Of a DNA stretch of 64,000 nucleotides, positions 1-64,000 are shown piece after piece. Every line of letters begins with the position of its first letter. Within the stretch, counting starts at the first letter, position 1. Under the pieces are notes generated by a model. The model was given only the letters and a program-made list of their open reading frames with translations. It had not been told where the DNA came from and did no database searches. The stretch lies in contig JACRDP010000029.1 in assembly GCA_016212855.1 (NCBI GenBank), positions 186,001-250,000 of the forward strand. The letters are read 5' to 3'. Source of the stretch: Elusimicrobiota bacterium (lineage in GTDB: Bacteria > Elusimicrobiota > Elusimicrobia > UBA1565 > UBA9628). The position numbers and the translations under genes were made by a program.

Positions 1-233
1 TCGGCCCCGATCTGCTGCGTTCCGCGGCAGATTTAATCAAGCGCAAGTACTCGGGTATTCCGATCGCCGTGCGCGTGTTCGCCAACACCAAGGAGCTCGG
101 CGACTCCCAGGCCCGGTCCATCCAGGACTTCCTCCTGCGCGAGCTGATGGTCGCCGCGCGCCACGTCGGCGTCGACGCCAGCCGCGCGCCGTTCTCGGAT
201 CAGCGCGTCGAGATCGTTCTCCTCAACCGCTGA
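1..233 (+). CDS. C-terminal fragment of a CDS entering from the left edge; possibly OmpA/MotB-like domain
   Basis: Open frame from base 3 to TGA at 231-233: ...IPIAVRVFANTKELGDSQARSIQDFLLRELMVAARHVGVDASRAPFSDQRVEIVLLNR*. Confidence 0.5.
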   Translation, partial: GPDLLRSAADLIKRKYSGIPIAVRVFANTKELGDSQARSIQDFLLRELMVAARHVGVDASRAPFSDQRVEIVLLNR

Positions 234-320
234 CGGACGCTGAGCCGGGCTGAAAAAAAGGCCCCGAAATAGGCCCCCGAGCCCTGTCAACGCATGGGGG
301 GACTTTGCTATTTATCGTGT

Positions 321-3041
<2,721 letters not shown>

Positions 3042-3062
3042 GTAATTCCGGTCTCCGTACCA

Positions 3063-3094
3063 GAGCCGCCCGGGACTCAGCCCCCGGGCGGCTC
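3063..3094. terminator. GC-rich hairpin downstream of ppdK
   Basis: Perfect 12-bp arms GAGCCGCCCGGG / CCCGGGCGGCTC, 8-nt loop. Confidence 0.5.
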
Positions 3095-3140
3095 GCCTTC
3101 CTCCGGGGGTGGAAAATGCTCTTCAAAAATCCTAGGATGA

Positions 3141-4183
<1,043 letters not shown>

Positions 4184-4184
<1 letters not shown>

Positions 4185-5098
4185 TGAGCGGAAAGAAGCG
4201 GCACGCGACCGTCATCGGCGTACCTCTCGACTACGGGGCCTCGAAAAAGGGCGCTTCAGGAGGCCCGGCGGCCGTTCGCCGGGCGAACCTCATCGAGGGC
4301 CTCGAGACGCTCGGTCTCGAGGTCACCGACGCCGGCGACCTCGCCATCCCGAAGGTCGCCTTCGCGGCCAAGGGCAAGCTCAAGAACGGGGCGGCCATCC
4401 TCAAGGTCTGCTCGAACCTCGAGAAGCAGGCGTATGAAGCCGTGGCCAACGGCTCCGTGCCGATCACGCTCGGCGGCGATCACTCGCTGGCCGTGGGCTC
4501 GGTGTCCGGCGTCGCGCGCGCGTTTCGCGACAAAGGCCGCAAGATCGGCCTGATCTGGGTGGACGCGCACGCCGACATGAACACGCCCGACTCCTCGCCG
4601 ACGGGCAACGTGCACGGCATGCCGCTGGCGCACCTCCTCGGCATGGGGCACAAGGATTTCGCGCGCCTGGGCGGCTTCTCGCCCAAGATCGATCCGCGCA
4701 ACGTCGTGCTGCTCGGCGTGCGCGACGTGGACGCGGCCGAGGCCGTCAACATCCGCAAGTCCGGCATCCGCGTCTTCTCCATGCAGGAGATCGACCGCTA
4801 CGGCATGGGCGTCGTCACCGAGCAGGCCATCGACATGGCCAGCGACGGGACGGCGGGCTTCCACCTCAGCTTCGACATCGACTCCGTGGACCCGGGCAAC
4901 GCGCCCGGCACCGGCACGATCAAGCGCGGCGGCCTGACCTACCGCGAGTCGCACCTTCTCATGGAGCTGTGCGCCGACTCCGAGCGCATGGTGGGCCTCG
5001 ACCTCGTCGAGGTCAACCCGCTTGAGGACACCCAGAACGCGACCGCCGTGCTCGCCAGCGAGCTCATCGCCTCCGCGATGGGCAAGAACATTTACTGA
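4184..5098 (+). CDS. Arginase/ureohydrolase family protein
   Basis: GGDHSLAVGSVSG, DAHADMNTP, SFDIDSVDP motifs; TAATG overlap with gap. Confidence 0.9.
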
Positions 5099-5150
5099 TG
5101 ACCGATCCTATGCGAGGAAATGGTCGCATCAATCGCCGTAAGGGGCGACC

Positions 5151-6356
5151 ATGACCGACAAACCGGCTCTGCGCCTCAAGCGCCTTCAGGAAATGACGGT
5201 CAAGGGCAAGCGCGTGCTCGTGCGCGTGGACTACAACGTGCCGATGAAAGGCGCCAAGATCGAGGACAACGCGCGCATTCGCGAGACGCTGAAGACCTTG
5301 GAGTTCCTGATCAACGAGGGGGCTAAAGTCGTCTTGATCGCGCACCTCGGCCGGCCGAAGGGGAAGGTCGAGCCGAAGTATTCGCTCAAGCCCGTGGCGG
5401 CCGAGCTTTCGAAGCTCATTAAAAAGCCCGTGGCCTTCGCCGAGGATTGCGTGGGCCCCGTCGCCGAGAAAGCGGTGGCGGCCCTGAAACCCGGCGAAGT
5501 GCTCCTCATGGAAAATTTGCGGTTTCATGCCGAAGAAGAGGCCAACGACGCGGCCTTCGCCAAGGCTCTCGCCAAGAACGGCGACGTGTTCATTCAGGAT
5601 GCCTTCGGTGCGCTGCACCGCGCGCACGCCTCGACGGCGGGCGTGACCAAGCACCTGCCCGGCGCGATCGGCTTCCTCGTTCAGCGCGAGCTCGAATTCC
5701 TCGACCGGGTGATCGGCAATCCCCAGCGGCCGTTTCTCGCCGTCATCGGCGGCGCGAAGGTCTCCGACAAGCTCGCCGTGCTCGACAAGCTCCTGGAGCG
5801 CGTGGACGCGTTGCTCATCGGCGGGGCCATGGCCTACACCTTCCTCGCCGCGCAGGGCATCAATATCGGCAAGTCGCTCCTCGAGAAGGACCAGATCGAC
5901 GCCGCCAAGGCGATCATCGAGAAGGCCTACAACAAGAAGGTCGAGTGCCTTCTTCCCGCCGACCACGTCATCGTCCGCGAGATCAAGCCCGACGCCGAGA
6001 CCAAGGTGACGCAGGCCATGGCGATCCCGCCCGACATGATCGGCGTGGACGTAGGCCCGCACACGATCGAATTCTTCACCGAGCACATCGGAAAGGCCCA
6101 GACCATCTTCTGGAACGGCCCGATGGGGATCTTCGAGATGCCGGCCTTCGCGACGGGCAGCAACGCCGTCGCCAAGGCGATGGCCGAGGCGACCGCCAAG
6201 GGCGCCATCAGCATCGTCGGCGGCGGCGACAGCCTGTCCGTGCTCGCCAAGATCGGGCTTGCGGGCAAGATGAGCCACTGTTCGACCGGGGGCGGAGCGT
6301 CTTTAGAACTCCTCGAGGGCAAGACCCTTCCCGGCCTGGTCGCGCTCGCCTCGTAA
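5151..6356 (+). CDS. pgk: Phosphoglycerate kinase
   Basis: RVLVRVDYNVPMKGAKIEDNARIRETLKTLEFL...GGGDSLSVLAK. Confidence 0.97.
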   Translation: MTDKPALRLKRLQEMTVKGKRVLVRVDYNVPMKGAKIEDNARIRETLKTLEFLINEGAKVVLIAHLGRPKGKVEPKYSLKPVAAELSKLIKKPVAFAEDCVGPVAEKAVAALKPGEVLLMENLRFHAEEEANDAAFAKALAKNGDVFIQDAFGALHRAHASTAGVTKHLPGAIGFLVQRELEFLDRVIGNPQRPFLAVIGGAKVSDKLAVLDKLLERVDALLIGGAMAYTFLAAQGINIGKSLLEKDQIDAAKAIIEKAYNKKVECLLPADHVIVREIKPDAETKVTQAMAIPPDMIGVDVGPHTIEFFTEHIGKAQTIFWNGPMGIFEMPAFATGSNAVAKAMAEATAKGAISIVGGGDSLSVLAKIGLAGKMSHCSTGGGASLELLEGKTLPGLVALAS

Positions 6357-6376
6357 ATTAGGTATAATCGGCCATC

Positions 6377-6778
6377 ATGTACCACTTCCTGCTCGTCGTT
6401 CACTGCTTCGCGTGCCTCGGCATGATCCTGTTCGTGCTGCTCCAGACCGGGCGCGGCGCGGGCCTGTCCATGTTCGGCGGCGGGGGGGACTCGCTGATCA
6501 GCACGCCCAGCGGCACGAGTTTCATGAAGAAGTTCACCGCCGGCCTCGCGGCGACGTTCGCCTTCACCTCGCTTTTCCTGACGCTTCTCTCCGACCGCAC
6601 CGGCATGTCGAGCGTGACGTCCCGGGCCGTCGCGCCTCTGCCCGCTCCGGCGGCGGAAGCTCCGGCCGCGGCTCCGGCGGGCCCGACGTCGGCGGCGGCG
6701 TCCGACGCCTATAAGTCGGTCGCTCCGGCCGAGAAGCCGGCGGCGAAAAAGACGGAAGCGCCTAAATCCTCGAAGTAA
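6377..6778 (+). CDS. secG: Preprotein translocase subunit SecG
   Basis: MYHFLLVVHCFACLGMILFVLLQTGRGAGLSMFGGGG...LTLLSDR plus A/P-rich tail. Confidence 0.88.
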   Translation: MYHFLLVVHCFACLGMILFVLLQTGRGAGLSMFGGGGDSLISTPSGTSFMKKFTAGLAATFAFTSLFLTLLSDRTGMSSVTSRAVAPLPAPAAEAPAAAPAGPTSAAASDAYKSVAPAEKPAAKKTEAPKSSK

Positions 6779-6795
6779 CCAAGCAGCAAACCCGC

Positions 6796-6879
6796 GCACG
6801 GGTGGTGGAACTGGCAGACACATACGCTTGAGGTGCGTACGCCCGAAAGGGTTTGGGGGTTCGAGTCCCCCCTCGTGCA
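6796..6879 (+). tRNA. tRNA-Leu (anticodon GAG)
   Basis: GCACGGG...CTCGTGC acceptor stem, GGTTCGAGTCC T-arm, anticodon in CTTGAGGTG, long variable arm. Confidence 0.92.
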
Positions 6880-6890
6880 TGATTTCAGCT

Positions 6891-6954
6891 GGGGTCAGGC
6901 TTCACTATTCGAACCATTCGCAAGCGAATGGTTCGAATAGTGAAGCCTGACCCC
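6891..6954. repeat. 64-nt near-perfect palindrome (31-bp stem, 2-nt loop), REP-like or bidirectional terminator
   Basis: GGGGTCAGGCTTCACTATTCGAACCATTCGC-AA-GCGAATGGTTCGAATAGTGAAGCCTGACCCC. Confidence 0.9.
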
Positions 6955-6960
6955 TTCTCT

Positions 6961-8094
6961 CTAATAGGCCACTTCGAACTTCTTGGCGGCGAAGTTCGCC
7001 TTCGTCATCGTGACGAAGCCCCTCAGCGTGTCGCCCTTGGCGTCGAAGGCGATGTCGCCCACCATCCCGCGCCGGGTCCCGACGCGCACCGCCTCGAGGA
7101 CCTTGCGGCGATCCGGGCCTTCGGCCTTGCGCAGGGCCTGCAGCGCCACGCGCGCGGCCTCGTAGCCGTAGTGGTCGAAGGTGTGCAGCGCCGCTCCCGC
7201 CCATTGCTTCTGGTAGCGCGCGACGAAGTCGGAGGCGCTGGGCAGGGCCTCCACCGGAACGCCGCCGACCGAGAAGTACGCCCCGTCGACGGCGGGACCC
7301 GAGACCTCGAACAAATCCGGGTTCTTGGCGCCGTCCCCGGACATGAAGACGCCGGTCCAACCGGCGGCGCGGAGTTGTTTGATCAGCAAGCCCGCCTCCA
7401 TGTACAGCCCGCCGAAAAAGATCGCCTCGGGCTTGGCCGATTTCACGGCGGCGACCGCGGCGGCGAAATCCTTGTCGCCCCGGGAAACAGGCTCGAAGCT
7501 CAGCGTCGTTCCGCCCTTGCGCTCGAGCGCGCCGCGGAAGGATTCGGCGAAACCCAGGCCGTAGGGCGTGCGGTCGTGGATGAGCACGAAGCGCTTGAGC
7601 GACAGCCGCTTGACCGCGTATTCGGCGGCGTATTCGCCCTGCACGCTGTCCGAGGGGGGCAGGCGGAAGACGACGCGGTCGCCGCCCCAGTCCGGCCGGT
7701 CCTGCTGGAGGGTCAAAGAGGTCGCCGTCGCCGAAGGCGTAATCATCGCCAGCGGCGCTTGCGCGTAGACGCGCGAGGCTTCGAGGGCGCAGCCGGAGGT
7801 CATGTGGCCGATCACCGCGAACACGGACGGGTCGTCCGTCGCGCGGCGGGCGACGGAGGCAGCCTCGAACGGGTCGGCCTTGTCGTCGAGCACGACGATT
7901 TCGGGCGGGGTCAGGCCGGTCTCCTCCGCCTCGTCCGCCACGGCCATGCGCACGGCGCGCTCGAGCCCCTGGCCCTCTCCGCCCATGTCGCCGGTCATCG
8001 GCGCGGCGACCACGAGACGCGCGGGTCCTTCCGGCTGGCGTGCGCATGCGCACGCCAGCAGCAACGCGAGGGCGAACGGGCCGCGTCGGGACAT
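6961..8094 (-). CDS. Branched-chain amino-acid-type ABC transporter substrate-binding lipoprotein (LivK-like)
   Basis: MSRRGPFALALLLACACARQ...PMTGDMGGEGQGLERAVRMAV...DDKADPFEAASVARR. Confidence 0.82.
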   Translation of the reverse strand: MSRRGPFALALLLACACARQPEGPARLVVAAPMTGDMGGEGQGLERAVRMAVADEAEETGLTPPEIVVLDDKADPFEAASVARRATDDPSVFAVIGHMTSGCALEASRVYAQAPLAMITPSATATSLTLQQDRPDWGGDRVVFRLPPSDSVQGEYAAEYAVKRLSLKRFVLIHDRTPYGLGFAESFRGALERKGGTTLSFEPVSRGDKDFAAAVAAVKSAKPEAIFFGGLYMEAGLLIKQLRAAGWTGVFMSGDGAKNPDLFEVSGPAVDGAYFSVGGVPVEALPSASDFVARYQKQWAGAALHTFDHYGYEAARVALQALRKAEGPDRRKVLEAVRVGTRRGMVGDIAFDAKGDTLRGFVTMTKANFAAKKFEVAY

Positions 8095-8127
8095 GGCCTC
8101 ATGATACGAAAAAGCTATCATCCGTGC

Positions 8128-8982
8128 GTGAGCGCCGTCGACGTGCGCGCGGTCCGCGTTTTCGAGCTGGGCGAGGGGCAAACGGCCTGGCCCACCGTCG
8201 CGCTGTGCCTGACCGCCCTCGCCGTCCAGGCCGCGTCGAGCGCCGCGGCGATCACCGGCGTCTGGCCCACCCCGATTGCGATAGCAATCAACACGGCCTG
8301 CGCCTACTCACAGTTCACCGTCCTGCACGACGCGCTTCACCGCAGCGCCTCGCGGGTGTTTTGGCTCAACGAGGCGCTCGGCTATGTTTCCACTCTGGTC
8401 TTGTGCGGACCCTATTCCGCCTTCCGCCGGAACCATCTCCACCACCACGCGCACACGAACGACCCCCGCGAGGACCCTGATTTCTGGGTCGCGGGGACGA
8501 ATGGGGCGACGGTCGCCCTGCGCTGCCTGACCATGCTGCAGATGCACTACTGGAACTATCTGACGCGCCTGCGCCGCCGCGACTCCGCCTACGCCGAGTC
8601 CGTCGCGACGATCGCCGTGATCCTCGTTCTGCACGCCTGGGCCTGGCGCGCCGGCCATTTCGCCGACATCGTCCTGTATTGGACCGTGCCAGCCCAGCTC
8701 GCCGTGGCCGCCTTGGCCCTGACCTTCGACTACTGGCCGCACCGTCCGCACACGGCGCGCGGACGCTTCCGCGACACCGCGAACATCCTTCCCGCCTGGC
8801 TTGACCCGTTCTTTCTGTGCCAGAATCTCCACGCCGTGCACCATCTCTTCCCGCAGCTCCCCTGGTACCGCTATCGCGAGGCGCTCGGCGTCGTGGACGC
8901 CGGCCTGCGCCGCGAGGGCGTGCCGCAATGGGACTTCGCGACCGCGCTGAGAAAACTCCGACCGGGGCCTATTCCCTCATGA
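8128..8982 (+). CDS. Membrane fatty acid desaturase/hydroxylase family (three His boxes)
   Basis: HDALHR ... HLHHHAHTND ... NLHAVHHLFPQLPW. Confidence 0.82.
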   Translation: MSAVDVRAVRVFELGEGQTAWPTVALCLTALAVQAASSAAAITGVWPTPIAIAINTACAYSQFTVLHDALHRSASRVFWLNEALGYVSTLVLCGPYSAFRRNHLHHHAHTNDPREDPDFWVAGTNGATVALRCLTMLQMHYWNYLTRLRRRDSAYAESVATIAVILVLHAWAWRAGHFADIVLYWTVPAQLAVAALALTFDYWPHRPHTARGRFRDTANILPAWLDPFFLCQNLHAVHHLFPQLPWYRYREALGVVDAGLRREGVPQWDFATALRKLRPGPIPS

Positions 8983-9569
8983 TTCAGCTCGCCGACGGCG
9001 CCTACTGCTGGTCCGCGTTCAACGCCGAGAAGAAGTTCAACTTCAACGGCCACATCCTGCGCACGGCCGAGGGGACGGTGATCGTCGATCCCGTCGCGTT
9101 CGCTCCCGACGACCTATCCGTGATCGAGGCCGCGGGGCTCAAGCCCGACGCATTGGTGATCACGAATAGGAACCATCTCCGCGAGCGCGAGTCCGTGCTG
9201 AAGCGCTGGAAAATTCCGACCGTTTTGCACGCGGCCGAAGTTGAATCCTCCTGCATAACGCCCGAAAAAACGGTCAAGGACGGCGATAAAATTCACGGAC
9301 TCGTCGTCGTCCATCTTCCCGGCAAGTCGCCGGGGGAGATCGCCCTGTACTGGCCCGAGCGGCGCCTGTTTCTTCTCGGCGACGCCTTGATCGCGCCGAA
9401 CGGCAAGCTCAAGACCGTGCCGGCCGAGAAGCAGGAGGACCCTGCGACGCTCAAGAAATCGCTCGAGCTCCTGCGCACATACGATTTCGACCATCTCCTC
9501 GTCGGCGACGGCGATCCCCTGCTCGGCGACGCGAAATCCGCGGTCGTCGCGTTCCTGAATAAGAAGTGA
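8979..9569 (+). CDS. Metallo-beta-lactamase-fold-like protein
   Basis: MIQLADGAYCWSAFNAEKKFNFNGHILRTAEGTVIVDPVAF...; ATGA overlap with upstream gene. Confidence 0.65.
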   Translation: MIQLADGAYCWSAFNAEKKFNFNGHILRTAEGTVIVDPVAFAPDDLSVIEAAGLKPDALVITNRNHLRERESVLKRWKIPTVLHAAEVESSCITPEKTVKDGDKIHGLVVVHLPGKSPGEIALYWPERRLFLLGDALIAPNGKLKTVPAEKQEDPATLKKSLELLRTYDFDHLLVGDGDPLLGDAKSAVVAFLNKK

Positions 9570-9982
9570 GGAGTTTTTCCTGCCGGATTTACGGCGTCCT
9601 GCGCGACGGGCCGAGCGTCCTGCTGACGCGCTCCCGCTTCAAGGACCGCACCTTCGTCAACTTCCCCGGCGGCGGCGTCGAGATCGAGGAGGCGCCGGGC
9701 GAGGCCCTGCTGCGCGAGTTTCGCGAGGAGACCGGCCTCATGGTCAAGCCGGCGCGCGTCCTGTACTCCAGCGAGGCCTGCCACCTCTCCACCCAGGCCC
9801 CGATCCAGATCGTGTCCGTTTACTGGCTCGTCGAGCGGGTCTCCGGGGACTTGAACCTCGCCGGAAACGGCGAGGATGTGCTCGAACTGTTCTGGCGCGA
9901 GGTCTCCGACCTTCCGTTGAAAGAGATGTTCCCAGCCGAGCTCGAGTTCTGCGCCCGGCTTCCCGCTTTGCTCGGCACTTGA
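9566..9982 (+). CDS. NUDIX hydrolase
   Basis: Nudix box GGGVEIEEAPGEALLREFREETGL. Confidence 0.92.
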   Translation: MRSFSCRIYGVLRDGPSVLLTRSRFKDRTFVNFPGGGVEIEEAPGEALLREFREETGLMVKPARVLYSSEACHLSTQAPIQIVSVYWLVERVSGDLNLAGNGEDVLELFWREVSDLPLKEMFPAELEFCARLPALLGT

Positions 9983-10050
9983 TCCGCGGTGCCGACGGCG
10001 GCCTCTGTCATGACTTGGAGACATGATTATCTTAAGATAAAACTGTCCCC

Positions 10051-10079
10051 TTGAAAGCGAGGCGTTCCGGGGTTATCCT
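10051..10079 (+). promoter_or_regulatory. Predicted promoter, TTGAAA-17bp-TATCCT
   Basis: -35 TTGAAA 10051-10056, -10 TATCCT 10074-10079, GTG start at 10086. Confidence 0.5.
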
Positions 10080-10085
10080 CGTCCT

Positions 10086-10760
10086 GTGAAACGATTCGCC
10101 GTCGGAATTCTGTTTTTCGGCGTAATCCGAGCCGCCGCCGGCCCGACCGGATCGACGCATGTCGTGCCGGCCACCGGCTACCCCGGCGCTTACCTCGGCA
10201 CGGTGGGACTGTCGCTTCAAGCCGATCCTTTATACGGCTCGCGCCTGCTCGACTCCTTCGAGCTGCACCTGCGCTCCGTGTCCGCGATGACCGTCCCGCG
10301 CGCGGTGAAGGATTACCTGGAGGTCGCCGTGATCGGCACGTCTTCCCAGCAGGCCGTGAAGGCCGCGTTGGGCAAGGAGACGATGGAGCCGCAGCGAGCG
10401 GCCGCCTTGCTGCTCGCGCACGCCCTCGCGCGGCCGGAGCAGTTCCGCGAGGTGCTCGACGGGCTGGAAGCGCAGAAGGCCGGGCTCGGCAAGCACACGG
10501 CCAAGCTTCTGCGCGAGGCGAAGGGCTCCGGCGACAAGCGTCTCATCCGGACTTTGCGCGCGCGGGGGGAGACGGACCCTAAAGCTCCCGGCCTGACCTA
10601 CGACCGCTTCGGTGAGCTGACCGGGTTGTTCGACGGCGCGGCGGACGGCCGCGACACGATCGAAATCCGCGGCCCCGTGGCGGTTCCAGACGCCTACACC
10701 GGCTACGGGCCCGATGGGCGCCCGCGCCGCACCGGCCTCGCGGCTCCCTCCCGCAACTAG
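10086..10760 (+). CDS. Secreted protein of unknown function
   Basis: Signal-like N-terminus MKRFAVGILFFGVIRAAAG; long open frame. Confidence 0.6.
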   Translation: MKRFAVGILFFGVIRAAAGPTGSTHVVPATGYPGAYLGTVGLSLQADPLYGSRLLDSFELHLRSVSAMTVPRAVKDYLEVAVIGTSSQQAVKAALGKETMEPQRAAALLLAHALARPEQFREVLDGLEAQKAGLGKHTAKLLREAKGSGDKRLIRTLRARGETDPKAPGLTYDRFGELTGLFDGAADGRDTIEIRGPVAVPDAYTGYGPDGRPRRTGLAAPSRN

Positions 10761-10806
10761 GCGCGCCGGTTGAGCGGTCAGCCGCAATCTGGTAGAATGT
10801 CCTCCC

Positions 10807-10879
10807 GGGCCTTTAGCTCAGCTGGGAGAGCGCCTGCATGGCATGCAGGAGGTCAGCGGTTCGATCCCGCTAAGGTCCA
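10807..10879 (+). tRNA. tRNA-Ala (anticodon GGC)
   Basis: GGGCCTT...AAGGTCC acceptor stem, TTTAGCTCAGCTGGGAGAGC D-arm, GCATGGCATGC anticodon arm. Confidence 0.95.
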
Positions 10880-10886
10880 AAAATTT

Positions 10887-10917
10887 AAAGCCCCCGACGA
10901 GGGGGCTTTTCTTTTTT
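10887..10917 (+). terminator. Rho-independent terminator after tRNA-Ala
   Basis: AAAGCCCCCGACGAGGGGGCTTTTCTTTTTT. Confidence 0.85.
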
Positions 10918-10999
10918 CCGTTAACCTGACGTTTGGTAAATATTTGGTGGAGGACCCGGCGGTTTACGGGCTATAACCATGGCGAGAGGACAAATCACC

Positions 11000-11452
11000 A
11001 TGGACGAACTTCGATTCGTACAATTGACGAAAGAGATGGTCGCCGAGGAGTTGCGTTTACTCGGTGACCCCTGCACGGCCGCCGCGGCCGTCGTGCGCAA
11101 GACTCTTCAAGCCGCTTTTCAGGTTCCGTCCGCGAGCGACGCCGCTCCGGCGCGCGTCATCGAGGAGACGGTCAAGGGCGCCATGACGGCCCTGCTCCTC
11201 GCCGATCACAGCCTGACTCGCGGCTCGATACTGGTCGTGGAAGCGGTGATGGACGTGGCCGCCAAGCGGGACCTGGATCCGACCGACAGCATGCGCGCGG
11301 CGCTCAGGGGGCTGGCCGACCTGAAGCGCTTCGTGGACCCCGCCCGGATCGACGACATCCGGCTCGAGATCGAGGCTCATTACATGGGCGCCGGCGTGGT
11401 GTTTATGGAGTATCTGCGCGCGGCTCCGGCGAAGGTCCAGGTGAAAGTTTAA
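11000..11452 (+). CDS. Hypothetical protein
   Basis: MDELRFVQLTKEMVAEELRLLGDPCTAAAAVVRK...; upstream ATG at 10979 also possible. Confidence 0.5.
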   Translation: MDELRFVQLTKEMVAEELRLLGDPCTAAAAVVRKTLQAAFQVPSASDAAPARVIEETVKGAMTALLLADHSLTRGSILVVEAVMDVAAKRDLDPTDSMRAALRGLADLKRFVDPARIDDIRLEIEAHYMGAGVVFMEYLRAAPAKVQVKV

Positions 11453-11533
11453 TAGCGGCTAGGCCGGGTCGCGAGCGACCCGGCACAGGGACGATATATG
11501 GAAATCCTTTAGTCCCTAGTGCTACGATGAGTC

Positions 11534-12121
11534 GTGTTCGCAGCGCTCCTGATGACCGCTTTACCCGCGACCGACCCGTTGACGCCGCTTCAGGACTTGA
11601 TTCCGGACGCGATACTCGACATCCGCTACGCGACCGAGGACAACCTGACGGGCCGCGCGTTGTATCCGTTCCCGGCCGCTTTGCTGCGCCGCTCGACGGC
11701 GGTCAAGCTCGCGAGGGCCGCCGACGCGCTCCGGGCGAAAGGCCTTCGCCTCGTGGTCTACGACGCCTACCGCCCCTTGTCGGTCCAGAAGGCGCTGTGG
11801 GCGGCCAAGCCCGATCCGAAGTGGGTCGCCGATCCGAGAAAAGGCTCGTCTCACAACCGCGGCGGAGCCGTCGATCTCGGCCTGGCCGATAAGTCCGGCA
11901 AGCCCCTGCCGATGCCGTCGAAGTACGACGAATTCGGGCCCCGCGCCCGCCACGGCGCCGCCGGCGTTCCCGCCCCGGCTCGCCGCAACGCCGAAACCCT
12001 GAAGATTGCCATGGCCTCGGCCGGCTTCGAGCCTCTCGCCGAAGAATGGTGGCACTACCGCGACACGGCCGCCAAATCGTGGCCCGTGCTCGACGTTTCC
12101 TTCGAGGAAGCGGCGAAATGA
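11534..12121 (+). CDS. D-alanyl-D-alanine dipeptidase (VanX/DdpX-like, M15D)
   Basis: LDIRYATEDNLTGRALYP, VVYDAYRPLSVQ, SSHNRGGAVDLGL, EWWHY. Confidence 0.9.
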   Translation: MFAALLMTALPATDPLTPLQDLIPDAILDIRYATEDNLTGRALYPFPAALLRRSTAVKLARAADALRAKGLRLVVYDAYRPLSVQKALWAAKPDPKWVADPRKGSSHNRGGAVDLGLADKSGKPLPMPSKYDEFGPRARHGAAGVPAPARRNAETLKIAMASAGFEPLAEEWWHYRDTAAKSWPVLDVSFEEAAK

Positions 12122-12822
12122 TGAAAGCCATTCGTGCCTTGTTTCTTCTGGCCGTCGTCCTCGGTCTCGTCGCGGTCGGCGCCGCGTCGATGTGGCTGGG
12201 ACGCGGCGTGAAGCTCGCGATCGAGCGCTTCGGGCCCGTCCTCGTCGGCGCGCCGGTCACGGTCGGCGCGGTCGTGCTCACGCCCTGGTCGGGCCGCGGC
12301 TCGATTTCCAACCTCGTGATCGGCAACCCGCCCGGCTTCAAGGGGCCATACTCAGTCCGCGTGGGCTCGGTTGATATCCGCATCAAATTGGCTTCTCTCG
12401 TCACCGACGAGATCGTCGTCGAGAGCGTCATCGTGCGCGAGCCCGAGATCTTCTACGAGCTGGGCCCGGGAGGCAGCAACCTCGCGCGCCTGCAGCGCAA
12501 CGCCGAGGGCAAGCAAGGCGCGCCTTCGGCGGAGTCCGGCGGCAAGTCTTTGTTCATCCGCCGTCTCTCCATCACCGGCGGCCAGATCGGCCTCGCCGCG
12601 TCCGCCGTGGGCGGCTCGACGGTGAAGGTCGTCTTGCCTCCGGTCCAGATGGACAATCTCGGCGGCAAGGGTCGCTCTCCGTCCCAGGCCGTGTCCCAGG
12701 CGCTGGGCGCGCTCACGAACACGGCGGGCCGGGCCGTCACCGGCATCGGCACCAAGGCGATCAGCGGGGCCGCCAACGAGGTGCTGGGCCGCCTGGGAGG
12801 GCTGCTCAAGAGGAAAAAATGA
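12118..12822 (+). CDS. AsmA/DUF748-like membrane-anchored protein
   Basis: N-terminal TM helix, then VTVGAVVLTPWSGRGSISNLVIGNPPGF... Confidence 0.55.
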   Translation: MMKAIRALFLLAVVLGLVAVGAASMWLGRGVKLAIERFGPVLVGAPVTVGAVVLTPWSGRGSISNLVIGNPPGFKGPYSVRVGSVDIRIKLASLVTDEIVVESVIVREPEIFYELGPGGSNLARLQRNAEGKQGAPSAESGGKSLFIRRLSITGGQIGLAASAVGGSTVKVVLPPVQMDNLGGKGRSPSQAVSQALGALTNTAGRAVTGIGTKAISGAANEVLGRLGGLLKRKK

Positions 12823-14267
12823 CCACGACCATGACCGGCCGCGCGCCGTCCGCTCTCGAGGCGACCCCCGCCGAAATCGCCGCCAAAGCCGCCGCCGCGC
12901 GCCGCGCCGCCGCCGTCTGGCGCCGCGCCACCATCAAGCAGCGCGTGACGGCTCTGCGCGCCGTCTGGAAGGCGTTGGCCGCGCGCCGGGAAGAAATCCG
13001 CGCCGTCGTCCATGAGGAGACCGGCAAGCCCCTCGTCGAGGTCGACCTGATGGAGCTCGGCGCGGCCGGCCTGCTCGTCGACTGGATGACCTCGGTCGCC
13101 CCGCGCGTGCTGGGCGACAAGGCCGCGAGCAAGCCCTGGTCCCTCTTCAATAAACGCGCCTACGAGCGACGTGTTCCTCGAGGGGTGATCGGCCTGATCA
13201 CGCCGTGGAACATGCCCTTCCTGATCCCGTTCGGCGACGCGTTCGCGGCGATGCTCGCGGGCAACGCCGTTTTATTGAAACCGTCCGAATGGACCACGAA
13301 GACCGCGCTGTGGCTCGAGCACGCCGTCGCGGCCACCTCTTTGCTCCCCGAGGGCCTGCTGTCCGTGGTGCCCGGCGGGGGGGCGGCCGGCGAGGCCGTC
13401 ATCGACGCCACCGACATGATCGTCTTCACCGGCTCCACCAAGACCGGACGCTGCGTCGCCGTGCGCGCCGCCGGCCAGCTCAAGCCCTCCGTCCTCGAGC
13501 TCGGCGGCAAGCACCCCATGATCGTACTCGCCGACGCTTCCCTCGAGCGCGCCGCCTCGGCCGCGACCTGGGCCGCCTGCTCCAACGCCGGCCAGGTCTG
13601 CGTCGGCGTCGAGCGCGTCTTCGTCGAGGCCGAAGTCTACGAACGCTTCGTCGAGTTGATCCGCCCCAAGGTCGCCGCCCTGCGCCAGAAGCTCGACGGG
13701 GTTGACGCCGATCTGGGGCGCATGGTGTTCCCGCCGCTGCTCGACCGCATCACCGAGCAGCTCGAAGACGCGCGCAAGAAAGGCGCGCGCGTCATCGGCG
13801 GCGAGGTCCTCGACAGGGAGAATCTCATGATCGCCCCCGCGCTCGTGCTCGATGCGCGCATGGACATGAAGATCATGACCGAAGAGAGCTTCGGGCCCGT
13901 GATCCCGATCATGAAGGTCGCCCGCGCCGAGGAAGCCGTCGCTCTCGCCAACGCCGGCAGCGAAGGCCTCGCGGCCAGCGTGTGGACGACCGATCTCGCC
14001 AAGGGAGAAGCGCTCGCCGCGGCGCTCGAGGTCGGCCTCGTCGGAGTCAACGAGCCCGCCTCGCATTACGCCTTCGGCTCCCTGCCGTTCGGCGGCATGA
14101 AGCAAAGCGGCATGGGGCGGCGTCACGGGGAAGAGGGTCTGCTCGCCTTCACGCAGTCGCAGTCGGTGCTCGTGCACGAGTGGCCCGCGTCGGCGCCGGA
14201 TTTGTGGTGGTTCCCGTACAACGAAAAGAAAGCGGGATTCCTGAGAAAATTGATGGGACTTCCGTGA
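12819..14267 (+). CDS. Aldehyde dehydrogenase family protein
   Basis: GLITPWNMPFLIP, FTGSTKTGR, LELGGKHPMIVLADA, SNAGQVCVGVERVFV. Confidence 0.92.
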   Translation: MTTTMTGRAPSALEATPAEIAAKAAAARRAAAVWRRATIKQRVTALRAVWKALAARREEIRAVVHEETGKPLVEVDLMELGAAGLLVDWMTSVAPRVLGDKAASKPWSLFNKRAYERRVPRGVIGLITPWNMPFLIPFGDAFAAMLAGNAVLLKPSEWTTKTALWLEHAVAATSLLPEGLLSVVPGGGAAGEAVIDATDMIVFTGSTKTGRCVAVRAAGQLKPSVLELGGKHPMIVLADASLERAASAATWAACSNAGQVCVGVERVFVEAEVYERFVELIRPKVAALRQKLDGVDADLGRMVFPPLLDRITEQLEDARKKGARVIGGEVLDRENLMIAPALVLDARMDMKIMTEESFGPVIPIMKVARAEEAVALANAGSEGLAASVWTTDLAKGEALAAALEVGLVGVNEPASHYAFGSLPFGGMKQSGMGRRHGEEGLLAFTQSQSVLVHEWPASAPDLWWFPYNEKKAGFLRKLMGLP

Positions 14268-15100
14268 TCTTAGGGGTTCACGCTTCGGTGAGGCGTGGAT
14301 ATGCCGGGGCGCTCGATGAAGTGAGGGCGCTTGGATGTAAGGCAATGCAGATATTGCCGTATCCGCGTCATCACGATCCGAAGGATGAAGAGTTAAAGTC
14401 GTTTGACGCCGCCCGAAGGGCGGCGGAAATTAAATGTCTGCTCATTCATTCGCGGTTCGTGCCCAGCTTGGCGTCGTCGGACGAAGCCCGCCGTAAACGG
14501 TCCGTCGTTCATTTGGCCAGAGAATTGCAGTTAACCGCCGGCCTAGGCGGAGACGCGTACGTTCTGCACGGCGGGGCGTACTCGGTCGGGGCCGGTCTCG
14601 ATGACGGCATCAGCCTTTTCGCGAAGTCCGTCTTGATGTCCGTCCAACAGAGTTCTTGCCGTACGCCGTTGCTGTTGGAGAATGTGCCGGGTGGCGGCCG
14701 CCGAATGGGCGGTTCCCTCGAAGATTTAGCTCGTCTTCACGACGCGTTAAAACCGTCCCTCCCGAATCTCGGCATCTGTCTCGACACAGCCCACGCCTAC
14801 GCCGCGGGCTACGACTGCTCCAGCGCGGAAGGCGCCCTCAAGTTCATCGCCCGCGCCCACCGCCTCATGGGCTTCGAAGCGATCAAGGCCCTCCACCTCA
14901 ACGACAGCCGCGCTCTGCTGGGTTCTCACCGCGAGCACCACGAACACTGGGGTAAAGGCCGTCTAGGCTCGGAAGGGCTCAAAGCTTTGCTCGTTCGCGA
15001 GGAGTTCTCTTCAACTCCGGGAATCCTGGAGACTCCGAAGGACGGGCTCGACGCGGACCGCGCGAACCTCGACTACGCCCGGAAGCTCTCGGCCGTTTAG
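14264..15100 (+). CDS. nfo: Deoxyribonuclease IV (endonuclease IV)
   Basis: VHASVRRGY, YVLHGGAY, LLLENVPG, ICLDTAHAYAAGYD, LHLNDSRALLGSHREHHEHWGKG, ILETP; GTGA overlap with ALDH. Confidence 0.9.
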   Translation: MILGVHASVRRGYAGALDEVRALGCKAMQILPYPRHHDPKDEELKSFDAARRAAEIKCLLIHSRFVPSLASSDEARRKRSVVHLARELQLTAGLGGDAYVLHGGAYSVGAGLDDGISLFAKSVLMSVQQSSCRTPLLLENVPGGGRRMGGSLEDLARLHDALKPSLPNLGICLDTAHAYAAGYDCSSAEGALKFIARAHRLMGFEAIKALHLNDSRALLGSHREHHEHWGKGRLGSEGLKALLVREEFSSTPGILETPKDGLDADRANLDYARKLSAV

Positions 15101-16368
15101 GCCGAGACTCGCAGGCCTTCGCGGCCGACGACGACCTTGAGCTTGTAGCCGCGCTCCTCGACCCGGGCGTTCGCGTCCTTGCCCATCTGGTCGAGCACGC
15201 CGTCGGCGTAGCTGTCGTCCTGGTGGACGAGCACGAGCGCCTTGACGAGGTTCTTGCCCGCGAAGTCCACCGCCGAGATGAAGCTCGAGTGGCCGGCGTT
15301 GCGGTTCTTCTTGTAGTCGTCGACCGTGTAGCGCCCGTCGTGGAACAGCAGGTCCGCGCCGCGCACCGCCGCGCCGATCTTTTCGTCGTAGTCCTGGAGC
15401 GCGGTCGCGTACTCGCCGTAGAGCTCGCTGTCCGGGCAGTAGACGATCTTGCGGCCTTCCGTTTGGAGCACGTAGGCGAGCGTCGTGCCGGGGTGGTTGG
15501 CGTAGAACGCGGAGAGGCGCACGCCGGGCAGGATCTCGTAGGTCTGTTCCATCAGCTCGTAGAGCTCGATCTTGGCCTCGGGCATCGCGTCGCCGAAGCC
15601 GGGCTCGAGCGCGGCCTTGAGCGCCTGCTCGAGCGGCTTGTCGGGGTCCGACGCGCCGCTGATGTGGAGCGTGAAGTTCTTGTCGCGCGCGCAGGGAAAG
15701 CCCGCGAGGCCCTCGATGTGGTCGTGGTGGAAATGGGTGAGGAAGAGCCAGATCTCCTTGTGCTTGCCGGTCTTCATCAGCTCGTTGCCCAATAAGCTGA
15801 TGCCCGAGCCGGCGTCGAAGACGAAGATGTGGGACGGGGTCTCGACCGACACGCAGCTCGTGTGCTTCCCGTATTTCACCACGACGGGGGAGACGGCCGA
15901 GGAGGTCGAGCGGCAGCCCCAGACGACGGCTTTGAGCTCGGCCTTGGCCACCGGGACCGGGGCGGACGGGGGGCGCGCCGTCTTCGTCGGCGCGACGCCC
16001 TGCTTGTCCATGATCTCCTTCACCTTTTTGGCGAAGTCGTCCACGTCGTAGGGCTTTTCGATGAAGGCTTCGGCGCCGTACTGAGTGGCTCGCTGCTTCT
16101 CGGCCTCGAAGGACTTGCCCGAGACGATGATGGCCCGGATCGGCTCGGTCTCGGGGTCCGACTTCAAGCGATGCAGCAAGGTCAGGCCGTCGAGGCCGGG
16201 CATCAAGATGTCGAGGATGACGAGGGCGGGCTTCTCGGCCTTGATGATGTCCTGGGCCTTGAGGCTGTCCTGTATCAGACGCGAAGCGTAGCCGGCGTCG
16301 TTGAGCAGCTCGAGGGTGAGCCCGCCCACCAACGGGTCGTCGTCAACGATGATGATTTGGGTCGCCAT
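15097..16368 (-). CDS. Response-regulator receiver domain fused to metallo-beta-lactamase-fold hydrolase
   Basis: N-term MATQIIIVDDDPLVGG...LVILDILMPGLDG...EKPYD; C-term LFLTHFHHDHIEGLAGFP...GHSSF. Confidence 0.88.
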   Translation of the reverse strand: MATQIIIVDDDPLVGGLTLELLNDAGYASRLIQDSLKAQDIIKAEKPALVILDILMPGLDGLTLLHRLKSDPETEPIRAIIVSGKSFEAEKQRATQYGAEAFIEKPYDVDDFAKKVKEIMDKQGVAPTKTARPPSAPVPVAKAELKAVVWGCRSTSSAVSPVVVKYGKHTSCVSVETPSHIFVFDAGSGISLLGNELMKTGKHKEIWLFLTHFHHDHIEGLAGFPCARDKNFTLHISGASDPDKPLEQALKAALEPGFGDAMPEAKIELYELMEQTYEILPGVRLSAFYANHPGTTLAYVLQTEGRKIVYCPDSELYGEYATALQDYDEKIGAAVRGADLLFHDGRYTVDDYKKNRNAGHSSFISAVDFAGKNLVKALVLVHQDDSYADGVLDQMGKDANARVEERGYKLKVVVGREGLRVSA

Positions 16369-16398
16369 GGAGCGCGGTATTCTATAATAATAGCGATC

Positions 16399-16980
16399 AT
16401 GCGCATCATCGCGGGCGAAAGCCGGGGCCGGTCCCTCAAGAGCGTGCCGAAGGAGATGATGGTCAAGCCCATTTCGGCGCGCATCAAGAAGTCGGTCTTC
16501 GACATTCTGAGACCGCGCCTGGGCGGGGCACGCGTGCTCGATCTGTACGCCGGCACCGGCGCCGTCGGCATCGAGGCGCTCTCGCGCGGGGCGGCCTCCG
16601 CGTTCTTCGTGGACGCCGACAAGCGCTGCGTGGCCGTCATCGAGGAGAACCTCAAACGCCTGGGCTTCGCCGACAAGGGCCGGGCCAGCTACGGCGACAT
16701 CTTGAAGGACTTGTCCTGGATCTCCTTCCGCGCCGGCGCCTCGGATTTCGACATCATCTATCTCGGCCCGCCGTACCGGACCGAGGACAACACGATGCTG
16801 GCCTACTCGACTCCGTCGCTCGCGCGCGTCGCGGAGGCGAACCTGCTGGCGTCCGGCGGCGTGATCCTGCTCCAGCGCTATAAGAAGGAGCAGGTCGTCC
16901 TGCCCGTCGGCTTCGAAAAATACCGGGAAGAGCGCTACGGCGACACCGACGTCGAGTTTATCCGAAAGGCCGCCGCCTAG
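16399..16980 (+). CDS. rsmD: 16S rRNA (guanine(966)-N(2))-methyltransferase RsmD family, atypical GPPY motif
   Basis: MRIIAGESRGRSLKSVPKEMMVKPISARIKKSVFDIL...VLDLYAGTGAVGIEALSRGA...IIYLGPPYRTED. Confidence 0.87.
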   Translation: MRIIAGESRGRSLKSVPKEMMVKPISARIKKSVFDILRPRLGGARVLDLYAGTGAVGIEALSRGAASAFFVDADKRCVAVIEENLKRLGFADKGRASYGDILKDLSWISFRAGASDFDIIYLGPPYRTEDNTMLAYSTPSLARVAEANLLASGGVILLQRYKKEQVVLPVGFEKYREERYGDTDVEFIRKAAA

Positions 16981-16981
16981 C

Positions 16982-17689
16982 TTGGAAATCTCGTTCACGC
17001 GGTACCGCATCTACCGCGAGTGCCCCTGGAAGTACCGCCTTCTGTTCGTCGACGGACGGCGCATCCCCATGACGGCGAAAGCCTCGTACGGGTTGTCCTT
17101 GCACCGCGCCCTCGAGGCCTGGCTGCGCGGCGGCGAGCGCACGCTTGAGTCCTTGTTCGACGCGTTGAAGACGCAGTGGCTCGCGACGGGCTATCCCGAT
17201 GAGGACGCCGAGGCGCGCGCGTACTCGAAAGCCGAGCGCGTGCTGACGCGCTTTCACGGCGAGGAGGAGTCCCGCCGCACCCGAACGGTCGGCGTCGAGA
17301 AGGAATTCATTTGGAACTCGGGCGCGCACCAGGTCCGGGGCATGATCGACCGCATCGATCAGGGCCCCGACGGAGCCTACGAGCTCATCGACTACAAGAC
17401 CGGCCCGGGCGTTCCCTCTCCGGCGGAGGTGGCGAAGGACGTGCAGATGCGCTTCTACGCCCTCGGCGCCAAGCGCGGTCTTGGCTTGGCTCCGGCGACG
17501 CTCACCGTCGACTGCATCTCGGCGGGCGAGCGGGTCAGCGCCCCGTACGAATCGTCGAGCGAGGAAACCCTGGCCGCCGATATCCGCGCGGCGGCGTCGG
17601 GCATCGAGGCGGGAGTCTTCGCCGCCGACACGGGCTACTGCGCGCGCTGCGACTTCAAGAAAGACTGCACGTATTCGGTCGCGAAGTAA
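16982..17689 (+). CDS. PD-(D/E)XK nuclease superfamily (RecB-like) protein
   Basis: EISFTRYRIYRECPWKYRLLFV...GMIDRIDQGPDGAYELIDYKTG...CARCDFKKDC; TTG start. Confidence 0.8.
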   Translation: MEISFTRYRIYRECPWKYRLLFVDGRRIPMTAKASYGLSLHRALEAWLRGGERTLESLFDALKTQWLATGYPDEDAEARAYSKAERVLTRFHGEEESRRTRTVGVEKEFIWNSGAHQVRGMIDRIDQGPDGAYELIDYKTGPGVPSPAEVAKDVQMRFYALGAKRGLGLAPATLTVDCISAGERVSAPYESSSEETLAADIRAAASGIEAGVFAADTGYCARCDFKKDCTYSVAK

Positions 17690-17690
17690 G

Positions 17691-18545
17691 CTAGGCCTTG
17701 TCGGTGCGGCGGCGCGGGACGCCGGGCAGGTGGCACTCGTTGCGCACGCAGTTCTTGCCGTCGTGCTTCGCCTGGTAGAGGTTCATGTCGGCGCGGTGGA
17801 GCAGCTCCGCCGGCGACTCGTTGCCCGCGCCGTCGAAGGTGGCCACGCCGACGCTGATCGTGGCGAGGTAGCCGTTCTTGGCGATGCCGCTGCGCGCGCG
17901 CTCCGCGACGTGACGCGCGGTCGGCGCGTCGGCGCCGGGCATGATCACGACGAATTCGTCGCCCCCGAAGCGGCCCAGGATATCGTCGGAGCGCACGTTC
18001 GCGGAGATCGTCTCGGCGGTTTCTTTTATAACACGGTCGCCGAACAGGTGACCGTGACTATCATTAATGCGCTTGAAATCGTCGATGTCGATCATCATGA
18101 CCGACAACGGGACCTTGCGCGTCAGCGACTGCTGGATCTCGAGCTCGAGAATCTCCTGCAGGTAGCCGTGCGTAAAGGCGCCGGTGAGGGCGTCGGTGAC
18201 GGATTTCAGGTGGAGCTCGTCGACGCGGGCCGAGAGCACGCGGTTATTGACCCGCTGGCGCTCGGAGCGCAGGCCGATCACGTAGCCGAAGATCATGAAG
18301 GAGGCGACCGTGCCCAGGCCCATGTAGGCGTAGAACAGGAAGTTGTAGTCGAGCTCGTTGCGCACCCAGAGCGCCTTGAGCAGCGGATCCTCGCGCCAGT
18401 AGCGCAGAAGGAACATGCCGATGGGCGAGCCGAAGCCCAGGACGGAGCCGGCGGCCGGGTACAGGTAATAGTGCGGAATCGCGCGCAGGCGGGCGAGTAG
18501 GGTCGTCGAGCGGAAATCGCGCTGGCGGCGGCGTGGGGCGCTCAT
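17691..18545 (-). CDS. GGDEF-domain diguanylate cyclase
   Basis: DALTGAFTHGYLQEIL...LGRFGGDEFVVIMPG; N-terminal TM helices. Confidence 0.92.
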   Translation of the reverse strand: MSAPRRRQRDFRSTTLLARLRAIPHYYLYPAAGSVLGFGSPIGMFLLRYWREDPLLKALWVRNELDYNFLFYAYMGLGTVASFMIFGYVIGLRSERQRVNNRVLSARVDELHLKSVTDALTGAFTHGYLQEILELEIQQSLTRKVPLSVMMIDIDDFKRINDSHGHLFGDRVIKETAETISANVRSDDILGRFGGDEFVVIMPGADAPTARHVAERARSGIAKNGYLATISVGVATFDGAGNESPAELLHRADMNLYQAKHDGKNCVRNECHLPGVPRRRTDKA

Positions 18546-18558
18546 CGCGGGCAGTTTA

Positions 18559-19770
18559 TCAAAAGAGAAACATCGCGCGAACGTTGCCGCCGTCCCAGAA
18601 GTGGCCGGGGGCGTCGGCGTCGAAAGTGCCGTACAGGCCGAGCCGGGCCGACGGGGAGAAGAGGAAGTCCACGCCCGTCCCGATCTTGGCCTCGACGAGG
18701 GTTTCGTGCGCGCTGGGCGTCGCCCCGGGCGAGCGGAAGGTCCGGTTTTCGCCGAAGGATAGGAACGCGGCCAGTTCCCCGGTCGCGATCTTCGTCCACC
18801 GCCGGCGCCAGCGCAGCCAAGGCTGGAGCTCCCAGCGGCGGTAGGTCGTCCCGCCGGCGGGGACTTCCGGGCGGTCGGTTCGCGCCGAGCGGTTCAGGTA
18901 CGCGAGCCCGGGCTCGAGCTCGTCGCCGTCGCGCGGCCGCAGCCGCGCCGAGGACTCGAACGCGTGGACCTGCCGCCGGGCGTCCTGCGACTCTCCGGCC
19001 GCGACGGTGGCGAAGCGGTTGACCTTGCGCTGGGTTTCGAGCGAATAGACGAGCCGCGGCGCGATTCCTTCATCGGAGCCGGCGCCTAAGAGCGCGCGCG
19101 TGCGCGTGTAGCCGAACGAGCGGTTCTCGGCGGGGATCTCGCGCCGCGTGGGCTCGTCGAGCTCGAGCCCGGCCCAGGCCCGCCAGGCGCCGGCGGGGGC
19201 TTCGAGGTGCAGTTCGTCGGTGTAGGGCTTAAGCGAGTAGCGTTCGGTCGTGCTGCCGCGGGAGTTGAAGTTGAAGTCCACCATGTTGCGCCGCACGCGC
19301 AGCTGGCCGCCGCCGCGGCGCCAGCGCAGACCCAGACCGATGTCCGCGTCTTCCTTGCGGTAGGCCGGCTCGCCGAACGCCTCGAGGGAGAAGCCCGCGC
19401 CGAGGTCGGTCTCGAGCTCGAGCCAGTGATGCTGCTCCTGTCGGTCCTTGTCGTCGAGATCCGTGAAGCGGAAGCGGAACTCCAGGCGCGGCGTCAGGCG
19501 CCGGGCGAACTTGAGCTCCTGGTCGAGGTACAGCGCGCAGCAGTCGAGGCTGGCGCCGTTGATCCGGTAGCCGGAGGTCGAGGCGGCCCACGTGTCGGTC
19601 CAGCTCCTCGGTACGGCGAAGCCGCGCAGGTCGGCGAAGTACTCGGAGTCGAACAGCGATTCGGTGTCGGCGCGGTCCATCACGGCGCGGACGAAGGTCG
19701 CCCGCGCGGGCGCGGTGAGCGCCAGCAGAAGCAGGGCCGAGGCTAAAGCTGCTCGGGGCTGAGCGACCAC
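18559..19770 (-). CDS. Predicted outer-membrane/secreted beta-strand-rich protein, unknown function
   Basis: Signal-like N-terminus; alternating amphipathic strands; ends ...GGNVRAMFLF. Confidence 0.6.
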   Translation of the reverse strand: MVAQPRAALASALLLLALTAPARATFVRAVMDRADTESLFDSEYFADLRGFAVPRSWTDTWAASTSGYRINGASLDCCALYLDQELKFARRLTPRLEFRFRFTDLDDKDRQEQHHWLELETDLGAGFSLEAFGEPAYRKEDADIGLGLRWRRGGGQLRVRRNMVDFNFNSRGSTTERYSLKPYTDELHLEAPAGAWRAWAGLELDEPTRREIPAENRSFGYTRTRALLGAGSDEGIAPRLVYSLETQRKVNRFATVAAGESQDARRQVHAFESSARLRPRDGDELEPGLAYLNRSARTDRPEVPAGGTTYRRWELQPWLRWRRRWTKIATGELAAFLSFGENRTFRSPGATPSAHETLVEAKIGTGVDFLFSPSARLGLYGTFDADAPGHFWDGGNVRAMFLF

Positions 19771-20210
19771 AGGAGGCGGGGTTCCGGCGCGAGTTCGAGC
19801 GCGACGATCGTTCCGGGGCGCATCTCGAAGATGGCCTTGCCGAACAGCGCGGCGACCTCGCCGATCTGCGGCTGATGGCCGACGGCCAGCACCTCGGCGT
19901 CGCCTTCGGCGCGCGTGAGGAGCTCGGCGGCGACCTCCTCGGCCGGCCGGGTGTTGTCGAGTGGAACGAAGGGGATGGTCCCGGCGGCGGGCTTGAGGAC
20001 GGAGGCGGCCTCCGCCGCGGTTTGGACCGCGCGCGTCAGGGGCGAGTGGAGGATCAAGGTCGGGCGGCCGCCGCGACGCGCGAGCTCGGCCGCCATTCGC
20101 CGGGCGTCCTCACGGCCCTGATCGGAGAGCGGGCGCAGGGCGTCCTTGGCGACGCGGGCCTCGGCCGTCGAGGGGGAGTGCCCGTGGCGCATCAGGTACA
20201 GTCTTTTCAC
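19743..20210 (-). CDS. sixA: Phosphohistidine phosphatase SixA-like
   Basis: MKRLYLMRHGHSPSTAEARVAKDALRPLSDQGREDARRMA...GHQPQIGE. Confidence 0.85.
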   Translation of the reverse strand: MKRLYLMRHGHSPSTAEARVAKDALRPLSDQGREDARRMAAELARRGGRPTLILHSPLTRAVQTAAEAASVLKPAAGTIPFVPLDNTRPAEEVAAELLTRAEGDAEVLAVGHQPQIGEVAALFGKAIFEMRPGTIVALELAPEPRLLWSLSPEQL

Positions 20211-20238
20211 GAGGGGGAGAGTATCAAAAAATCAGGAT

Positions 20239-20313
20239 GGTGTCAGGCCTACCGATTTCCGCTTCTCAATCGACCGGTACCGAGGAGAATCGGAAATCGG
20301 TAGGCCTGACACC
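20239..20313. repeat. Inverted repeat (23-bp perfect arms), REP-like
   Basis: GGTGTCAGGCCTACCGATTTCCG ... CGGAAATCGGTAGGCCTGACACC. Confidence 0.88.
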
Positions 20314-20320
20314 AAGTTCA

Positions 20321-21511
20321 TCAGAAAAAATACTCGAACGAGGAGAAGAACTGCTCGAGCGCCCGCTCGGCCCAGGAGCGGCGCTCCCAGTCGTCCTTGA
20401 CGATCTCCCGCGCGCCGCTCAGGCCGAACTCGAAGCGGCGCTGAAGCTCGGCGGCGAAGGAGGCGTCGGTGGTCTGCAGGTTGACCTCGAGATTGTGTTG
20501 CAAAGAGCGGTGATCGAGGTTGTAAGAGCCGACCGCGCACCATTTTCCGTCCACGACGACGGCCTTGGCGTGCATCATCGGTCCCTGCCATTCGAAGATG
20601 CGCACGCCCCGCGTCAGCAGAGACGCGTAGGTCGCGCGCATAGCGTACCACACGGAGCTGATGTCCGAATGTCCCGGCACGAGAACGCGCACCTTGACCC
20701 CGCGCTTGACGGCCTGAGCGAGCGAGCGGCGGATGCGCCAGTCGGGAATGAAGTAGGAGTTGGCGATCGCGACCTCGGTCTTGGCCGCGCGCAGGGCGTT
20801 GACGTAGGCCTCGCGGATCTCGAAGCGCTTGAGGATCTCGTGGTTGCCGACGATGCGCACGGCCGCTCCGCCTGCGGCGATACTCGAGATGTCGGCCTCG
20901 AACCAGCGGCCCGTGCCCTTGTGCCACACCGCGCGGAACAGCCGTTCGAGCTCGTGCGCCGCCGGTCCCTCGACGCGCGCGTGCGCGTCGGGCCAGTCGA
21001 GGCCGCCTTCGTCCTGCGCCGCGTGCTCGTCGCTGAGGTTCATGCCGCCGATGAAGCCGAGCTTGCCGTCGCAGACGAGGATCTTGCGGTGGTCGCGCTT
21101 GTTCCAGGCCCAGTGCGGCCGCCACGGCGCGACCGGATGGTACTCGAGAATCTGCACCCCCGCGTTGCGCATCATGGTCACGACGACCGGCTCGAGCTCG
21201 ATGGAGCCGACCGAGTCGTAGATCAGGCGCACGCGCGCGCCGCGCTTGGACGCGCGCGCGAGCAGCTCCGCGAACGTCCGGCCGGTGCCGTCGTTGCCGA
21301 AGCGGTAGGTCTCGAGGTTGACCGAATGCTTCGCGTCCTCGATGGCCGCCGCCATCGCGGCGAACAGATCTTTTCCCCGGACGAACAGCGCGAGCTTGTT
21401 GCCGGCGACGTATTCGTCCGCGTCCCAGGTGAAATCTCCGGAGCTCGGCTTGGGCCGGCGCAGGTATTTGCGGACGGGAGGCGGCAGGGCCGGAATGCGG
21501 GGAAGCTCCAC
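20321..21511 (-). CDS. Phospholipase D / cardiolipin synthase family
   Basis: Two HKD motifs: HRKILVCDGKLGFIGGMN and MHAKAVVVDGKWCAVGSYN. Confidence 0.9.
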   Translation of the reverse strand: MELPRIPALPPPVRKYLRRPKPSSGDFTWDADEYVAGNKLALFVRGKDLFAAMAAAIEDAKHSVNLETYRFGNDGTGRTFAELLARASKRGARVRLIYDSVGSIELEPVVVTMMRNAGVQILEYHPVAPWRPHWAWNKRDHRKILVCDGKLGFIGGMNLSDEHAAQDEGGLDWPDAHARVEGPAAHELERLFRAVWHKGTGRWFEADISSIAAGGAAVRIVGNHEILKRFEIREAYVNALRAAKTEVAIANSYFIPDWRIRRSLAQAVKRGVKVRVLVPGHSDISSVWYAMRATYASLLTRGVRIFEWQGPMMHAKAVVVDGKWCAVGSYNLDHRSLQHNLEVNLQTTDASFAAELQRRFEFGLSGAREIVKDDWERRSWAERALEQFFSSFEYFF

Positions 21512-21547
21512 GGGGGCATGGTACCAAAAGAGCTAAGATATCCGCCG

Positions 21548-23461
21548 ATGGCAGTCCAGGAACACTTCGAACGACTCCAAGCGCTCATCGACCTCGAACG
21601 CGAGGCCGAGAAGGCGGAGAACCTGCGCGAGCTGCGCAAGTTCCCCGTCGCCCAGCGCGAGGCCCGCGGCAAGACCGTCTCCGCGCTCATCGTCGACGGC
21701 GTCGAGGGCGGGATGGGGGGGATGACGATGATCACTCTCTCGCGCGCTCCGCGCAGCGGCGAAGAGCTCACGCCGTTCCACGCGATGAACGCGGGCGACA
21801 ACGTCCTGCTCACGTTCTCGCCGGGCAATCTCCCCGGCTCCGTCGAGGGCACGCTTTATAAAGTGGACGATCACCGCGTCACCGTCGCGCTGAACTCGGC
21901 GGGCCCCGAAGAAGAAATCCGCGGCCACTGCCAGATCGACCTGCTCGGCTCGGACGCGACCTATCAGCGCATGCGCAAGGCGCTCGTCACGGTCGCGGAA
22001 TCGAAGCGTTCGCGCGTGTCGACCTTGCGCGAAATCTTCCTCGGCGAACAGGAGCCCGAAAGGGTGAAGGTTCCCAAGGTCATCTGGCTCAACCGCAACC
22101 TCAACGAGTATCAGCAGACGGCCGTCAAGAATGCGCTCGCCTCCCAAGACGTGGCGCTCGTGCACGGCCCGCCCGGCACCGGCAAGACCACCGTCCTCGT
22201 CGAGATCATCCGCCAGCACGTGGCCCGCGGCGAGCGCGTGCTCGCCACCGCCCCCTCGAACATCGCCGTCGACAACATCCTCGAGAAGCTCATCGGCACC
22301 GGCCTGCGCGTCACGCGCCTGGGCCACCCCGCGCGCACGCTCGAGGCGCTGCGCCACGGCAACCTGGCCGCGCAGATCGAAGAGGATCCCGCGTACGAGG
22401 AGGTCAAGGAGCTCGACGCGTACCGCGAGCGCCTGATCCACCGCAAGTCGCGCCACGGCCGGGGCATTCAACAGCTGGGCTACGAGGAGCGCCAGCTGCG
22501 CGAGCGCGAGGTCGGCAAGCTGTGGCGCCAGGCGCGCGATCTCGAAAGCGACATCGCGCGGAGCATCGTCGCCGGCGCCAACGTCGTGCTCGCCACGCAC
22601 GCGGGCATGTCCAAGCGCTACGTGAAGGGCGACTTCGACCTCGTCGTGCTCGACGAGGCCTCGCAGGCCAGCGAGCCCTTGTCGTGGGTGCCTCTGACCA
22701 TCGCGCGCAAGGCGATCTTCGCCGGCGACGCGAATCAGCTGCCCCCGACGATTTATTCGAAAGAGGCGGCCGAGGGCGGCCTCACCGTCACCTTGTTCGA
22801 CCGGCTCAAGAAAATCCTGCCGGCCTCGGCCCAGACCTTGCTGCGCGTGCAGTACCGCATGCACGAGGACATCATGCGCTTCCCCTCGAAGGAGTTCTAC
22901 GAGGGTAAGCTCATCGCCGACGAGTCCGTGGCCAAGCACGTCGCCTCCGAGCTGGCGGGCGTCGCCCCGTCGGATCTCACGAGCCGCCCCGTCACCTTCG
23001 TCGACACCGCCGGGGCCGGCTTCGACGAGGTCTGGAACGAGATGCTCGAGAGTCGCGAGAACAAAGGCGAGGCCGAGCTCGCGGTGAAGCTCCTGTACGA
23101 GCTGCTCGGCTCCGGCATCAAGCCCAAGGACGTCGCGATCCTCACGCCGTACACCGCGCAGGCCAAGCTCCTCAAGACCTTGGTGCACGAAACCGGCCTC
23201 GAGATCGGCTCGGTGGACGGCTTCCAGGGCCGCGAAAAAGAGGCGATCATCCTGAGCCTCGTGCGCTCGAGCGAGGCCGGGCAGATCGGCTTTCTCTCCG
23301 ACATGCGCCGCCTCAACGTGGCGATCACGCGCGCGCGGCGCTGCCTGATCGTCGTCGGCGATTCGGCCACGATCGGCCGCCATCCCGTGTACGCGCGCTT
23401 CGTCGCGCACGCCGACGCGCTCGACAGCCACCGGTCCTCCTATGAGTGGATCAGCGCCTGA
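21548..23461 (+). CDS. IGHMBP2/DNA2-NAM7-type superfamily 1 helicase
   Basis: HGPPGTGKTTVLVEII, VLDEASQASEP, GDANQLPPT, VDGFQGREKEAIILSLVRS, LNVAITRARRCLIVVGD. Confidence 0.93.
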   Translation: MAVQEHFERLQALIDLEREAEKAENLRELRKFPVAQREARGKTVSALIVDGVEGGMGGMTMITLSRAPRSGEELTPFHAMNAGDNVLLTFSPGNLPGSVEGTLYKVDDHRVTVALNSAGPEEEIRGHCQIDLLGSDATYQRMRKALVTVAESKRSRVSTLREIFLGEQEPERVKVPKVIWLNRNLNEYQQTAVKNALASQDVALVHGPPGTGKTTVLVEIIRQHVARGERVLATAPSNIAVDNILEKLIGTGLRVTRLGHPARTLEALRHGNLAAQIEEDPAYEEVKELDAYRERLIHRKSRHGRGIQQLGYEERQLREREVGKLWRQARDLESDIARSIVAGANVVLATHAGMSKRYVKGDFDLVVLDEASQASEPLSWVPLTIARKAIFAGDANQLPPTIYSKEAAEGGLTVTLFDRLKKILPASAQTLLRVQYRMHEDIMRFPSKEFYEGKLIADESVAKHVASELAGVAPSDLTSRPVTFVDTAGAGFDEVWNEMLESRENKGEAELAVKLLYELLGSGIKPKDVAILTPYTAQAKLLKTLVHETGLEIGSVDGFQGREKEAIILSLVRSSEAGQIGFLSDMRRLNVAITRARRCLIVVGDSATIGRHPVYARFVAHADALDSHRSSYEWISA

Positions 23462-23801
23462 CGGCAAACGCGATCTCTCCAAGCTGACGCCGGAGCTCCG
23501 GGCGGCGCTTGTCGTGGAACTCAAGTCCCTCGTCGAACGCGCCACCGTTCTCACCCCCGACGAGCTCGTGATCCTGCATCACCTGCTCCATTACGCCGGC
23601 TTCAGCGGCGACGGGGTCCTGGTCGTGCCCGAGCTGTCCTCGCTGTGGGGCGGCGCGCACTCCTTCATCCCGAAGGCGCATCTGCCGCCGGACCGGACCC
23701 GCGCCGCGGTCAAGATTCTGCGCCGCCGCGGCGTGTTGAAAGACGCCGAGGAAGGCGCGGCGCTCGTCGACAATAACGCGCTTCGTGCCCTGGCGTCCTG
23801 A
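23442..23801 (+). CDS. Hypothetical protein
   Basis: Open frame overlapping helicase 3' end; MSGSAPDGKRDLSKLTPELRAALVVELKSLVERATVLTPDELVILHHLLHYAGF. Confidence 0.5.
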   Translation: MSGSAPDGKRDLSKLTPELRAALVVELKSLVERATVLTPDELVILHHLLHYAGFSGDGVLVVPELSSLWGGAHSFIPKAHLPPDRTRAAVKILRRRGVLKDAEEGAALVDNNALRALAS

Positions 23802-23819
23802 CCGGCTGATCTTTTGGCT

Positions 23820-23959
23820 CTTGTCCCTTTCGCAAAACCCCTACAGATCGGCTCAACCCGACACTAGAAGGGATTTTGTGAGGGAGCCGTCATCGGCCAT
23901 GACCGTCAGTCGTTGGCGTGGCTGCCTGTAATTAATCGTGGTTTTGCGAAAGGGACAAG
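23820..23959. repeat. 140-bp element with perfect 20-bp terminal inverted repeats (MITE/REP-like)
   Basis: CTTGTCCCTTTCGCAAAACC (23820-23839) and GGTTTTGCGAAAGGGACAAG (23940-23959). Confidence 0.85.
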
Positions 23960-23972
23960 CGCCGATTTTTTT

Positions 23973-23991
23973 ACCTGCCAATTTGGCAGGT
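23973..23991. promoter_or_regulatory. 19-bp palindrome upstream of spoVG-like gene
   Basis: ACCTGCCAA-T-TTGGCAGGT. Confidence 0.4.
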
Positions 23992-24068
23992 TCATGGAAC
24001 TTTTTGCACCCCTCAATCGTCTGGTAGGTGGGCCGCGGGACACGCGGCCGCAGACATAGGGGGATCAC

Positions 24069-24407
24069 ATGGACAACTTGCCGAAACTCGACGCGCGCGT
24101 GCGGCCGTATCAGGATCCGTCGGACCGTCCCACCAAGCTCATGGCGTTCGCGGAGCTGATCATCGCCGACGCCTTCGTGATCAAGGGCATCCGCGTTCTC
24201 AAGAAGGCGGAGCCGGGAACGGACGAGCCTTTCGTCGTCTTTCCGGCGGAGAAGGGCAAGGGCGCGACGGCGGATCGCTGGTTCGACCTCGCCCATCCGG
24301 TGACCGCCGAGGCGCGTACCGCGGCGATTACGCTGATCATGGACAAGTATCGACAGCTGACCGGGACGACGGCGAGGGCGGCGGCCGGGGCGGAAGTCCC
24401 GTTCTAG
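24069..24407 (+). CDS. SpoVG family protein
   Basis: RPTKLMAFAELIIADAFVIKGIRVLKK...FVVFPAEKGKG...FDLAHPVTAEARTAA. Confidence 0.82.
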   Translation: MDNLPKLDARVRPYQDPSDRPTKLMAFAELIIADAFVIKGIRVLKKAEPGTDEPFVVFPAEKGKGATADRWFDLAHPVTAEARTAAITLIMDKYRQLTGTTARAAAGAEVPF

Positions 24408-24410
24408 GCC

Positions 24411-24439
24411 TTGATGCGCATTGGAATACACACTATACT
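24411..24439 (+). promoter_or_regulatory. Predicted promoter, TTGATG-17bp-TATACT
   Basis: -35 24411-24416, -10 24434-24439, GTG start 24446. Confidence 0.5.
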
Positions 24440-24445
24440 TACGGT

Positions 24446-24655
24446 GTGAAATATCAACGCATGAACATCACCTTGCCCCAAAAGGTCGTCAAGAAGCTCG
24501 CCAAAGTGTCGAATAAAAGCGAGTTTATCGCTCTCGCCGTCGTTGAGCGCTTCAAGGCGCTCGAGAAGGACGACTTCCGCCGCCGCCTCATCGAGGGATA
24601 TCAACTGCGGACGCGGCAGAACGACGACGAGAAGGACGCGGTCGCCGGTTGGTGA
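24446..24655 (+). CDS. RHH-like antitoxin
   Basis: MKYQRMNITLPQKVVKKLAKVSNKSEFIALAVVERF, immediately upstream of MazF-like toxin. Confidence 0.75.
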   Translation: MKYQRMNITLPQKVVKKLAKVSNKSEFIALAVVERFKALEKDDFRRRLIEGYQLRTRQNDDEKDAVAGW

Positions 24656-24987
24656 TCCGGAGAGGGGAGGTCTACTGGGTTGATTTCCGCAACACGATCG
24701 GCGCGGAAATCCGAAAGGTCCGTCCGGCCGTCGTCGTTTCCGACGACTTGCACAACGACAACATGCGCACGGTCACCGTCGCGCCCCTGTCGTCGCTCAA
24801 CGGCCCCGTCCAACCGCACGAAGCGGCCGTTCCCGAAGGGCTCATCGGGGACGGCCGCGCTTCGCGCGTGAAAACGCATCAGTTGCGTGCCGTCGACAAG
24901 AAGAGGCTGGGGTCTAAACTCGGCGAGTTGCCCCTCGGAGCGATGGCGGATGTCGACGCATCGCTGCGGATACACTTGAGCCTATAG
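24652..24987 (+). CDS. MazF/PemK-family toxin endoribonuclease
   Basis: IRRGEVYWVDFRNTIGAEIRKVRPAVVVSDDLHN...RVKTHQLRAVDKKRLG; GTGA overlap with antitoxin. Confidence 0.9.
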   Translation: MIRRGEVYWVDFRNTIGAEIRKVRPAVVVSDDLHNDNMRTVTVAPLSSLNGPVQPHEAAVPEGLIGDGRASRVKTHQLRAVDKKRLGSKLGELPLGAMADVDASLRIHLSL

Positions 24988-25629
24988 CTTTTTCGCGGAA
25001 CGCTTGCGTAGCCAGACCATGGCGGCGTAAGCGGCGGCGAACAGGACCACGGCGATCACGACGAGGTGCATCTTGGCCTTGAGGACGTGGGCCAGCTCTG
25101 CGGGAGAATCCAGAAGCTGGGGCGCGTCGCCGATGACCTTCATCCCGAACCACGACAGCACCGCGCACCACAGAAACGCGCCCGCGGTGGTCGCGGCGGA
25201 AAATGGGACAACGGCCATCTTGAGTACTCCGGCAGGAATGGAGATCAGATGGCGCACCACGGGCAGAAGCCTGGCGAAGAAGATGCCGGCGACGCCGTAC
25301 TCGGCGACCCAGCCTTCCAGGGCCTTCACCTTCTCCTCTGAAATGAAAAAGTACTTGCCGTAGCGCCGCACGAAGGGCTCGCCCAGCAGCCGTGAAACCC
25401 AATAGCTGACGATCGAGCCGAACCAGGAGCCGGCCGTCCCGGCGAGGACCACGCCCCAAAAGCTCATGCGGCCCTGCGCGGCCCAGTAGGCGGCGGGGGG
25501 CATCACGATCTCGCTCGGGATCGGCACGATCGAGCTTTCCAGCGCCATCAGGAGAAACACGCCCCAATAGCCCCAGGTTTCGACGAAGTGAAACCAGACC
25601 TTGAGCAACTCGTGGAAGTGCGCTTGCAT
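24982..25629 (-). CDS. DedA family membrane protein
   Basis: GYWGVFLLMALESSIVPIPSEIVMPPAAYWAAQGRM...GTAGSWFGSIVSYWVSRLLGEPFVRRYGKY. Confidence 0.9.
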   Translation of the reverse strand: MQAHFHELLKVWFHFVETWGYWGVFLLMALESSIVPIPSEIVMPPAAYWAAQGRMSFWGVVLAGTAGSWFGSIVSYWVSRLLGEPFVRRYGKYFFISEEKVKALEGWVAEYGVAGIFFARLLPVVRHLISIPAGVLKMAVVPFSAATTAGAFLWCAVLSWFGMKVIGDAPQLLDSPAELAHVLKAKMHLVVIAVVLFAAAYAAMVWLRKRSAKKL

Positions 25630-25654
25630 GGGGCGAGGATGATACCACATTCGC

Positions 25655-25690
25655 TGAAAAAATCACCCTAAAACGGGTATAATCACCCGT
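25655..25690 (+). promoter_or_regulatory. Predicted promoter of the pfa-ole operon with AATCACCC direct repeats
   Basis: -35-like TGAAAA 25655-25660, 17 bp, TATAAT 25678-25683; AATCACCC at 25661-25668 and 25682-25689. Confidence 0.5.
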
Positions 25691-25715
25691 CTCTCCCTAT
25701 ACGCGCGCGTACTGA

Positions 25716-27233
25716 ATGACCCCGAGCTCACGCACCCTCGAAGCGAACCCCACCGGCCTGCGCGGCCTCTTGCGCGATCTGCGCTCGCCCGTCGTTTCCG
25801 GTCGGGCGAGCGCCCCGGCGCTCATGCCGGAGCAACTCGGCGATCCCGCCTTCCTGAAAGAACACGGCGTCCGCTACGCCTACGCGACCGGCGCGATGGC
25901 CAACGGCATCGCCTCGGAAGCCCTCGTTGAGGCCGGCTCGAAAGCGGGCCTTCTGTCCTTTTTCGGCGCCGCCGGCCTGGCCCCCGCGCGCGTCGAGGCC
26001 GCCATCGACCGGCTCGACAAGCTGGGCGCCGCGCCGCGCGGCTTCAACCTGATCCACAGCCCGAGCGAATCCGATCTCGAGAACGCGGTCTGCGATCTGT
26101 ACCTGCGCCGCGGCGTCAAGCTCGTCGAGGCCTCGGCCTTCATGGGCCTGACGCCCGCGATCGTGCGCTACCGCCTGCACGGGATTTTCCGCGGCGCCGA
26201 CGGCCGCGTCGTCGCGCCGAATAAGGTCGTCGCGAAGGTCTCCCGCGTCGAGGTCGCCGAGAAATTCCTCGCTCCCGTCGGCGAGACCCTGCTGCGCGAG
26301 CTGGCGGCCTCGGGCCTGATCACGACCGCGCAGGCCGAGCTCGCCGCCGAGATCCCCATGACCCAGGACCTCACCGTCGAGGCCGACAGCGGCGGCCATA
26401 CCGACAACCGTCCGCTCGTCGCCATGTTCCCCGCGATGATCGCCTTGCGCGACCGCCTTCAGGCGAAGTTTAAGTTCAAGAATCCCGCGCGCATCGGCGC
26501 CGCCGGCGGCATCGCCACGCCCGACGCCGCGGCCGCCGCCTACATGATGGGCGCGGCCTACGTGCTCACCGGTTCCGTGAACCAGAGCTGCGTCGAGTCC
26601 GGCTCCTCCGACAAGGTCCGCGCGATGCTCGCCGCCGCCGGCCAGGCCGACTGCATCATGGCGCCCGCCGCCGACATGTTCGAGCTGGGCGTGAAGGTCC
26701 AGGTGCTCAAGCGCGGCACGATGTTCGCCCAGCGCGGCGCCAAGCTCTACGAGATTTGGAAAGCGTACGACTCGATCGAGGCCATTCCCGCGGCCGTTCG
26801 CTCTTCGATTGAAAAGGATCTGTTCAAAGAAAATCTCGACGCCGTTTGGGCTTCTACTCGAGAATTTTTTCTCAAGCGGGATCCCTCCCAGGTCGTTCGT
26901 GCTGAGAAGGAGCCAAAACACAAATTGGCGCTCGTCTTCCGCTCCTATCTCGGCCAGGCCTCGCGCTGGGCCAACGCCGGCGTGCCCGAGCGCGTACTCG
27001 ACTACCAGGTCTGGTGCGGGCCCGCGATGGGCGCGTTCAACGAGTGGGCGCTCGGCTCCTTCCTCCAGGAGCCGGCCAACCGCAACGTGGCCCTCGTCGC
27101 CCGCAATATTCTGTACGGCGCGGCCGTGCTGACCCGCGCGCACTTCCTCCGCTGCCAGGGCTTAACCCTGACTCCTGATATCACCCGCATCGAGCCGTTG
27201 ACCGCCGCCGAGCTCGAGCGACTGCTGGACTAG
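25716..27233 (+). CDS. pfaD: PfaD-family enoyl reductase of PUFA synthase
   Basis: GLLSFFGAAGL, GAAGGIATPDAAAAAYMMGAAYVLTGSVNQSCVESGSSDKVRAML, TQDLTVEADSGGHTDNRPL, YQVWCGPAMGAFNEW. Confidence 0.93.
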   Translation: MTPSSRTLEANPTGLRGLLRDLRSPVVSGRASAPALMPEQLGDPAFLKEHGVRYAYATGAMANGIASEALVEAGSKAGLLSFFGAAGLAPARVEAAIDRLDKLGAAPRGFNLIHSPSESDLENAVCDLYLRRGVKLVEASAFMGLTPAIVRYRLHGIFRGADGRVVAPNKVVAKVSRVEVAEKFLAPVGETLLRELAASGLITTAQAELAAEIPMTQDLTVEADSGGHTDNRPLVAMFPAMIALRDRLQAKFKFKNPARIGAAGGIATPDAAAAAYMMGAAYVLTGSVNQSCVESGSSDKVRAMLAAAGQADCIMAPAADMFELGVKVQVLKRGTMFAQRGAKLYEIWKAYDSIEAIPAAVRSSIEKDLFKENLDAVWASTREFFLKRDPSQVVRAEKEPKHKLALVFRSYLGQASRWANAGVPERVLDYQVWCGPAMGAFNEWALGSFLQEPANRNVALVARNILYGAAVLTRAHFLRCQGLTLTPDITRIEPLTAAELERLLD

Positions 27234-27241
27234 AGAGACCA

Positions 27242-30200
27242 ATGCCTAAGAACGAGAAAGCTCCGGAGTTCATCCCGCTCGCCGTCGTCGGCCTCGGTGG
27301 CGTGTTCCCGAAGGCGAAGACGCTCCGCCAATACTGGGCGAACATCAAGAACAAGGTGGACGCGATCCAGGACGTCCCGGCCTCGCATTGGAGCAAGGAC
27401 GACTATTTCGACGCGGATCCGAAGAAGCAGGACAAGGTGTACTCGTACAAGGGCGGCTTTCTCGATACCTACGACTTCGATCCGTCCGAGTTCGGTCTTT
27501 CTCCGAATACGCTTGAAGCCACCGACCCCGCCCAGCTCTTCGCTCTCATCGCCGCCAAGATGGCGCTCGCGGACGCCGGGTACAACGTGGACCAGGACAC
27601 CTGGGACCGCACGCGCGTGTCCTGCATCTTGGGCGTCACCGGCGCCCTCGAGATCGTGATCCCTCTCGGCGCCCGTCTGTCCCTGCCCGCGTGGCGCAAG
27701 GCGATCTTGGCCGCCGGCGTGGAGCCGTCCCGCGCCGAGGACGCGCTCGCCCGCATGTCCGATGAGTTCGTGCCCTGGCAGGAGGCCTCCTTCCCCGGCC
27801 TGCTCGGCAACGTGATCGCGGGCCGCGTGGCCAACCGCTTCAACCTGGGCGGCACGAACTGCGTCGTCGACGCCGCGTGCGGCTCCTCGCTCTCCGCGAT
27901 GCACATGGCCGCCCTCGAGCTCCAGGCCGGGCGCGCCAAGATGGTCGTCACCGGCGGCGTGGACACCTTCAACGATATTTTCATGTACACCTGTTTCACG
28001 AAAACCCCCGCGTTGTCGAAGTCGGGTCACGCGAAGCCTTTCGACGCCTCGGCCGACGGGACTACTCTCGGTGAGGGCGTCGGAATGATCGTGCTTAAGC
28101 GTCTCGATGATGCCGTTAAAGATGGTGATCAAGTTCACGCGATTTTACGCGGCTTGGGGACCTCCTCCGACGGCCGCGGAAAATCAATTTACGCGCCCTC
28201 GGCCGGGGGGCAGACTCGTGCCATCGAAGAGGCCTATCGCTTGTCCGGTTTGTCTCCTGATTCCGTTGAATTGGTTGAAGCCCACGGCACCGGCACGGCC
28301 GTCGGCGACGGCATCGAAGTCGAAGCGATTTCGGGCGTTTATAAAAAGACCGGGCGCGAAGGCGCGTGGGTCGCTTTGGGCTCCGTGAAATCCATGGTCG
28401 GTCACACCAAGGCCGCCGCGGGCTCCGCCGCCTTCATCAAGGCCGCGATGGCCTTGCGCCACAAGGTTCTGCCGCCCACCATCAAGGTGACCGAGCCCCT
28501 CCCGATTCTCGCCAAGGGCGAGACCCCATTCTACCTGAGCCTCGAGAAGCGCCCCTGGATGGCCTCCAAGGAACATCCTCGCCGCGCCGCCTGCTCCGCG
28601 CTCGGCTTCGGCGGCACGAATTTCCACGCGATTCTGGAAGAGGGTTCGTCGGCCAAGACCGAGACCGACTGGGACGCCGAGCATGAGATTTACGCCGTGT
28701 CAGGAGACTGCGCGTCCAAGCTGTCGCCGCTGTCCGCCGCCAAGAACTGGGACGAGGTCCGCGCGGCCTGCCAGGCCTCTCGTGTTTCGTTCGACGCTTC
28801 CGCCGACGCGCGTCTCGTGATCGCTCTCGAGAAGTCCGGCGATTGGAAGGCGCTGGCCGAAAAGGCCAAGACCCTCAAGACCTCGCCCGCGGAGGGCATC
28901 TTCTACGGCGCCGGCAAGCCCGGCAAGCTCGGCGTCCTTTTCCCCGGCCAGGGCGCGCAGTACGTCGGCATGTCGCGCGACCTCGCCTGCGCCTTCCCCG
29001 AGGCGTTCGACGCGCTGAACGAAGCCGACGCCTCGTTCGAAGGCGGCAAGCTCTCCGCGCTCATGTTCCCGAAGCCGGCGTGGAACGCCGAGCAGAAGGA
29101 CGCCCAGGAGAAGAATTTGCGCGACACGTCCGTCGCCCAGCCCGCCCTCGGCTCCGCCGCGCTCTCCGCATGGCGCGTGCTGTCGCGCTTCGGTCTCAAG
29201 GCCGACGCCGCCGCAGGACACTCGTACGGTGAGCTCGTGGCGCTTCACGTCGCGGGCCGCTACGACGCGAAGACGCTCCATGACCTGTCCGGTTTGCGGG
29301 GCAAGCTGATGAAGGGGGACGGTTCCGATAAGGGCTCGATGCTCGCCGTAGTCGCTTCCTTCGCCGACGTCGAGAAGGCCGTCCAGGAAGAAAAGCTCGA
29401 CCTCGTCATCGCCAACCGCAACGCCCCGACGCAGAACGTGCTCTCGGGCGCGACCGCGGAGATCGAGAAGGCCGACAAGGTCCTGACGGCGAGAGGCTTG
29501 AAGTGCGTGCGCCTGCCCGTCGCGGCCGCCTTCCACAGCCCGCTCGTCGCTCCGGCGCTCAAGCCGTTCGGCGCGGCGTTGGAGAAGGTCGCCTTCTCCA
29601 AGCCTTCTCTCCCGGTCTACGCCAACACCACGGGCGAGATCTATCCCGAGTCCGCTCAGGACGCGCGTGCGCTTCTCGGCAACCAGCTCGGCAAGCCCGT
29701 CGAGTTCGTGAAGTCCATCGAAGCCATGCGCCGCGACGGCGTCACGACCTTCGTGGAATGCGGCGCCGGCAACCGCCTCACCGGTTTGGTGGGGCAGATC
29801 TCGAAGGACGCGAACGCCCTCGCGATCGACGCGTCCAACGGCAAGAAGAACGGCATCGGCGACCTGGCGAAGCTGCTGTCCCAGCTTTCGGCGCTCGGCT
29901 ACGCGCTCGACTTGTCCGGCTGGCAGGGAGGGGAGAAGGGGCTGTCCGACTGCCGCCCGACTCCGAAGATGTCGGTGAAGCTCACCGGCGCGACCTACCG
30001 CTCGACTCCGAAGAAGAATTTTCCGGCTCCCGCTCCTTACGTCGCGGCGCCGCTCGAACAAACGGATGCTCTTCGACAAACGGATGGCCTGCGGCTCTCC
30101 CCGGGGAGAGTCGAGGCCATGCGCGCGGACGGCAATTTACTGGGACAGGCGCTGTCGGCCGCCCAGGCCAGCATCGACGCGTTGACCAAGCTTCAGGAGC

Positions 30201-33200
30201 AGACGGCGGCCCTTCACCTTCAGTTCCTCCAGGGCCAGGACTCCGCTCAGCGCTCGGTTCAGGCGCTCGTCGAGCAGCAACAGGCGTTGTACGCGCGCAT
30301 GTCGGGGGGAACGTATCAACCCGCGCCGGCTCCTGTCCCGGTTTATGTCCCGCAAAGCATAGAACCCGCCAAAGTGGCAGGTAAAATCGCGGCGGCTGTT
30401 CCCGTCGCCGCCGCCCCGAAATCGGATGTTCTGCCGGTTCTGATCGCCGTCGTCTCCGAGAAAACCGGCTATCCCGCCGAGACGATCGACGCGAACATGG
30501 ATTTGGAGGCCGACCTCGGCATCGATTCGATCAAGCGCGTCGAGATTCTCTCGGCCGTGTCCGAGAAGCTTCCCGGCGCCCCGAAGGTGAAGCCCGAGCA
30601 TCTCGGCACGCTGAGAAATCTCAACCAGATCGCCGCGTACCTGTCTGAGGGGATGTCGTCCGCCCCGGTCGCCGCGCCGATCGCGGCGAAGCCCGCCGCC
30701 GTCGCGGCCGCGCCTTCCACGGACGCGCTTGCGGTGCTCGTCGCCGTCGTCGCCGACAAAACCGGCTACCCCGCCGAGACGATCAACCCCGACATGGACC
30801 TCGAGGCCGACCTCGGCATCGACTCGATCAAACGCGTCGAGATCCTGTCCGCCGTCGCCGAAAAGCTTCCCGGCGCTCCTAAAGTGAAGCCCGAGCATCT
30901 TGGCACGTTGAGAAATCTCAACCAGATCGCCGCGTATCTGTCCGCAGGCATGCCCGCCGCCGCGTCCGCTCCGGCTCCCGTCGCAGTCGTCGCACCCTCG
31001 TCCGATGTCCTGCCCGTTCTTCTTGCCGTTGTCGCCGACAAAACCGGCTACCCCGCCGAGACGATCAACCCGGACATGGACCTCGAGGCCGACCTCGGCA
31101 TCGACTCGATCAAACGCGTCGAGATCCTGTCCGCCGTCGCCGAAAAGCTCCCGGGCGCTCCGCGCGTGAAGCCCGAGCACCTCGGCACGCTGCGCAATCT
31201 CAATCAGATCGCCGCGTACCTGTCGGCCGACGCCGTGTCCGCGGTTCCTGTCGCCGCTCCGGCCGCGGCCGAGAAGCGATCCGACGAACCGTGCATCGTG
31301 CAGCGCTTCGTGCCCGAGCTCGCGCCCGTCGGGCCGCGCGACGCTTTCCCGCTCGATAAGTCCCTGGTCGTCGCCGTCACGAAGGACAGCGGCCTCGACG
31401 CGACCGTGATCCGCGAGCTTCAGACCAAGGGCTTTACGACCGAGCTCGTTAACTTCGACGCGGCTTCACTGCCCGCGAACCTCGGCGCTCTGGTCGTGAT
31501 CGCGCCCGCCCGCCCCGCCGCGAAGGGCTGCCCTTGGACCGCCGAGTCCGAGGCCTGGCTCAAGAAGGCGTTCCTCCTGACCCAGGCCGCCGGCAAGTCC
31601 TTTGATGACCGCGGAACCCGCGGCCTGATCGTGTCGGTAACGCGACTGGACGGCGCCCTCGGCCTCGAGGGGGGCAAGGACCAGGATCCCGCGTTCGGCG
31701 GCATCGCCGGGCTGATGAAGACGGCCGCGCGCGAGTGGAAGTCGGCGTGCCGCGCGGTCGACGTGGACCCGGCGCTGTCGCTCGACGCCGCCGCGAAGCT
31801 TCTCGTCAAGGAGCTCGGCTACGAAGGCCCCGTCGAAGCGGGCCTGAAGGACTCCGGCGTGACCACGATCGCGCTCGTCGAGCGCGCCGTCGCCTCCTCG
31901 GGACGCGAGCCGCTGCAGGCCGGCGACGCCGTGATCGTCACCGGCGGCGCGCGCGGCGTCACCGCCGAATGCGCGCTGGCGCTGGCCTCGGCCTTCAAGC
32001 CGCGACTCGTGCTCGTCGGCCGTTCGCCGCTTCCCGGCGACGAGCCCGCGCAGTACGCCTCAATCAAGACCGAAGCCGAGCTTCGCGGCGCGATCGCGAG
32101 GGCCGGCGGCCTCTCGCCGAAGGAGATCGGCGCGAAGGCGAAGGAACTCTTGGCTTCGCGCGAGATTCGCGAAACCTTGGCGCGCCTGAAGGCCGCCGGG
32201 GCCGAGGCTCGTTATCGCGCGGCCGACGCGCGCGACGCGAAGGCCGTCCAGGCGCTCGTCGCTGAGACGATCCAGGACTTCGGCCCGATCCGCGGGATCG
32301 TGCACGGCGCCGGCGTTCTCGCCGACAAAGCCATCTTGGAGAAGACCCCGGCGATGCTCGACGCCGTGCTCGACACGAAGCTGACGGGGCTTCGCAACCT
32401 GCTCGACGCCGTGAAGCCGTCCGAGCTTCGGATGCTCGCCTTGTTCTCGTCATCGACGGCCCGCTACGGCCGCACCGGCCAGTCGGACTACGCCGTCGCC
32501 AACGAAACGCTCAACAAGGCGGCGCAGGTTCTCGCCGCGCGTCTGCCGCAATGCCGAGTCGCGTCCTTGGGCTGGGGCCCGTGGGACGGCGGCATGGTCG
32601 ACGCGAACCTGAAGAAGTTGTTCGCGTCGGAGGGAGTCGGCGTGATCGGGCTGAAGGACGGCGGCGAGCACCTCGTCGCCGAGCTGCGCGGCTCCGGCCC
32701 GGCTGAAACCGTCGTGCTCGCGGCCCTGCCCGGCGCGAAGGCGGCCTTGCCCGTCAGCTTCGAGCGCGACGTGACGCTCGAGGCCTACCCGTTCCTGTCC
32801 TCGCACGTGCTCAACGGCCGCGCGGTGATGCCGTTGGCGCTGTCTGCCGAGTGGCTGGCGCACGCGGCCCTGCACGCCAATCCCGGCCTCGCCTTCGTCG
32901 GCTTCGACGAGCTGCGCGTGGCCAAGGGCCTCATCGTGCGTCCCGGCGAGACGACGGCGGTAAAAGCGCTGGCGGGCGCGGCGGAGAAACGCGACGGCAT
33001 GTTCGTCGTGAGCGCCGAGCTGCGCGGCGCCCGTAACGCGCTGCACGTCAGCGCCAAGGTTCTGCTCGCGGCGAAGCGCCCCGCGGCGCCGTCCGCGTCG
33101 CTCAAGGTGAGCGGCCCGGCGTATCCGCGCTCGATGGCCAAGGCTTACGGCGAGGTTCTCTTTCATGGGGCCGACATGCAGTTCCTCCTGTCAGCGCCGC

Positions 33201-33592
33201 ATTGCGGCCCTGAGGGCATCGTCGTCGAGTCCAAGACCGCGCTGCCGCCCGCCTCATGGGCGCGCCAGCCGATCCGCGACCGCTGGCTCACCGATCCCGC
33301 GGCGCTCGACGCCGCCTTCCAGGCCATGATCCTCTGGACGGACGCCCAAATGGGCGCCCCGTCTCTTCCGAGCTTCGCCACCAAATACCGCCAGTACGCG
33401 GAGCGCTTCCCGGAGCGCGGCGTGCGCGTGACGGCGAAGGCGATCGTGCGCGCCGACGGCCTGGCCGGCGCCGACATCGAATTTACGGATGAGCGCGGCG
33501 CGCTAGTGGCCAAAATCGAAGGCTTCGAATGCGCGGCCGACAAGTCGCTGTCCGGGGCCTTTCGCCGCAACGCCGTCGAATCCGCCGTCTAA
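27242..33592 (+). CDS. pfaA: PfaA-type PUFA synthase: KS-AT-ACP-ACP-ACP-KR-DH
   Basis: KS VVDAACGSSLSAMHM; AT FPGQGAQYVGMS/AGHSYGELVAL; three x LEADLGIDSIKRVEIL; KR DAVIVTGGARGVTAECALALA; DH-like FLSSHVLNGRAVMP. Confidence 0.93.
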   Translation: MPKNEKAPEFIPLAVVGLGGVFPKAKTLRQYWANIKNKVDAIQDVPASHWSKDDYFDADPKKQDKVYSYKGGFLDTYDFDPSEFGLSPNTLEATDPAQLFALIAAKMALADAGYNVDQDTWDRTRVSCILGVTGALEIVIPLGARLSLPAWRKAILAAGVEPSRAEDALARMSDEFVPWQEASFPGLLGNVIAGRVANRFNLGGTNCVVDAACGSSLSAMHMAALELQAGRAKMVVTGGVDTFNDIFMYTCFTKTPALSKSGHAKPFDASADGTTLGEGVGMIVLKRLDDAVKDGDQVHAILRGLGTSSDGRGKSIYAPSAGGQTRAIEEAYRLSGLSPDSVELVEAHGTGTAVGDGIEVEAISGVYKKTGREGAWVALGSVKSMVGHTKAAAGSAAFIKAAMALRHKVLPPTIKVTEPLPILAKGETPFYLSLEKRPWMASKEHPRRAACSALGFGGTNFHAILEEGSSAKTETDWDAEHEIYAVSGDCASKLSPLSAAKNWDEVRAACQASRVSFDASADARLVIALEKSGDWKALAEKAKTLKTSPAEGIFYGAGKPGKLGVLFPGQGAQYVGMSRDLACAFPEAFDALNEADASFEGGKLSALMFPKPAWNAEQKDAQEKNLRDTSVAQPALGSAALSAWRVLSRFGLKADAAAGHSYGELVALHVAGRYDAKTLHDLSGLRGKLMKGDGSDKGSMLAVVASFADVEKAVQEEKLDLVIANRNAPTQNVLSGATAEIEKADKVLTARGLKCVRLPVAAAFHSPLVAPALKPFGAALEKVAFSKPSLPVYANTTGEIYPESAQDARALLGNQLGKPVEFVKSIEAMRRDGVTTFVECGAGNRLTGLVGQISKDANALAIDASNGKKNGIGDLAKLLSQLSALGYALDLSGWQGGEKGLSDCRPTPKMSVKLTGATYRSTPKKNFPAPAPYVAAPLEQTDALRQTDGLRLSPGRVEAMRADGNLLGQALSAAQASIDALTKLQEQTAALHLQFLQGQDSAQRSVQALVEQQQALYARMSGGTYQPAPAPVPVYVPQSIEPAKVAGKIAAAVPVAAAPKSDVLPVLIAVVSEKTGYPAETIDANMDLEADLGIDSIKRVEILSAVSEKLPGAPKVKPEHLGTLRNLNQIAAYLSEGMSSAPVAAPIAAKPAAVAAAPSTDALAVLVAVVADKTGYPAETINPDMDLEADLGIDSIKRVEILSAVAEKLPGAPKVKPEHLGTLRNLNQIAAYLSAGMPAAASAPAPVAVVAPSSDVLPVLLAVVADKTGYPAETINPDMDLEADLGIDSIKRVEILSAVAEKLPGAPRVKPEHLGTLRNLNQIAAYLSADAVSAVPVAAPAAAEKRSDEPCIVQRFVPELAPVGPRDAFPLDKSLVVAVTKDSGLDATVIRELQTKGFTTELVNFDAASLPANLGALVVIAPARPAAKGCPWTAESEAWLKKAFLLTQAAGKSFDDRGTRGLIVSVTRLDGALGLEGGKDQDPAFGGIAGLMKTAAREWKSACRAVDVDPALSLDAAAKLLVKELGYEGPVEAGLKDSGVTTIALVERAVASSGREPLQAGDAVIVTGGARGVTAECALALASAFKPRLVLVGRSPLPGDEPAQYASIKTEAELRGAIARAGGLSPKEIGAKAKELLASREIRETLARLKAAGAEARYRAADARDAKAVQALVAETIQDFGPIRGIVHGAGVLADKAILEKTPAMLDAVLDTKLTGLRNLLDAVKPSELRMLALFSSSTARYGRTGQSDYAVANETLNKAAQVLAARLPQCRVASLGWGPWDGGMVDANLKKLFASEGVGVIGLKDGGEHLVAELRGSGPAETVVLAALPGAKAALPVSFERDVTLEAYPFLSSHVLNGRAVMPLALSAEWLAHAALHANPGLAFVGFDELRVAKGLIVRPGETTAVKALAGAAEKRDGMFVVSAELRGARNALHVSAKVLLAAKRPAAPSASLKVSGPAYPRSMAKAYGEVLFHGADMQFLLSAPHCGPEGIVVESKTALPPASWARQPIRDRWLTDPAALDAAFQAMILWTDAQMGAPSLPSFATKYRQYAERFPERGVRVTAKAIVRADGLAGADIEFTDERGALVAKIEGFECAADKSLSGAFRRNAVESAV
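30749..31149 (+). repeat. Near-identical tandem ACP segments (118/119 nt identical, 282-bp period)
   Basis: 30749-30867 vs 31031-31149 compared by eye; one mismatch (ACCCC/ACCCG); ACP1 (about 30424-30657) is much more diverged. Confidence 0.85.
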
Positions 33593-33602
33593 CGGAGAAC
33601 GC

Positions 33603-33758
33603 ATGAAGAACCTGATCCTCGCCGCGCTCGCCCTCGCCGCCTTGTCAGCCGCCGCCTGCTTCGAGCGTAAGACCGAGACGCGCCCCAACTACGACGGCTC
33701 GCGCTCTTCGTCGGAGCGGTCCCACGATTCGCTCGACAAAGAGGCCGGCAGCTACTAA
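33603..33758 (+). CDS. Small (51 aa) lipoprotein-like protein between pfaA and the DUF4384-like gene
   Basis: MKNLILAALALAALSAAACFERKTETRPNYDGSRSSSERSHDSLDKEAGSY*; SD-like GGAG upstream; below the size cutoff of the supplied ORF track. Confidence 0.65.
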   Translation: MKNLILAALALAALSAAACFERKTETRPNYDGSRSSSERSHDSLDKEAGSY

Positions 33759-34775
33759 ATGAGGCGCGCTCTCCCGCTCGCCGTTCTCGCGCTCGCGCTC
33801 TCCGCCTGCACCGGCGGCAAGACCACGGTCAAGGCCGACTCCGGCCCTCAGTATGAGGCTGTCAAAGAGCGCGCCGCCAAAGCGCACGGCGACGCGGCGC
33901 CCGTTTCCGGCGGCACCGTCGTCAAGACCGAAAAGGGGACGAGCGTCGAGGAGACGCCGCGCAACGAGGTCCAGGAGCGCAAGGGACGCGTTCTCGGGGT
34001 CGATCCCGAGGGCTGCACCTGGCTCGAGGGCTCGGCCACGGTCTCCGTCGGCCCGCAGGACACGCGCCATCAGACGCGCGCCGCCGCGATGGAGCAGGCG
34101 CGCGCCGCCGCGGTGCAGGATTTCCTCGGCGTCGAAGTAAAGTCGCGGTTCATGGATTTCCAGCAGGAAGGCCTGCGCAAGGAGTCGCGCCTCACCGAGG
34201 GCATTTTACAGACGACGCGCAACGGGCGCATCGTCAAGGAGCAGGTTCTCGACGAAGGCTATCGCGACGCCCCGGACTGCCCGGGCTGCCTGTACCGCAT
34301 GAAGCTCAAGGCCTGCACCGTGCCGCGCGGCTCGGACAGCGACAAAGATTTCGCGGTCGAGCTGCTGGTGTCCAACCAACGCTACTTTCACGGCGACGAG
34401 GCCAAACTCACGGTGACCGCCACGCGCGACTGCTGGATCTACCTCTACAACATCTACGACCTCGGCGCGGCGGATCAAACCGCGCTCGTCGTGCCGAATG
34501 AAAATCTGACGGAAAAGCGACTGAAGGCGGGCGAATCCTGGACGTACCCCGACGAGGAGGCCGCCAAACGCGGCGTGCGGCTCGTCGCCGAACTTCCGCA
34601 GGCGGGCGACGAAGTGTCCGCCGAAACGATCCGCGTGGTCGCCGCGAAAGCCGCGCTGTCCAAGACGGTGTACGGCCCCGCCGACGGCGGCTGGCTCGGC
34701 GTCCTGCGCCGTCTCAACCGCGCGAAGGTCGAGTGGACCGACGACACCGAGGCGTACACCATCTACAAAAAATGA
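33759..34775 (+). CDS. Lipoprotein with DUF4384-like C-terminal domain
   Basis: Lipobox LALALSAC; FAVELLVSNQRYFHGDEAKLTVTATRDCWIYLYNIYDLG...LVVPNENLTEKRLKAGESWTYPDEE. Confidence 0.7.
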   Translation: MRRALPLAVLALALSACTGGKTTVKADSGPQYEAVKERAAKAHGDAAPVSGGTVVKTEKGTSVEETPRNEVQERKGRVLGVDPEGCTWLEGSATVSVGPQDTRHQTRAAAMEQARAAAVQDFLGVEVKSRFMDFQQEGLRKESRLTEGILQTTRNGRIVKEQVLDEGYRDAPDCPGCLYRMKLKACTVPRGSDSDKDFAVELLVSNQRYFHGDEAKLTVTATRDCWIYLYNIYDLGAADQTALVVPNENLTEKRLKAGESWTYPDEEAAKRGVRLVAELPQAGDEVSAETIRVVAAKAALSKTVYGPADGGWLGVLRRLNRAKVEWTDDTEAYTIYKK

Positions 34776-37700
34776 GCTCGAAGCCCGAGGCGATCGCGGT
34801 CGTCGGCGCGGGGGGAATCTTCCCCGACGCGCCCACGTCCGCGGCCTTCTGGGAAAATCTCTCGACCGGCCGCTGTTCATCCCGGGAAATACCTCATGGA
34901 CGCTGGGCGCTGGATCCGGCGTCGGTTTTCGACCCGGCGAAAGGCGCGCCGGACTCGGTGTACTCCCAAAAGGCCTGCTTCATCTCCGACTTCCGCTTTG
35001 ATCCGTCCGGCCTCGCGCTCGACGCCGCGTGGGCCGAGTCCCTCGATCCGGCCTTCCACCTGGCGCTGCACGCCGGTCGCGCCGCGCTCGCCGAGGCGAA
35101 GCTCTCCGCGGGCGACCGCGCGCGCACCGGCGTCATCCTGGGCCAGCTCGTGCTGCCCACCGACGCCGCGGCCGCGTGGTCGCGCGAGCTGCTGCTGCCG
35201 GCGTTCGAGCGCGACGCGCTCGGCCTGACGCCGCGCCGCCCCTCGTCGCGCGTGAACCCCGCCAACCGCTTCGTCGCCGGCCTGCCCGGCGGCGTGCTGA
35301 CCAAGGCCTTCGGCCTCGGCGGCGGCTCCTTTACCCTCGACGCCGCCTGCGCCTCCTCGCTCTACGCGTTAAAATTCGCCATGGAAGAGCTCCGTGCCGG
35401 AAGGGCGGACGCCATGTTGGCCGGCGGCATGGCCCGTCCTCAAAGCCTTTATACGCAGATGGGCTTCGCTCAATTGAGGGCGCTTTCTCCTTCAGGAGTT
35501 CCCTCGCCGTTCGACGCGTCGGCCGATGGCTTGGTCGTCGGCGAAGGCGCCGGACTCTTCGTGCTCAAGCGCTTGTCCGACGCTCAGCGAAACGGCGACC
35601 GCATCCGCGCCGTCCTGCTCGGCGGGGGCCTCTCGAACGACGTGGGCGGATCTTTGCTCGCGCCGAACACCGTCGGCCAACTGCGCGCCATGCGCGCGGC
35701 TTACCAGGAGACGGGACTGTCGCCGTCCCAGATCGACTTCGTGGAATGCCACGCGACGGGCACGCCCACGGGCGATCCGATCGAGATCGCCAGCCTCAAG
35801 GCCCTGTGGGGCGAGCGCGGTTGGACGCCGGGCCAGTGCGGCCTGGGCTCGGTCAAGTCCAACATCGGCCACCTGCTCACCGCCGCGGGCTCGGCCGGGC
35901 TGATGAAGATGCTGCTCAGCTTCGAGAAGGAGACCTTCGCGCCCAACGCGAACTTCAAGACGCCGAATCCGAACGCCGGCCTGAACGGAAGCCCGTTCCG
36001 CGTACAGACCGAGGCCGCGCCCTGGGCCCGCCGCGACGCCAAGACGCCGCGACGCGCGGCTCTCTCCGCCTTCGGCTTCGGCGGCATCAACGCCCATCTC
36101 ATCGTCGAAGAAGCGCCCGAGCGCCGCCGCTCGCCCAAGTCCGTCCCGGCGCCGCGCCGCGCGCCCGAGAACCTGATCCCCGTCGCCGTCGTGGGCATGG
36201 ACGCGCGCTTCGGCTCGCTCACGGGCCTGCGCGCGTATCAGGAGGCCGTGCTGAGCGGCGCTTCCCTCGACAGCGGCTACGCCGAGGACCGGTGGTGGGG
36301 CGCCGACGCGCCCGCGGGCTACAAGGGCCGCTTCCTGCGCGAGGCCGGCTCCGACGCCTCCGCCTTCCGCATCCCTCCGAAGGAAATGGAAGAAATGCTG
36401 CCGCAACAGCTGCTCGCCTTGCAGAGCGCGTCGGCCGCGCTGTCAGACGCGTGCATTTCTGAGGAAGGCCGCGACCGCGTTGGCGTCTTCCTCGGCGTGG
36501 CCTTCGACCTCGCCATCACGCAGTACGACCTGCGCTGGTCGCTCGAGACGAAAGCCGACGAGTGGGCCAAGGCCGGGGGCTGGCGGCTCAACTCCGTCGA
36601 GCGCGCCCAATATCTCAAGTCCCTGCGCGACGCCTCCGGCCCCGCGCTCACCGCCAACCGCGTCATGGGCGGCCTGGCCTCGGTCGCCGCCAGCCGCGTC
36701 GCGCGCGAGTTCCGTTTGGGCGGGCCGAGCTTCACCGTCTCCGCCGAAGAGAACTCCGGACTCAAAGCCGTCGAGGCGGCGGTTCGTTCCCTTCAACGCG
36801 GCGAGACCGACGCGGCCTTGGCCTGCGCGGCCGACGTCTGCGGCGACGCGCGCGCCTTGGCCGGCGCCCACGCGCTCAAGCCCTTCACCGCCGACGGCTC
36901 GCCCCGTCCCTTCGAGTCCACGGCCGACGGCTCGACCCCCGGCGAAGGCGCCGCCGCCGTCGTGCTCAAGCGACTCGACGACGCCCTGCGCGACGGCGAC
37001 CGCGTCTACTGCGTGATCAAGGGCGTGGGCTCGGCCTCCGGCGGCGGAGCCGATGCGATCGTCCCGACGACGGAGGCGGTTCTGGAATCCATGCGCCGCG
37101 CCTACGAGGACGGCCGCGTGGACCCGAGCACGGTCGGTCTGATCGAGTGCCACGGCTCGGGCGAACCGCGCGAGGATCGCAGCGAAGCCGCCGCCATGGT
37201 CGAGTTCTTCGGCACCGCCGAGTCGCCTCTGCGCGTGGCGCTCTCCACTTCCAAGACCGTCGTCGGCCACGCCGGCGCCGCCGCGGGCCTCGCGGGCTTC
37301 GTCAAGGCCGCGCTCGCGCTGTACCAGGAAATCCTGCCCGCCGGTCCATCGCTGGCCAATCCCGTCGCGCCGCTTTCCGGCGCGCGCAAGCGCTTCCATT
37401 CGCCGCGCCGCGCCTCCTACTGGCTGCGCAACCGCGCCGAAGGCCCGCGCCGCGCGGGCGTGACCTCTCTGGGCGTCGACGGCGGCGCCGTGCACGCCGT
37501 CCTCGAACAGCTCGAGCGCGAGACCTTCGACGATCGCATCGTCGACGAGCGCCGCCAGCCTCTCGGCGCCCGTTCCGAGGCCTTGTTCGCCGTGGAAGCC
37601 GGCAGTTCGAATGAGCTTCTAGTAGGGCTCGCCGCGCTCACGGATTGGACCGCCGCGCAGGACCCCAACGACGGCATCGAAACCTTGGCCCGGCGCTGGT

Positions 37701-40700
37701 GGATCAAGCGCGGCGCCGCGCCCGACGCCGGGTGCGCGTGCGTGCTCGTCGCGCGCGATTGGAAGGAACTCCTGTCTTTGGCCCGCTCCTCCGCCGACTC
37801 GGTGCGCGAAAATCCCGAGCGCCCGCTCGCCTCCGACCGCGCCTACCTCACCACTCGCAAGCCGCTCGCGGGGGACCTGGCCTTCGTTTTCCCCGGCTCC
37901 GGCAACCAATACCTCGGCATGACCGTGGACCTCGGCGCGCAATGGCCCGAGGTCCTGCGGCGGCAGGACCATGAAAACGGCTACCTGCGCGATCAGCTCA
38001 CCCCCGAGCGCATCTCTCCGTGGCGCCTCGCCTTCGAACCCGGCTGGGAACTCAAGGCCGAGAACGAGCTGAACGCCGACTACCACGCCCTCATCTTCGC
38101 CTCGGTCTCCCACGGCACGGCGACCTCGGATCTTCTGCGCTCCTTCGGCGTCGAGCCCGCCGCGGTCGTGGGTTATTCGCTCGGTGAGACGGCCGGCTTG
38201 TTCGCCACGCGCGCTTGGACCTCGCGCGACGAAATGCTCCGCCGCATGAAGCAGTCCTCCTTGTTCACCTCCGAGCTCGCCGGGCCCTGCGACGCGGCCC
38301 GCCAGTTCTGGCGCCTGCCCGCCGACGAAAAGGTCGACTGGGTGCTCGGCGTCGTGGATCGTCCGGCCGACGCGGTCAATCGCGCGTTGAAAGCGGCCGA
38401 CCGCGCGGCGCTCTTGATCGTCAACGCGCCGGTCGAATGCGTCGTGGGCGGCTACCGCTCCGCGGTCGAGAAGCTCGTCGAGGGTTTGGGCTGCGTGTTC
38501 CTGCCGCTCCAGGGCGTCTCGACCGTGCACTTTCCCGCGGCCAAGCTCGTCGAGAAGCAGTACCGGGATTTGCATCTCTTCCCGACCCGCGCCCCGAAGG
38601 GCATCCGCTACTACTCCGGCGCCTTCGGCAAAGCCTACGAAGTCACGCGCGAGTCCGCCGCCGACTCGATCACCACCCAGGCGATTCGCGCCGTCAACTT
38701 CGCCGCGCTCGTGAAGACCGCGTACGAGGACGGCGTGCGCACCTTCGTCGAGCTCGGCCCGCAGGCCTCCTGCACGCGCATGATCGGCAAGATCCTCGGC
38801 CCGCTGACGCACAACGCGCGAGCCATCGATAGCCGCGGCGCCGACGCCGTCAGTAGCGTGCTCAAGCTCCTCGCCTATCTCATCGCCGAGCGTGTGCCCG
38901 TCGATCTCAAGCCTCTCTACGGCGCGCGCACGTTCTGCGCCGGCCACCAGCCCACTTTGCCCGCGTCCGCGCAGTTCGTCCGCCTCCCGCTCGGCGGCCG
39001 CCCGTCGAAAGTCTCCTGGACCCCGTCGCGTAACGAGCCGCCGCCTCCGCAGGCGCCTTCGGCGCCCGCCTTCATACCGGCGCCGAGCGTCCGGATTCCT
39101 GAGCCGCGCCTTCCCGGCGCCGAGTTTGTTCCCCGACTATCCTCAAGGATAGTCGCGCCTCCGCCGGTGATGCCCTCCACAGCCGGGACTTTGGCGAATG
39201 CCGCCGCCCTCACCGCCCAGGCTCACCAGATGTATCTCAAGCTCGCCGAAAACTTCGCCTCGCTCCAATCCAAAAATTTGGCCGAACAAATTCGCATCGC
39301 GAGCGGCCAAGCGACCGTTCCGAGTGTTCCGAGTGTCAGGCTTAACAATTTGGTGAATTCGCCGGCGCCGAAGTCCGTCTTCATGGACCGCAAGGCGTGT
39401 CTGGAGTTCGCCTCCGGAAAGATCGGCGCGGTCCTAGGGGAAGCGTTCGCGCATGTGGACGCCTACCCGACGCGCGTGCGCCTGCCGGAAGAGCCGCTGA
39501 TGCTGTGCGACCGCGTCGTGAGCGTCACTGGGACGCCCAATTCCATGAAGGCGGGCTCGTGCATTACTGAGCATGACGTTTTAACTAACGGGTGGTACTT
39601 AGACGGAGGACGTATTCCCACCTGTATCGCCGTGGAGGCCGGTCAAGCAGACCTCTTTCTTTCCGGTTATCTCGGCATCGACACCCAGACCAAGGGCAAC
39701 GCGGTTTATCGGCTTCTCGACGCGATCGTCACCTTCCACGATCACCTGCCCAAGCCCGGTCAGGTGATCAAGTACGACATCTCCATCGACGGCTTCGGCC
39801 AGCACGACGACATCTGGCTGTTCTTCTTCCGCTACGACTCCACCGTCGACGGCAAGCCGCTCCTCACCATGCGTAAAGGCTGCGCCGGCTTCTTCACGAA
39901 CGCCGAACTCGCCAAGGGTAAGGGGATCGTCCTCACCGACGCCGAGAAGCAGCCCGTCCCGGGCAAGCTTCCGTCCGATTGGAAGGCGCTCGCGCCGTTC
40001 AACGAGAAGATTTCGCTTACCGAAGCCCAGTTCAAGTCTCTGCGCTCGGGCGATCTCGGTGCGGCCTTCGGCCCCTCCTTCGCGTCCATCCCGTTCGTCC
40101 CCGACACCTTGCCCGGCGGCCGCATGAAGCTCGTCGATCGCATTCTCGAACTCGATCCCAAAGGCGGCCGCTACGGCCTCGGCCGCGCGGTCGGCGAGAT
40201 GGACATTCATCCCGACGACTGGCACCTCGTCTGCCACTTTAAAGACGACAACGTGATGCCGGGCACCTTGATGTACGAGTGCTGCCTACACACGCTTCGC
40301 GTCCAGCTCATGCGCATGGGCTGGGTGGGGGAAAAGGGCCAGATCTGGCACGAGCCCGTCCCCGGCGTCGCTTCCCAGCTCAAGTGCCGCGGCCAGGTGC
40401 TCGCCTCCACGAAGAAAGCGCGCTACGAGCTGCACGTCAAAGAGCTCGGGTATGAAGCCGACGGCACGCCCTTCTGCGTGGCCGACGCCTTCATGTACTC
40501 CGACGACAAGAACATCGTCCAGATCGCCGACATGTCGGTCCGCCTCTCCGGCACGAACCGCGCCGCCATCGAGTCCCTCTGGTCCAAGAAAGAGAAGACC
40601 GTCCTGTACGGCCCGGACAAGATCATGGCCTACTCGAACGGGAACCCGTCCGAGGCTTTCGGCGAACCGTACAAGATCTTCGACAAGGACCGCATCCTGG

Positions 40701-41659
40701 CCCGCCTGCCGGGGCCCCCGTATCAGTTCCTCGATCGCATCGTCGAAACCAAGGGCGCTCCGTTCGTACTTAAAGCGGGCGCCGCCGCCACCGCCGAATA
40801 CGACGTCCCACGCGAGGCGTGGTACTTCGCCGAAAATGGCCAGCCCACCATGCCCTTCGCCATCCTTCTCGAAGTGGCCCTCCAGCCTTGCGGCTGGCTC
40901 GCCGCCTACTGCGGTTCCGCGCTGACGAGCCCGATCGATTTGTCGTTCCGCAACCTCGGCGGCGACGCCATTCAGTATGTCGAGATCACGCCCGAGACCG
41001 GGACCCTTATCACGTCGGTTGTGATGACGAAGGTCTCTCAGTCCGGCGGCATGGTGATTCAGAACTACGATATGACCATGACGGACGCGAAAGGCCGCCT
41101 GGTGTACAAGGGCAAGACCGAATTCGGGTTCTTCACGAAGGAATCGCTCTCTCAGCAGGTTGGTTTGCGCGGCGCGAAGCCGTTCGTGCCCGCGTCCGCG
41201 CCCCGTTCGTTGCCGTTAAGCGGAGGTTTGCCTCATCTGCCTGGTCCGATGTTGCTGCTCCTCGATTCCGTCGAACAATACGACAGCGCCGGCCCGAAGG
41301 GCCTCGGCGCGCTCATCGGCCGCCGCGCCGTTAATCCCAAAGAGTGGTTCTTCGACGCGCACTTCTACCAGGATCCCGTCTGCCCCGGTTCTCTCGGCCT
41401 CGAGTCCTTCATCGAGCTCATGAAGTGCCACGCGCGCGACCGCTGGCCCGGCGCCGGCCGATTCGAGAGCATGATCCTCGGCAAGACTCACAAGTGGCTG
41501 TACCGCGGCCAGTACACGCCGGTGAACAAGGCCGTCGAGGTCCAGTGCTGGATCACGGGCGTCGATGAGACGAACAGGACCCTCACCGCCGACGGCTACC
41601 TGCTTCGCGACGGACTCGTCGTTTACGAGATGCGGGACTTTTCCTTGGGAATCGATTAG
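34772..41659 (+). CDS. pfaC: PfaC-type PUFA synthase: KS-CLF-AT-DH-DH (FabA-like)
   Basis: KS FTLDAACASSLYALK; CLF FTVSAEENSGLKAVE (Cys replaced); AT FVFPGSGNQYLGM/VGYSLGETAG; FabA-type HFKDDNVMPGTLMYE and HFYQDPVCPGSLGLE; ATGA overlap with upstream gene. Confidence 0.92.
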   Translation: MSSKPEAIAVVGAGGIFPDAPTSAAFWENLSTGRCSSREIPHGRWALDPASVFDPAKGAPDSVYSQKACFISDFRFDPSGLALDAAWAESLDPAFHLALHAGRAALAEAKLSAGDRARTGVILGQLVLPTDAAAAWSRELLLPAFERDALGLTPRRPSSRVNPANRFVAGLPGGVLTKAFGLGGGSFTLDAACASSLYALKFAMEELRAGRADAMLAGGMARPQSLYTQMGFAQLRALSPSGVPSPFDASADGLVVGEGAGLFVLKRLSDAQRNGDRIRAVLLGGGLSNDVGGSLLAPNTVGQLRAMRAAYQETGLSPSQIDFVECHATGTPTGDPIEIASLKALWGERGWTPGQCGLGSVKSNIGHLLTAAGSAGLMKMLLSFEKETFAPNANFKTPNPNAGLNGSPFRVQTEAAPWARRDAKTPRRAALSAFGFGGINAHLIVEEAPERRRSPKSVPAPRRAPENLIPVAVVGMDARFGSLTGLRAYQEAVLSGASLDSGYAEDRWWGADAPAGYKGRFLREAGSDASAFRIPPKEMEEMLPQQLLALQSASAALSDACISEEGRDRVGVFLGVAFDLAITQYDLRWSLETKADEWAKAGGWRLNSVERAQYLKSLRDASGPALTANRVMGGLASVAASRVAREFRLGGPSFTVSAEENSGLKAVEAAVRSLQRGETDAALACAADVCGDARALAGAHALKPFTADGSPRPFESTADGSTPGEGAAAVVLKRLDDALRDGDRVYCVIKGVGSASGGGADAIVPTTEAVLESMRRAYEDGRVDPSTVGLIECHGSGEPREDRSEAAAMVEFFGTAESPLRVALSTSKTVVGHAGAAAGLAGFVKAALALYQEILPAGPSLANPVAPLSGARKRFHSPRRASYWLRNRAEGPRRAGVTSLGVDGGAVHAVLEQLERETFDDRIVDERRQPLGARSEALFAVEAGSSNELLVGLAALTDWTAAQDPNDGIETLARRWWIKRGAAPDAGCACVLVARDWKELLSLARSSADSVRENPERPLASDRAYLTTRKPLAGDLAFVFPGSGNQYLGMTVDLGAQWPEVLRRQDHENGYLRDQLTPERISPWRLAFEPGWELKAENELNADYHALIFASVSHGTATSDLLRSFGVEPAAVVGYSLGETAGLFATRAWTSRDEMLRRMKQSSLFTSELAGPCDAARQFWRLPADEKVDWVLGVVDRPADAVNRALKAADRAALLIVNAPVECVVGGYRSAVEKLVEGLGCVFLPLQGVSTVHFPAAKLVEKQYRDLHLFPTRAPKGIRYYSGAFGKAYEVTRESAADSITTQAIRAVNFAALVKTAYEDGVRTFVELGPQASCTRMIGKILGPLTHNARAIDSRGADAVSSVLKLLAYLIAERVPVDLKPLYGARTFCAGHQPTLPASAQFVRLPLGGRPSKVSWTPSRNEPPPPQAPSAPAFIPAPSVRIPEPRLPGAEFVPRLSSRIVAPPPVMPSTAGTLANAAALTAQAHQMYLKLAENFASLQSKNLAEQIRIASGQATVPSVPSVRLNNLVNSPAPKSVFMDRKACLEFASGKIGAVLGEAFAHVDAYPTRVRLPEEPLMLCDRVVSVTGTPNSMKAGSCITEHDVLTNGWYLDGGRIPTCIAVEAGQADLFLSGYLGIDTQTKGNAVYRLLDAIVTFHDHLPKPGQVIKYDISIDGFGQHDDIWLFFFRYDSTVDGKPLLTMRKGCAGFFTNAELAKGKGIVLTDAEKQPVPGKLPSDWKALAPFNEKISLTEAQFKSLRSGDLGAAFGPSFASIPFVPDTLPGGRMKLVDRILELDPKGGRYGLGRAVGEMDIHPDDWHLVCHFKDDNVMPGTLMYECCLHTLRVQLMRMGWVGEKGQIWHEPVPGVASQLKCRGQVLASTKKARYELHVKELGYEADGTPFCVADAFMYSDDKNIVQIADMSVRLSGTNRAAIESLWSKKEKTVLYGPDKIMAYSNGNPSEAFGEPYKIFDKDRILARLPGPPYQFLDRIVETKGAPFVLKAGAAATAEYDVPREAWYFAENGQPTMPFAILLEVALQPCGWLAAYCGSALTSPIDLSFRNLGGDAIQYVEITPETGTLITSVVMTKVSQSGGMVIQNYDMTMTDAKGRLVYKGKTEFGFFTKESLSQQVGLRGAKPFVPASAPRSLPLSGGLPHLPGPMLLLLDSVEQYDSAGPKGLGALIGRRAVNPKEWFFDAHFYQDPVCPGSLGLESFIELMKCHARDRWPGAGRFESMILGKTHKWLYRGQYTPVNKAVEVQCWITGVDETNRTLTADGYLLRDGLVVYEMRDFSLGID

Positions 41660-41663
41660 GTCG

Positions 41664-43202
41664 ATGGAGCGGAACTATCCTGGTAGGTTATATAAGCAGT
41701 TCGCCCTTGGACTCCTTCTGGCCCTGGGGGGATGCTCGTTACAACTGAAGCGCGCGGATAAATTCCTGCTGGAGGAGAAATTCGAGGCTGCTGAGAGAGA
41801 GTATCTAGGAGTCCTTTCTTCAAATCCTAAGAATTCTCACGCGATTTACGGTCGCGACGCATCTAGGCGTGGCATTATCGGAACACAGTTGTTGCAGGTT
41901 CGCCATCTTCGTATGGCTGGAAACGGAGAAGAGGCATTAGAGTTGCTCTTGGCAGTGATGAAGTCTGAAAATGAGTGGCAGGCTTTCCCGGTCGGCGCGG
42001 AGTTTACTACTCAGCGAGAAGAAGTTGATAACGCCTGGGACAAAGTCCAGCAGCTAGTTCGGGCGCCATTAGCAGCTAGCCATCCTCTGGTCGCTGAAGC
42101 CATATTCAGAAACTATCGCTTGATATTTTCGAGTAAGGGATATAATTCGCGAGTTCAGGACCTGGAAAAGCTCATTGGGGATAGTGGCCGCACACAATGT
42201 TCTAAGTTCACCTCTAAACTTAATCCGTCACATGATCTGTACGCTTCACTGGTTAAGTCCTATTGTAACCATTGGGCAAAATCCGTCGAGAGGGCTGTGG
42301 CGGTTAGTCACGACCGCTACTTCAAGGGCATAAGTATCACTGGTGACATCGACGGCGTTCCTGGCGAGATTAGTGAGGAAATTCGAATCCGTCTGCGGGA
42401 GAGTTTTGAGAACTCGCCATGGTACTCTGCGGCCGCTACGGCCGTTATCCCTGCGCGGCTGATCGGACGATTCCATCAAGCTCAAGCGGAAGAGCCGATT
42501 GTAAAGGTTCACAGCTACACGGTGCAGATTCCAGAAACCGTCATGGTTGAGAAAATGGGATCCGAACAGGTTCCATATACAGTCGTTGAGTCGAATAGCG
42601 CCCAAGTCCCTTATACGGAATATGAGACTCGATACAACTTTTATACCCACCAGAATGATTTGGCTCCGGTGACGCGATATAAGACGGTCTACTACAACGA
42701 AACGGTTACAAAGTATCGAACGCGTTACTACACGTATACTGAGCCTGAAACTGTAATGCGTCCAGAAGAGCGCCATGTGAATTACGAGGCATTCAAGTAT
42801 CAACAGACCGTCTTATTGATGGCTAAACTCGAGTTCAAGGTTGCTGGACAGCTTGTTTCCCTACCACTCAATGAGCGAGACGGTGTCAGCGGGACGTATC
42901 ACAATAATTCATCTTCCGATGTGGGGCTTTATCCTGAGGCGAAACGCGTGATAGAGCCGGTGCGATGGGTAAAAGATAAGATGGAATCTGTCGCCTCATC
43001 GCTTGTTCAGGAGGGTAAAAACTTTTGGGAGCGCCGATATTGCAAAACTATCCAGATTGCTGGAGAACCTTCCGTCGATGGGGAGAATGTCTTGCAATGC
43101 ATGGCTGCTTCAACTAATTCGCATGTTGCGGACGATTGGTCTCAGAAATTCTTCGGCATTCCAATATCACAACTGCGCTCGGACATAATCGTATCCAAAT
43201 GA
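41664..43202 (+). CDS. Low-GC lipoprotein of unknown function, Tyr/Thr-rich repeats, inserted between pfaC and oleA
   Basis: MERNYPGRLYKQFALGLLLALGGCSLQ (lipobox LGGC); QVPYTVVESNSAQVPYTEYETRYNFYTHQ...TRYKTVYYNETVTKYRTRYYTYTEPETVM; sampled GC 40% (line 42601) vs 67% (line 43261). Confidence 0.75.
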   Translation: MERNYPGRLYKQFALGLLLALGGCSLQLKRADKFLLEEKFEAAEREYLGVLSSNPKNSHAIYGRDASRRGIIGTQLLQVRHLRMAGNGEEALELLLAVMKSENEWQAFPVGAEFTTQREEVDNAWDKVQQLVRAPLAASHPLVAEAIFRNYRLIFSSKGYNSRVQDLEKLIGDSGRTQCSKFTSKLNPSHDLYASLVKSYCNHWAKSVERAVAVSHDRYFKGISITGDIDGVPGEISEEIRIRLRESFENSPWYSAAATAVIPARLIGRFHQAQAEEPIVKVHSYTVQIPETVMVEKMGSEQVPYTVVESNSAQVPYTEYETRYNFYTHQNDLAPVTRYKTVYYNETVTKYRTRYYTYTEPETVMRPEERHVNYEAFKYQQTVLLMAKLEFKVAGQLVSLPLNERDGVSGTYHNNSSSDVGLYPEAKRVIEPVRWVKDKMESVASSLVQEGKNFWERRYCKTIQIAGEPSVDGENVLQCMAASTNSHVADDWSQKFFGIPISQLRSDIIVSK

Positions 43203-44206
43203 AATATTCAAAAGTGTCTCTCTCTGGCCTCGCTTACGAGTTGGCCCCCAACGTCATCACCTCCTCCGAGCTCGAAAAGCGCATCGAGCCCGTGTACCAG
43301 GCCCTGCGCTTCCAGGTCGGCCAGATCGAGGCCCTGACCGGCATCAAAGAGCGCCGCTGGTGGAACGAGGGCTTCAAGCTCTCCAACGGCGCCGCCAACG
43401 CCGGCAAGAAGGCTCTGGCGAAGGCCGGGGTCAGACCCCAGGACCTGGGCGTCGTGATCTACGCCGGTGTCTGCAAGGAATCAAGCGAGCCCGCCACCGC
43501 CTGCGCCGTCGCCTCCAAGATCGGCGTGAGCAAGGATTGCGCCGTCTTCGACATCAGCAACGCCTGCCTCGGCGTCATGTCCGGCATGGTGGACATCGCC
43601 AACCGCATCGAGCTCGGCCAGATCAAGGCGGGGCTCGTCGTCTCCTGCGAGTCGGCCCGCGAGATCAACGAGAGCATGATCCAGTCGATGCTGAAAACGC
43701 CCACGATGGAGCACTTCAAGCTCTCGATCGCGACGCTTACCGGCGGCTCCGGCGCCGTCGGCGTCGTGCTGACCGACGGAAGCTTCGGCAAGAAGGGCCC
43801 GAAGCTTATCGGCGGCACGACCCAGGCCGCGCCCCAGCATTGGGACCTGTGCCAGTGGGACCGCGACTTCATGCGCACCGACGCGCCCGCCGTGCTGAAG
43901 AACGGAATGGAGCTCGCCAAGCTGACCTGGCAGAGCTTTTCCCAGAAGATCGGCTGGACGACGATGGACAAGACCATCACCCACCAGGTCGGCGGCCCTC
44001 AGACGACCGCCTTGCTGACGGCCTGCGGCGTCGGCCACGACAAGGACTTCCCCACATACGAATTCTTGGGGAATATCGGAACCGTGAGCCTGCCCTTGAC
44101 GGCCGCCTTGGCCGACGAGCGCGGCTTTCTGGAGAAGGGCGACAAGGTCGCCTTCGTCGGCATCGGCTCGGGGCTCAACTGCATGATGCTGGGGCTCGAG
44201 TGGTAG
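43199..44206 (+). CDS. oleA: OleA-type head-to-head condensing thiolase
   Basis: VCKESSEPATACAVA, FDISNACLGVMSGMVDIANRI (Cys), THQVGGPQT (His), FLGNIGTVSLPLT (Asn); ATGA overlap upstream. Confidence 0.88.
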   Translation: MKYSKVSLSGLAYELAPNVITSSELEKRIEPVYQALRFQVGQIEALTGIKERRWWNEGFKLSNGAANAGKKALAKAGVRPQDLGVVIYAGVCKESSEPATACAVASKIGVSKDCAVFDISNACLGVMSGMVDIANRIELGQIKAGLVVSCESAREINESMIQSMLKTPTMEHFKLSIATLTGGSGAVGVVLTDGSFGKKGPKLIGGTTQAAPQHWDLCQWDRDFMRTDAPAVLKNGMELAKLTWQSFSQKIGWTTMDKTITHQVGGPQTTALLTACGVGHDKDFPTYEFLGNIGTVSLPLTAALADERGFLEKGDKVAFVGIGSGLNCMMLGLEW

Positions 44207-45084
44207 ACAAAACGCTGTATCCCTTCACCGGCCGCCGCATCGACCTCGGCGGCTACGCGATGCACTTTCTCGACGAGGGAAAGGGCGAGACCGTGCTGAT
44301 GGTGCACGGCAACCCGACCTGGTCTTTTTACTTTCGAGAGGTCGTCAAAGCCCTCTCTCCGGAGTTCCGCTGCATCGTGCCCGATCACATCGGCATGGGC
44401 CTCTCCGACCGGCCGGACGATGAGCGCTACGACTACACGCTCAAGAGCCGCGTCGACGACCTCGAGAAGCTGATGGAGGCCGTCGCGCCGAAAGGCCCGG
44501 TGACGCTCATCGTCCACGACTGGGGCGGCATGATCGGCATGTCCTGGGCGGTGCGCCACCCGGAGAGGATCAAGGCCATCGTCGCGCTCAACACGAGCTG
44601 CTTTCGTTTGCCCGAGGAGAAGCCCTTCCCGCCGGGCCTGACCATCATGCGCGGAAGCATCACGGGGATCCCCTTGAGAGCCTTCGGCTTTTTCCGGAGA
44701 GTGGTTCTGCGCTCGTGCACCGCCAAGACGAAGCTGAGCGAAGAGGTCATGAACGGCTACCACGAGCCCTACGACGGCTGGAGCGAGAGCCGGGCCGTGC
44801 ACCGCTTCGTCCAGGACATCCCGCTCGGGCCCGAGGACAAGGCCTGGCGCGCGATGGAAGCGACCGAGGTCAAGCTCGAGAAATTGAAGGACGTTCCGAT
44901 GCTCCTGCCCTGGGGGATGAAGGACTGGGTGTTCGACGCGGCCTTCCTGAACGGCTGGAGAAAGCGGTTTCCGAACGCGACGGTGAAGCGCTTCGAGGAC
45001 TGCGGCCACTTTCTTCTGGAAGACGCCGGCAAAAAGGTCGTCGAGTTGATCCAGGATTTCGTCCGGCGGCGCGTCCCGGCATGA
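44200..45084 (+). CDS. oleB: OleB-type alpha/beta hydrolase (haloalkane-dehalogenase fold; putative beta-lactone decarboxylase)
   Basis: GTG start overlapping oleA stop; MVHGNPTWSFYFREVV, HDWGGMIGMSWAVRHPERI, CGHFLLED. Confidence 0.87.
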   Translation: MVDKTLYPFTGRRIDLGGYAMHFLDEGKGETVLMVHGNPTWSFYFREVVKALSPEFRCIVPDHIGMGLSDRPDDERYDYTLKSRVDDLEKLMEAVAPKGPVTLIVHDWGGMIGMSWAVRHPERIKAIVALNTSCFRLPEEKPFPPGLTIMRGSITGIPLRAFGFFRRVVLRSCTAKTKLSEEVMNGYHEPYDGWSESRAVHRFVQDIPLGPEDKAWRAMEATEVKLEKLKDVPMLLPWGMKDWVFDAAFLNGWRKRFPNATVKRFEDCGHFLLEDAGKKVVELIQDFVRRRVPA

Positions 45085-46673
45085 AGGCCGGCGGCGATCT
45101 CGGCTCGAGGCTTCTCGACAACGCGAAGCGGCTGAAAGATCAGCCCGCGCTGATTCACAAGGACGCGGTCGTCACCTTCGAGGAGCTGGGCAAGGACGTC
45201 GAGCTGCTGGCCCAGGGGTTCCTGCGCGCGGGGCTGAAGAGGAACCAGCGCGTGGCCGTGCTGATCCCGCCGTCGAAGGACTTCTTCGCGACGGCCTTCG
45301 CTTTGTTCCGCGCGGGCATGACGCCGGTGCTCATCGATCCCGGGATCGGCTTTTCGAATTTGGGACGCTGCCTCGCGGAGGCGGAGCCCGACGCGTTCGT
45401 GGGCTCGGCCAAGGCGCATATCGCCCGCGCGGCGGGCGGCTGGGCGCCGACGGCGGGCCTCAAGATCGTCGCGGGAGGGCCGTCGCTCGGTCTGCCGACG
45501 CTCTCGACGATGCGCGAGCTGGGCGAAGGGCGCACGCTCGACCTGCCCGCGCTCGCGCCGGACACCCGCGCCGCGATTTTATTCACGTCGGGCAGCACCG
45601 GCGCGCCCAAGGGCGCCGTGTACGAACACTCGATGTTCTCCGCGCAGGTGGATCAGCTCCGCGAGCTGTTCGACATAAAGGAAGGCGAGATTTCTCTGGC
45701 GACCTTTCCGCTGTTCGCGATTTTCGACCTGGCTCTGGGCCAGACCGTGATTCTGCCGGAGATGGACTTCTCGAGGCCGGGGCTCGTTCAACCCATGTCC
45801 ATTATAGAACCGGCGCAGAAATATAAGGCGATGCAGCTGTTCGGCTCGCCCGCGTTGCTCGACCGCGTCGGGCGTTTCGGGGCCGCGCACGGGATCGCCT
45901 TGCCGCACCTGCGGCGCGTGATGTCGGCGGGGGCGCCGGTGCCGGCGAAGGTGCTGGAGACGTTCGCGAAGGTTTTGCAGCCGATGACGCCGATTTATAC
46001 GCCTTATGGAGCGACCGAAGCGTTGCCCGTCGCGCTGACGAATTCGAATGAAATATTGAGCGACACGGCGAAGGAAACGGCGACCGGAAGGGGAATTTGC
46101 GTCGGGCGGCCTGTTCCCGGCATCAAAACGGAAGTGATCCGGATCGAGGACGGGCCGATCGTGACCTGGAGCGACGAGCTCAAGCTCCCTCAAGGCCAAG
46201 TCGGTGAGATTGTCGTGCAGGGGCCCGTCGTCACGGGAGAATATTTTAGGCGTGTCGAAGACATGTCCAAAGCCAAGATCGGCGACGGGAAGACGTTCTG
46301 GCACCGCATGGGCGACCTCGGGTACTTCGATGAACAGGGACGGCTGTGGTTCTGTGGACGAAAGGCCCACCGCGTGAAGACCGAAAAGAGCGTGCTCTTC
46401 ACGATCCGCGTCGAGCAGGTCTACAACGTCCACCCGAAGGTGAAGCGCACGGCCTTGGTCGGCGCGGGCTTAACCCCGGTCTTGTGCGTCGAGCTCGAGC
46501 CCGGGACCCGGCCGAGCGAGGAGCTCAAGCGCGAGCTCCTGGCCCTGCCCAACGCCGCGCCCGAAGTGAAGGACGTGCTGTTTCATCCCGGATTTCCCGT
46601 GGACACGAGGCACAACGCCAAGATCAACCGCGAGGCGCTGGCCGTGTGGGCGATCAAGGAGTTGGGCGGATGA
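45081..46673 (+). CDS. oleC: OleC-type AMP-dependent ligase (putative beta-lactone synthetase)
   Basis: ILFTSGSTGAPKGAVYEHSMFSAQV, PIYTPYGATEALPVA, HRMGDLGYFDEQGRLWFCGRKAHRV; ATGA overlap with oleB. Confidence 0.89.
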   Translation: MKAGGDLGSRLLDNAKRLKDQPALIHKDAVVTFEELGKDVELLAQGFLRAGLKRNQRVAVLIPPSKDFFATAFALFRAGMTPVLIDPGIGFSNLGRCLAEAEPDAFVGSAKAHIARAAGGWAPTAGLKIVAGGPSLGLPTLSTMRELGEGRTLDLPALAPDTRAAILFTSGSTGAPKGAVYEHSMFSAQVDQLRELFDIKEGEISLATFPLFAIFDLALGQTVILPEMDFSRPGLVQPMSIIEPAQKYKAMQLFGSPALLDRVGRFGAAHGIALPHLRRVMSAGAPVPAKVLETFAKVLQPMTPIYTPYGATEALPVALTNSNEILSDTAKETATGRGICVGRPVPGIKTEVIRIEDGPIVTWSDELKLPQGQVGEIVVQGPVVTGEYFRRVEDMSKAKIGDGKTFWHRMGDLGYFDEQGRLWFCGRKAHRVKTEKSVLFTIRVEQVYNVHPKVKRTALVGAGLTPVLCVELEPGTRPSEELKRELLALPNAAPEVKDVLFHPGFPVDTRHNAKINREALAVWAIKELGG

Positions 46674-47671
46674 GGGCGCTCGTCACCGGGGGCGGCGGGT
46701 TCCTGGGCGCCGCCCTGGCGCGCAAACTGCGCGAGCGCGGGGACGACGTGCGCGTGTTCGGGCGCGGCTCGTACGCGGACCTCGAGGCGATCGGCATCGA
46801 CTGCGCCAAGGGCGACGTGACCGACTACGCGACGCTCAAGGCGGCGTGCGACGACCGCGACGTGATCTTCCATGTCGCCGCGAAGGTCGGGCTGTGGGGG
46901 AAGTACGAGGACTTTTGCTCGGTGAACGTCGAGGGCACCAAGAACGTCCTGCGCGCCTGTCTGGAGCTGGGCATCGCCAAGCTCGTGTTCACCGGCTCGC
47001 CTTCGGTCGTATTTCACGGGGGCGATGTCGATGGCGTGGATGAAAGCGCGCCCTACCCCGAGAAGTTCGATTCTTATTATTCACAGACCAAGGCGCTGTC
47101 GGAGAAGATGGTGCTGGCCGCCAACCATGACAAGCTCGCGACGGTCTCGCTGCGCCCTCATTTCATCTGGGGCCCCGGCGACAGGAATCTTCTGCCGCGC
47201 GTGGCCGCCAAGCAGAGGGCGGGAAGGCTGTATAAAGTCGGCGACGAGAGCAAGTTGGTGGATACGATCTACATCGACGACTGCGTGGACGCCCATATCC
47301 TGGCCGCGGTCCAGCTCTCCCCGGTGTCGGAGATCGCGGGCAAGGCCTACTTCCTGTCGGGGGGAGATCCCCGGCCGTTCTGGGAGATCGTCGACCGCAT
47401 GCTCGCCGCGTCGGGCCTGCCGCCGGTCAAGAAGCGGATGTCGAAGGAACTCGCGTACGCGCTCGCGTCCGTATGCGAAGGAACGTGGCGCCTGCTCCGG
47501 CTGAGCTCGGAGCCGCCGCTGACCAAGTTCCTGGTCGACACCATGACCACCTCCCATTGGTTCGACATCACGGCGGCCAAACGCGAGCTGGGCTGGAAGC
47601 CGCGAGTGAAAATCGAGGATGGCATGACTCGCGTCGCGCAGTGGATTCGGACGACTCAGACCGACGCTTAA
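46670..47671 (+). CDS. oleD: OleD-type NAD(P)-dependent 2-alkyl-3-ketoalkanoate reductase (SDR)
   Basis: MRALVTGGGGFLGAALARKLRERGDDVRVFGRG..., YSQTKALSEK (YxxxK), LRPHFIWGPGD; ATGA overlap with oleC. Confidence 0.89.
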   Translation: MRALVTGGGGFLGAALARKLRERGDDVRVFGRGSYADLEAIGIDCAKGDVTDYATLKAACDDRDVIFHVAAKVGLWGKYEDFCSVNVEGTKNVLRACLELGIAKLVFTGSPSVVFHGGDVDGVDESAPYPEKFDSYYSQTKALSEKMVLAANHDKLATVSLRPHFIWGPGDRNLLPRVAAKQRAGRLYKVGDESKLVDTIYIDDCVDAHILAAVQLSPVSEIAGKAYFLSGGDPRPFWEIVDRMLAASGLPPVKKRMSKELAYALASVCEGTWRLLRLSSEPPLTKFLVDTMTTSHWFDITAAKRELGWKPRVKIEDGMTRVAQWIRTTQTDA

Positions 47672-47678
47672 AGACTTA

Positions 47679-47755
47679 AAGCCTGGCACCCATACGTTTT
47701 AGAGGGAGAAATAGCCTTAAAAACACGCTCCTTCAAATCATTTAAGCCTGGCACC
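47679..47755. repeat. Direct repeats AAGCCTGGCACC downstream of oleD
   Basis: AAGCCTGGCACC at 47679-47690 and 47744-47755, each in an A/T-rich TTAAAGCCTGGCACC context. Confidence 0.75.
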
Positions 47756-47832
47756 ATATAGGCCGATTAGGCCCAGAGTCGCTAGGCCCTCTGGCCTATG
47801 GGCGCCGTGTATTTTTCCGGTAAACTCCGAAC

Positions 47833-48891
47833 ATGAGTTCCCGGCTCTCGCTCTTGGCCCTGGCCCTGACGATCCCGCTGCTGCCCGCGTGCGATGAACA
47901 GCGCAAAGCGGCGCCCGCCGGCTCCGGCGGCGCCGCCGCCCCTCGCGAGGAAGAGTCCGATCAGCCTCGGCAGCCCGTGAAGCAGCTGGTCGCGTACGCT
48001 TCCCCGACCGATTTCACCGGGGCGGCTGCGGAGGACGTCGCGAACGGAGCGAGCGCTTTCTTCGACGGCACGCGCATGCGAGACGCCGTCAACGGCGGCC
48101 CCACGGGCGCCTTGGGCGCGCCGCGCGGCAAGCGCATCGTTTACACGGCGGCCGAATCGGAACGACGCCGCGCCGGCGGAGTCGTGCCGCCCCTGCCCGA
48201 CGACTACGATTACTCGCGCAGCGGCGCCACGCCAGGCTCGGCCAAGGGCGCGGGGGAGACCTTGCTCGGCTTCGCCCGCTTTCAGCTCGAGCAGAAATTT
48301 CCCAGCGTGGCTCCGATCATGAGCCGCCTGGGTTGGCACGCCGCCCCGCGCGTCGGCTCGAACCAGCGGCAGAATCCGTACCGCGTCACCGTCCATCACA
48401 CCCAGGGCCGCCGCGCGATGAGCGAAAACGAGGCCGCCTCGGACGTGAAGGGAACCCAGCACTATCATATGGTCGGCCGCGCGCAGGAGGGCAAGGAGGC
48501 GTTCTCCGACATCGGCTATCATTTCCTGGTCGCCGGCGACGGACGCGTGATCGAGGGCCGTCACGCGGAGTACCTCGGCGCGCACGCGGGCGGGGCCAAC
48601 GACGGCAACATCGGCATCGCGATGATGGGCGACTTCAACAAGCTCAAGCCCACCGACGCGCAGATCGAGAGCCTGACGCGCCTGGTGACCTACCTGTCGC
48701 TCAAATATAAGAAGGACCCCGCGGCGAAGGGCTTCCTCGAGCCGCACATGCACTATACGAACACCGATTGCCCGGGCAAGAACATGATGGCTATCCTCGA
48801 CGCCCTGCGCCGCGTCATCGACAAGGAGCACGACCAGATCGCCTCCGGGATCGGCGCCGACTTCATTCCGCTGGCCGTCATCGGCGCTTGA
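47833..48891 (+). CDS. N-acetylmuramoyl-L-alanine amidase / PGRP-like lipoprotein
   Basis: VTVHHTQGRRAMSEN...FSDIGYHFLVAGDGRVIEGRHAEYLGAHAGGANDGNIGIAMMGDFN...TDCPGKNM. Confidence 0.88.
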   Translation: MSSRLSLLALALTIPLLPACDEQRKAAPAGSGGAAAPREEESDQPRQPVKQLVAYASPTDFTGAAAEDVANGASAFFDGTRMRDAVNGGPTGALGAPRGKRIVYTAAESERRRAGGVVPPLPDDYDYSRSGATPGSAKGAGETLLGFARFQLEQKFPSVAPIMSRLGWHAAPRVGSNQRQNPYRVTVHHTQGRRAMSENEAASDVKGTQHYHMVGRAQEGKEAFSDIGYHFLVAGDGRVIEGRHAEYLGAHAGGANDGNIGIAMMGDFNKLKPTDAQIESLTRLVTYLSLKYKKDPAAKGFLEPHMHYTNTDCPGKNMMAILDALRRVIDKEHDQIASGIGADFIPLAVIGA

Positions 48892-48932
48892 GGGCGGTCG
48901 TCGCAATCAAATAACTTAGGTACGATAGCGCC

Positions 48933-49961
48933 ATGCTCAAGGCGCTCTTGGCGGCGTGCCTCCTGTCCCCGGCGCCCGCGTTCGCTTCCGCGATCGATCT
49001 GCACCTGCATCTTCCCATGATCGAGAAGCAGGTGAACCTGAAGGACTTGGAGGCGGCCGACGTTCGCCTGATCGTCGCCGTCGCCTATGCTCCGCCGGTT
49101 CTGTCCCAGCTGCTGCGCGGCGGCTACGCGAACGAGGTGCTGCGGCAGTTCGCGAAGATCCGGCGCTGGGCCGCCCGAGATCCGCGCGTCGTCATCGTCC
49201 GCACGCCCGACGAGGCTGAAGCCGTGCTGAAGTCGAAAGAGTGGCGCCTGGGCGTGATCCTCGCCGCCGAGGGCGCCGGGGGGGCGGACACGATCCCGCG
49301 CCTGGAGACGCTCTGGAACGCGGGCCTGCGGATGCTGACGATCGCGCACTTCAAGAGCACCTCGTGGGGCGGCGCCGCCGCGGTGCGCTACTGGCCGTGG
49401 GCCAGCTGCGTTCCCGGCGGGAAGGACAACGGGCGGCGCAGCCCTCGCGGGCTGTCCGGCGAAGGGGAGAAGCTGGCGGATTGGGCCGTCGCGAAGGGGC
49501 TCATCCTCGACTTGACCCATGCGAGCGACAAGACCGCGTTCGACCTGGCGCGGCGCCATCCGGAGCTGCCGCTGCTGTTTTCGCACGAGGCCGCACGCGA
49601 GCTGACTCCCTGCGAACGGACGATTTCGCCGGAGCTGCTGCGCGAGGTCAAGCGCAGCCACGGCCTCGTGGGGCTTACTCTCGCGGCGAACTACGCGGGC
49701 GGTACCATGGAGTCCTTGAAGGCCCACGCGGCCGCGCTCGCGCGGGACGCCGGCGCCGAGTCCGTGACGATCGGCTCGGATTTCAACGGCCTGATCGAGC
49801 CGATCGGAGGCGCGGAAGGGCCGTCACGGTACGCGGCGGTCTTGAAAGAGATGCTATCGGCGGGGATTCCCGCCGATCGCAGCGCAGAAGCCTTCGTCGG
49901 TTATTGGAGGACGACCCGGGTGGTCCGTCCGGCGGAGAACGGCGGAACGAAGACGCGTTAG
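48933..49961 (+). CDS. Membrane dipeptidase (peptidase M19) family
   Basis: AIDLHLHLPMIE, GLILDLTHASDKTAFD, LLFSHEAARELTPCERTI, VTIGSDFNGLIEPIGG. Confidence 0.87.
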   Translation: MLKALLAACLLSPAPAFASAIDLHLHLPMIEKQVNLKDLEAADVRLIVAVAYAPPVLSQLLRGGYANEVLRQFAKIRRWAARDPRVVIVRTPDEAEAVLKSKEWRLGVILAAEGAGGADTIPRLETLWNAGLRMLTIAHFKSTSWGGAAAVRYWPWASCVPGGKDNGRRSPRGLSGEGEKLADWAVAKGLILDLTHASDKTAFDLARRHPELPLLFSHEAARELTPCERTISPELLREVKRSHGLVGLTLAANYAGGTMESLKAHAAALARDAGAESVTIGSDFNGLIEPIGGAEGPSRYAAVLKEMLSAGIPADRSAEAFVGYWRTTRVVRPAENGGTKTR

Positions 49962-50136
49962 CGGCTCCTTCGTTTTTAGAAAATTAGTTATTATTTTTTC
50001 AGCACTATTTGCTGTCGGCGCCGGCAGTGAATAGCATTGAAAAATGCGGCGTAATTTTTCGCGACGCGCGGGAAATTTCCCGGCTAGCCACGAGCGACCG
50101 GAGACAGCCGCAACGACAGAGGATCGTCCTCAGCGG

Positions 50137-50928
50137 CTAGTGCCGCTCGTAGTAAAACCCGACGTCCTTCGCGTCGTCGGGGTTGATGACGAGGAGCTCG
50201 TCGGTCGTGAAGAACGGCTTCCAGTTCACGATGTCGACGAACACGGCGATGCGCGGCAGGATCTTGTCCGCGCCCTGAGCGATCGGGCCCTTCGCCTTGA
50301 AGGTGAAGATCTTCGGCGCGGACTCGATCATGTCGAACTTGCCGGTGATGTCGGCCTGGAAAAAGTCGGCGACCTTGTCCGCGGAGAGGCGGGTGTTGAT
50401 CCGCTTGTGCAGGTAGTCGCCGCCGGTGGCGTCGTGAGAGCCGAAGTAGGCGCCGGGCACGTAGTCTTCCCACGTCGAGGAGACCTTGCCCTCCCAGTTG
50501 ATCTCCTCGTCGGCCTGGCCGTTCTCTTTGCGGATGAGCACGGCGCCGGCGAGGGAGCCTTTTTCGGTCAAGGTCAGCTCGCTGACGGCCTTGCTCGCGT
50601 CCACCTCGATGCCGCCGGCCGCGGCGACCTTGACGGGCTTGAGCGAGAAGCGCAGCTTGTCGATCTGTCCGATGCGGAACAGGTACAGGCGCGGCACCCA
50701 GTTGCAGACGCGCAGGCGCTCCGGCAGGAGCGGGACCGGCAGGCGCGTGTACTCGGCGAGGATCGCGTAGCCGGACGTCGGGTTGTCCTTGTCGGCCTTG
50801 ATGATCAGGGCCATGACGTCCTGCTTCCTGATCTGGGTGGAGCCCCACGAGCCCTCGGGGATCGGGCCGGCCACGGCGGCCGCGGCGAGGACGGAGACGA
50901 GAACGAGCGAGTGAACGAGGTTCTTCAT
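50137..50928 (-). CDS. Secreted protein of unknown function, probably co-transcribed with the downstream-numbered oxygenase gene
   Basis: Signal peptide MKNLVHSLVLVSVLAAAAVAG; begins 8 bp from the end of the 50936-54874 gene, same strand. Confidence 0.65.
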   Translation of the reverse strand: MKNLVHSLVLVSVLAAAAVAGPIPEGSWGSTQIRKQDVMALIIKADKDNPTSGYAILAEYTRLPVPLLPERLRVCNWVPRLYLFRIGQIDKLRFSLKPVKVAAAGGIEVDASKAVSELTLTEKGSLAGAVLIRKENGQADEEINWEGKVSSTWEDYVPGAYFGSHDATGGDYLHKRINTRLSADKVADFFQADITGKFDMIESAPKIFTFKAKGPIAQGADKILPRIAVFVDIVNWKPFFTTDELLVINPDDAKDVGFYYERH

Positions 50929-50935
50929 ATAGCTC

Positions 50936-53900
50936 CTAGAATCCGAACAGGCCCTTGGCCACGAGCCAGGGGATGAGGATGTACAGGGTCACGTCGCGGA
51001 CGAGATAGTACGAGACGACGGCCGCGATCGCGATCCAGCCCAAGCGCCACACGGTCGAGAAGAAGGTTCCGGCCGCGCGGACGTCGGTCATGACCCGCGC
51101 GGGCGTGTACGGCAGGACGAGGCTGCCCGCGAGCGTGCGGACGGCTCCGCCCAGCTTCTTCAGGTCGGACTTCGCCTTCTCTTTCAGAGTCGGCTTGCCG
51201 CCGGGGTTCGCCGCGCGGAGGTCCGGGTGGACCCCGTCGAGCGCGCGCTCGGCCATGATGTCGGCCTGGGCCGAGCCCTGGTAGAACCGGAGCAGCATGT
51301 CGCGGCTGATCGCGGGAACGAGGGCCTTATCCTCGTTGGCCACGCGGTCGGCGTACAACTGCAGCAGCTGATCCGTGCGCTTCTTCACCGCGAGTCCGCC
51401 GAGGAAGCGGTAGAACGGGCCGCCGATGCCTTCCTGCTTGGCGCGCCAGCGGTTGCCCTCGCGCAGGCGCGAGAAGTCGTAGGCGGTCATGTAGTCGCGG
51501 CCGGGCGCGTAGGTGGAGAACATCTTGTCGAACTCCTCCATGTCCACGTCGCCGGGCTTGATGCCCTTTTCGTTGCCTTCCGCCGCGTAGATGCGCGTGG
51601 TGGAGGGTCCCTGCGCCTTGACCATGTTCGGAACGTAGATCGCCAGCGGGTTGAAGAGGATGCCGGCGTTCCAGCGGGCCTTGAGGCCCAGGCCGCGCTG
51701 AGTGCGGTGTCCGAAGACGATGTGCGAGATCAGAGCGGTCTTGAACGCGCTGATCTTGCCCAGGCCGTGCTCGTTGAGCGCGCGATAGCTGCGCCAGACG
51801 GTCGCCACATTGGAGCCCGGCTGCACGAGGAACGAATAGCGCTTCTCGATCGCGCTGTCGCCGGGAACGTCGGCGGCCTTCGTGATCTGAGCCTCGTAGC
51901 CCTCGCGCAGACGGTTCTGCAGGGCGATCTTGAGGATTTGCATGTCGTTCTCATACACGTCCGTCGCCTTCATGACGGAGCGCGCCGAGAGCGCCGTGAG
52001 GCCCGCGAGGACCGCCACGACCGGGTTCGTCCCGATCAGGGTCCAGGCGGCGAACAGGCCGCCGTACAGCGCGACCCGCGCGCCGAGCCTGCCGAGAACC
52101 GCGGCGACGCGCGCCGTCTTTTCGCCCTGGAACAACGTCGGGAACATCGAATGGCGGCGGTCCGTATAGGCGCTCTGCCACGTCTTCTGCATGTAGCGCC
52201 ACGCGAGCATGCGCTTGTAGTAGAGGAGAACCGGCAGGCCCAGCGCGAGCATCGCGACGGGCACGACGGTGAAGGCGGAAACGGCTACGCCGAGCCACGC
52301 CGAGAAGGCGGTGAACGTGCCGATCGCGAGCAGCCGCATCGTCTTCTTAAGAATCTTGCTTGAGTTCTCGTTGGCCTTGTCGAGCAGGCGCACCGGGAAC
52401 GTCTCGGTGTCCTGCCACGGGGCGAACCAGCGCGTGACGCCTTCCATCGAAGCGATGACGGCGGGGCCGTTGGGCAGGCCCTTCATCGCGCGGGCGATCA
52501 CGCCGCCCATGCCGCCGCTGTGCCACGCCCACTCCATGCCTTCGTAGGTGTAGTCCTTGTGCGTGTAGAACTCGGTCAGATGGCGGTTGCTCTTCACGCG
52601 CCGGGGCGCGTTGAGCACGAACTGGTAGAACTGGGTGAAGCCCAGCGCGAAGCCCGCGGGCTTGGGCTCGGCCAGGATGCCGATGCCCGGGGGCACGGCC
52701 TCGATGTCGCCCTCGAACGTGCGCTCGAGCTCCTTGGCGAGCTCGGCGTCGCCGCCGGTCAGCTCGAGGAAGCTTTTCACGGGCGGCTCGCCGAGCGAGC
52801 GGCGGAACTCGTTGTAGGAGCCCGTGCCGTCGGTCATCTCGCGGAAGATGTCGAGCATCGCGAGGTCGGTGAGCTGGCCGTTCTGCTGGTTCTTGAACTG
52901 GGTCAGCGCCGTGGGGAAATTATGGAGCTTGAGCGCGCCGGCCGACTTCTTGACGAAGGAGTAGGCGAGCACGTCGTAGCCGTATTTCTCCACGATCGGG
53001 CGCGTGTTCTGGTGGACGAAGTCGATCAGCTCGGCGCGGCCGAGCATGCGGTCGGTGCCGGGCTCGATGAACTCGTGCTGGTCGAGGATCAACTCGTGCA
53101 GGCGGTACACCATGCGGAAGTGCTTGGGCACCTGGAACGGGCCGTCGTGGTGCTCCCACTTCGAGCCGGGCATGCCCCAGATCACGTCGTTGTTGGAGAC
53201 CGGCTTGATGAGCTTGGCGAACCACGGGTGGCGGTAGGACATGCGCATCAGCCAGGCCTTGATCTTCGGGCCGAAGAGGCCGTAGAACTCGGCGTGCATG
53301 CCTTCTTGAAGAGTAGGATGCTGAAGGAGGTCCTCGGTCCACTCCGTCGTGTGGATCTGGTTGATGCTCGCGACGTTGATCTTGCGGGCGTAGTCGAAGA
53401 GCGCCGCGTCGTCCCAGCCCGGGTTGAACTTCCGGATATGGTCGACGATGTTGTTGTGGTTCACGACGAACGCCCAGTGCAGGAAGGAGAGCAGGGGGTT
53501 GTAGTTGTTCGTGAAGCCGGAGAGGTCGATGCCGGGCTTGGCCGGGTTGGCGGGCAGGCGGCCGTTCTCGTCGACGAGCATCTTGCCGTCGGTCCAGGTG
53601 CGCAGCGGCTTCTGCTCCTCTTCGTTCGTGCCGTAGATCTGGGCCTGGATCCAGGCCTGGGTCCGCTCGTTCATGATCGTCGGTCGGCCGTTATCGGTCA
53701 CACGGGTCGGGTCTTTGCTGGTGCGGTCGACGACCATCTCCTTCTCTTTCCAGCCTTCCTTGGCGGGCATCTCGACCTTGTGAGGATTCTCGGTGATCGG
53801 GTCGCGCTTCGTGTTGCCGCCGAAGTTGTGGAACTGGAACTGGATCCAGCCGCCGGCGAGGTCGTTGAGGATGAGCGCGGGCTGGAAGATCGTCTTGCCG

Positions 53901-54874
53901 CCGATCTCGAGACGGTGTTTGAGCTTGCCGATCTCGCGCGCCTTGAGCATCAGGTTCTCGGCGTCGGGGCGGACCTTCTTGGGAGGGATGTTGGAGCCGT
54001 CGCGCGTGTTCTCGGCGCCCATGCGCGGGTTCTCTTTGTCGGAAACCCACGAGCCGTCGGCGGTGTAGCCGCGCTTGGCCTGCAGGGGCTCCTCGCCCTT
54101 GGGCTTCACGTCGTTGGAGGCGTAGTCGTTGGGATCGGTGAGGGTGTCGGAGCGGACGAAGCGGATCTTGGCGATCAGGTAGGCGAGGCCGAGCTTGGTG
54201 GGCCACTTATCCCACGACACGCGGCGGTTCGGGTCCTTCGCGAACTTCAGGTTGGCCCACTGCAGGATGTTGTAGAAGGCGTTCCAGTAAACGTACTTGG
54301 CCGGGCCGACGCCGACGCGCGAGGAGCGCGGCGCGAACAGCTCGGGGTTGGTCTCGGGGCCGACGGGTCCGGCCTTGGCGGCGGGGGCCAGGGGGGCCGC
54401 GCCTTCACCGGCCGCGCCGGGGACCGCGTCGTCGGACTTCGCGGCGGCGGAGCCGCTATAAAAGGAATCGAGCGCGGGAGCGGCCGCGGCGGCGTCTTTC
54501 TTGTCTCCGTTCAGGCTGGCGCCGAGGGCGACGGCGGCCGCGAGCGGCGTCGCGGGCTTCGCGGCGATCGCGGCGGCGGGCGAGACGCTGGCGGTGGGAG
54601 CGACCAGCGCGACGGGAGCAGCGAGAGCGGGCGCGGGCGTCATGCTGAGACCGGAAAGCGAGGGGGCGATCAGACCGGCGCCGGACAAGGAGGGCGCCGA
54701 GATCGGGGCGAAGCCGCCGCCGAGCTGTGGGATGACGGCCGGGCCCGTGACGGGCGCCACGCCGGCGCGGGCGTTGATCGCCTGCGCGAACGACTGCAGC
54801 GGCGCGCAGACGCAGAGAATGGAGGAGAGGAGAGCGGCGACGGCCTTGCGCGGAGCGAAGGGGGTCTTGGTCAT
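50936..54874 (-). CDS. Exported/membrane heme fatty-acid alpha-dioxygenase-like protein with caleosin-like C-terminal domain
   Basis: Signal-like N-terminus and A/P-rich linker; LNDLAGGWIQFQFHNF, QAQIYGTNEEEQKPLRTWTDGK, NQIHTTEWTEDLLQHPTLQEGMHAEFYGLFG, FRMVYRLHELILD; several TM segments; C-terminal caleosin-like segment. Confidence 0.8.
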   Translation of the reverse strand: MTKTPFAPRKAVAALLSSILCVCAPLQSFAQAINARAGVAPVTGPAVIPQLGGGFAPISAPSLSGAGLIAPSLSGLSMTPAPALAAPVALVAPTASVSPAAAIAAKPATPLAAAVALGASLNGDKKDAAAAAPALDSFYSGSAAAKSDDAVPGAAGEGAAPLAPAAKAGPVGPETNPELFAPRSSRVGVGPAKYVYWNAFYNILQWANLKFAKDPNRRVSWDKWPTKLGLAYLIAKIRFVRSDTLTDPNDYASNDVKPKGEEPLQAKRGYTADGSWVSDKENPRMGAENTRDGSNIPPKKVRPDAENLMLKAREIGKLKHRLEIGGKTIFQPALILNDLAGGWIQFQFHNFGGNTKRDPITENPHKVEMPAKEGWKEKEMVVDRTSKDPTRVTDNGRPTIMNERTQAWIQAQIYGTNEEEQKPLRTWTDGKMLVDENGRLPANPAKPGIDLSGFTNNYNPLLSFLHWAFVVNHNNIVDHIRKFNPGWDDAALFDYARKINVASINQIHTTEWTEDLLQHPTLQEGMHAEFYGLFGPKIKAWLMRMSYRHPWFAKLIKPVSNNDVIWGMPGSKWEHHDGPFQVPKHFRMVYRLHELILDQHEFIEPGTDRMLGRAELIDFVHQNTRPIVEKYGYDVLAYSFVKKSAGALKLHNFPTALTQFKNQQNGQLTDLAMLDIFREMTDGTGSYNEFRRSLGEPPVKSFLELTGGDAELAKELERTFEGDIEAVPPGIGILAEPKPAGFALGFTQFYQFVLNAPRRVKSNRHLTEFYTHKDYTYEGMEWAWHSGGMGGVIARAMKGLPNGPAVIASMEGVTRWFAPWQDTETFPVRLLDKANENSSKILKKTMRLLAIGTFTAFSAWLGVAVSAFTVVPVAMLALGLPVLLYYKRMLAWRYMQKTWQSAYTDRRHSMFPTLFQGEKTARVAAVLGRLGARVALYGGLFAAWTLIGTNPVVAVLAGLTALSARSVMKATDVYENDMQILKIALQNRLREGYEAQITKAADVPGDSAIEKRYSFLVQPGSNVATVWRSYRALNEHGLGKISAFKTALISHIVFGHRTQRGLGLKARWNAGILFNPLAIYVPNMVKAQGPSTTRIYAAEGNEKGIKPGDVDMEEFDKMFSTYAPGRDYMTAYDFSRLREGNRWRAKQEGIGGPFYRFLGGLAVKKRTDQLLQLYADRVANEDKALVPAISRDMLLRFYQGSAQADIMAERALDGVHPDLRAANPGGKPTLKEKAKSDLKKLGGAVRTLAGSLVLPYTPARVMTDVRAAGTFFSTVWRLGWIAIAAVVSYYLVRDVTLYILIPWLVAKGLFGF
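51240..51840 (-). other. Caleosin-like domain within the 50936-54874 gene
   Basis: VWRSYRALNEHGLG...ISHIVFGHRTQ...FNPLAIYVPNMVKAQGPSTTRIYAAEGNEKG...EEFDKMFSTYAPGRDYMTAYDFSRLREGNR...FYQGSAQADI. Confidence 0.65.
52500..54300 (-). other. Alpha-dioxygenase (animal-heme-peroxidase superfamily) domain within the 50936-54874 gene
   Basis: Ordered match to remembered plant alpha-DOX segments: GLAYL, WIQF..H, IYG(S/T)N, RT..DGK, KIHT..WT, (V)YR(L/M)H, LHN(F/Y)P.AL. Confidence 0.75.
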
Positions 54875-54953
54875 GGAGCGATCTTACCAAGCTGCGTGAA
54901 AATCCCTCTGAAGCGGAAGGCCTAGGGAAGATTTGGAATACGGCCCAGAAGAA

Positions 54954-55865
54954 TTAGGCCTTATTGCGGGTCAGGATGGACGCGACGATCGCCGCGATCA
55001 GGGTGCCGCCGATGACGGCGAGCGAGGCGCCCGTCGAAACGTGGTAGAAGTCCTTGATGATCATCTTAACCCCGACGAATACGAGCACCGCGGAAACGCC
55101 GTGCTTGAGGTATTTGAACTCCGTCATCGAGCCCGCGAGCAGGAAGTAGGTCGAGCGCAAGCCCATGACCGCGAAAATGTTGGACGTGTAGACGACGAAC
55201 AGGTCCGAGCTGACGCCGAGCGCCGCGGGGATCGAGTCCACGGCGAAGATCAGGTCGGTGGCCTCGATGACGACGAGCGCGGCGAACAGCGGCGTCGCGT
55301 GCAGGACGCCGTCGAGCCGCGTGAAGAAGCGGTGGCCGTGCAGTCCCGTGGTCACGGGCAGGAACTTATGCAGGAGCCGCAGCGCGGGGTTTTTCCCCGG
55401 CTCCATCTGCTCGTCGCCGGCGAACATCATCTTGCCGCCGGTGAACACGAGGATCGCGCCGAACACGTAGAACATCAGGTGCGACGCCTCGAGCAACGAC
55501 AGGCCCGCGAAGATGAAGATGAAGCGCATCGCGATCGCGCCCAAAATGCCCCAGTGCAGCACGCGCGGCTGGTTTTCGGCGTCGATGTTGAAGAACGCGA
55601 AGATGAGGATGAAGACGAAGAGATTGTCGACGGATAACGATTGCTCCAAAATGTAGGCCGAGACGAACTGGAAGGCCTTGTCGTGGCCGTAGACGAAGTA
55701 AACCGCGAGGGCGAAGATTCCGGCCAGCGCCCACCACACGGCGACCATCCGCGCGGCCTGGGGCACGGTCATGACGTGCGCCTTCTTCTGAAGGATGCCG
55801 AGATCGAACACCATCATGACGGTTATGACGAGGACGAAGCCGGCCCACAACCAGGTGACTGCCAT
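54954..55865 (-). CDS. TerC family integral membrane protein
   Basis: SLSVDNLFVFILIFAFFNIDAENQPRVLHWGILGAI...EATDLIFAVDSIPAALGVSSDLFVVYTSNIFAVMGLRS. Confidence 0.95.
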   Translation of the reverse strand: MAVTWLWAGFVLVITVMMVFDLGILQKKAHVMTVPQAARMVAVWWALAGIFALAVYFVYGHDKAFQFVSAYILEQSLSVDNLFVFILIFAFFNIDAENQPRVLHWGILGAIAMRFIFIFAGLSLLEASHLMFYVFGAILVFTGGKMMFAGDEQMEPGKNPALRLLHKFLPVTTGLHGHRFFTRLDGVLHATPLFAALVVIEATDLIFAVDSIPAALGVSSDLFVVYTSNIFAVMGLRSTYFLLAGSMTEFKYLKHGVSAVLVFVGVKMIIKDFYHVSTGASLAVIGGTLIAAIVASILTRNKA

Positions 55866-55891
55866 AGGACGGAAATTCTACCATTAACGCG

Positions 55892-56602
55892 ATGATCCTC
55901 CTTTTTACGGACGGCGCCTGTTCGGGAAATCCCGGGCCCGGCGGCTGGGCCTGCGTGATCGCGAGCGCCGACGGGCGCGTCATCGAGCGCGCGGGGCGGG
56001 AGGAGCCCACGACGAATAACCGCATGGAGCTGGGCGGGGTGATCGCCGGCCTGCGCGCCGTCGAGGCGTTGCCCGGCCGCGTCGTCGTCCACACCGATTC
56101 GACCTACGTCATCGAGGGCATCACGAACTGGATTCGCGGCTGGAAGCGCCGCGGCTGGACCACCGCCGCGGGTGAACCGGTGAAAAACGAGGACCTGTGG
56201 CGCGTGCTCGAGGCGCTCGTCGCCGCGCGCGGGCGCGGAGGCGTGGAGTGGCGCTGGGTGAAGGGTCACGACGGCCACGACGCGAACGAACGCTGCGACG
56301 AGCTCGCGGTCGCGGCGGCCAAGCGCAAGCCGTACGATTTATACGAAGGGCCTCTGATGAGCTATCCGTACGGCTCGCTGCTGCCCTCCGAGGCGAAGGC
56401 TTTGCCCGCGCGCCCGAAAGCCGGGGATAAAAAAGCCGACACCCGCCCCGTCTCCTATCTTTCCTATTTGGACGGCAAGGTGATGCGCCACGCGACCTGG
56501 GCCGAGTGCTCGGCTCGCGTCAACGGCACGCCGGCGAAGTTCAAGAAGGTCCGCTCCGAGGATGAGGCCGCGGCCGCGCGCAAGTCCTGGGGATTAGAGT
56601 AA
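55892..56602 (+). CDS. rnhA: Ribonuclease HI with C-terminal hybrid-binding (viroplasmin-like) domain
   Basis: [23 protein letters not shown]...[13 protein letters not shown]...VVHTDSTYV...[19 protein letters not shown]-term [38 protein letters not shown]. Confidence 0.92.
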
Positions 56603-56604
56603 CC

Positions 56605-57753
56605 TTAAGCGGCCGCGACGACTTTCCGCGACTCGACCCAAAGCCAGGCGTTGAAGGCGTGCGAGCCGAGCGCCGCGGCCCAGACGAACCAGTCGAGACG
56701 CCCGATCGCGGTCAGCGCGACGATCAGATACACGTAGTCGCGGCTGGCGATGCGCTCCACGGTCAGAGCCATAGGTCCGCGCTTGTCCTCGGGGACGCGC
56801 AGGACGAGATACCACACCGAGAAGCCGCAGGCGAGGAAGCCGGACACGAGCAGGGCGCCCGGGACGAGCCAATTTTGCCCGGGGTGCAGGCGCGCCACGC
56901 CGATGGGCAGGGCCACGAAGGTCATCAGGTGCGAAAAGTGATCGGCCCAGACGTCGTAGGCCGCGCCCGACGGCGAAGACAGGTGCTTGAGGCGTGCGAT
57001 CTCACCGTCGCAGCCGTCGAGCAGGCAGCAGAACCACAGCACCAGCGCGCCGTAGAACTGCTGGCGCGCGGAGGGCGCGGCCAGCCACCACGCGCCGAGC
57101 AGGCCCAGGATCAGCCCGGCGGTCGTGACGTGGTTGGGCGTCACCGGAAAGGGCAGCAGGCAGCGCGTGATCGCGATCGAGAGCTTCCGGTCGAACCGGG
57201 CCAGGTAGCCGTCGTTGTCCTTGGCCAGGCGCGCGTACAAAGCATCTGCGGCGAGAGCTGCCCCGGAGCTACGTGTATCAAAGAAGGCGCCGGCGGCGAC
57301 GTCCGCCCCGTCCGACGCCGCGAGCGCCTTCGCGTGAACGTCCTCCGGCGGCTTGGTCCCGGCGCCCAGCGCCGCGGGAGCCTGACGCAGGGCGGCCGCG
57401 GGGCGTCCGGACAGCGCCCGGCGCGCGTCGCGGGCGCCCGCGGCGGCGGCGAAATCCGTCAACGCTTCTTCGTCGGGAAAACAGTCCGCGTCGAGCGCGA
57501 GCAAGGGCAGGCGCGCGTCGAGCGCGGCCGAGCCGAGCTTGTCGCCGAGGGTCGGTACGCCGGCGGCGTGAAGCTGAAAGGACCAGCGGCGCAGGAAGTC
57601 GTCGTCGGCGCCGGCGATCACGATCCGGTCGGGGCCCAGCTCCTGGCCCGCGCGCACGGCGGAGCGCACGGCGGCCGGCAGGCCCGCGATCAAGGGCGCG
57701 CCGGGACGGTGAAGGAGGAGAACCTGCCAGCGGGGGGAGCTCTGTCCCCTCAT
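56605..57753 (-). CDS. CDP-alcohol phosphatidyltransferase with N-terminal nucleotidyltransferase-like domain
   Basis: DGEIARLKHLSSPSGAAYDVWAD (DGxxAR...G...D...D); N-term LLLHRPGAPLIAGLPAAVRSAVRAGQELGPDRIVIAG. Confidence 0.82.
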   Translation of the reverse strand: MRGQSSPRWQVLLLHRPGAPLIAGLPAAVRSAVRAGQELGPDRIVIAGADDDFLRRWSFQLHAAGVPTLGDKLGSAALDARLPLLALDADCFPDEEALTDFAAAAGARDARRALSGRPAAALRQAPAALGAGTKPPEDVHAKALAASDGADVAAGAFFDTRSSGAALAADALYARLAKDNDGYLARFDRKLSIAITRCLLPFPVTPNHVTTAGLILGLLGAWWLAAPSARQQFYGALVLWFCCLLDGCDGEIARLKHLSSPSGAAYDVWADHFSHLMTFVALPIGVARLHPGQNWLVPGALLVSGFLACGFSVWYLVLRVPEDKRGPMALTVERIASRDYVYLIVALTAIGRLDWFVWAAALGSHAFNAWLWVESRKVVAAA

Positions 57754-58637
57754 GAGCGCCGCGTCATTTCGAAGAGATTCGTCGCCTGGCCGCCGAGGAA
57801 GCCCTCATAGCGGCGTCCGTCTATGAGCGGCCGCTCGGCGATCTCGAAGTAGGCGTAGGTCCAGGGCTTTTTGACCACGCGCGAGCCGGCGCGCATCTCG
57901 ACCGGGATGACGACGGCCTGGGTGGAGGACTGGCGCAGCTTCGAGCCCGGCTCGCCCTCGATCTCGTGCTTCATCGGCACGCCCGCGGCCTTGAGAGCCA
58001 AGACGGTCTTCTCGATGTCGTCGAGCGAGGCCACGTCGTGCGCGTGCACCGCGGCGGTGAAGTGGTTGACCGTGTGCCCGTGCAGCAGGACCCAGGCGGC
58101 GAACTGCGACTCGCGCTCGAGGGCGACGGCGTCGGCGGACGTGGGCGCGGGCCAGGGGCGCGAGAAGCGCGCGGCCCAGCGGCGCAGCAGCGCCTCGCGT
58201 TTGCGCGCGGGGAGCTTGGGCAGGTCGGACAACGAGGCCAGCTCCGCGTCGCTCAGCCCGGGCGCGGCCTTCGCCGCGGCGCCCGCGATGATCCGGCGCG
58301 CGCGGGGGGACAGCTCCCAGACGCGCAGCTCGGAGATGAACAGCTTGGGGAGAGCGTCCGACGGCGGCGCGAAGTGGATCGAGGTCAGCTTCTTGTCGGG
58401 AAAGTCGTAGGTCGCGGCGGCGCGGTAGCCGAGCGCCTCGAAGGGCCGCGAGATCGCCGCGATCCCGGACCAGCGCTCCTGCGCGGCGAACGTGCGGAAG
58501 GCGATGTGGTCGTTTTGGAAGTTGCCGCCGCAGCTTTTGAGGATGTTCTCGTAGGAGCGGGCGTACTCCACGCGCTCGCGGTACTCTTGCCACAGGCAGG
58601 AGAAGAGATTTTCGAGAAAAGCCGTCTGCGCGATCAT
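57750..58637 (-). CDS. DUF1338 family (VOC-like, putative 2-oxoadipate dioxygenase/decarboxylase-type) protein
   Basis: NDHIAFRTFA...LHGHTVNHFTAAVH...VEMRAGSRVVKKPWTYAYFEIAERP. Confidence 0.75.
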   Translation of the reverse strand: MIAQTAFLENLFSCLWQEYRERVEYARSYENILKSCGGNFQNDHIAFRTFAAQERWSGIAAISRPFEALGYRAAATYDFPDKKLTSIHFAPPSDALPKLFISELRVWELSPRARRIIAGAAAKAAPGLSDAELASLSDLPKLPARKREALLRRWAARFSRPWPAPTSADAVALERESQFAAWVLLHGHTVNHFTAAVHAHDVASLDDIEKTVLALKAAGVPMKHEIEGEPGSKLRQSSTQAVVIPVEMRAGSRVVKKPWTYAYFEIAERPLIDGRRYEGFLGGQATNLFEMTRRS

Positions 58638-58654
58638 GCCGGGATTTTACCAGA

Positions 58655-59305
58655 TTAGAACAGCTCGCCTTGGGAGTCGGTCGCGGGAGCGAGCAATCCA
58701 GGCTCATCGACGGCGACTGTCCCGACGCGCGGGGAGACGGCGTGAATGGACAGGCGGTCGGAGGGATAGGGTCGCAGAAGCTCGGCGGCGCGTTCCGGCT
58801 TGGTCTTGGGATCGAGCCACTCGGCCTCGGCGTCCGCCGGCAGGATCGCGGGCATGCGGTCGTGAAACCGGGCGACCGCGGGGTTGGCCTCCACGGTGAT
58901 CACGGCGTAGTTTCCCGGCTCCCACAGCCCCGCGAAGGAAAAGAGCTCGCCGTCTTTGAGCGCGAAATAGCGCGGCGACTTGTCCGCGCCCTTCTTGGGC
59001 CACTCGTACCAGCCGTCGGCGGGTATGAGGGCGCGGCGCCAGCGGAACGCCTCGCGGAAGAACGGCTTGTCGGCCAAGGTTTCCGCGCGGGCGTTGATCT
59101 GCGGCTTGGCGGCGGGGCCCTTGGCCCAGGCCGGGAGCAGGCCCCAACTCATCATGGCCATGCGCTTGGCGGGCGACAGGATCAGCACGGGCGCCTGCTG
59201 GCTCGGGGCGACGTTCCACCGCGACTTGAGCCCCGGGGCCGGCGCGACGCCGAAACGGGCGGCGGTTTTAACCGGATCGGCTCCGACGGCGTAGCGTCCG
59301 CACAT
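58655..59305 (-). CDS. SRAP/YedK (HMCES) family protein
   Basis: MCGRYAVGADP, WNVAPSQQAPVL, NARAETLADKPFFREAFRWRRALIPADGWYEWPK. Confidence 0.93.
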   Translation of the reverse strand: MCGRYAVGADPVKTAARFGVAPAPGLKSRWNVAPSQQAPVLILSPAKRMAMMSWGLLPAWAKGPAAKPQINARAETLADKPFFREAFRWRRALIPADGWYEWPKKGADKSPRYFALKDGELFSFAGLWEPGNYAVITVEANPAVARFHDRMPAILPADAEAEWLDPKTKPERAAELLRPYPSDRLSIHAVSPRVGTVAVDEPGLLAPATDSQGELF

Positions 59306-59342
59306 GCGGCCATCATACCACGTTTGCTAGAATCCTTCTCCG

Positions 59343-60836
59343 ATGGCGGCCAAACCGACGTTGACGCGGCGCTCGAGCGGCGTGCTCCTGCACCCGACCT
59401 CCTGGCCCGGCGCGCGGGGCGGGACCTTGGGCGCGGCGGCGCGCGAGTTCACGGATTTCCTCGCCGACACCGGCCAGTCCTGGTGGCAGATGCTCCCGGT
59501 GTGCCCGCCCGACGAGCTCGGCTCGCCCTACGCCTCGCCCTCGAGCTTCGCGGGCAGCCCTTCGTTGATCTGCACGGACCTGCTCGCGGCCGAAGGCCTG
59601 CTCAAGAAGGCGGAACTGGGCCAGTCCAAGCCGAAGGCGCTGCGCGCGGCCTTCCACGGCTTCGGCCGCCGCGGCTCGAAAGAGGATAAGCAGGATTTCG
59701 AGTCCTTCCGGGTCCGCGAGGCGTCCTGGCTCGCCGATCACGCGTTGTTCTGCGCGCTCAAGGACGCCAACCAGGCGCGGCCCTGGACCGAGTGGGACGA
59801 GCGCCTGCGCCGCCGTGACCCCGCGCGTCTGGCCGAGGCGCGCGCGAACGTCCCCGACGAAATACGCTTCCACGAGTTTTCTCAGTGGCTGTTCGCGCGC
59901 CAATGGGAGGCCCTTCGCCTTCACGCCGCCGCGCGCGGCGTCGGCCTCATGGGCGACGCGCCGATCTACGTGCGCCATGACAGCGCGGACTGCTGGGCCA
60001 ACCAGGAGCTGTTCCAGCTCGACGCCTCCGGACGGCCGACGGCGGTCGCGGGCGTGCCGCCCGACTACTTCTCCAAGGCCGGACAGCTGTGGGGAAATCC
60101 GCTGTACCGCTGGGAGCGCCATCAGGAAACCGCCTTCAAGTGGTGGATCGGACGGCTCAAGGCCTGCGCCGAGCGCTTCGACGCCCTGCGCCTCGACCAC
60201 TTCATCGGCTTCCGCAATTATTGGGAGATCCCGGCGGGCGAGACCACCGCGATCAAGGGTCGCTGGGTGCAGGCGCCCGGCGACGAGTTCTTCGACGCCG
60301 TCCTGCGCGGAGTGCCCCAACTCGAGATCGTGGCCGAGGACCTCGGCGTCGCCACGCCCGGGGTCCTCGCCCTCCGGGACAAGTACAAGCTGCCCGGCAT
60401 GAGCCTCGCGCAATTCTCCTTCGGCGGCGCCGAGAAGGACTGGCCGAACGCCTGGAAGGAAAACTGCGTCGGCTACACCGGCACGCACGACAACGACACC
60501 ACGCGCGCCTGGTGGGAGGACGACGGGACCGTGAACGCTCAGCGCTCCGCCGCCGACGCCGAAAAAGAGCGCCGCGCCTTCCGCCGCGCCCTCGGCCGCG
60601 AGCCCGAGCGCCCGTCCTGGGAAATGATCGGCATGGTCTGGCGCTCACCCGCGCGCACGGCGATAGCGCCGATGCAGGATTTGCTCGACCTCGGCCCCGA
60701 CGCGCGCATGAACCGGCCCGGCACGACGGAAAAAAACTGGCGCTGGCGCATGGACGCGGGCGCTCTGACTCCGCGCCTCGCCGGGCGTCTCGCCTTGCTC
60801 ACCGGCGCCGCCGGCCGCGCGCCGGACGCGGAATGA
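59343..60836 (+). CDS. malQ: 4-alpha-glucanotransferase
   Basis: [73 protein letters not shown]. Confidence 0.95.
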
Positions 60837-62728
60837 GCGGCCTCACCGACCTCGACCTCCATCTTTTCAATGAAGGCACGCACGGGCGGCTCTACGAAAA
60901 GCTCGGCGCGCATCTCGAGACTCTCGGCGGCAAAAAAGGCGTCCGCTTCGCCGTCTGGGCGCCCAACGCAAAAAAAGTCACGGTGATCGGCGACTTTAAC
61001 GGTTGGGCCAAGACTAAAAATCCGCTCAAGCCGCGCGCCTCCTCCGGCATCTGGGAGGGCTTTATCCCCGGCGTCAAGAAAGGCGACGTGTACAAATATT
61101 GGGTTTCGTCCCATCACGGCGGGCACAAGGCCGAAAAGGCCGACCCGTACGGCTTCAGGCACGAAGAGCCGCCGCGCACGGCCTCGATCGTCTGGGATCT
61201 CGACTACGAGTGGGGCGACGCCGAATGGGTCGCGGGCCGCAAGCAACGAAACGCTTTGAACGCGCCTATGTCGGTCTACGAGTGCCATCTCGGCTCCTGG
61301 CGGCGCGTGCCGGAGGAAGGCAACCGCTCGCTGAGCTACCGCGAGATCGCTCCTCTGCTCGCCGCGCACGTGAAGAAGCTCGGCTTCACCCACATCGAGC
61401 TCATGCCCGTCATGGAGCATCCCTTTTACGGCTCTTGGGGCTATCAGACGACGGGCTATTTCGCGCCGACCTCGCGCTACGGTTCGGCGCAGGACTTCAT
61501 GTTCCTCGTCGATCATCTGCATCAGGAAGGCATCGGCGTCATCCTCGATTGGGTCCCGTCGCATTTCCCGACCGACGGGCACGGCCTTCATTTTTTCGAC
61601 GGAACCGCCTTATACGAGCACGCCGACCCGAAGCTGGGCTTTCATCCCGACTGGAAATCGTCCATCTACAATTACGGGCGCAACGAAGTGCGCGCGTTCC
61701 TGATCTCCAACGCCCTGTTCTGGCTGGATAAATTCCACGCCGACGGCCTGCGCGTGGACGCCGTCGCCTCGATGCTGTATCTCGATTACTCGCGCAAAGA
61801 AGGAGAGTGGATCGCGAACAAGCACGGCGGCCGCGAGAACCTCGAGGCCATCGACTTCCTGAAGCAGCTCAACGAGCGCGTGTACGGCGAGTACCCCGAC
61901 GCGCAGACCACGGCGGAAGAAAGCACGGCCTGGGGCGGCGTGTCGAAGCCGACGTACCTGGGCGGTTTGGGTTTCGGCCTCAAGTGGGACATGGGCTGGA
62001 TGCACGACACGCTCAAGTACATGCGCGAGGACCCGGTCCACCGCAAGTACCACCACAACGAGATCACCTTCCGCGCGATCTACCAGTTCCACGAGAACTT
62101 CGTGATGCCGCTCTCGCACGACGAGGTCGTGCACGGTAAGGGCGCCTTGATCGCGCAGATGCCCGGCGACGACTGGCGCAAGTTCGCCAACCTGCGTCTG
62201 CTCTACGCCTGGCAGTGGGCGATGCCCGGCAAGAAGCTCGTGTTCATGGGCGGCGAGTTCGCCCAGCGTCAGGAGTGGGGGCATGACCGCTCGCTCGACT
62301 GGCATCTGCTCGCGCACGACCCCCATAAGGGCGTGATGCGCTGGGTGGAGCGGCTCAACCGGATTTACCGTTCCGAGCCCGCTCTGCACGAGAAGGATTG
62401 CGACCACACGGGCTTCGAGTGGGTCGATTCCTCCGATTCGGACAATTCCGTCGTATCCTTCCTGCGCAAAGGCGCCTTGCCCGACGAGGAAGTCCTGTGC
62501 GTGTTCAACTTCACGCCGGTGCCGCGTCCGAACTATCGCGTGGGCGTGCCGTGCGCCGGCTGGTGGGGAGAGCTCGCGGACTCCGACGCCTCCGAGTTCG
62601 GCGGCTCGGGCGTCACCTTGGGCGGCGGGGTCAAGGCCGACAAGGAGCCTTGGCACGGGCGGGCGTTCTCGGTCAAGATGCAGTTGCCGCCGCTCGCCGC
62701 CGTTTTTTTGAAGCGACCGGCTAAGTAG
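60833..62728 (+). CDS. glgB: 1,4-alpha-glucan branching enzyme
   Basis: [81 protein letters not shown] overlap with malQ. Confidence 0.96.
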
Positions 62729-62745
62729 CGCGCACGTTCTCCGCG

Positions 62746-62805
62746 CTATCCACAGGAGGCGGTTTCAGTGTTGTCGACAACACCGCGAGCCGAGGTTGTG
62801 GATAA
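62746..62805. promoter_or_regulatory. DnaA-box-like sites flanking a 16-bp palindrome
   Basis: CTATCCACA 62746-62754; GTGTTGTCGACAACAC 62768-62783; TGTGGATAA (= TTATCCACA reverse) 62797-62805. Confidence 0.5.
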
Positions 62806-62840
62806 CGTGGGGAACGGCCGGACGCGCGCGACTTGGCGCG

Positions 62841-63149
62841 TTACTGGGGGTCCGGCCAGCGGCCGCCGATGAGGCTCTTCGTCTTCGACTTGCTGTTCGT
62901 CTGGTTGTCCTGCAGCGCCTTCAGATAGCCGTCCGCGCGCGGGATCGCGTCGCTCTCCAGGCCGGGGGTGTTCTTGCCGCAGGCGCGCGGCGGCGCGGTG
63001 AAGCGCGACTGCATCAAGCCGGCGGCGTCGGCGTCGCCCCAGAACCAGGACACGAAGAGGATGCCCTCCTGCGCGCGCGGCTTTAGAAGCGGGTAGAGTA
63101 GTTGACGCCGACCTTCTCGGAGGCCATGCGCCCGTCCTTCAGGCCCCAC
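62841..63149 (-). CDS. Hypothetical ORF (start uncertain, overlaps neighbour)
   Basis: Open frame ending ...YLKALQDNQTNSKSKTKSLIGGRWPDPQ. Confidence 0.35.
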   Translation of the reverse strand: MGPEGRAHGLREGRRQLLYPLLKPRAQEGILFVSWFWGDADAAGLMQSRFTAPPRACGKNTPGLESDAIPRADGYLKALQDNQTNSKSKTKSLIGGRWPDPQ

Positions 63150-63799
63150 TCGGTCTTCAGCGACAGGGGAGAGCCGCGGCGGGCAAGGCTCAGGGCCGCG
63201 AGGCCGCGGCCGTCGCCGTTCTGCAGGGCGCGTTGCGCGGCCAGGCCGGTGCAGGTGTCGAAGTCCACGCGCAGCGGACCGACGTTGAAGTCGGTGCGCA
63301 GGCCGGCGACGTACAGGTACGCGCCGCCGAGCACGCCGGCTGACATCATGAATTCGGGGTCCCAGTTGGAGAGGTTGGAGGCGTAGGCGCCCGAGTCCTT
63401 GCCGAAGCGCTCGAGCTGGTAGCGGCGGACCAAGGCGTCGGCCATCGCGTCGGTGAGCACGGTCGCGTGGATGCCGGCGGCCCGGCGCTGCCAGGCGGCG
63501 GTCTCGGCGGGGCCCATCGGGCCGACCGGGCGGCTCTCCAGCAGGTGGCGGACGGCCTTATCCTCGCGCTGGCGCAGGCGCTCGGCGAAAATCTGGTCGG
63601 AGGTGCCGACCGGCACCGCGCTCAGGCGGCGCGACAGGCGGCCCGGCAGAACGGCGGAGATCAGGTGGCCGCGGACGAGCCCGTAAACGCCGTCGGCGAC
63701 GGCCTCGACGCCCCGGTATACCGGGCGGGCCGACTCGGCCCAATCGGCGCCACGGGCGCCGGGGGCCAGGAGCAGGAGGGCGATCAGGCTGATCTTCAC
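63083..63799 (-). CDS. Secreted/outer-membrane protein of unknown function
   Basis: GTG start, signal-like VKISLIALLLLAPGARGADWAE; ends ...VGVNYSTRF. Confidence 0.55.
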   Translation of the reverse strand: MKISLIALLLLAPGARGADWAESARPVYRGVEAVADGVYGLVRGHLISAVLPGRLSRRLSAVPVGTSDQIFAERLRQREDKAVRHLLESRPVGPMGPAETAAWQRRAAGIHATVLTDAMADALVRRYQLERFGKDSGAYASNLSNWDPEFMMSAGVLGGAYLYVAGLRTDFNVGPLRVDFDTCTGLAAQRALQNGDGRGLAALSLARRGSPLSLKTEWGLKDGRMASEKVGVNYSTRF

Positions 63800-64000
63800 T
63801 CCTCCCAGGGTAGCCGGCAAAGAGGTCGAAGACGGGGGCCCGGGGACTACGGGGAGGTCGGCGGGGGGCCCCTCCAAATATGGGCCCATAGACCTATGAG
63901 ATAGGGACGGCGGGGACGCTCGGCGCGTCATCGTGTTGTCCTCTTATGATTCGCCCTCGGCGAATCTATCGGCGTTGCAGCGGCAATCCCCGCCGTCGAG

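What the first reader, a model, noticed from the sequence alone, without database searches (positions are those of the whole stretch)
50936..54874. Natural fusion of a fatty-acid alpha-dioxygenase with a caleosin-like peroxygenase domain
Seen: a 1312-aa ORF. Its middle reads in order GLAYLIAKIR, LNDLAGGWIQFQFHNF, IYGTNEEEQKPLRTWTDGKML, NHNNIVDHIRKFNP, NQIHTTEWTEDLL, GMHAEFYGLFG, FRMVYRLHELILD, LHNFPTAL. This tracks plant alpha-DOX from memory, including the distal His, the IHT..W segment and the Tyr/proximal-His VYR(L/M)H motif. After about 150 aa of TM helices comes VWRSYRALNEHGLG...FNPLAIYVPNMVKAQGPSTTRIYAAEGNEKG...EEFDKMFSTYAPGRDYMTAYDFSRLREGNR...FYQGSAQADI. This resembles the caleosin pattern PWETYxGFRxLGFN...PFFPIYIxNIHKAKHGSDSGTYDTEGRF...FEEIFSKYA...LT...GNR...DGSLF. 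Established: alpha-DOX adds O2 at C2 of fatty acids to give 2-hydroperoxides; caleosins are heme peroxygenases on lipid droplets; in Arabidopsis alpha-DOX1 and caleosin-3 act together to make a 2-hydroxy fatty acid. Inference: this bacterial polypeptide carries both steps, exported or membrane-anchored.
Basis: partly seen in the sequence, partly recalled or inferred. Interest (0 to 1): 0.93.

Follow-up and report, generated by a model that had tools for sequence, protein, structure and literature searches.

The report
Fatty-acid dioxygenase fused to pseudo-caleosin
A group of uncultured Elusimicrobiota bacteria makes one exported membrane protein that joins a plant-type fatty-acid-oxidising enzyme to a relative of the plant oil-body protein caleosin, but the caleosin part has lost the residues it would need to act as the second enzyme.

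Summary
The 1312-aa ORF (50936-54874, minus strand) has a signal peptide, a complete alpha-dioxygenase (alpha-DOX) domain (PDB alpha-DOX 1.7e-57; all catalytic residues present), a membrane region and a true caleosin-family domain (Pfam PF05042, 30.8 bits against cut-off 27; profile-profile E = 9.5e-25 against standalone Elusimicrobiota caleosins; same order of predicted secondary structure). It is not an assembly artefact: about ten Elusimicrobiota genomes carry the fusion, one of them a single-contig genome, and the trees of both halves fit one fusion event. In the window protein the EF-hand and both haem-binding histidines that define caleosin/peroxygenases are gone (Arg1012 and Gly1089 in their place), while standalone caleosins of the same phylum mostly keep them. 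The domain is still under purifying selection. I therefore read it as an exported, membrane-anchored alpha-DOX with a pseudo-caleosin module for lipid anchoring or presentation, not a proven two-step dioxygenase-peroxygenase. A further unknown secreted protein (50137-50928) lies 7 bp downstream, occurs only with this enzyme in the order, and is fused to it in one genome. A PUFA-synthase and ole hydrocarbon cluster lies nearby, suggesting polyunsaturated substrates. No activity was tested.

The parts
50936..54874 (-). alpha-DOX / pseudo-caleosin fusion protein, 1312 aa
54779..54874 (-). signal peptide, aa 1-32 (hydrophobic core aa 11-29), followed by an Ala/Pro-rich linker to about aa 187
   Evidence: hydropathy; sequence
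52490..54232 (-). alpha-dioxygenase domain, aa 215-795
   Evidence: phmmer against 4hhr/4kvj; Foldseek best match 4hhs; 35% identity to a Calothrix PCC 6303 plasmid alpha-DOX homologue
53828..53830 (-). His349 = distal haem His (rice H157)
   Evidence: present in all 10 sequences that cover the site
53096..53107 (-). Tyr590 and His593 = catalytic Tyr379 and proximal His382 of rice alpha-DOX
   Evidence: invariant in 11 of 11
53336..53353 (-). His508, Trp512, Thr513 = rice H311, W315, T316 (substrate positioning)
   Evidence: invariant
52598..52600 (-). Arg759 = rice R559 (binds the substrate carboxylate)
   Evidence: invariant
51920..52399 (-). helical, partly hydrophobic membrane region, aa 826-985
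   Evidence: hydropathy and predicted long helices
51245..51871 (-). caleosin-family domain without EF-hand or haem His (pseudo-caleosin), aa 1002-1210
51839..51841 (-). Arg1012 at the position of the first caleosin haem His
   Evidence: Arg in 6 of 8 fused-type domains; His in G056 and G006 and in 5 of 6 standalone caleosins
51608..51610 (-). Gly1089 at the position of the second caleosin haem His (HGSDS motif)
   Evidence: G, N or S in all fused-type domains; His in 4 of 6 standalone caleosins
51722..51724 (-). His1051, the only His invariant in all fused-type domains (TALLSH helix)
50972..51028 (-). C-terminal hydrophobic segment, aa 1283-1301
   Evidence: absent in G044, G056, G006, G029
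50137..50928 (-). partner protein, 263 aa, exported, unknown family, 7 bp downstream
   Evidence: directly downstream in G016, G007, G011, G009, G001; fused in G036; found only in genomes with this enzyme

Best explanation
An exported, membrane-anchored fatty-acid alpha-dioxygenase. The haem DOX domain (shown by homology, with all catalytic residues) should abstract the alpha-hydrogen of a free fatty acid with its Tyr590 radical and add O2 at C2 to give a 2-hydroperoxy acid (inferred from the family). The C-terminal half is a helical membrane region followed by a caleosin fold that has lost both haem histidines and the calcium site. It is kept under purifying selection and most likely acts as a non-catalytic lipid-interface module that anchors the enzyme and presents lipid (inferred). 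With no intact peroxygenase site, the 2-hydroperoxide would be released, decay to the C(n-1) aldehyde plus CO2, or be handled by another protein, possibly the secreted partner encoded at 50137-50928. Polyunsaturated acids from the neighbouring Pfa-type synthase are plausible substrates.
For: alpha-DOX match 1.7e-57 over 580 aa. H349, H508, W512, T513, Y590, H593 and R759 conserved in every copy that covers them. Caleosin homology: PF05042 in 11 of 11 fused-type domains; hhalign prob 99.6, E 9.5e-25 over 185 columns against standalone caleosins, control alignment 0.1%; same order of helices and strands in separately built models. Haem His and EF-hand loop lost. Among close relatives dN/dS is about 0.23-0.29 in the caleosin domain against 0.09-0.19 in DOX, so it is still constrained. 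Single fusion origin. Partner linkage and fusion. PUFA synthase and Ole neighbours.
Against: No activity data exist. The genus-level DOX has also lost the residues of the plant Ca2+ site (HD to HN; WWDxS to AWIQA), so DOX activity might be altered. His1051 is invariant in all fused-type domains and could serve another function, haem included. The full-length model has low confidence (pLDDT 58.5), so the way the domains pack is unknown.
Confidence: 0.6

Rival explanations
1. Bifunctional dioxygenase-peroxygenase: the caleosin domain still binds haem, with other ligands such as His1051, and turns the 2-hydroperoxide made by the DOX half into a 2-hydroxy acid, in one polypeptide.
For: The domain fold is caleosin. 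Arabidopsis alpha-DOX1 and CLO3 work in series to make 2-HOT (PMC6914826). His1051 is invariant. G056 and G006 keep the first caleosin His.
Against: Both defining His and the EF-hand are gone in the window protein, and the second His is gone in every fused-type copy. A plant protein with the same losses, AtCLO7, was judged not a true caleosin (PMC5957377).
Confidence: 0.15
2. The C-terminal half is a degenerate leftover of an ancestral bifunctional enzyme with no present function beyond a linker.
For: Stepwise loss: most standalone caleosins keep both His, G056 and G006 keep one, the genus-level proteins keep none. In G036 half of the domain is deleted.
Against: dN/dS is well below 1 and 29 columns of the domain are invariant across 11 sequences. 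G036 keeps the whole caleosin-type domain as a separate exported protein.
Confidence: 0.12
3. The DOX half is a haem peroxidase of the same superfamily with a different reaction (for example cyclooxygenase-like, or oxidation of a non-fatty-acid lipid), not C2 dioxygenation.
For: The genus-level proteins lost the Ca2+-site residues and sit on a long branch (0.99).
Against: H311, T316 and R559 equivalents, which bind the fatty-acid carboxylate and place the alpha carbon in alpha-DOX, are invariant. Best solved-structure and fold matches are alpha-DOX, far ahead of COX and lactoperoxidase.
Confidence: 0.13

Closest known systems
Plant and bacterial alpha-dioxygenase (alpha-DOX; rice 4kvj, Arabidopsis 4hhs, cyanobacterial CalDOX/LepDOX)
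   Same: Full-length domain match; catalytic Tyr, both haem His and the carboxylate-binding Arg/His/Thr are conserved.
   Different: Exported, about 650 aa longer, C-terminal membrane and caleosin-type region, and in the genus-level group no Ca2+-site residues. The published family survey dropped sequences over 1000 aa (PMC8720084), so this architecture would have been filtered out.
Caleosin/peroxygenase (CLO/PXG, PF05042)
   Same: Whole-domain homology and same predicted secondary structure.
   Different: No EF-hand, neither haem His, fused to a dioxygenase, and exported.
Fungal DOX-CYP fusions (linoleate diol, allene oxide and epoxy alcohol synthases)
   Same: Fusion of a haem fatty-acid dioxygenase of the COX/peroxidase superfamily to a second domain (PMC13049297).
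   Different: The second domain there is an active P450 on the hydroperoxide; here it is a caleosin fold without its haem ligands. The DOX families differ.
Arabidopsis alpha-DOX1 and CLO3 pair on leaf oil bodies
   Same: Same two protein families, working in series to make a 2-hydroxy C18 fatty acid, 2-HOT (PMC6914826).
   Different: Separate proteins in plants, and CLO3 is a working peroxygenase.

Membership tests
alpha-dioxygenase | catalytic Tyr (rice Y379) and proximal haem His (H382) | tested here: met
   Tyr590 and His593, invariant in 11 of 11
alpha-dioxygenase | distal haem His (H157) | tested here: met
   His349, present in 10 of 10
alpha-dioxygenase | H311, T316 and R559 for carboxylate binding and alpha-carbon positioning (residues as named in PMC8720084) | tested here: met
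   His508, Thr513, Arg759 invariant
alpha-dioxygenase | fold of the alpha-DOX / COX superfamily | tested here: met
   Foldseek best match 4hhs, E 3e-14; the model itself has low confidence
alpha-dioxygenase | Ca2+ site next to the distal His (HD ... WWDxS; ligands recalled from memory; whether it defines the family is not established) | tested here: not met
   HN ... AWIQA in the window and its genus-level relatives; kept in G056, G006 and G223. I count this as a variant, since the catalytic set is complete.
alpha-dioxygenase | O2 insertion at C2 of fatty acids | not testable with these tools
   needs expression
caleosin domain family PF05042 (homology) | Pfam match over the curated cut-off and whole-domain profile match | tested here: met
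   30.8 bits against 27; hhalign E 9.5e-25 over 185 columns
caleosin/peroxygenase CLO/PXG (as defined in PMC5957377) | single Ca2+-binding EF-hand | tested here: not met
   DxDGDG loop replaced by VQPGSN; no EF-hand Pfam match in any fused-type domain, while 4 of 6 standalone ones match
caleosin/peroxygenase CLO/PXG | two invariant haem-coordinating His | tested here: not met
   Arg1012 and Gly1089; assignment of the two His rests on Hanano 2006 as recalled and on the motif in PMC5957377
caleosin/peroxygenase CLO/PXG | lipid-binding hydrophobic segment with proline motif | tested here: inconclusive
   the helix and loop are present, but the hydrophobicity lies mostly before the domain, aa 848-964
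caleosin/peroxygenase CLO/PXG | peroxygenase activity | not testable with these tools
   needs expression

The most novel reading that the evidence does not exclude
A single-polypeptide, exported fatty-acid alpha-oxidation enzyme in bacteria in which a caleosin fold has been re-tooled, with a new haem or lipid site around His1051 and four fused-specific arginines, to process the hydroperoxide made by its own dioxygenase half, together with a dedicated secreted third protein.
Probability: 0.15. Interest if true: 0.85.

Novelty: new variant of a known kind. Interest (0 to 1): 0.62.

Why it matters
I found no report of an alpha-DOX fused to a caleosin domain in the open-access papers searched. 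The family survey that would have met it removed long sequences. The fusion independently pairs the two families that plants use in series for 2-hydroxy fatty-acid oxylipins, which supports a functional tie between them, and it places alpha-oxidation of fatty acids at the envelope of a little-cultured bacterial phylum next to PUFA and olefin synthesis genes. The same phylum holds standalone caleosins with the canonical haem His and EF-hand, so the stepwise loss of the peroxygenase site can be studied in close relatives.

Tried and rejected
Assembly chimera: rejected, since the fusion recurs in independent genomes including the single-contig G011. Chance Pfam hit: rejected by profile-profile comparison with a negative control, by the Pfam match of all 11 copies and by matched secondary structure. 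Solved caleosin for comparison: none found; the best 60 hits of the standalone profile are all calmodulins, and Foldseek of its model gave EF-hand proteins without significance. Search for the fusion outside Elusimicrobiota: the one genome-contig scan, with short exact patterns, returned only another Elusimicrobia MAG; standalone caleosin against plasmids gave nothing; plasmid alpha-DOX genes inspected are single-domain; a search centred on another phylum was not accepted by the tool. So absence elsewhere is not established. Partner protein: no significant Pfam, NCBIfam or PDB match.
Full report
OBSERVATION. The ORF is real: 50936-54874, minus strand, 1312 aa, ATG start. Pfam finds An_peroxidase at aa 272-785 (1e-50) and Caleosin at aa 1010-1153 (26.4 bits on the whole protein, just under the cut-off of 27). 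The domain alone scores 30.8 bits, and the six-frame search 30.5 bits. Against solved structures, aa 215-795 match Arabidopsis alpha-dioxygenase at 1.7e-57 and the rice enzyme at 2e-54, far ahead of lactoperoxidase and cyclooxygenases.

ORGANISM AND SPREAD. The window lies in a 2.5-Mb, 30-contig genome of estimated 73% completeness. The closest named relative is an Elusimicrobia MAG. In 342 genomes of the phylum, 12 match the protein. Fused forms: the window, G016, G007, G011, G044 (63-78% identical to the window from aa 188 on), and the distant G056, G006, G029 (32-39%). G009 and G001 are cut by contig ends; G001 holds two partial copies. G036 has DOX, membrane region, half a caleosin domain and the partner protein in one 1404-aa frame, and elsewhere a separate exported protein with membrane region plus complete caleosin-type domain. 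G223 has DOX only. G011 is a single 3.8-Mb contig, so the fusion is not an assembly error.

DOX HALF. Positions named for rice alpha-DOX (PMC8720084, and recalled) map to H349 (distal His), H508, W512, T513, Y590, H593 (proximal His) and R759. Each is present in every copy that covers it. The residues that in plant enzymes form the Ca2+ site beside the distal His (ligands recalled from memory) are changed in the genus-level group (HN; AWIQA) but kept in G056, G006 and G223. A structural model of aa 188-1312 has low confidence (pLDDT 58.5), yet its best fold match is alpha-DOX 4hhs.

CALEOSIN HALF. All 11 fused-type domains match PF05042 on their own. A profile of them aligns with a profile of six standalone caleosins of the same phylum over 185 columns, prob 99.6, E 9.5e-25; an unrelated control profile gave 0.1%. 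The similarity reaches past the Pfam match to the VPAISR..L..Y.G end. The predicted helix and strand order of the fused domain (model built without any standalone caleosin in its alignment) matches the separately built model of a standalone caleosin, including the C-terminal beta hairpin. So this is a caleosin homologue. The diagnostic features of caleosin/peroxygenases, an EF-hand and two invariant haem His (PMC5957377), are nevertheless absent in the window protein: Arg1012 for the first His, Gly1089 for the second, VQPGSN for the DxDGDG loop. Five of six standalone caleosins in the phylum keep the first His, four of six the second, and four match EF-hand models. G056 and G006 keep the first His only. 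This is a graded loss. The domain is not drifting freely: dN/dS between close relatives is about 0.23-0.29, against 0.09-0.19 for DOX, and His1051 and four arginines are invariant in the eight fused-type domains compared. By the published standard it is a PF05042 member but not a caleosin/peroxygenase.

TOPOLOGY. There is an N-terminal signal peptide, a hydrophobic and helical stretch at aa 826-985 and a hydrophobic tail near aa 1283-1301. The tail is absent in G044, G056, G006 and G029. That the partner protein has its own signal peptide when separate, and none when fused in G036, suggests that the C-terminal side is also extracytoplasmic (inference).

ORIGIN. In the DOX tree the unfused proteins (G223, Calothrix, Qingshengfaniella, Streptomyces) form one group at 100/99. 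In the caleosin tree the fused-type domains separate from the standalone ones at 100/99. Both fit one fusion event inside Elusimicrobiota. The trees are small and some branches are long.

CONTEXT. A 263-aa exported protein of no known family starts 7 bp downstream (50137-50928). It is directly downstream in G016, G007, G011, G009 and G001, fused in G036, and in 56 genomes of the order it occurs in 7, all carrying this enzyme. G044 has the enzyme without it. Convergent to the pair lie OleD, OleC and OleA homologues and a large Pfa-type synthase. In Shewanella the Pfa and Ole pathways are joined to make a polyunsaturated hydrocarbon (PMC6463001). The synthase is found in 62 of 342 genomes and in 10 of the 12 with the DOX, but shared ancestry is not corrected for. 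I take this as a hint that polyunsaturated acids are substrates.

MECHANISM. Shown by sequence: complete alpha-DOX catalytic set; caleosin fold without its haem and Ca2+ ligands; export signal; partner linkage. Inferred: 2-hydroperoxide formation at the envelope, lipid anchoring or presentation by the C-terminal half, and partner-assisted handling of product.

NOVELTY. I found no description of this architecture in the held open-access papers, which exclude most subscription journals. The main alpha-DOX survey discarded sequences above 1000 aa. Bacterial caleosins were previously noted in a myxobacterium. I rate it a new variant of a known kind.

Noticed in passing
window 50137-50928: Exported 263-aa protein of no known family, a constant neighbour of the genus-level DOX fusion and fused to it in G036; conserved STWE..VPG, TGGDY and DIVNWKP..TTDEL motifs.
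   Followed up: partly
window 34733-47671: Pfa-type PUFA synthase (KS, KS, AT and dehydratase matches in NCBIfam) followed by OleA, OleC and OleD homologues: a likely polyunsaturated hydrocarbon cluster in Elusimicrobiota.
   Followed up: partly
L002, L003, L004, L005: Standalone bacterial caleosins with signal-like N-termini that keep EF-hand and haem His (121-149 bits to PF05042), good candidates for bacterial peroxygenases; G001 has one beside the fused protein.
   Followed up: partly
L043 (G006): The TerC - DOX fusion - OleD locus of the genus holds here a version only 38% identical, closer to G056 of another family, with no partner gene: possible replacement of the gene in place.
   Followed up: no
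window 50939-51202 and the same region in L021, L022: C-terminal tail: window and G016 are 84% identical while G016 and G007 are 70%, although their DOX domains are 97% identical; suggests recombination in the tail.
   Followed up: no
L047 (G036): A 593-aa exported protein with only the membrane region and the complete pseudo-caleosin domain, separate from the DOX.
   Followed up: partly
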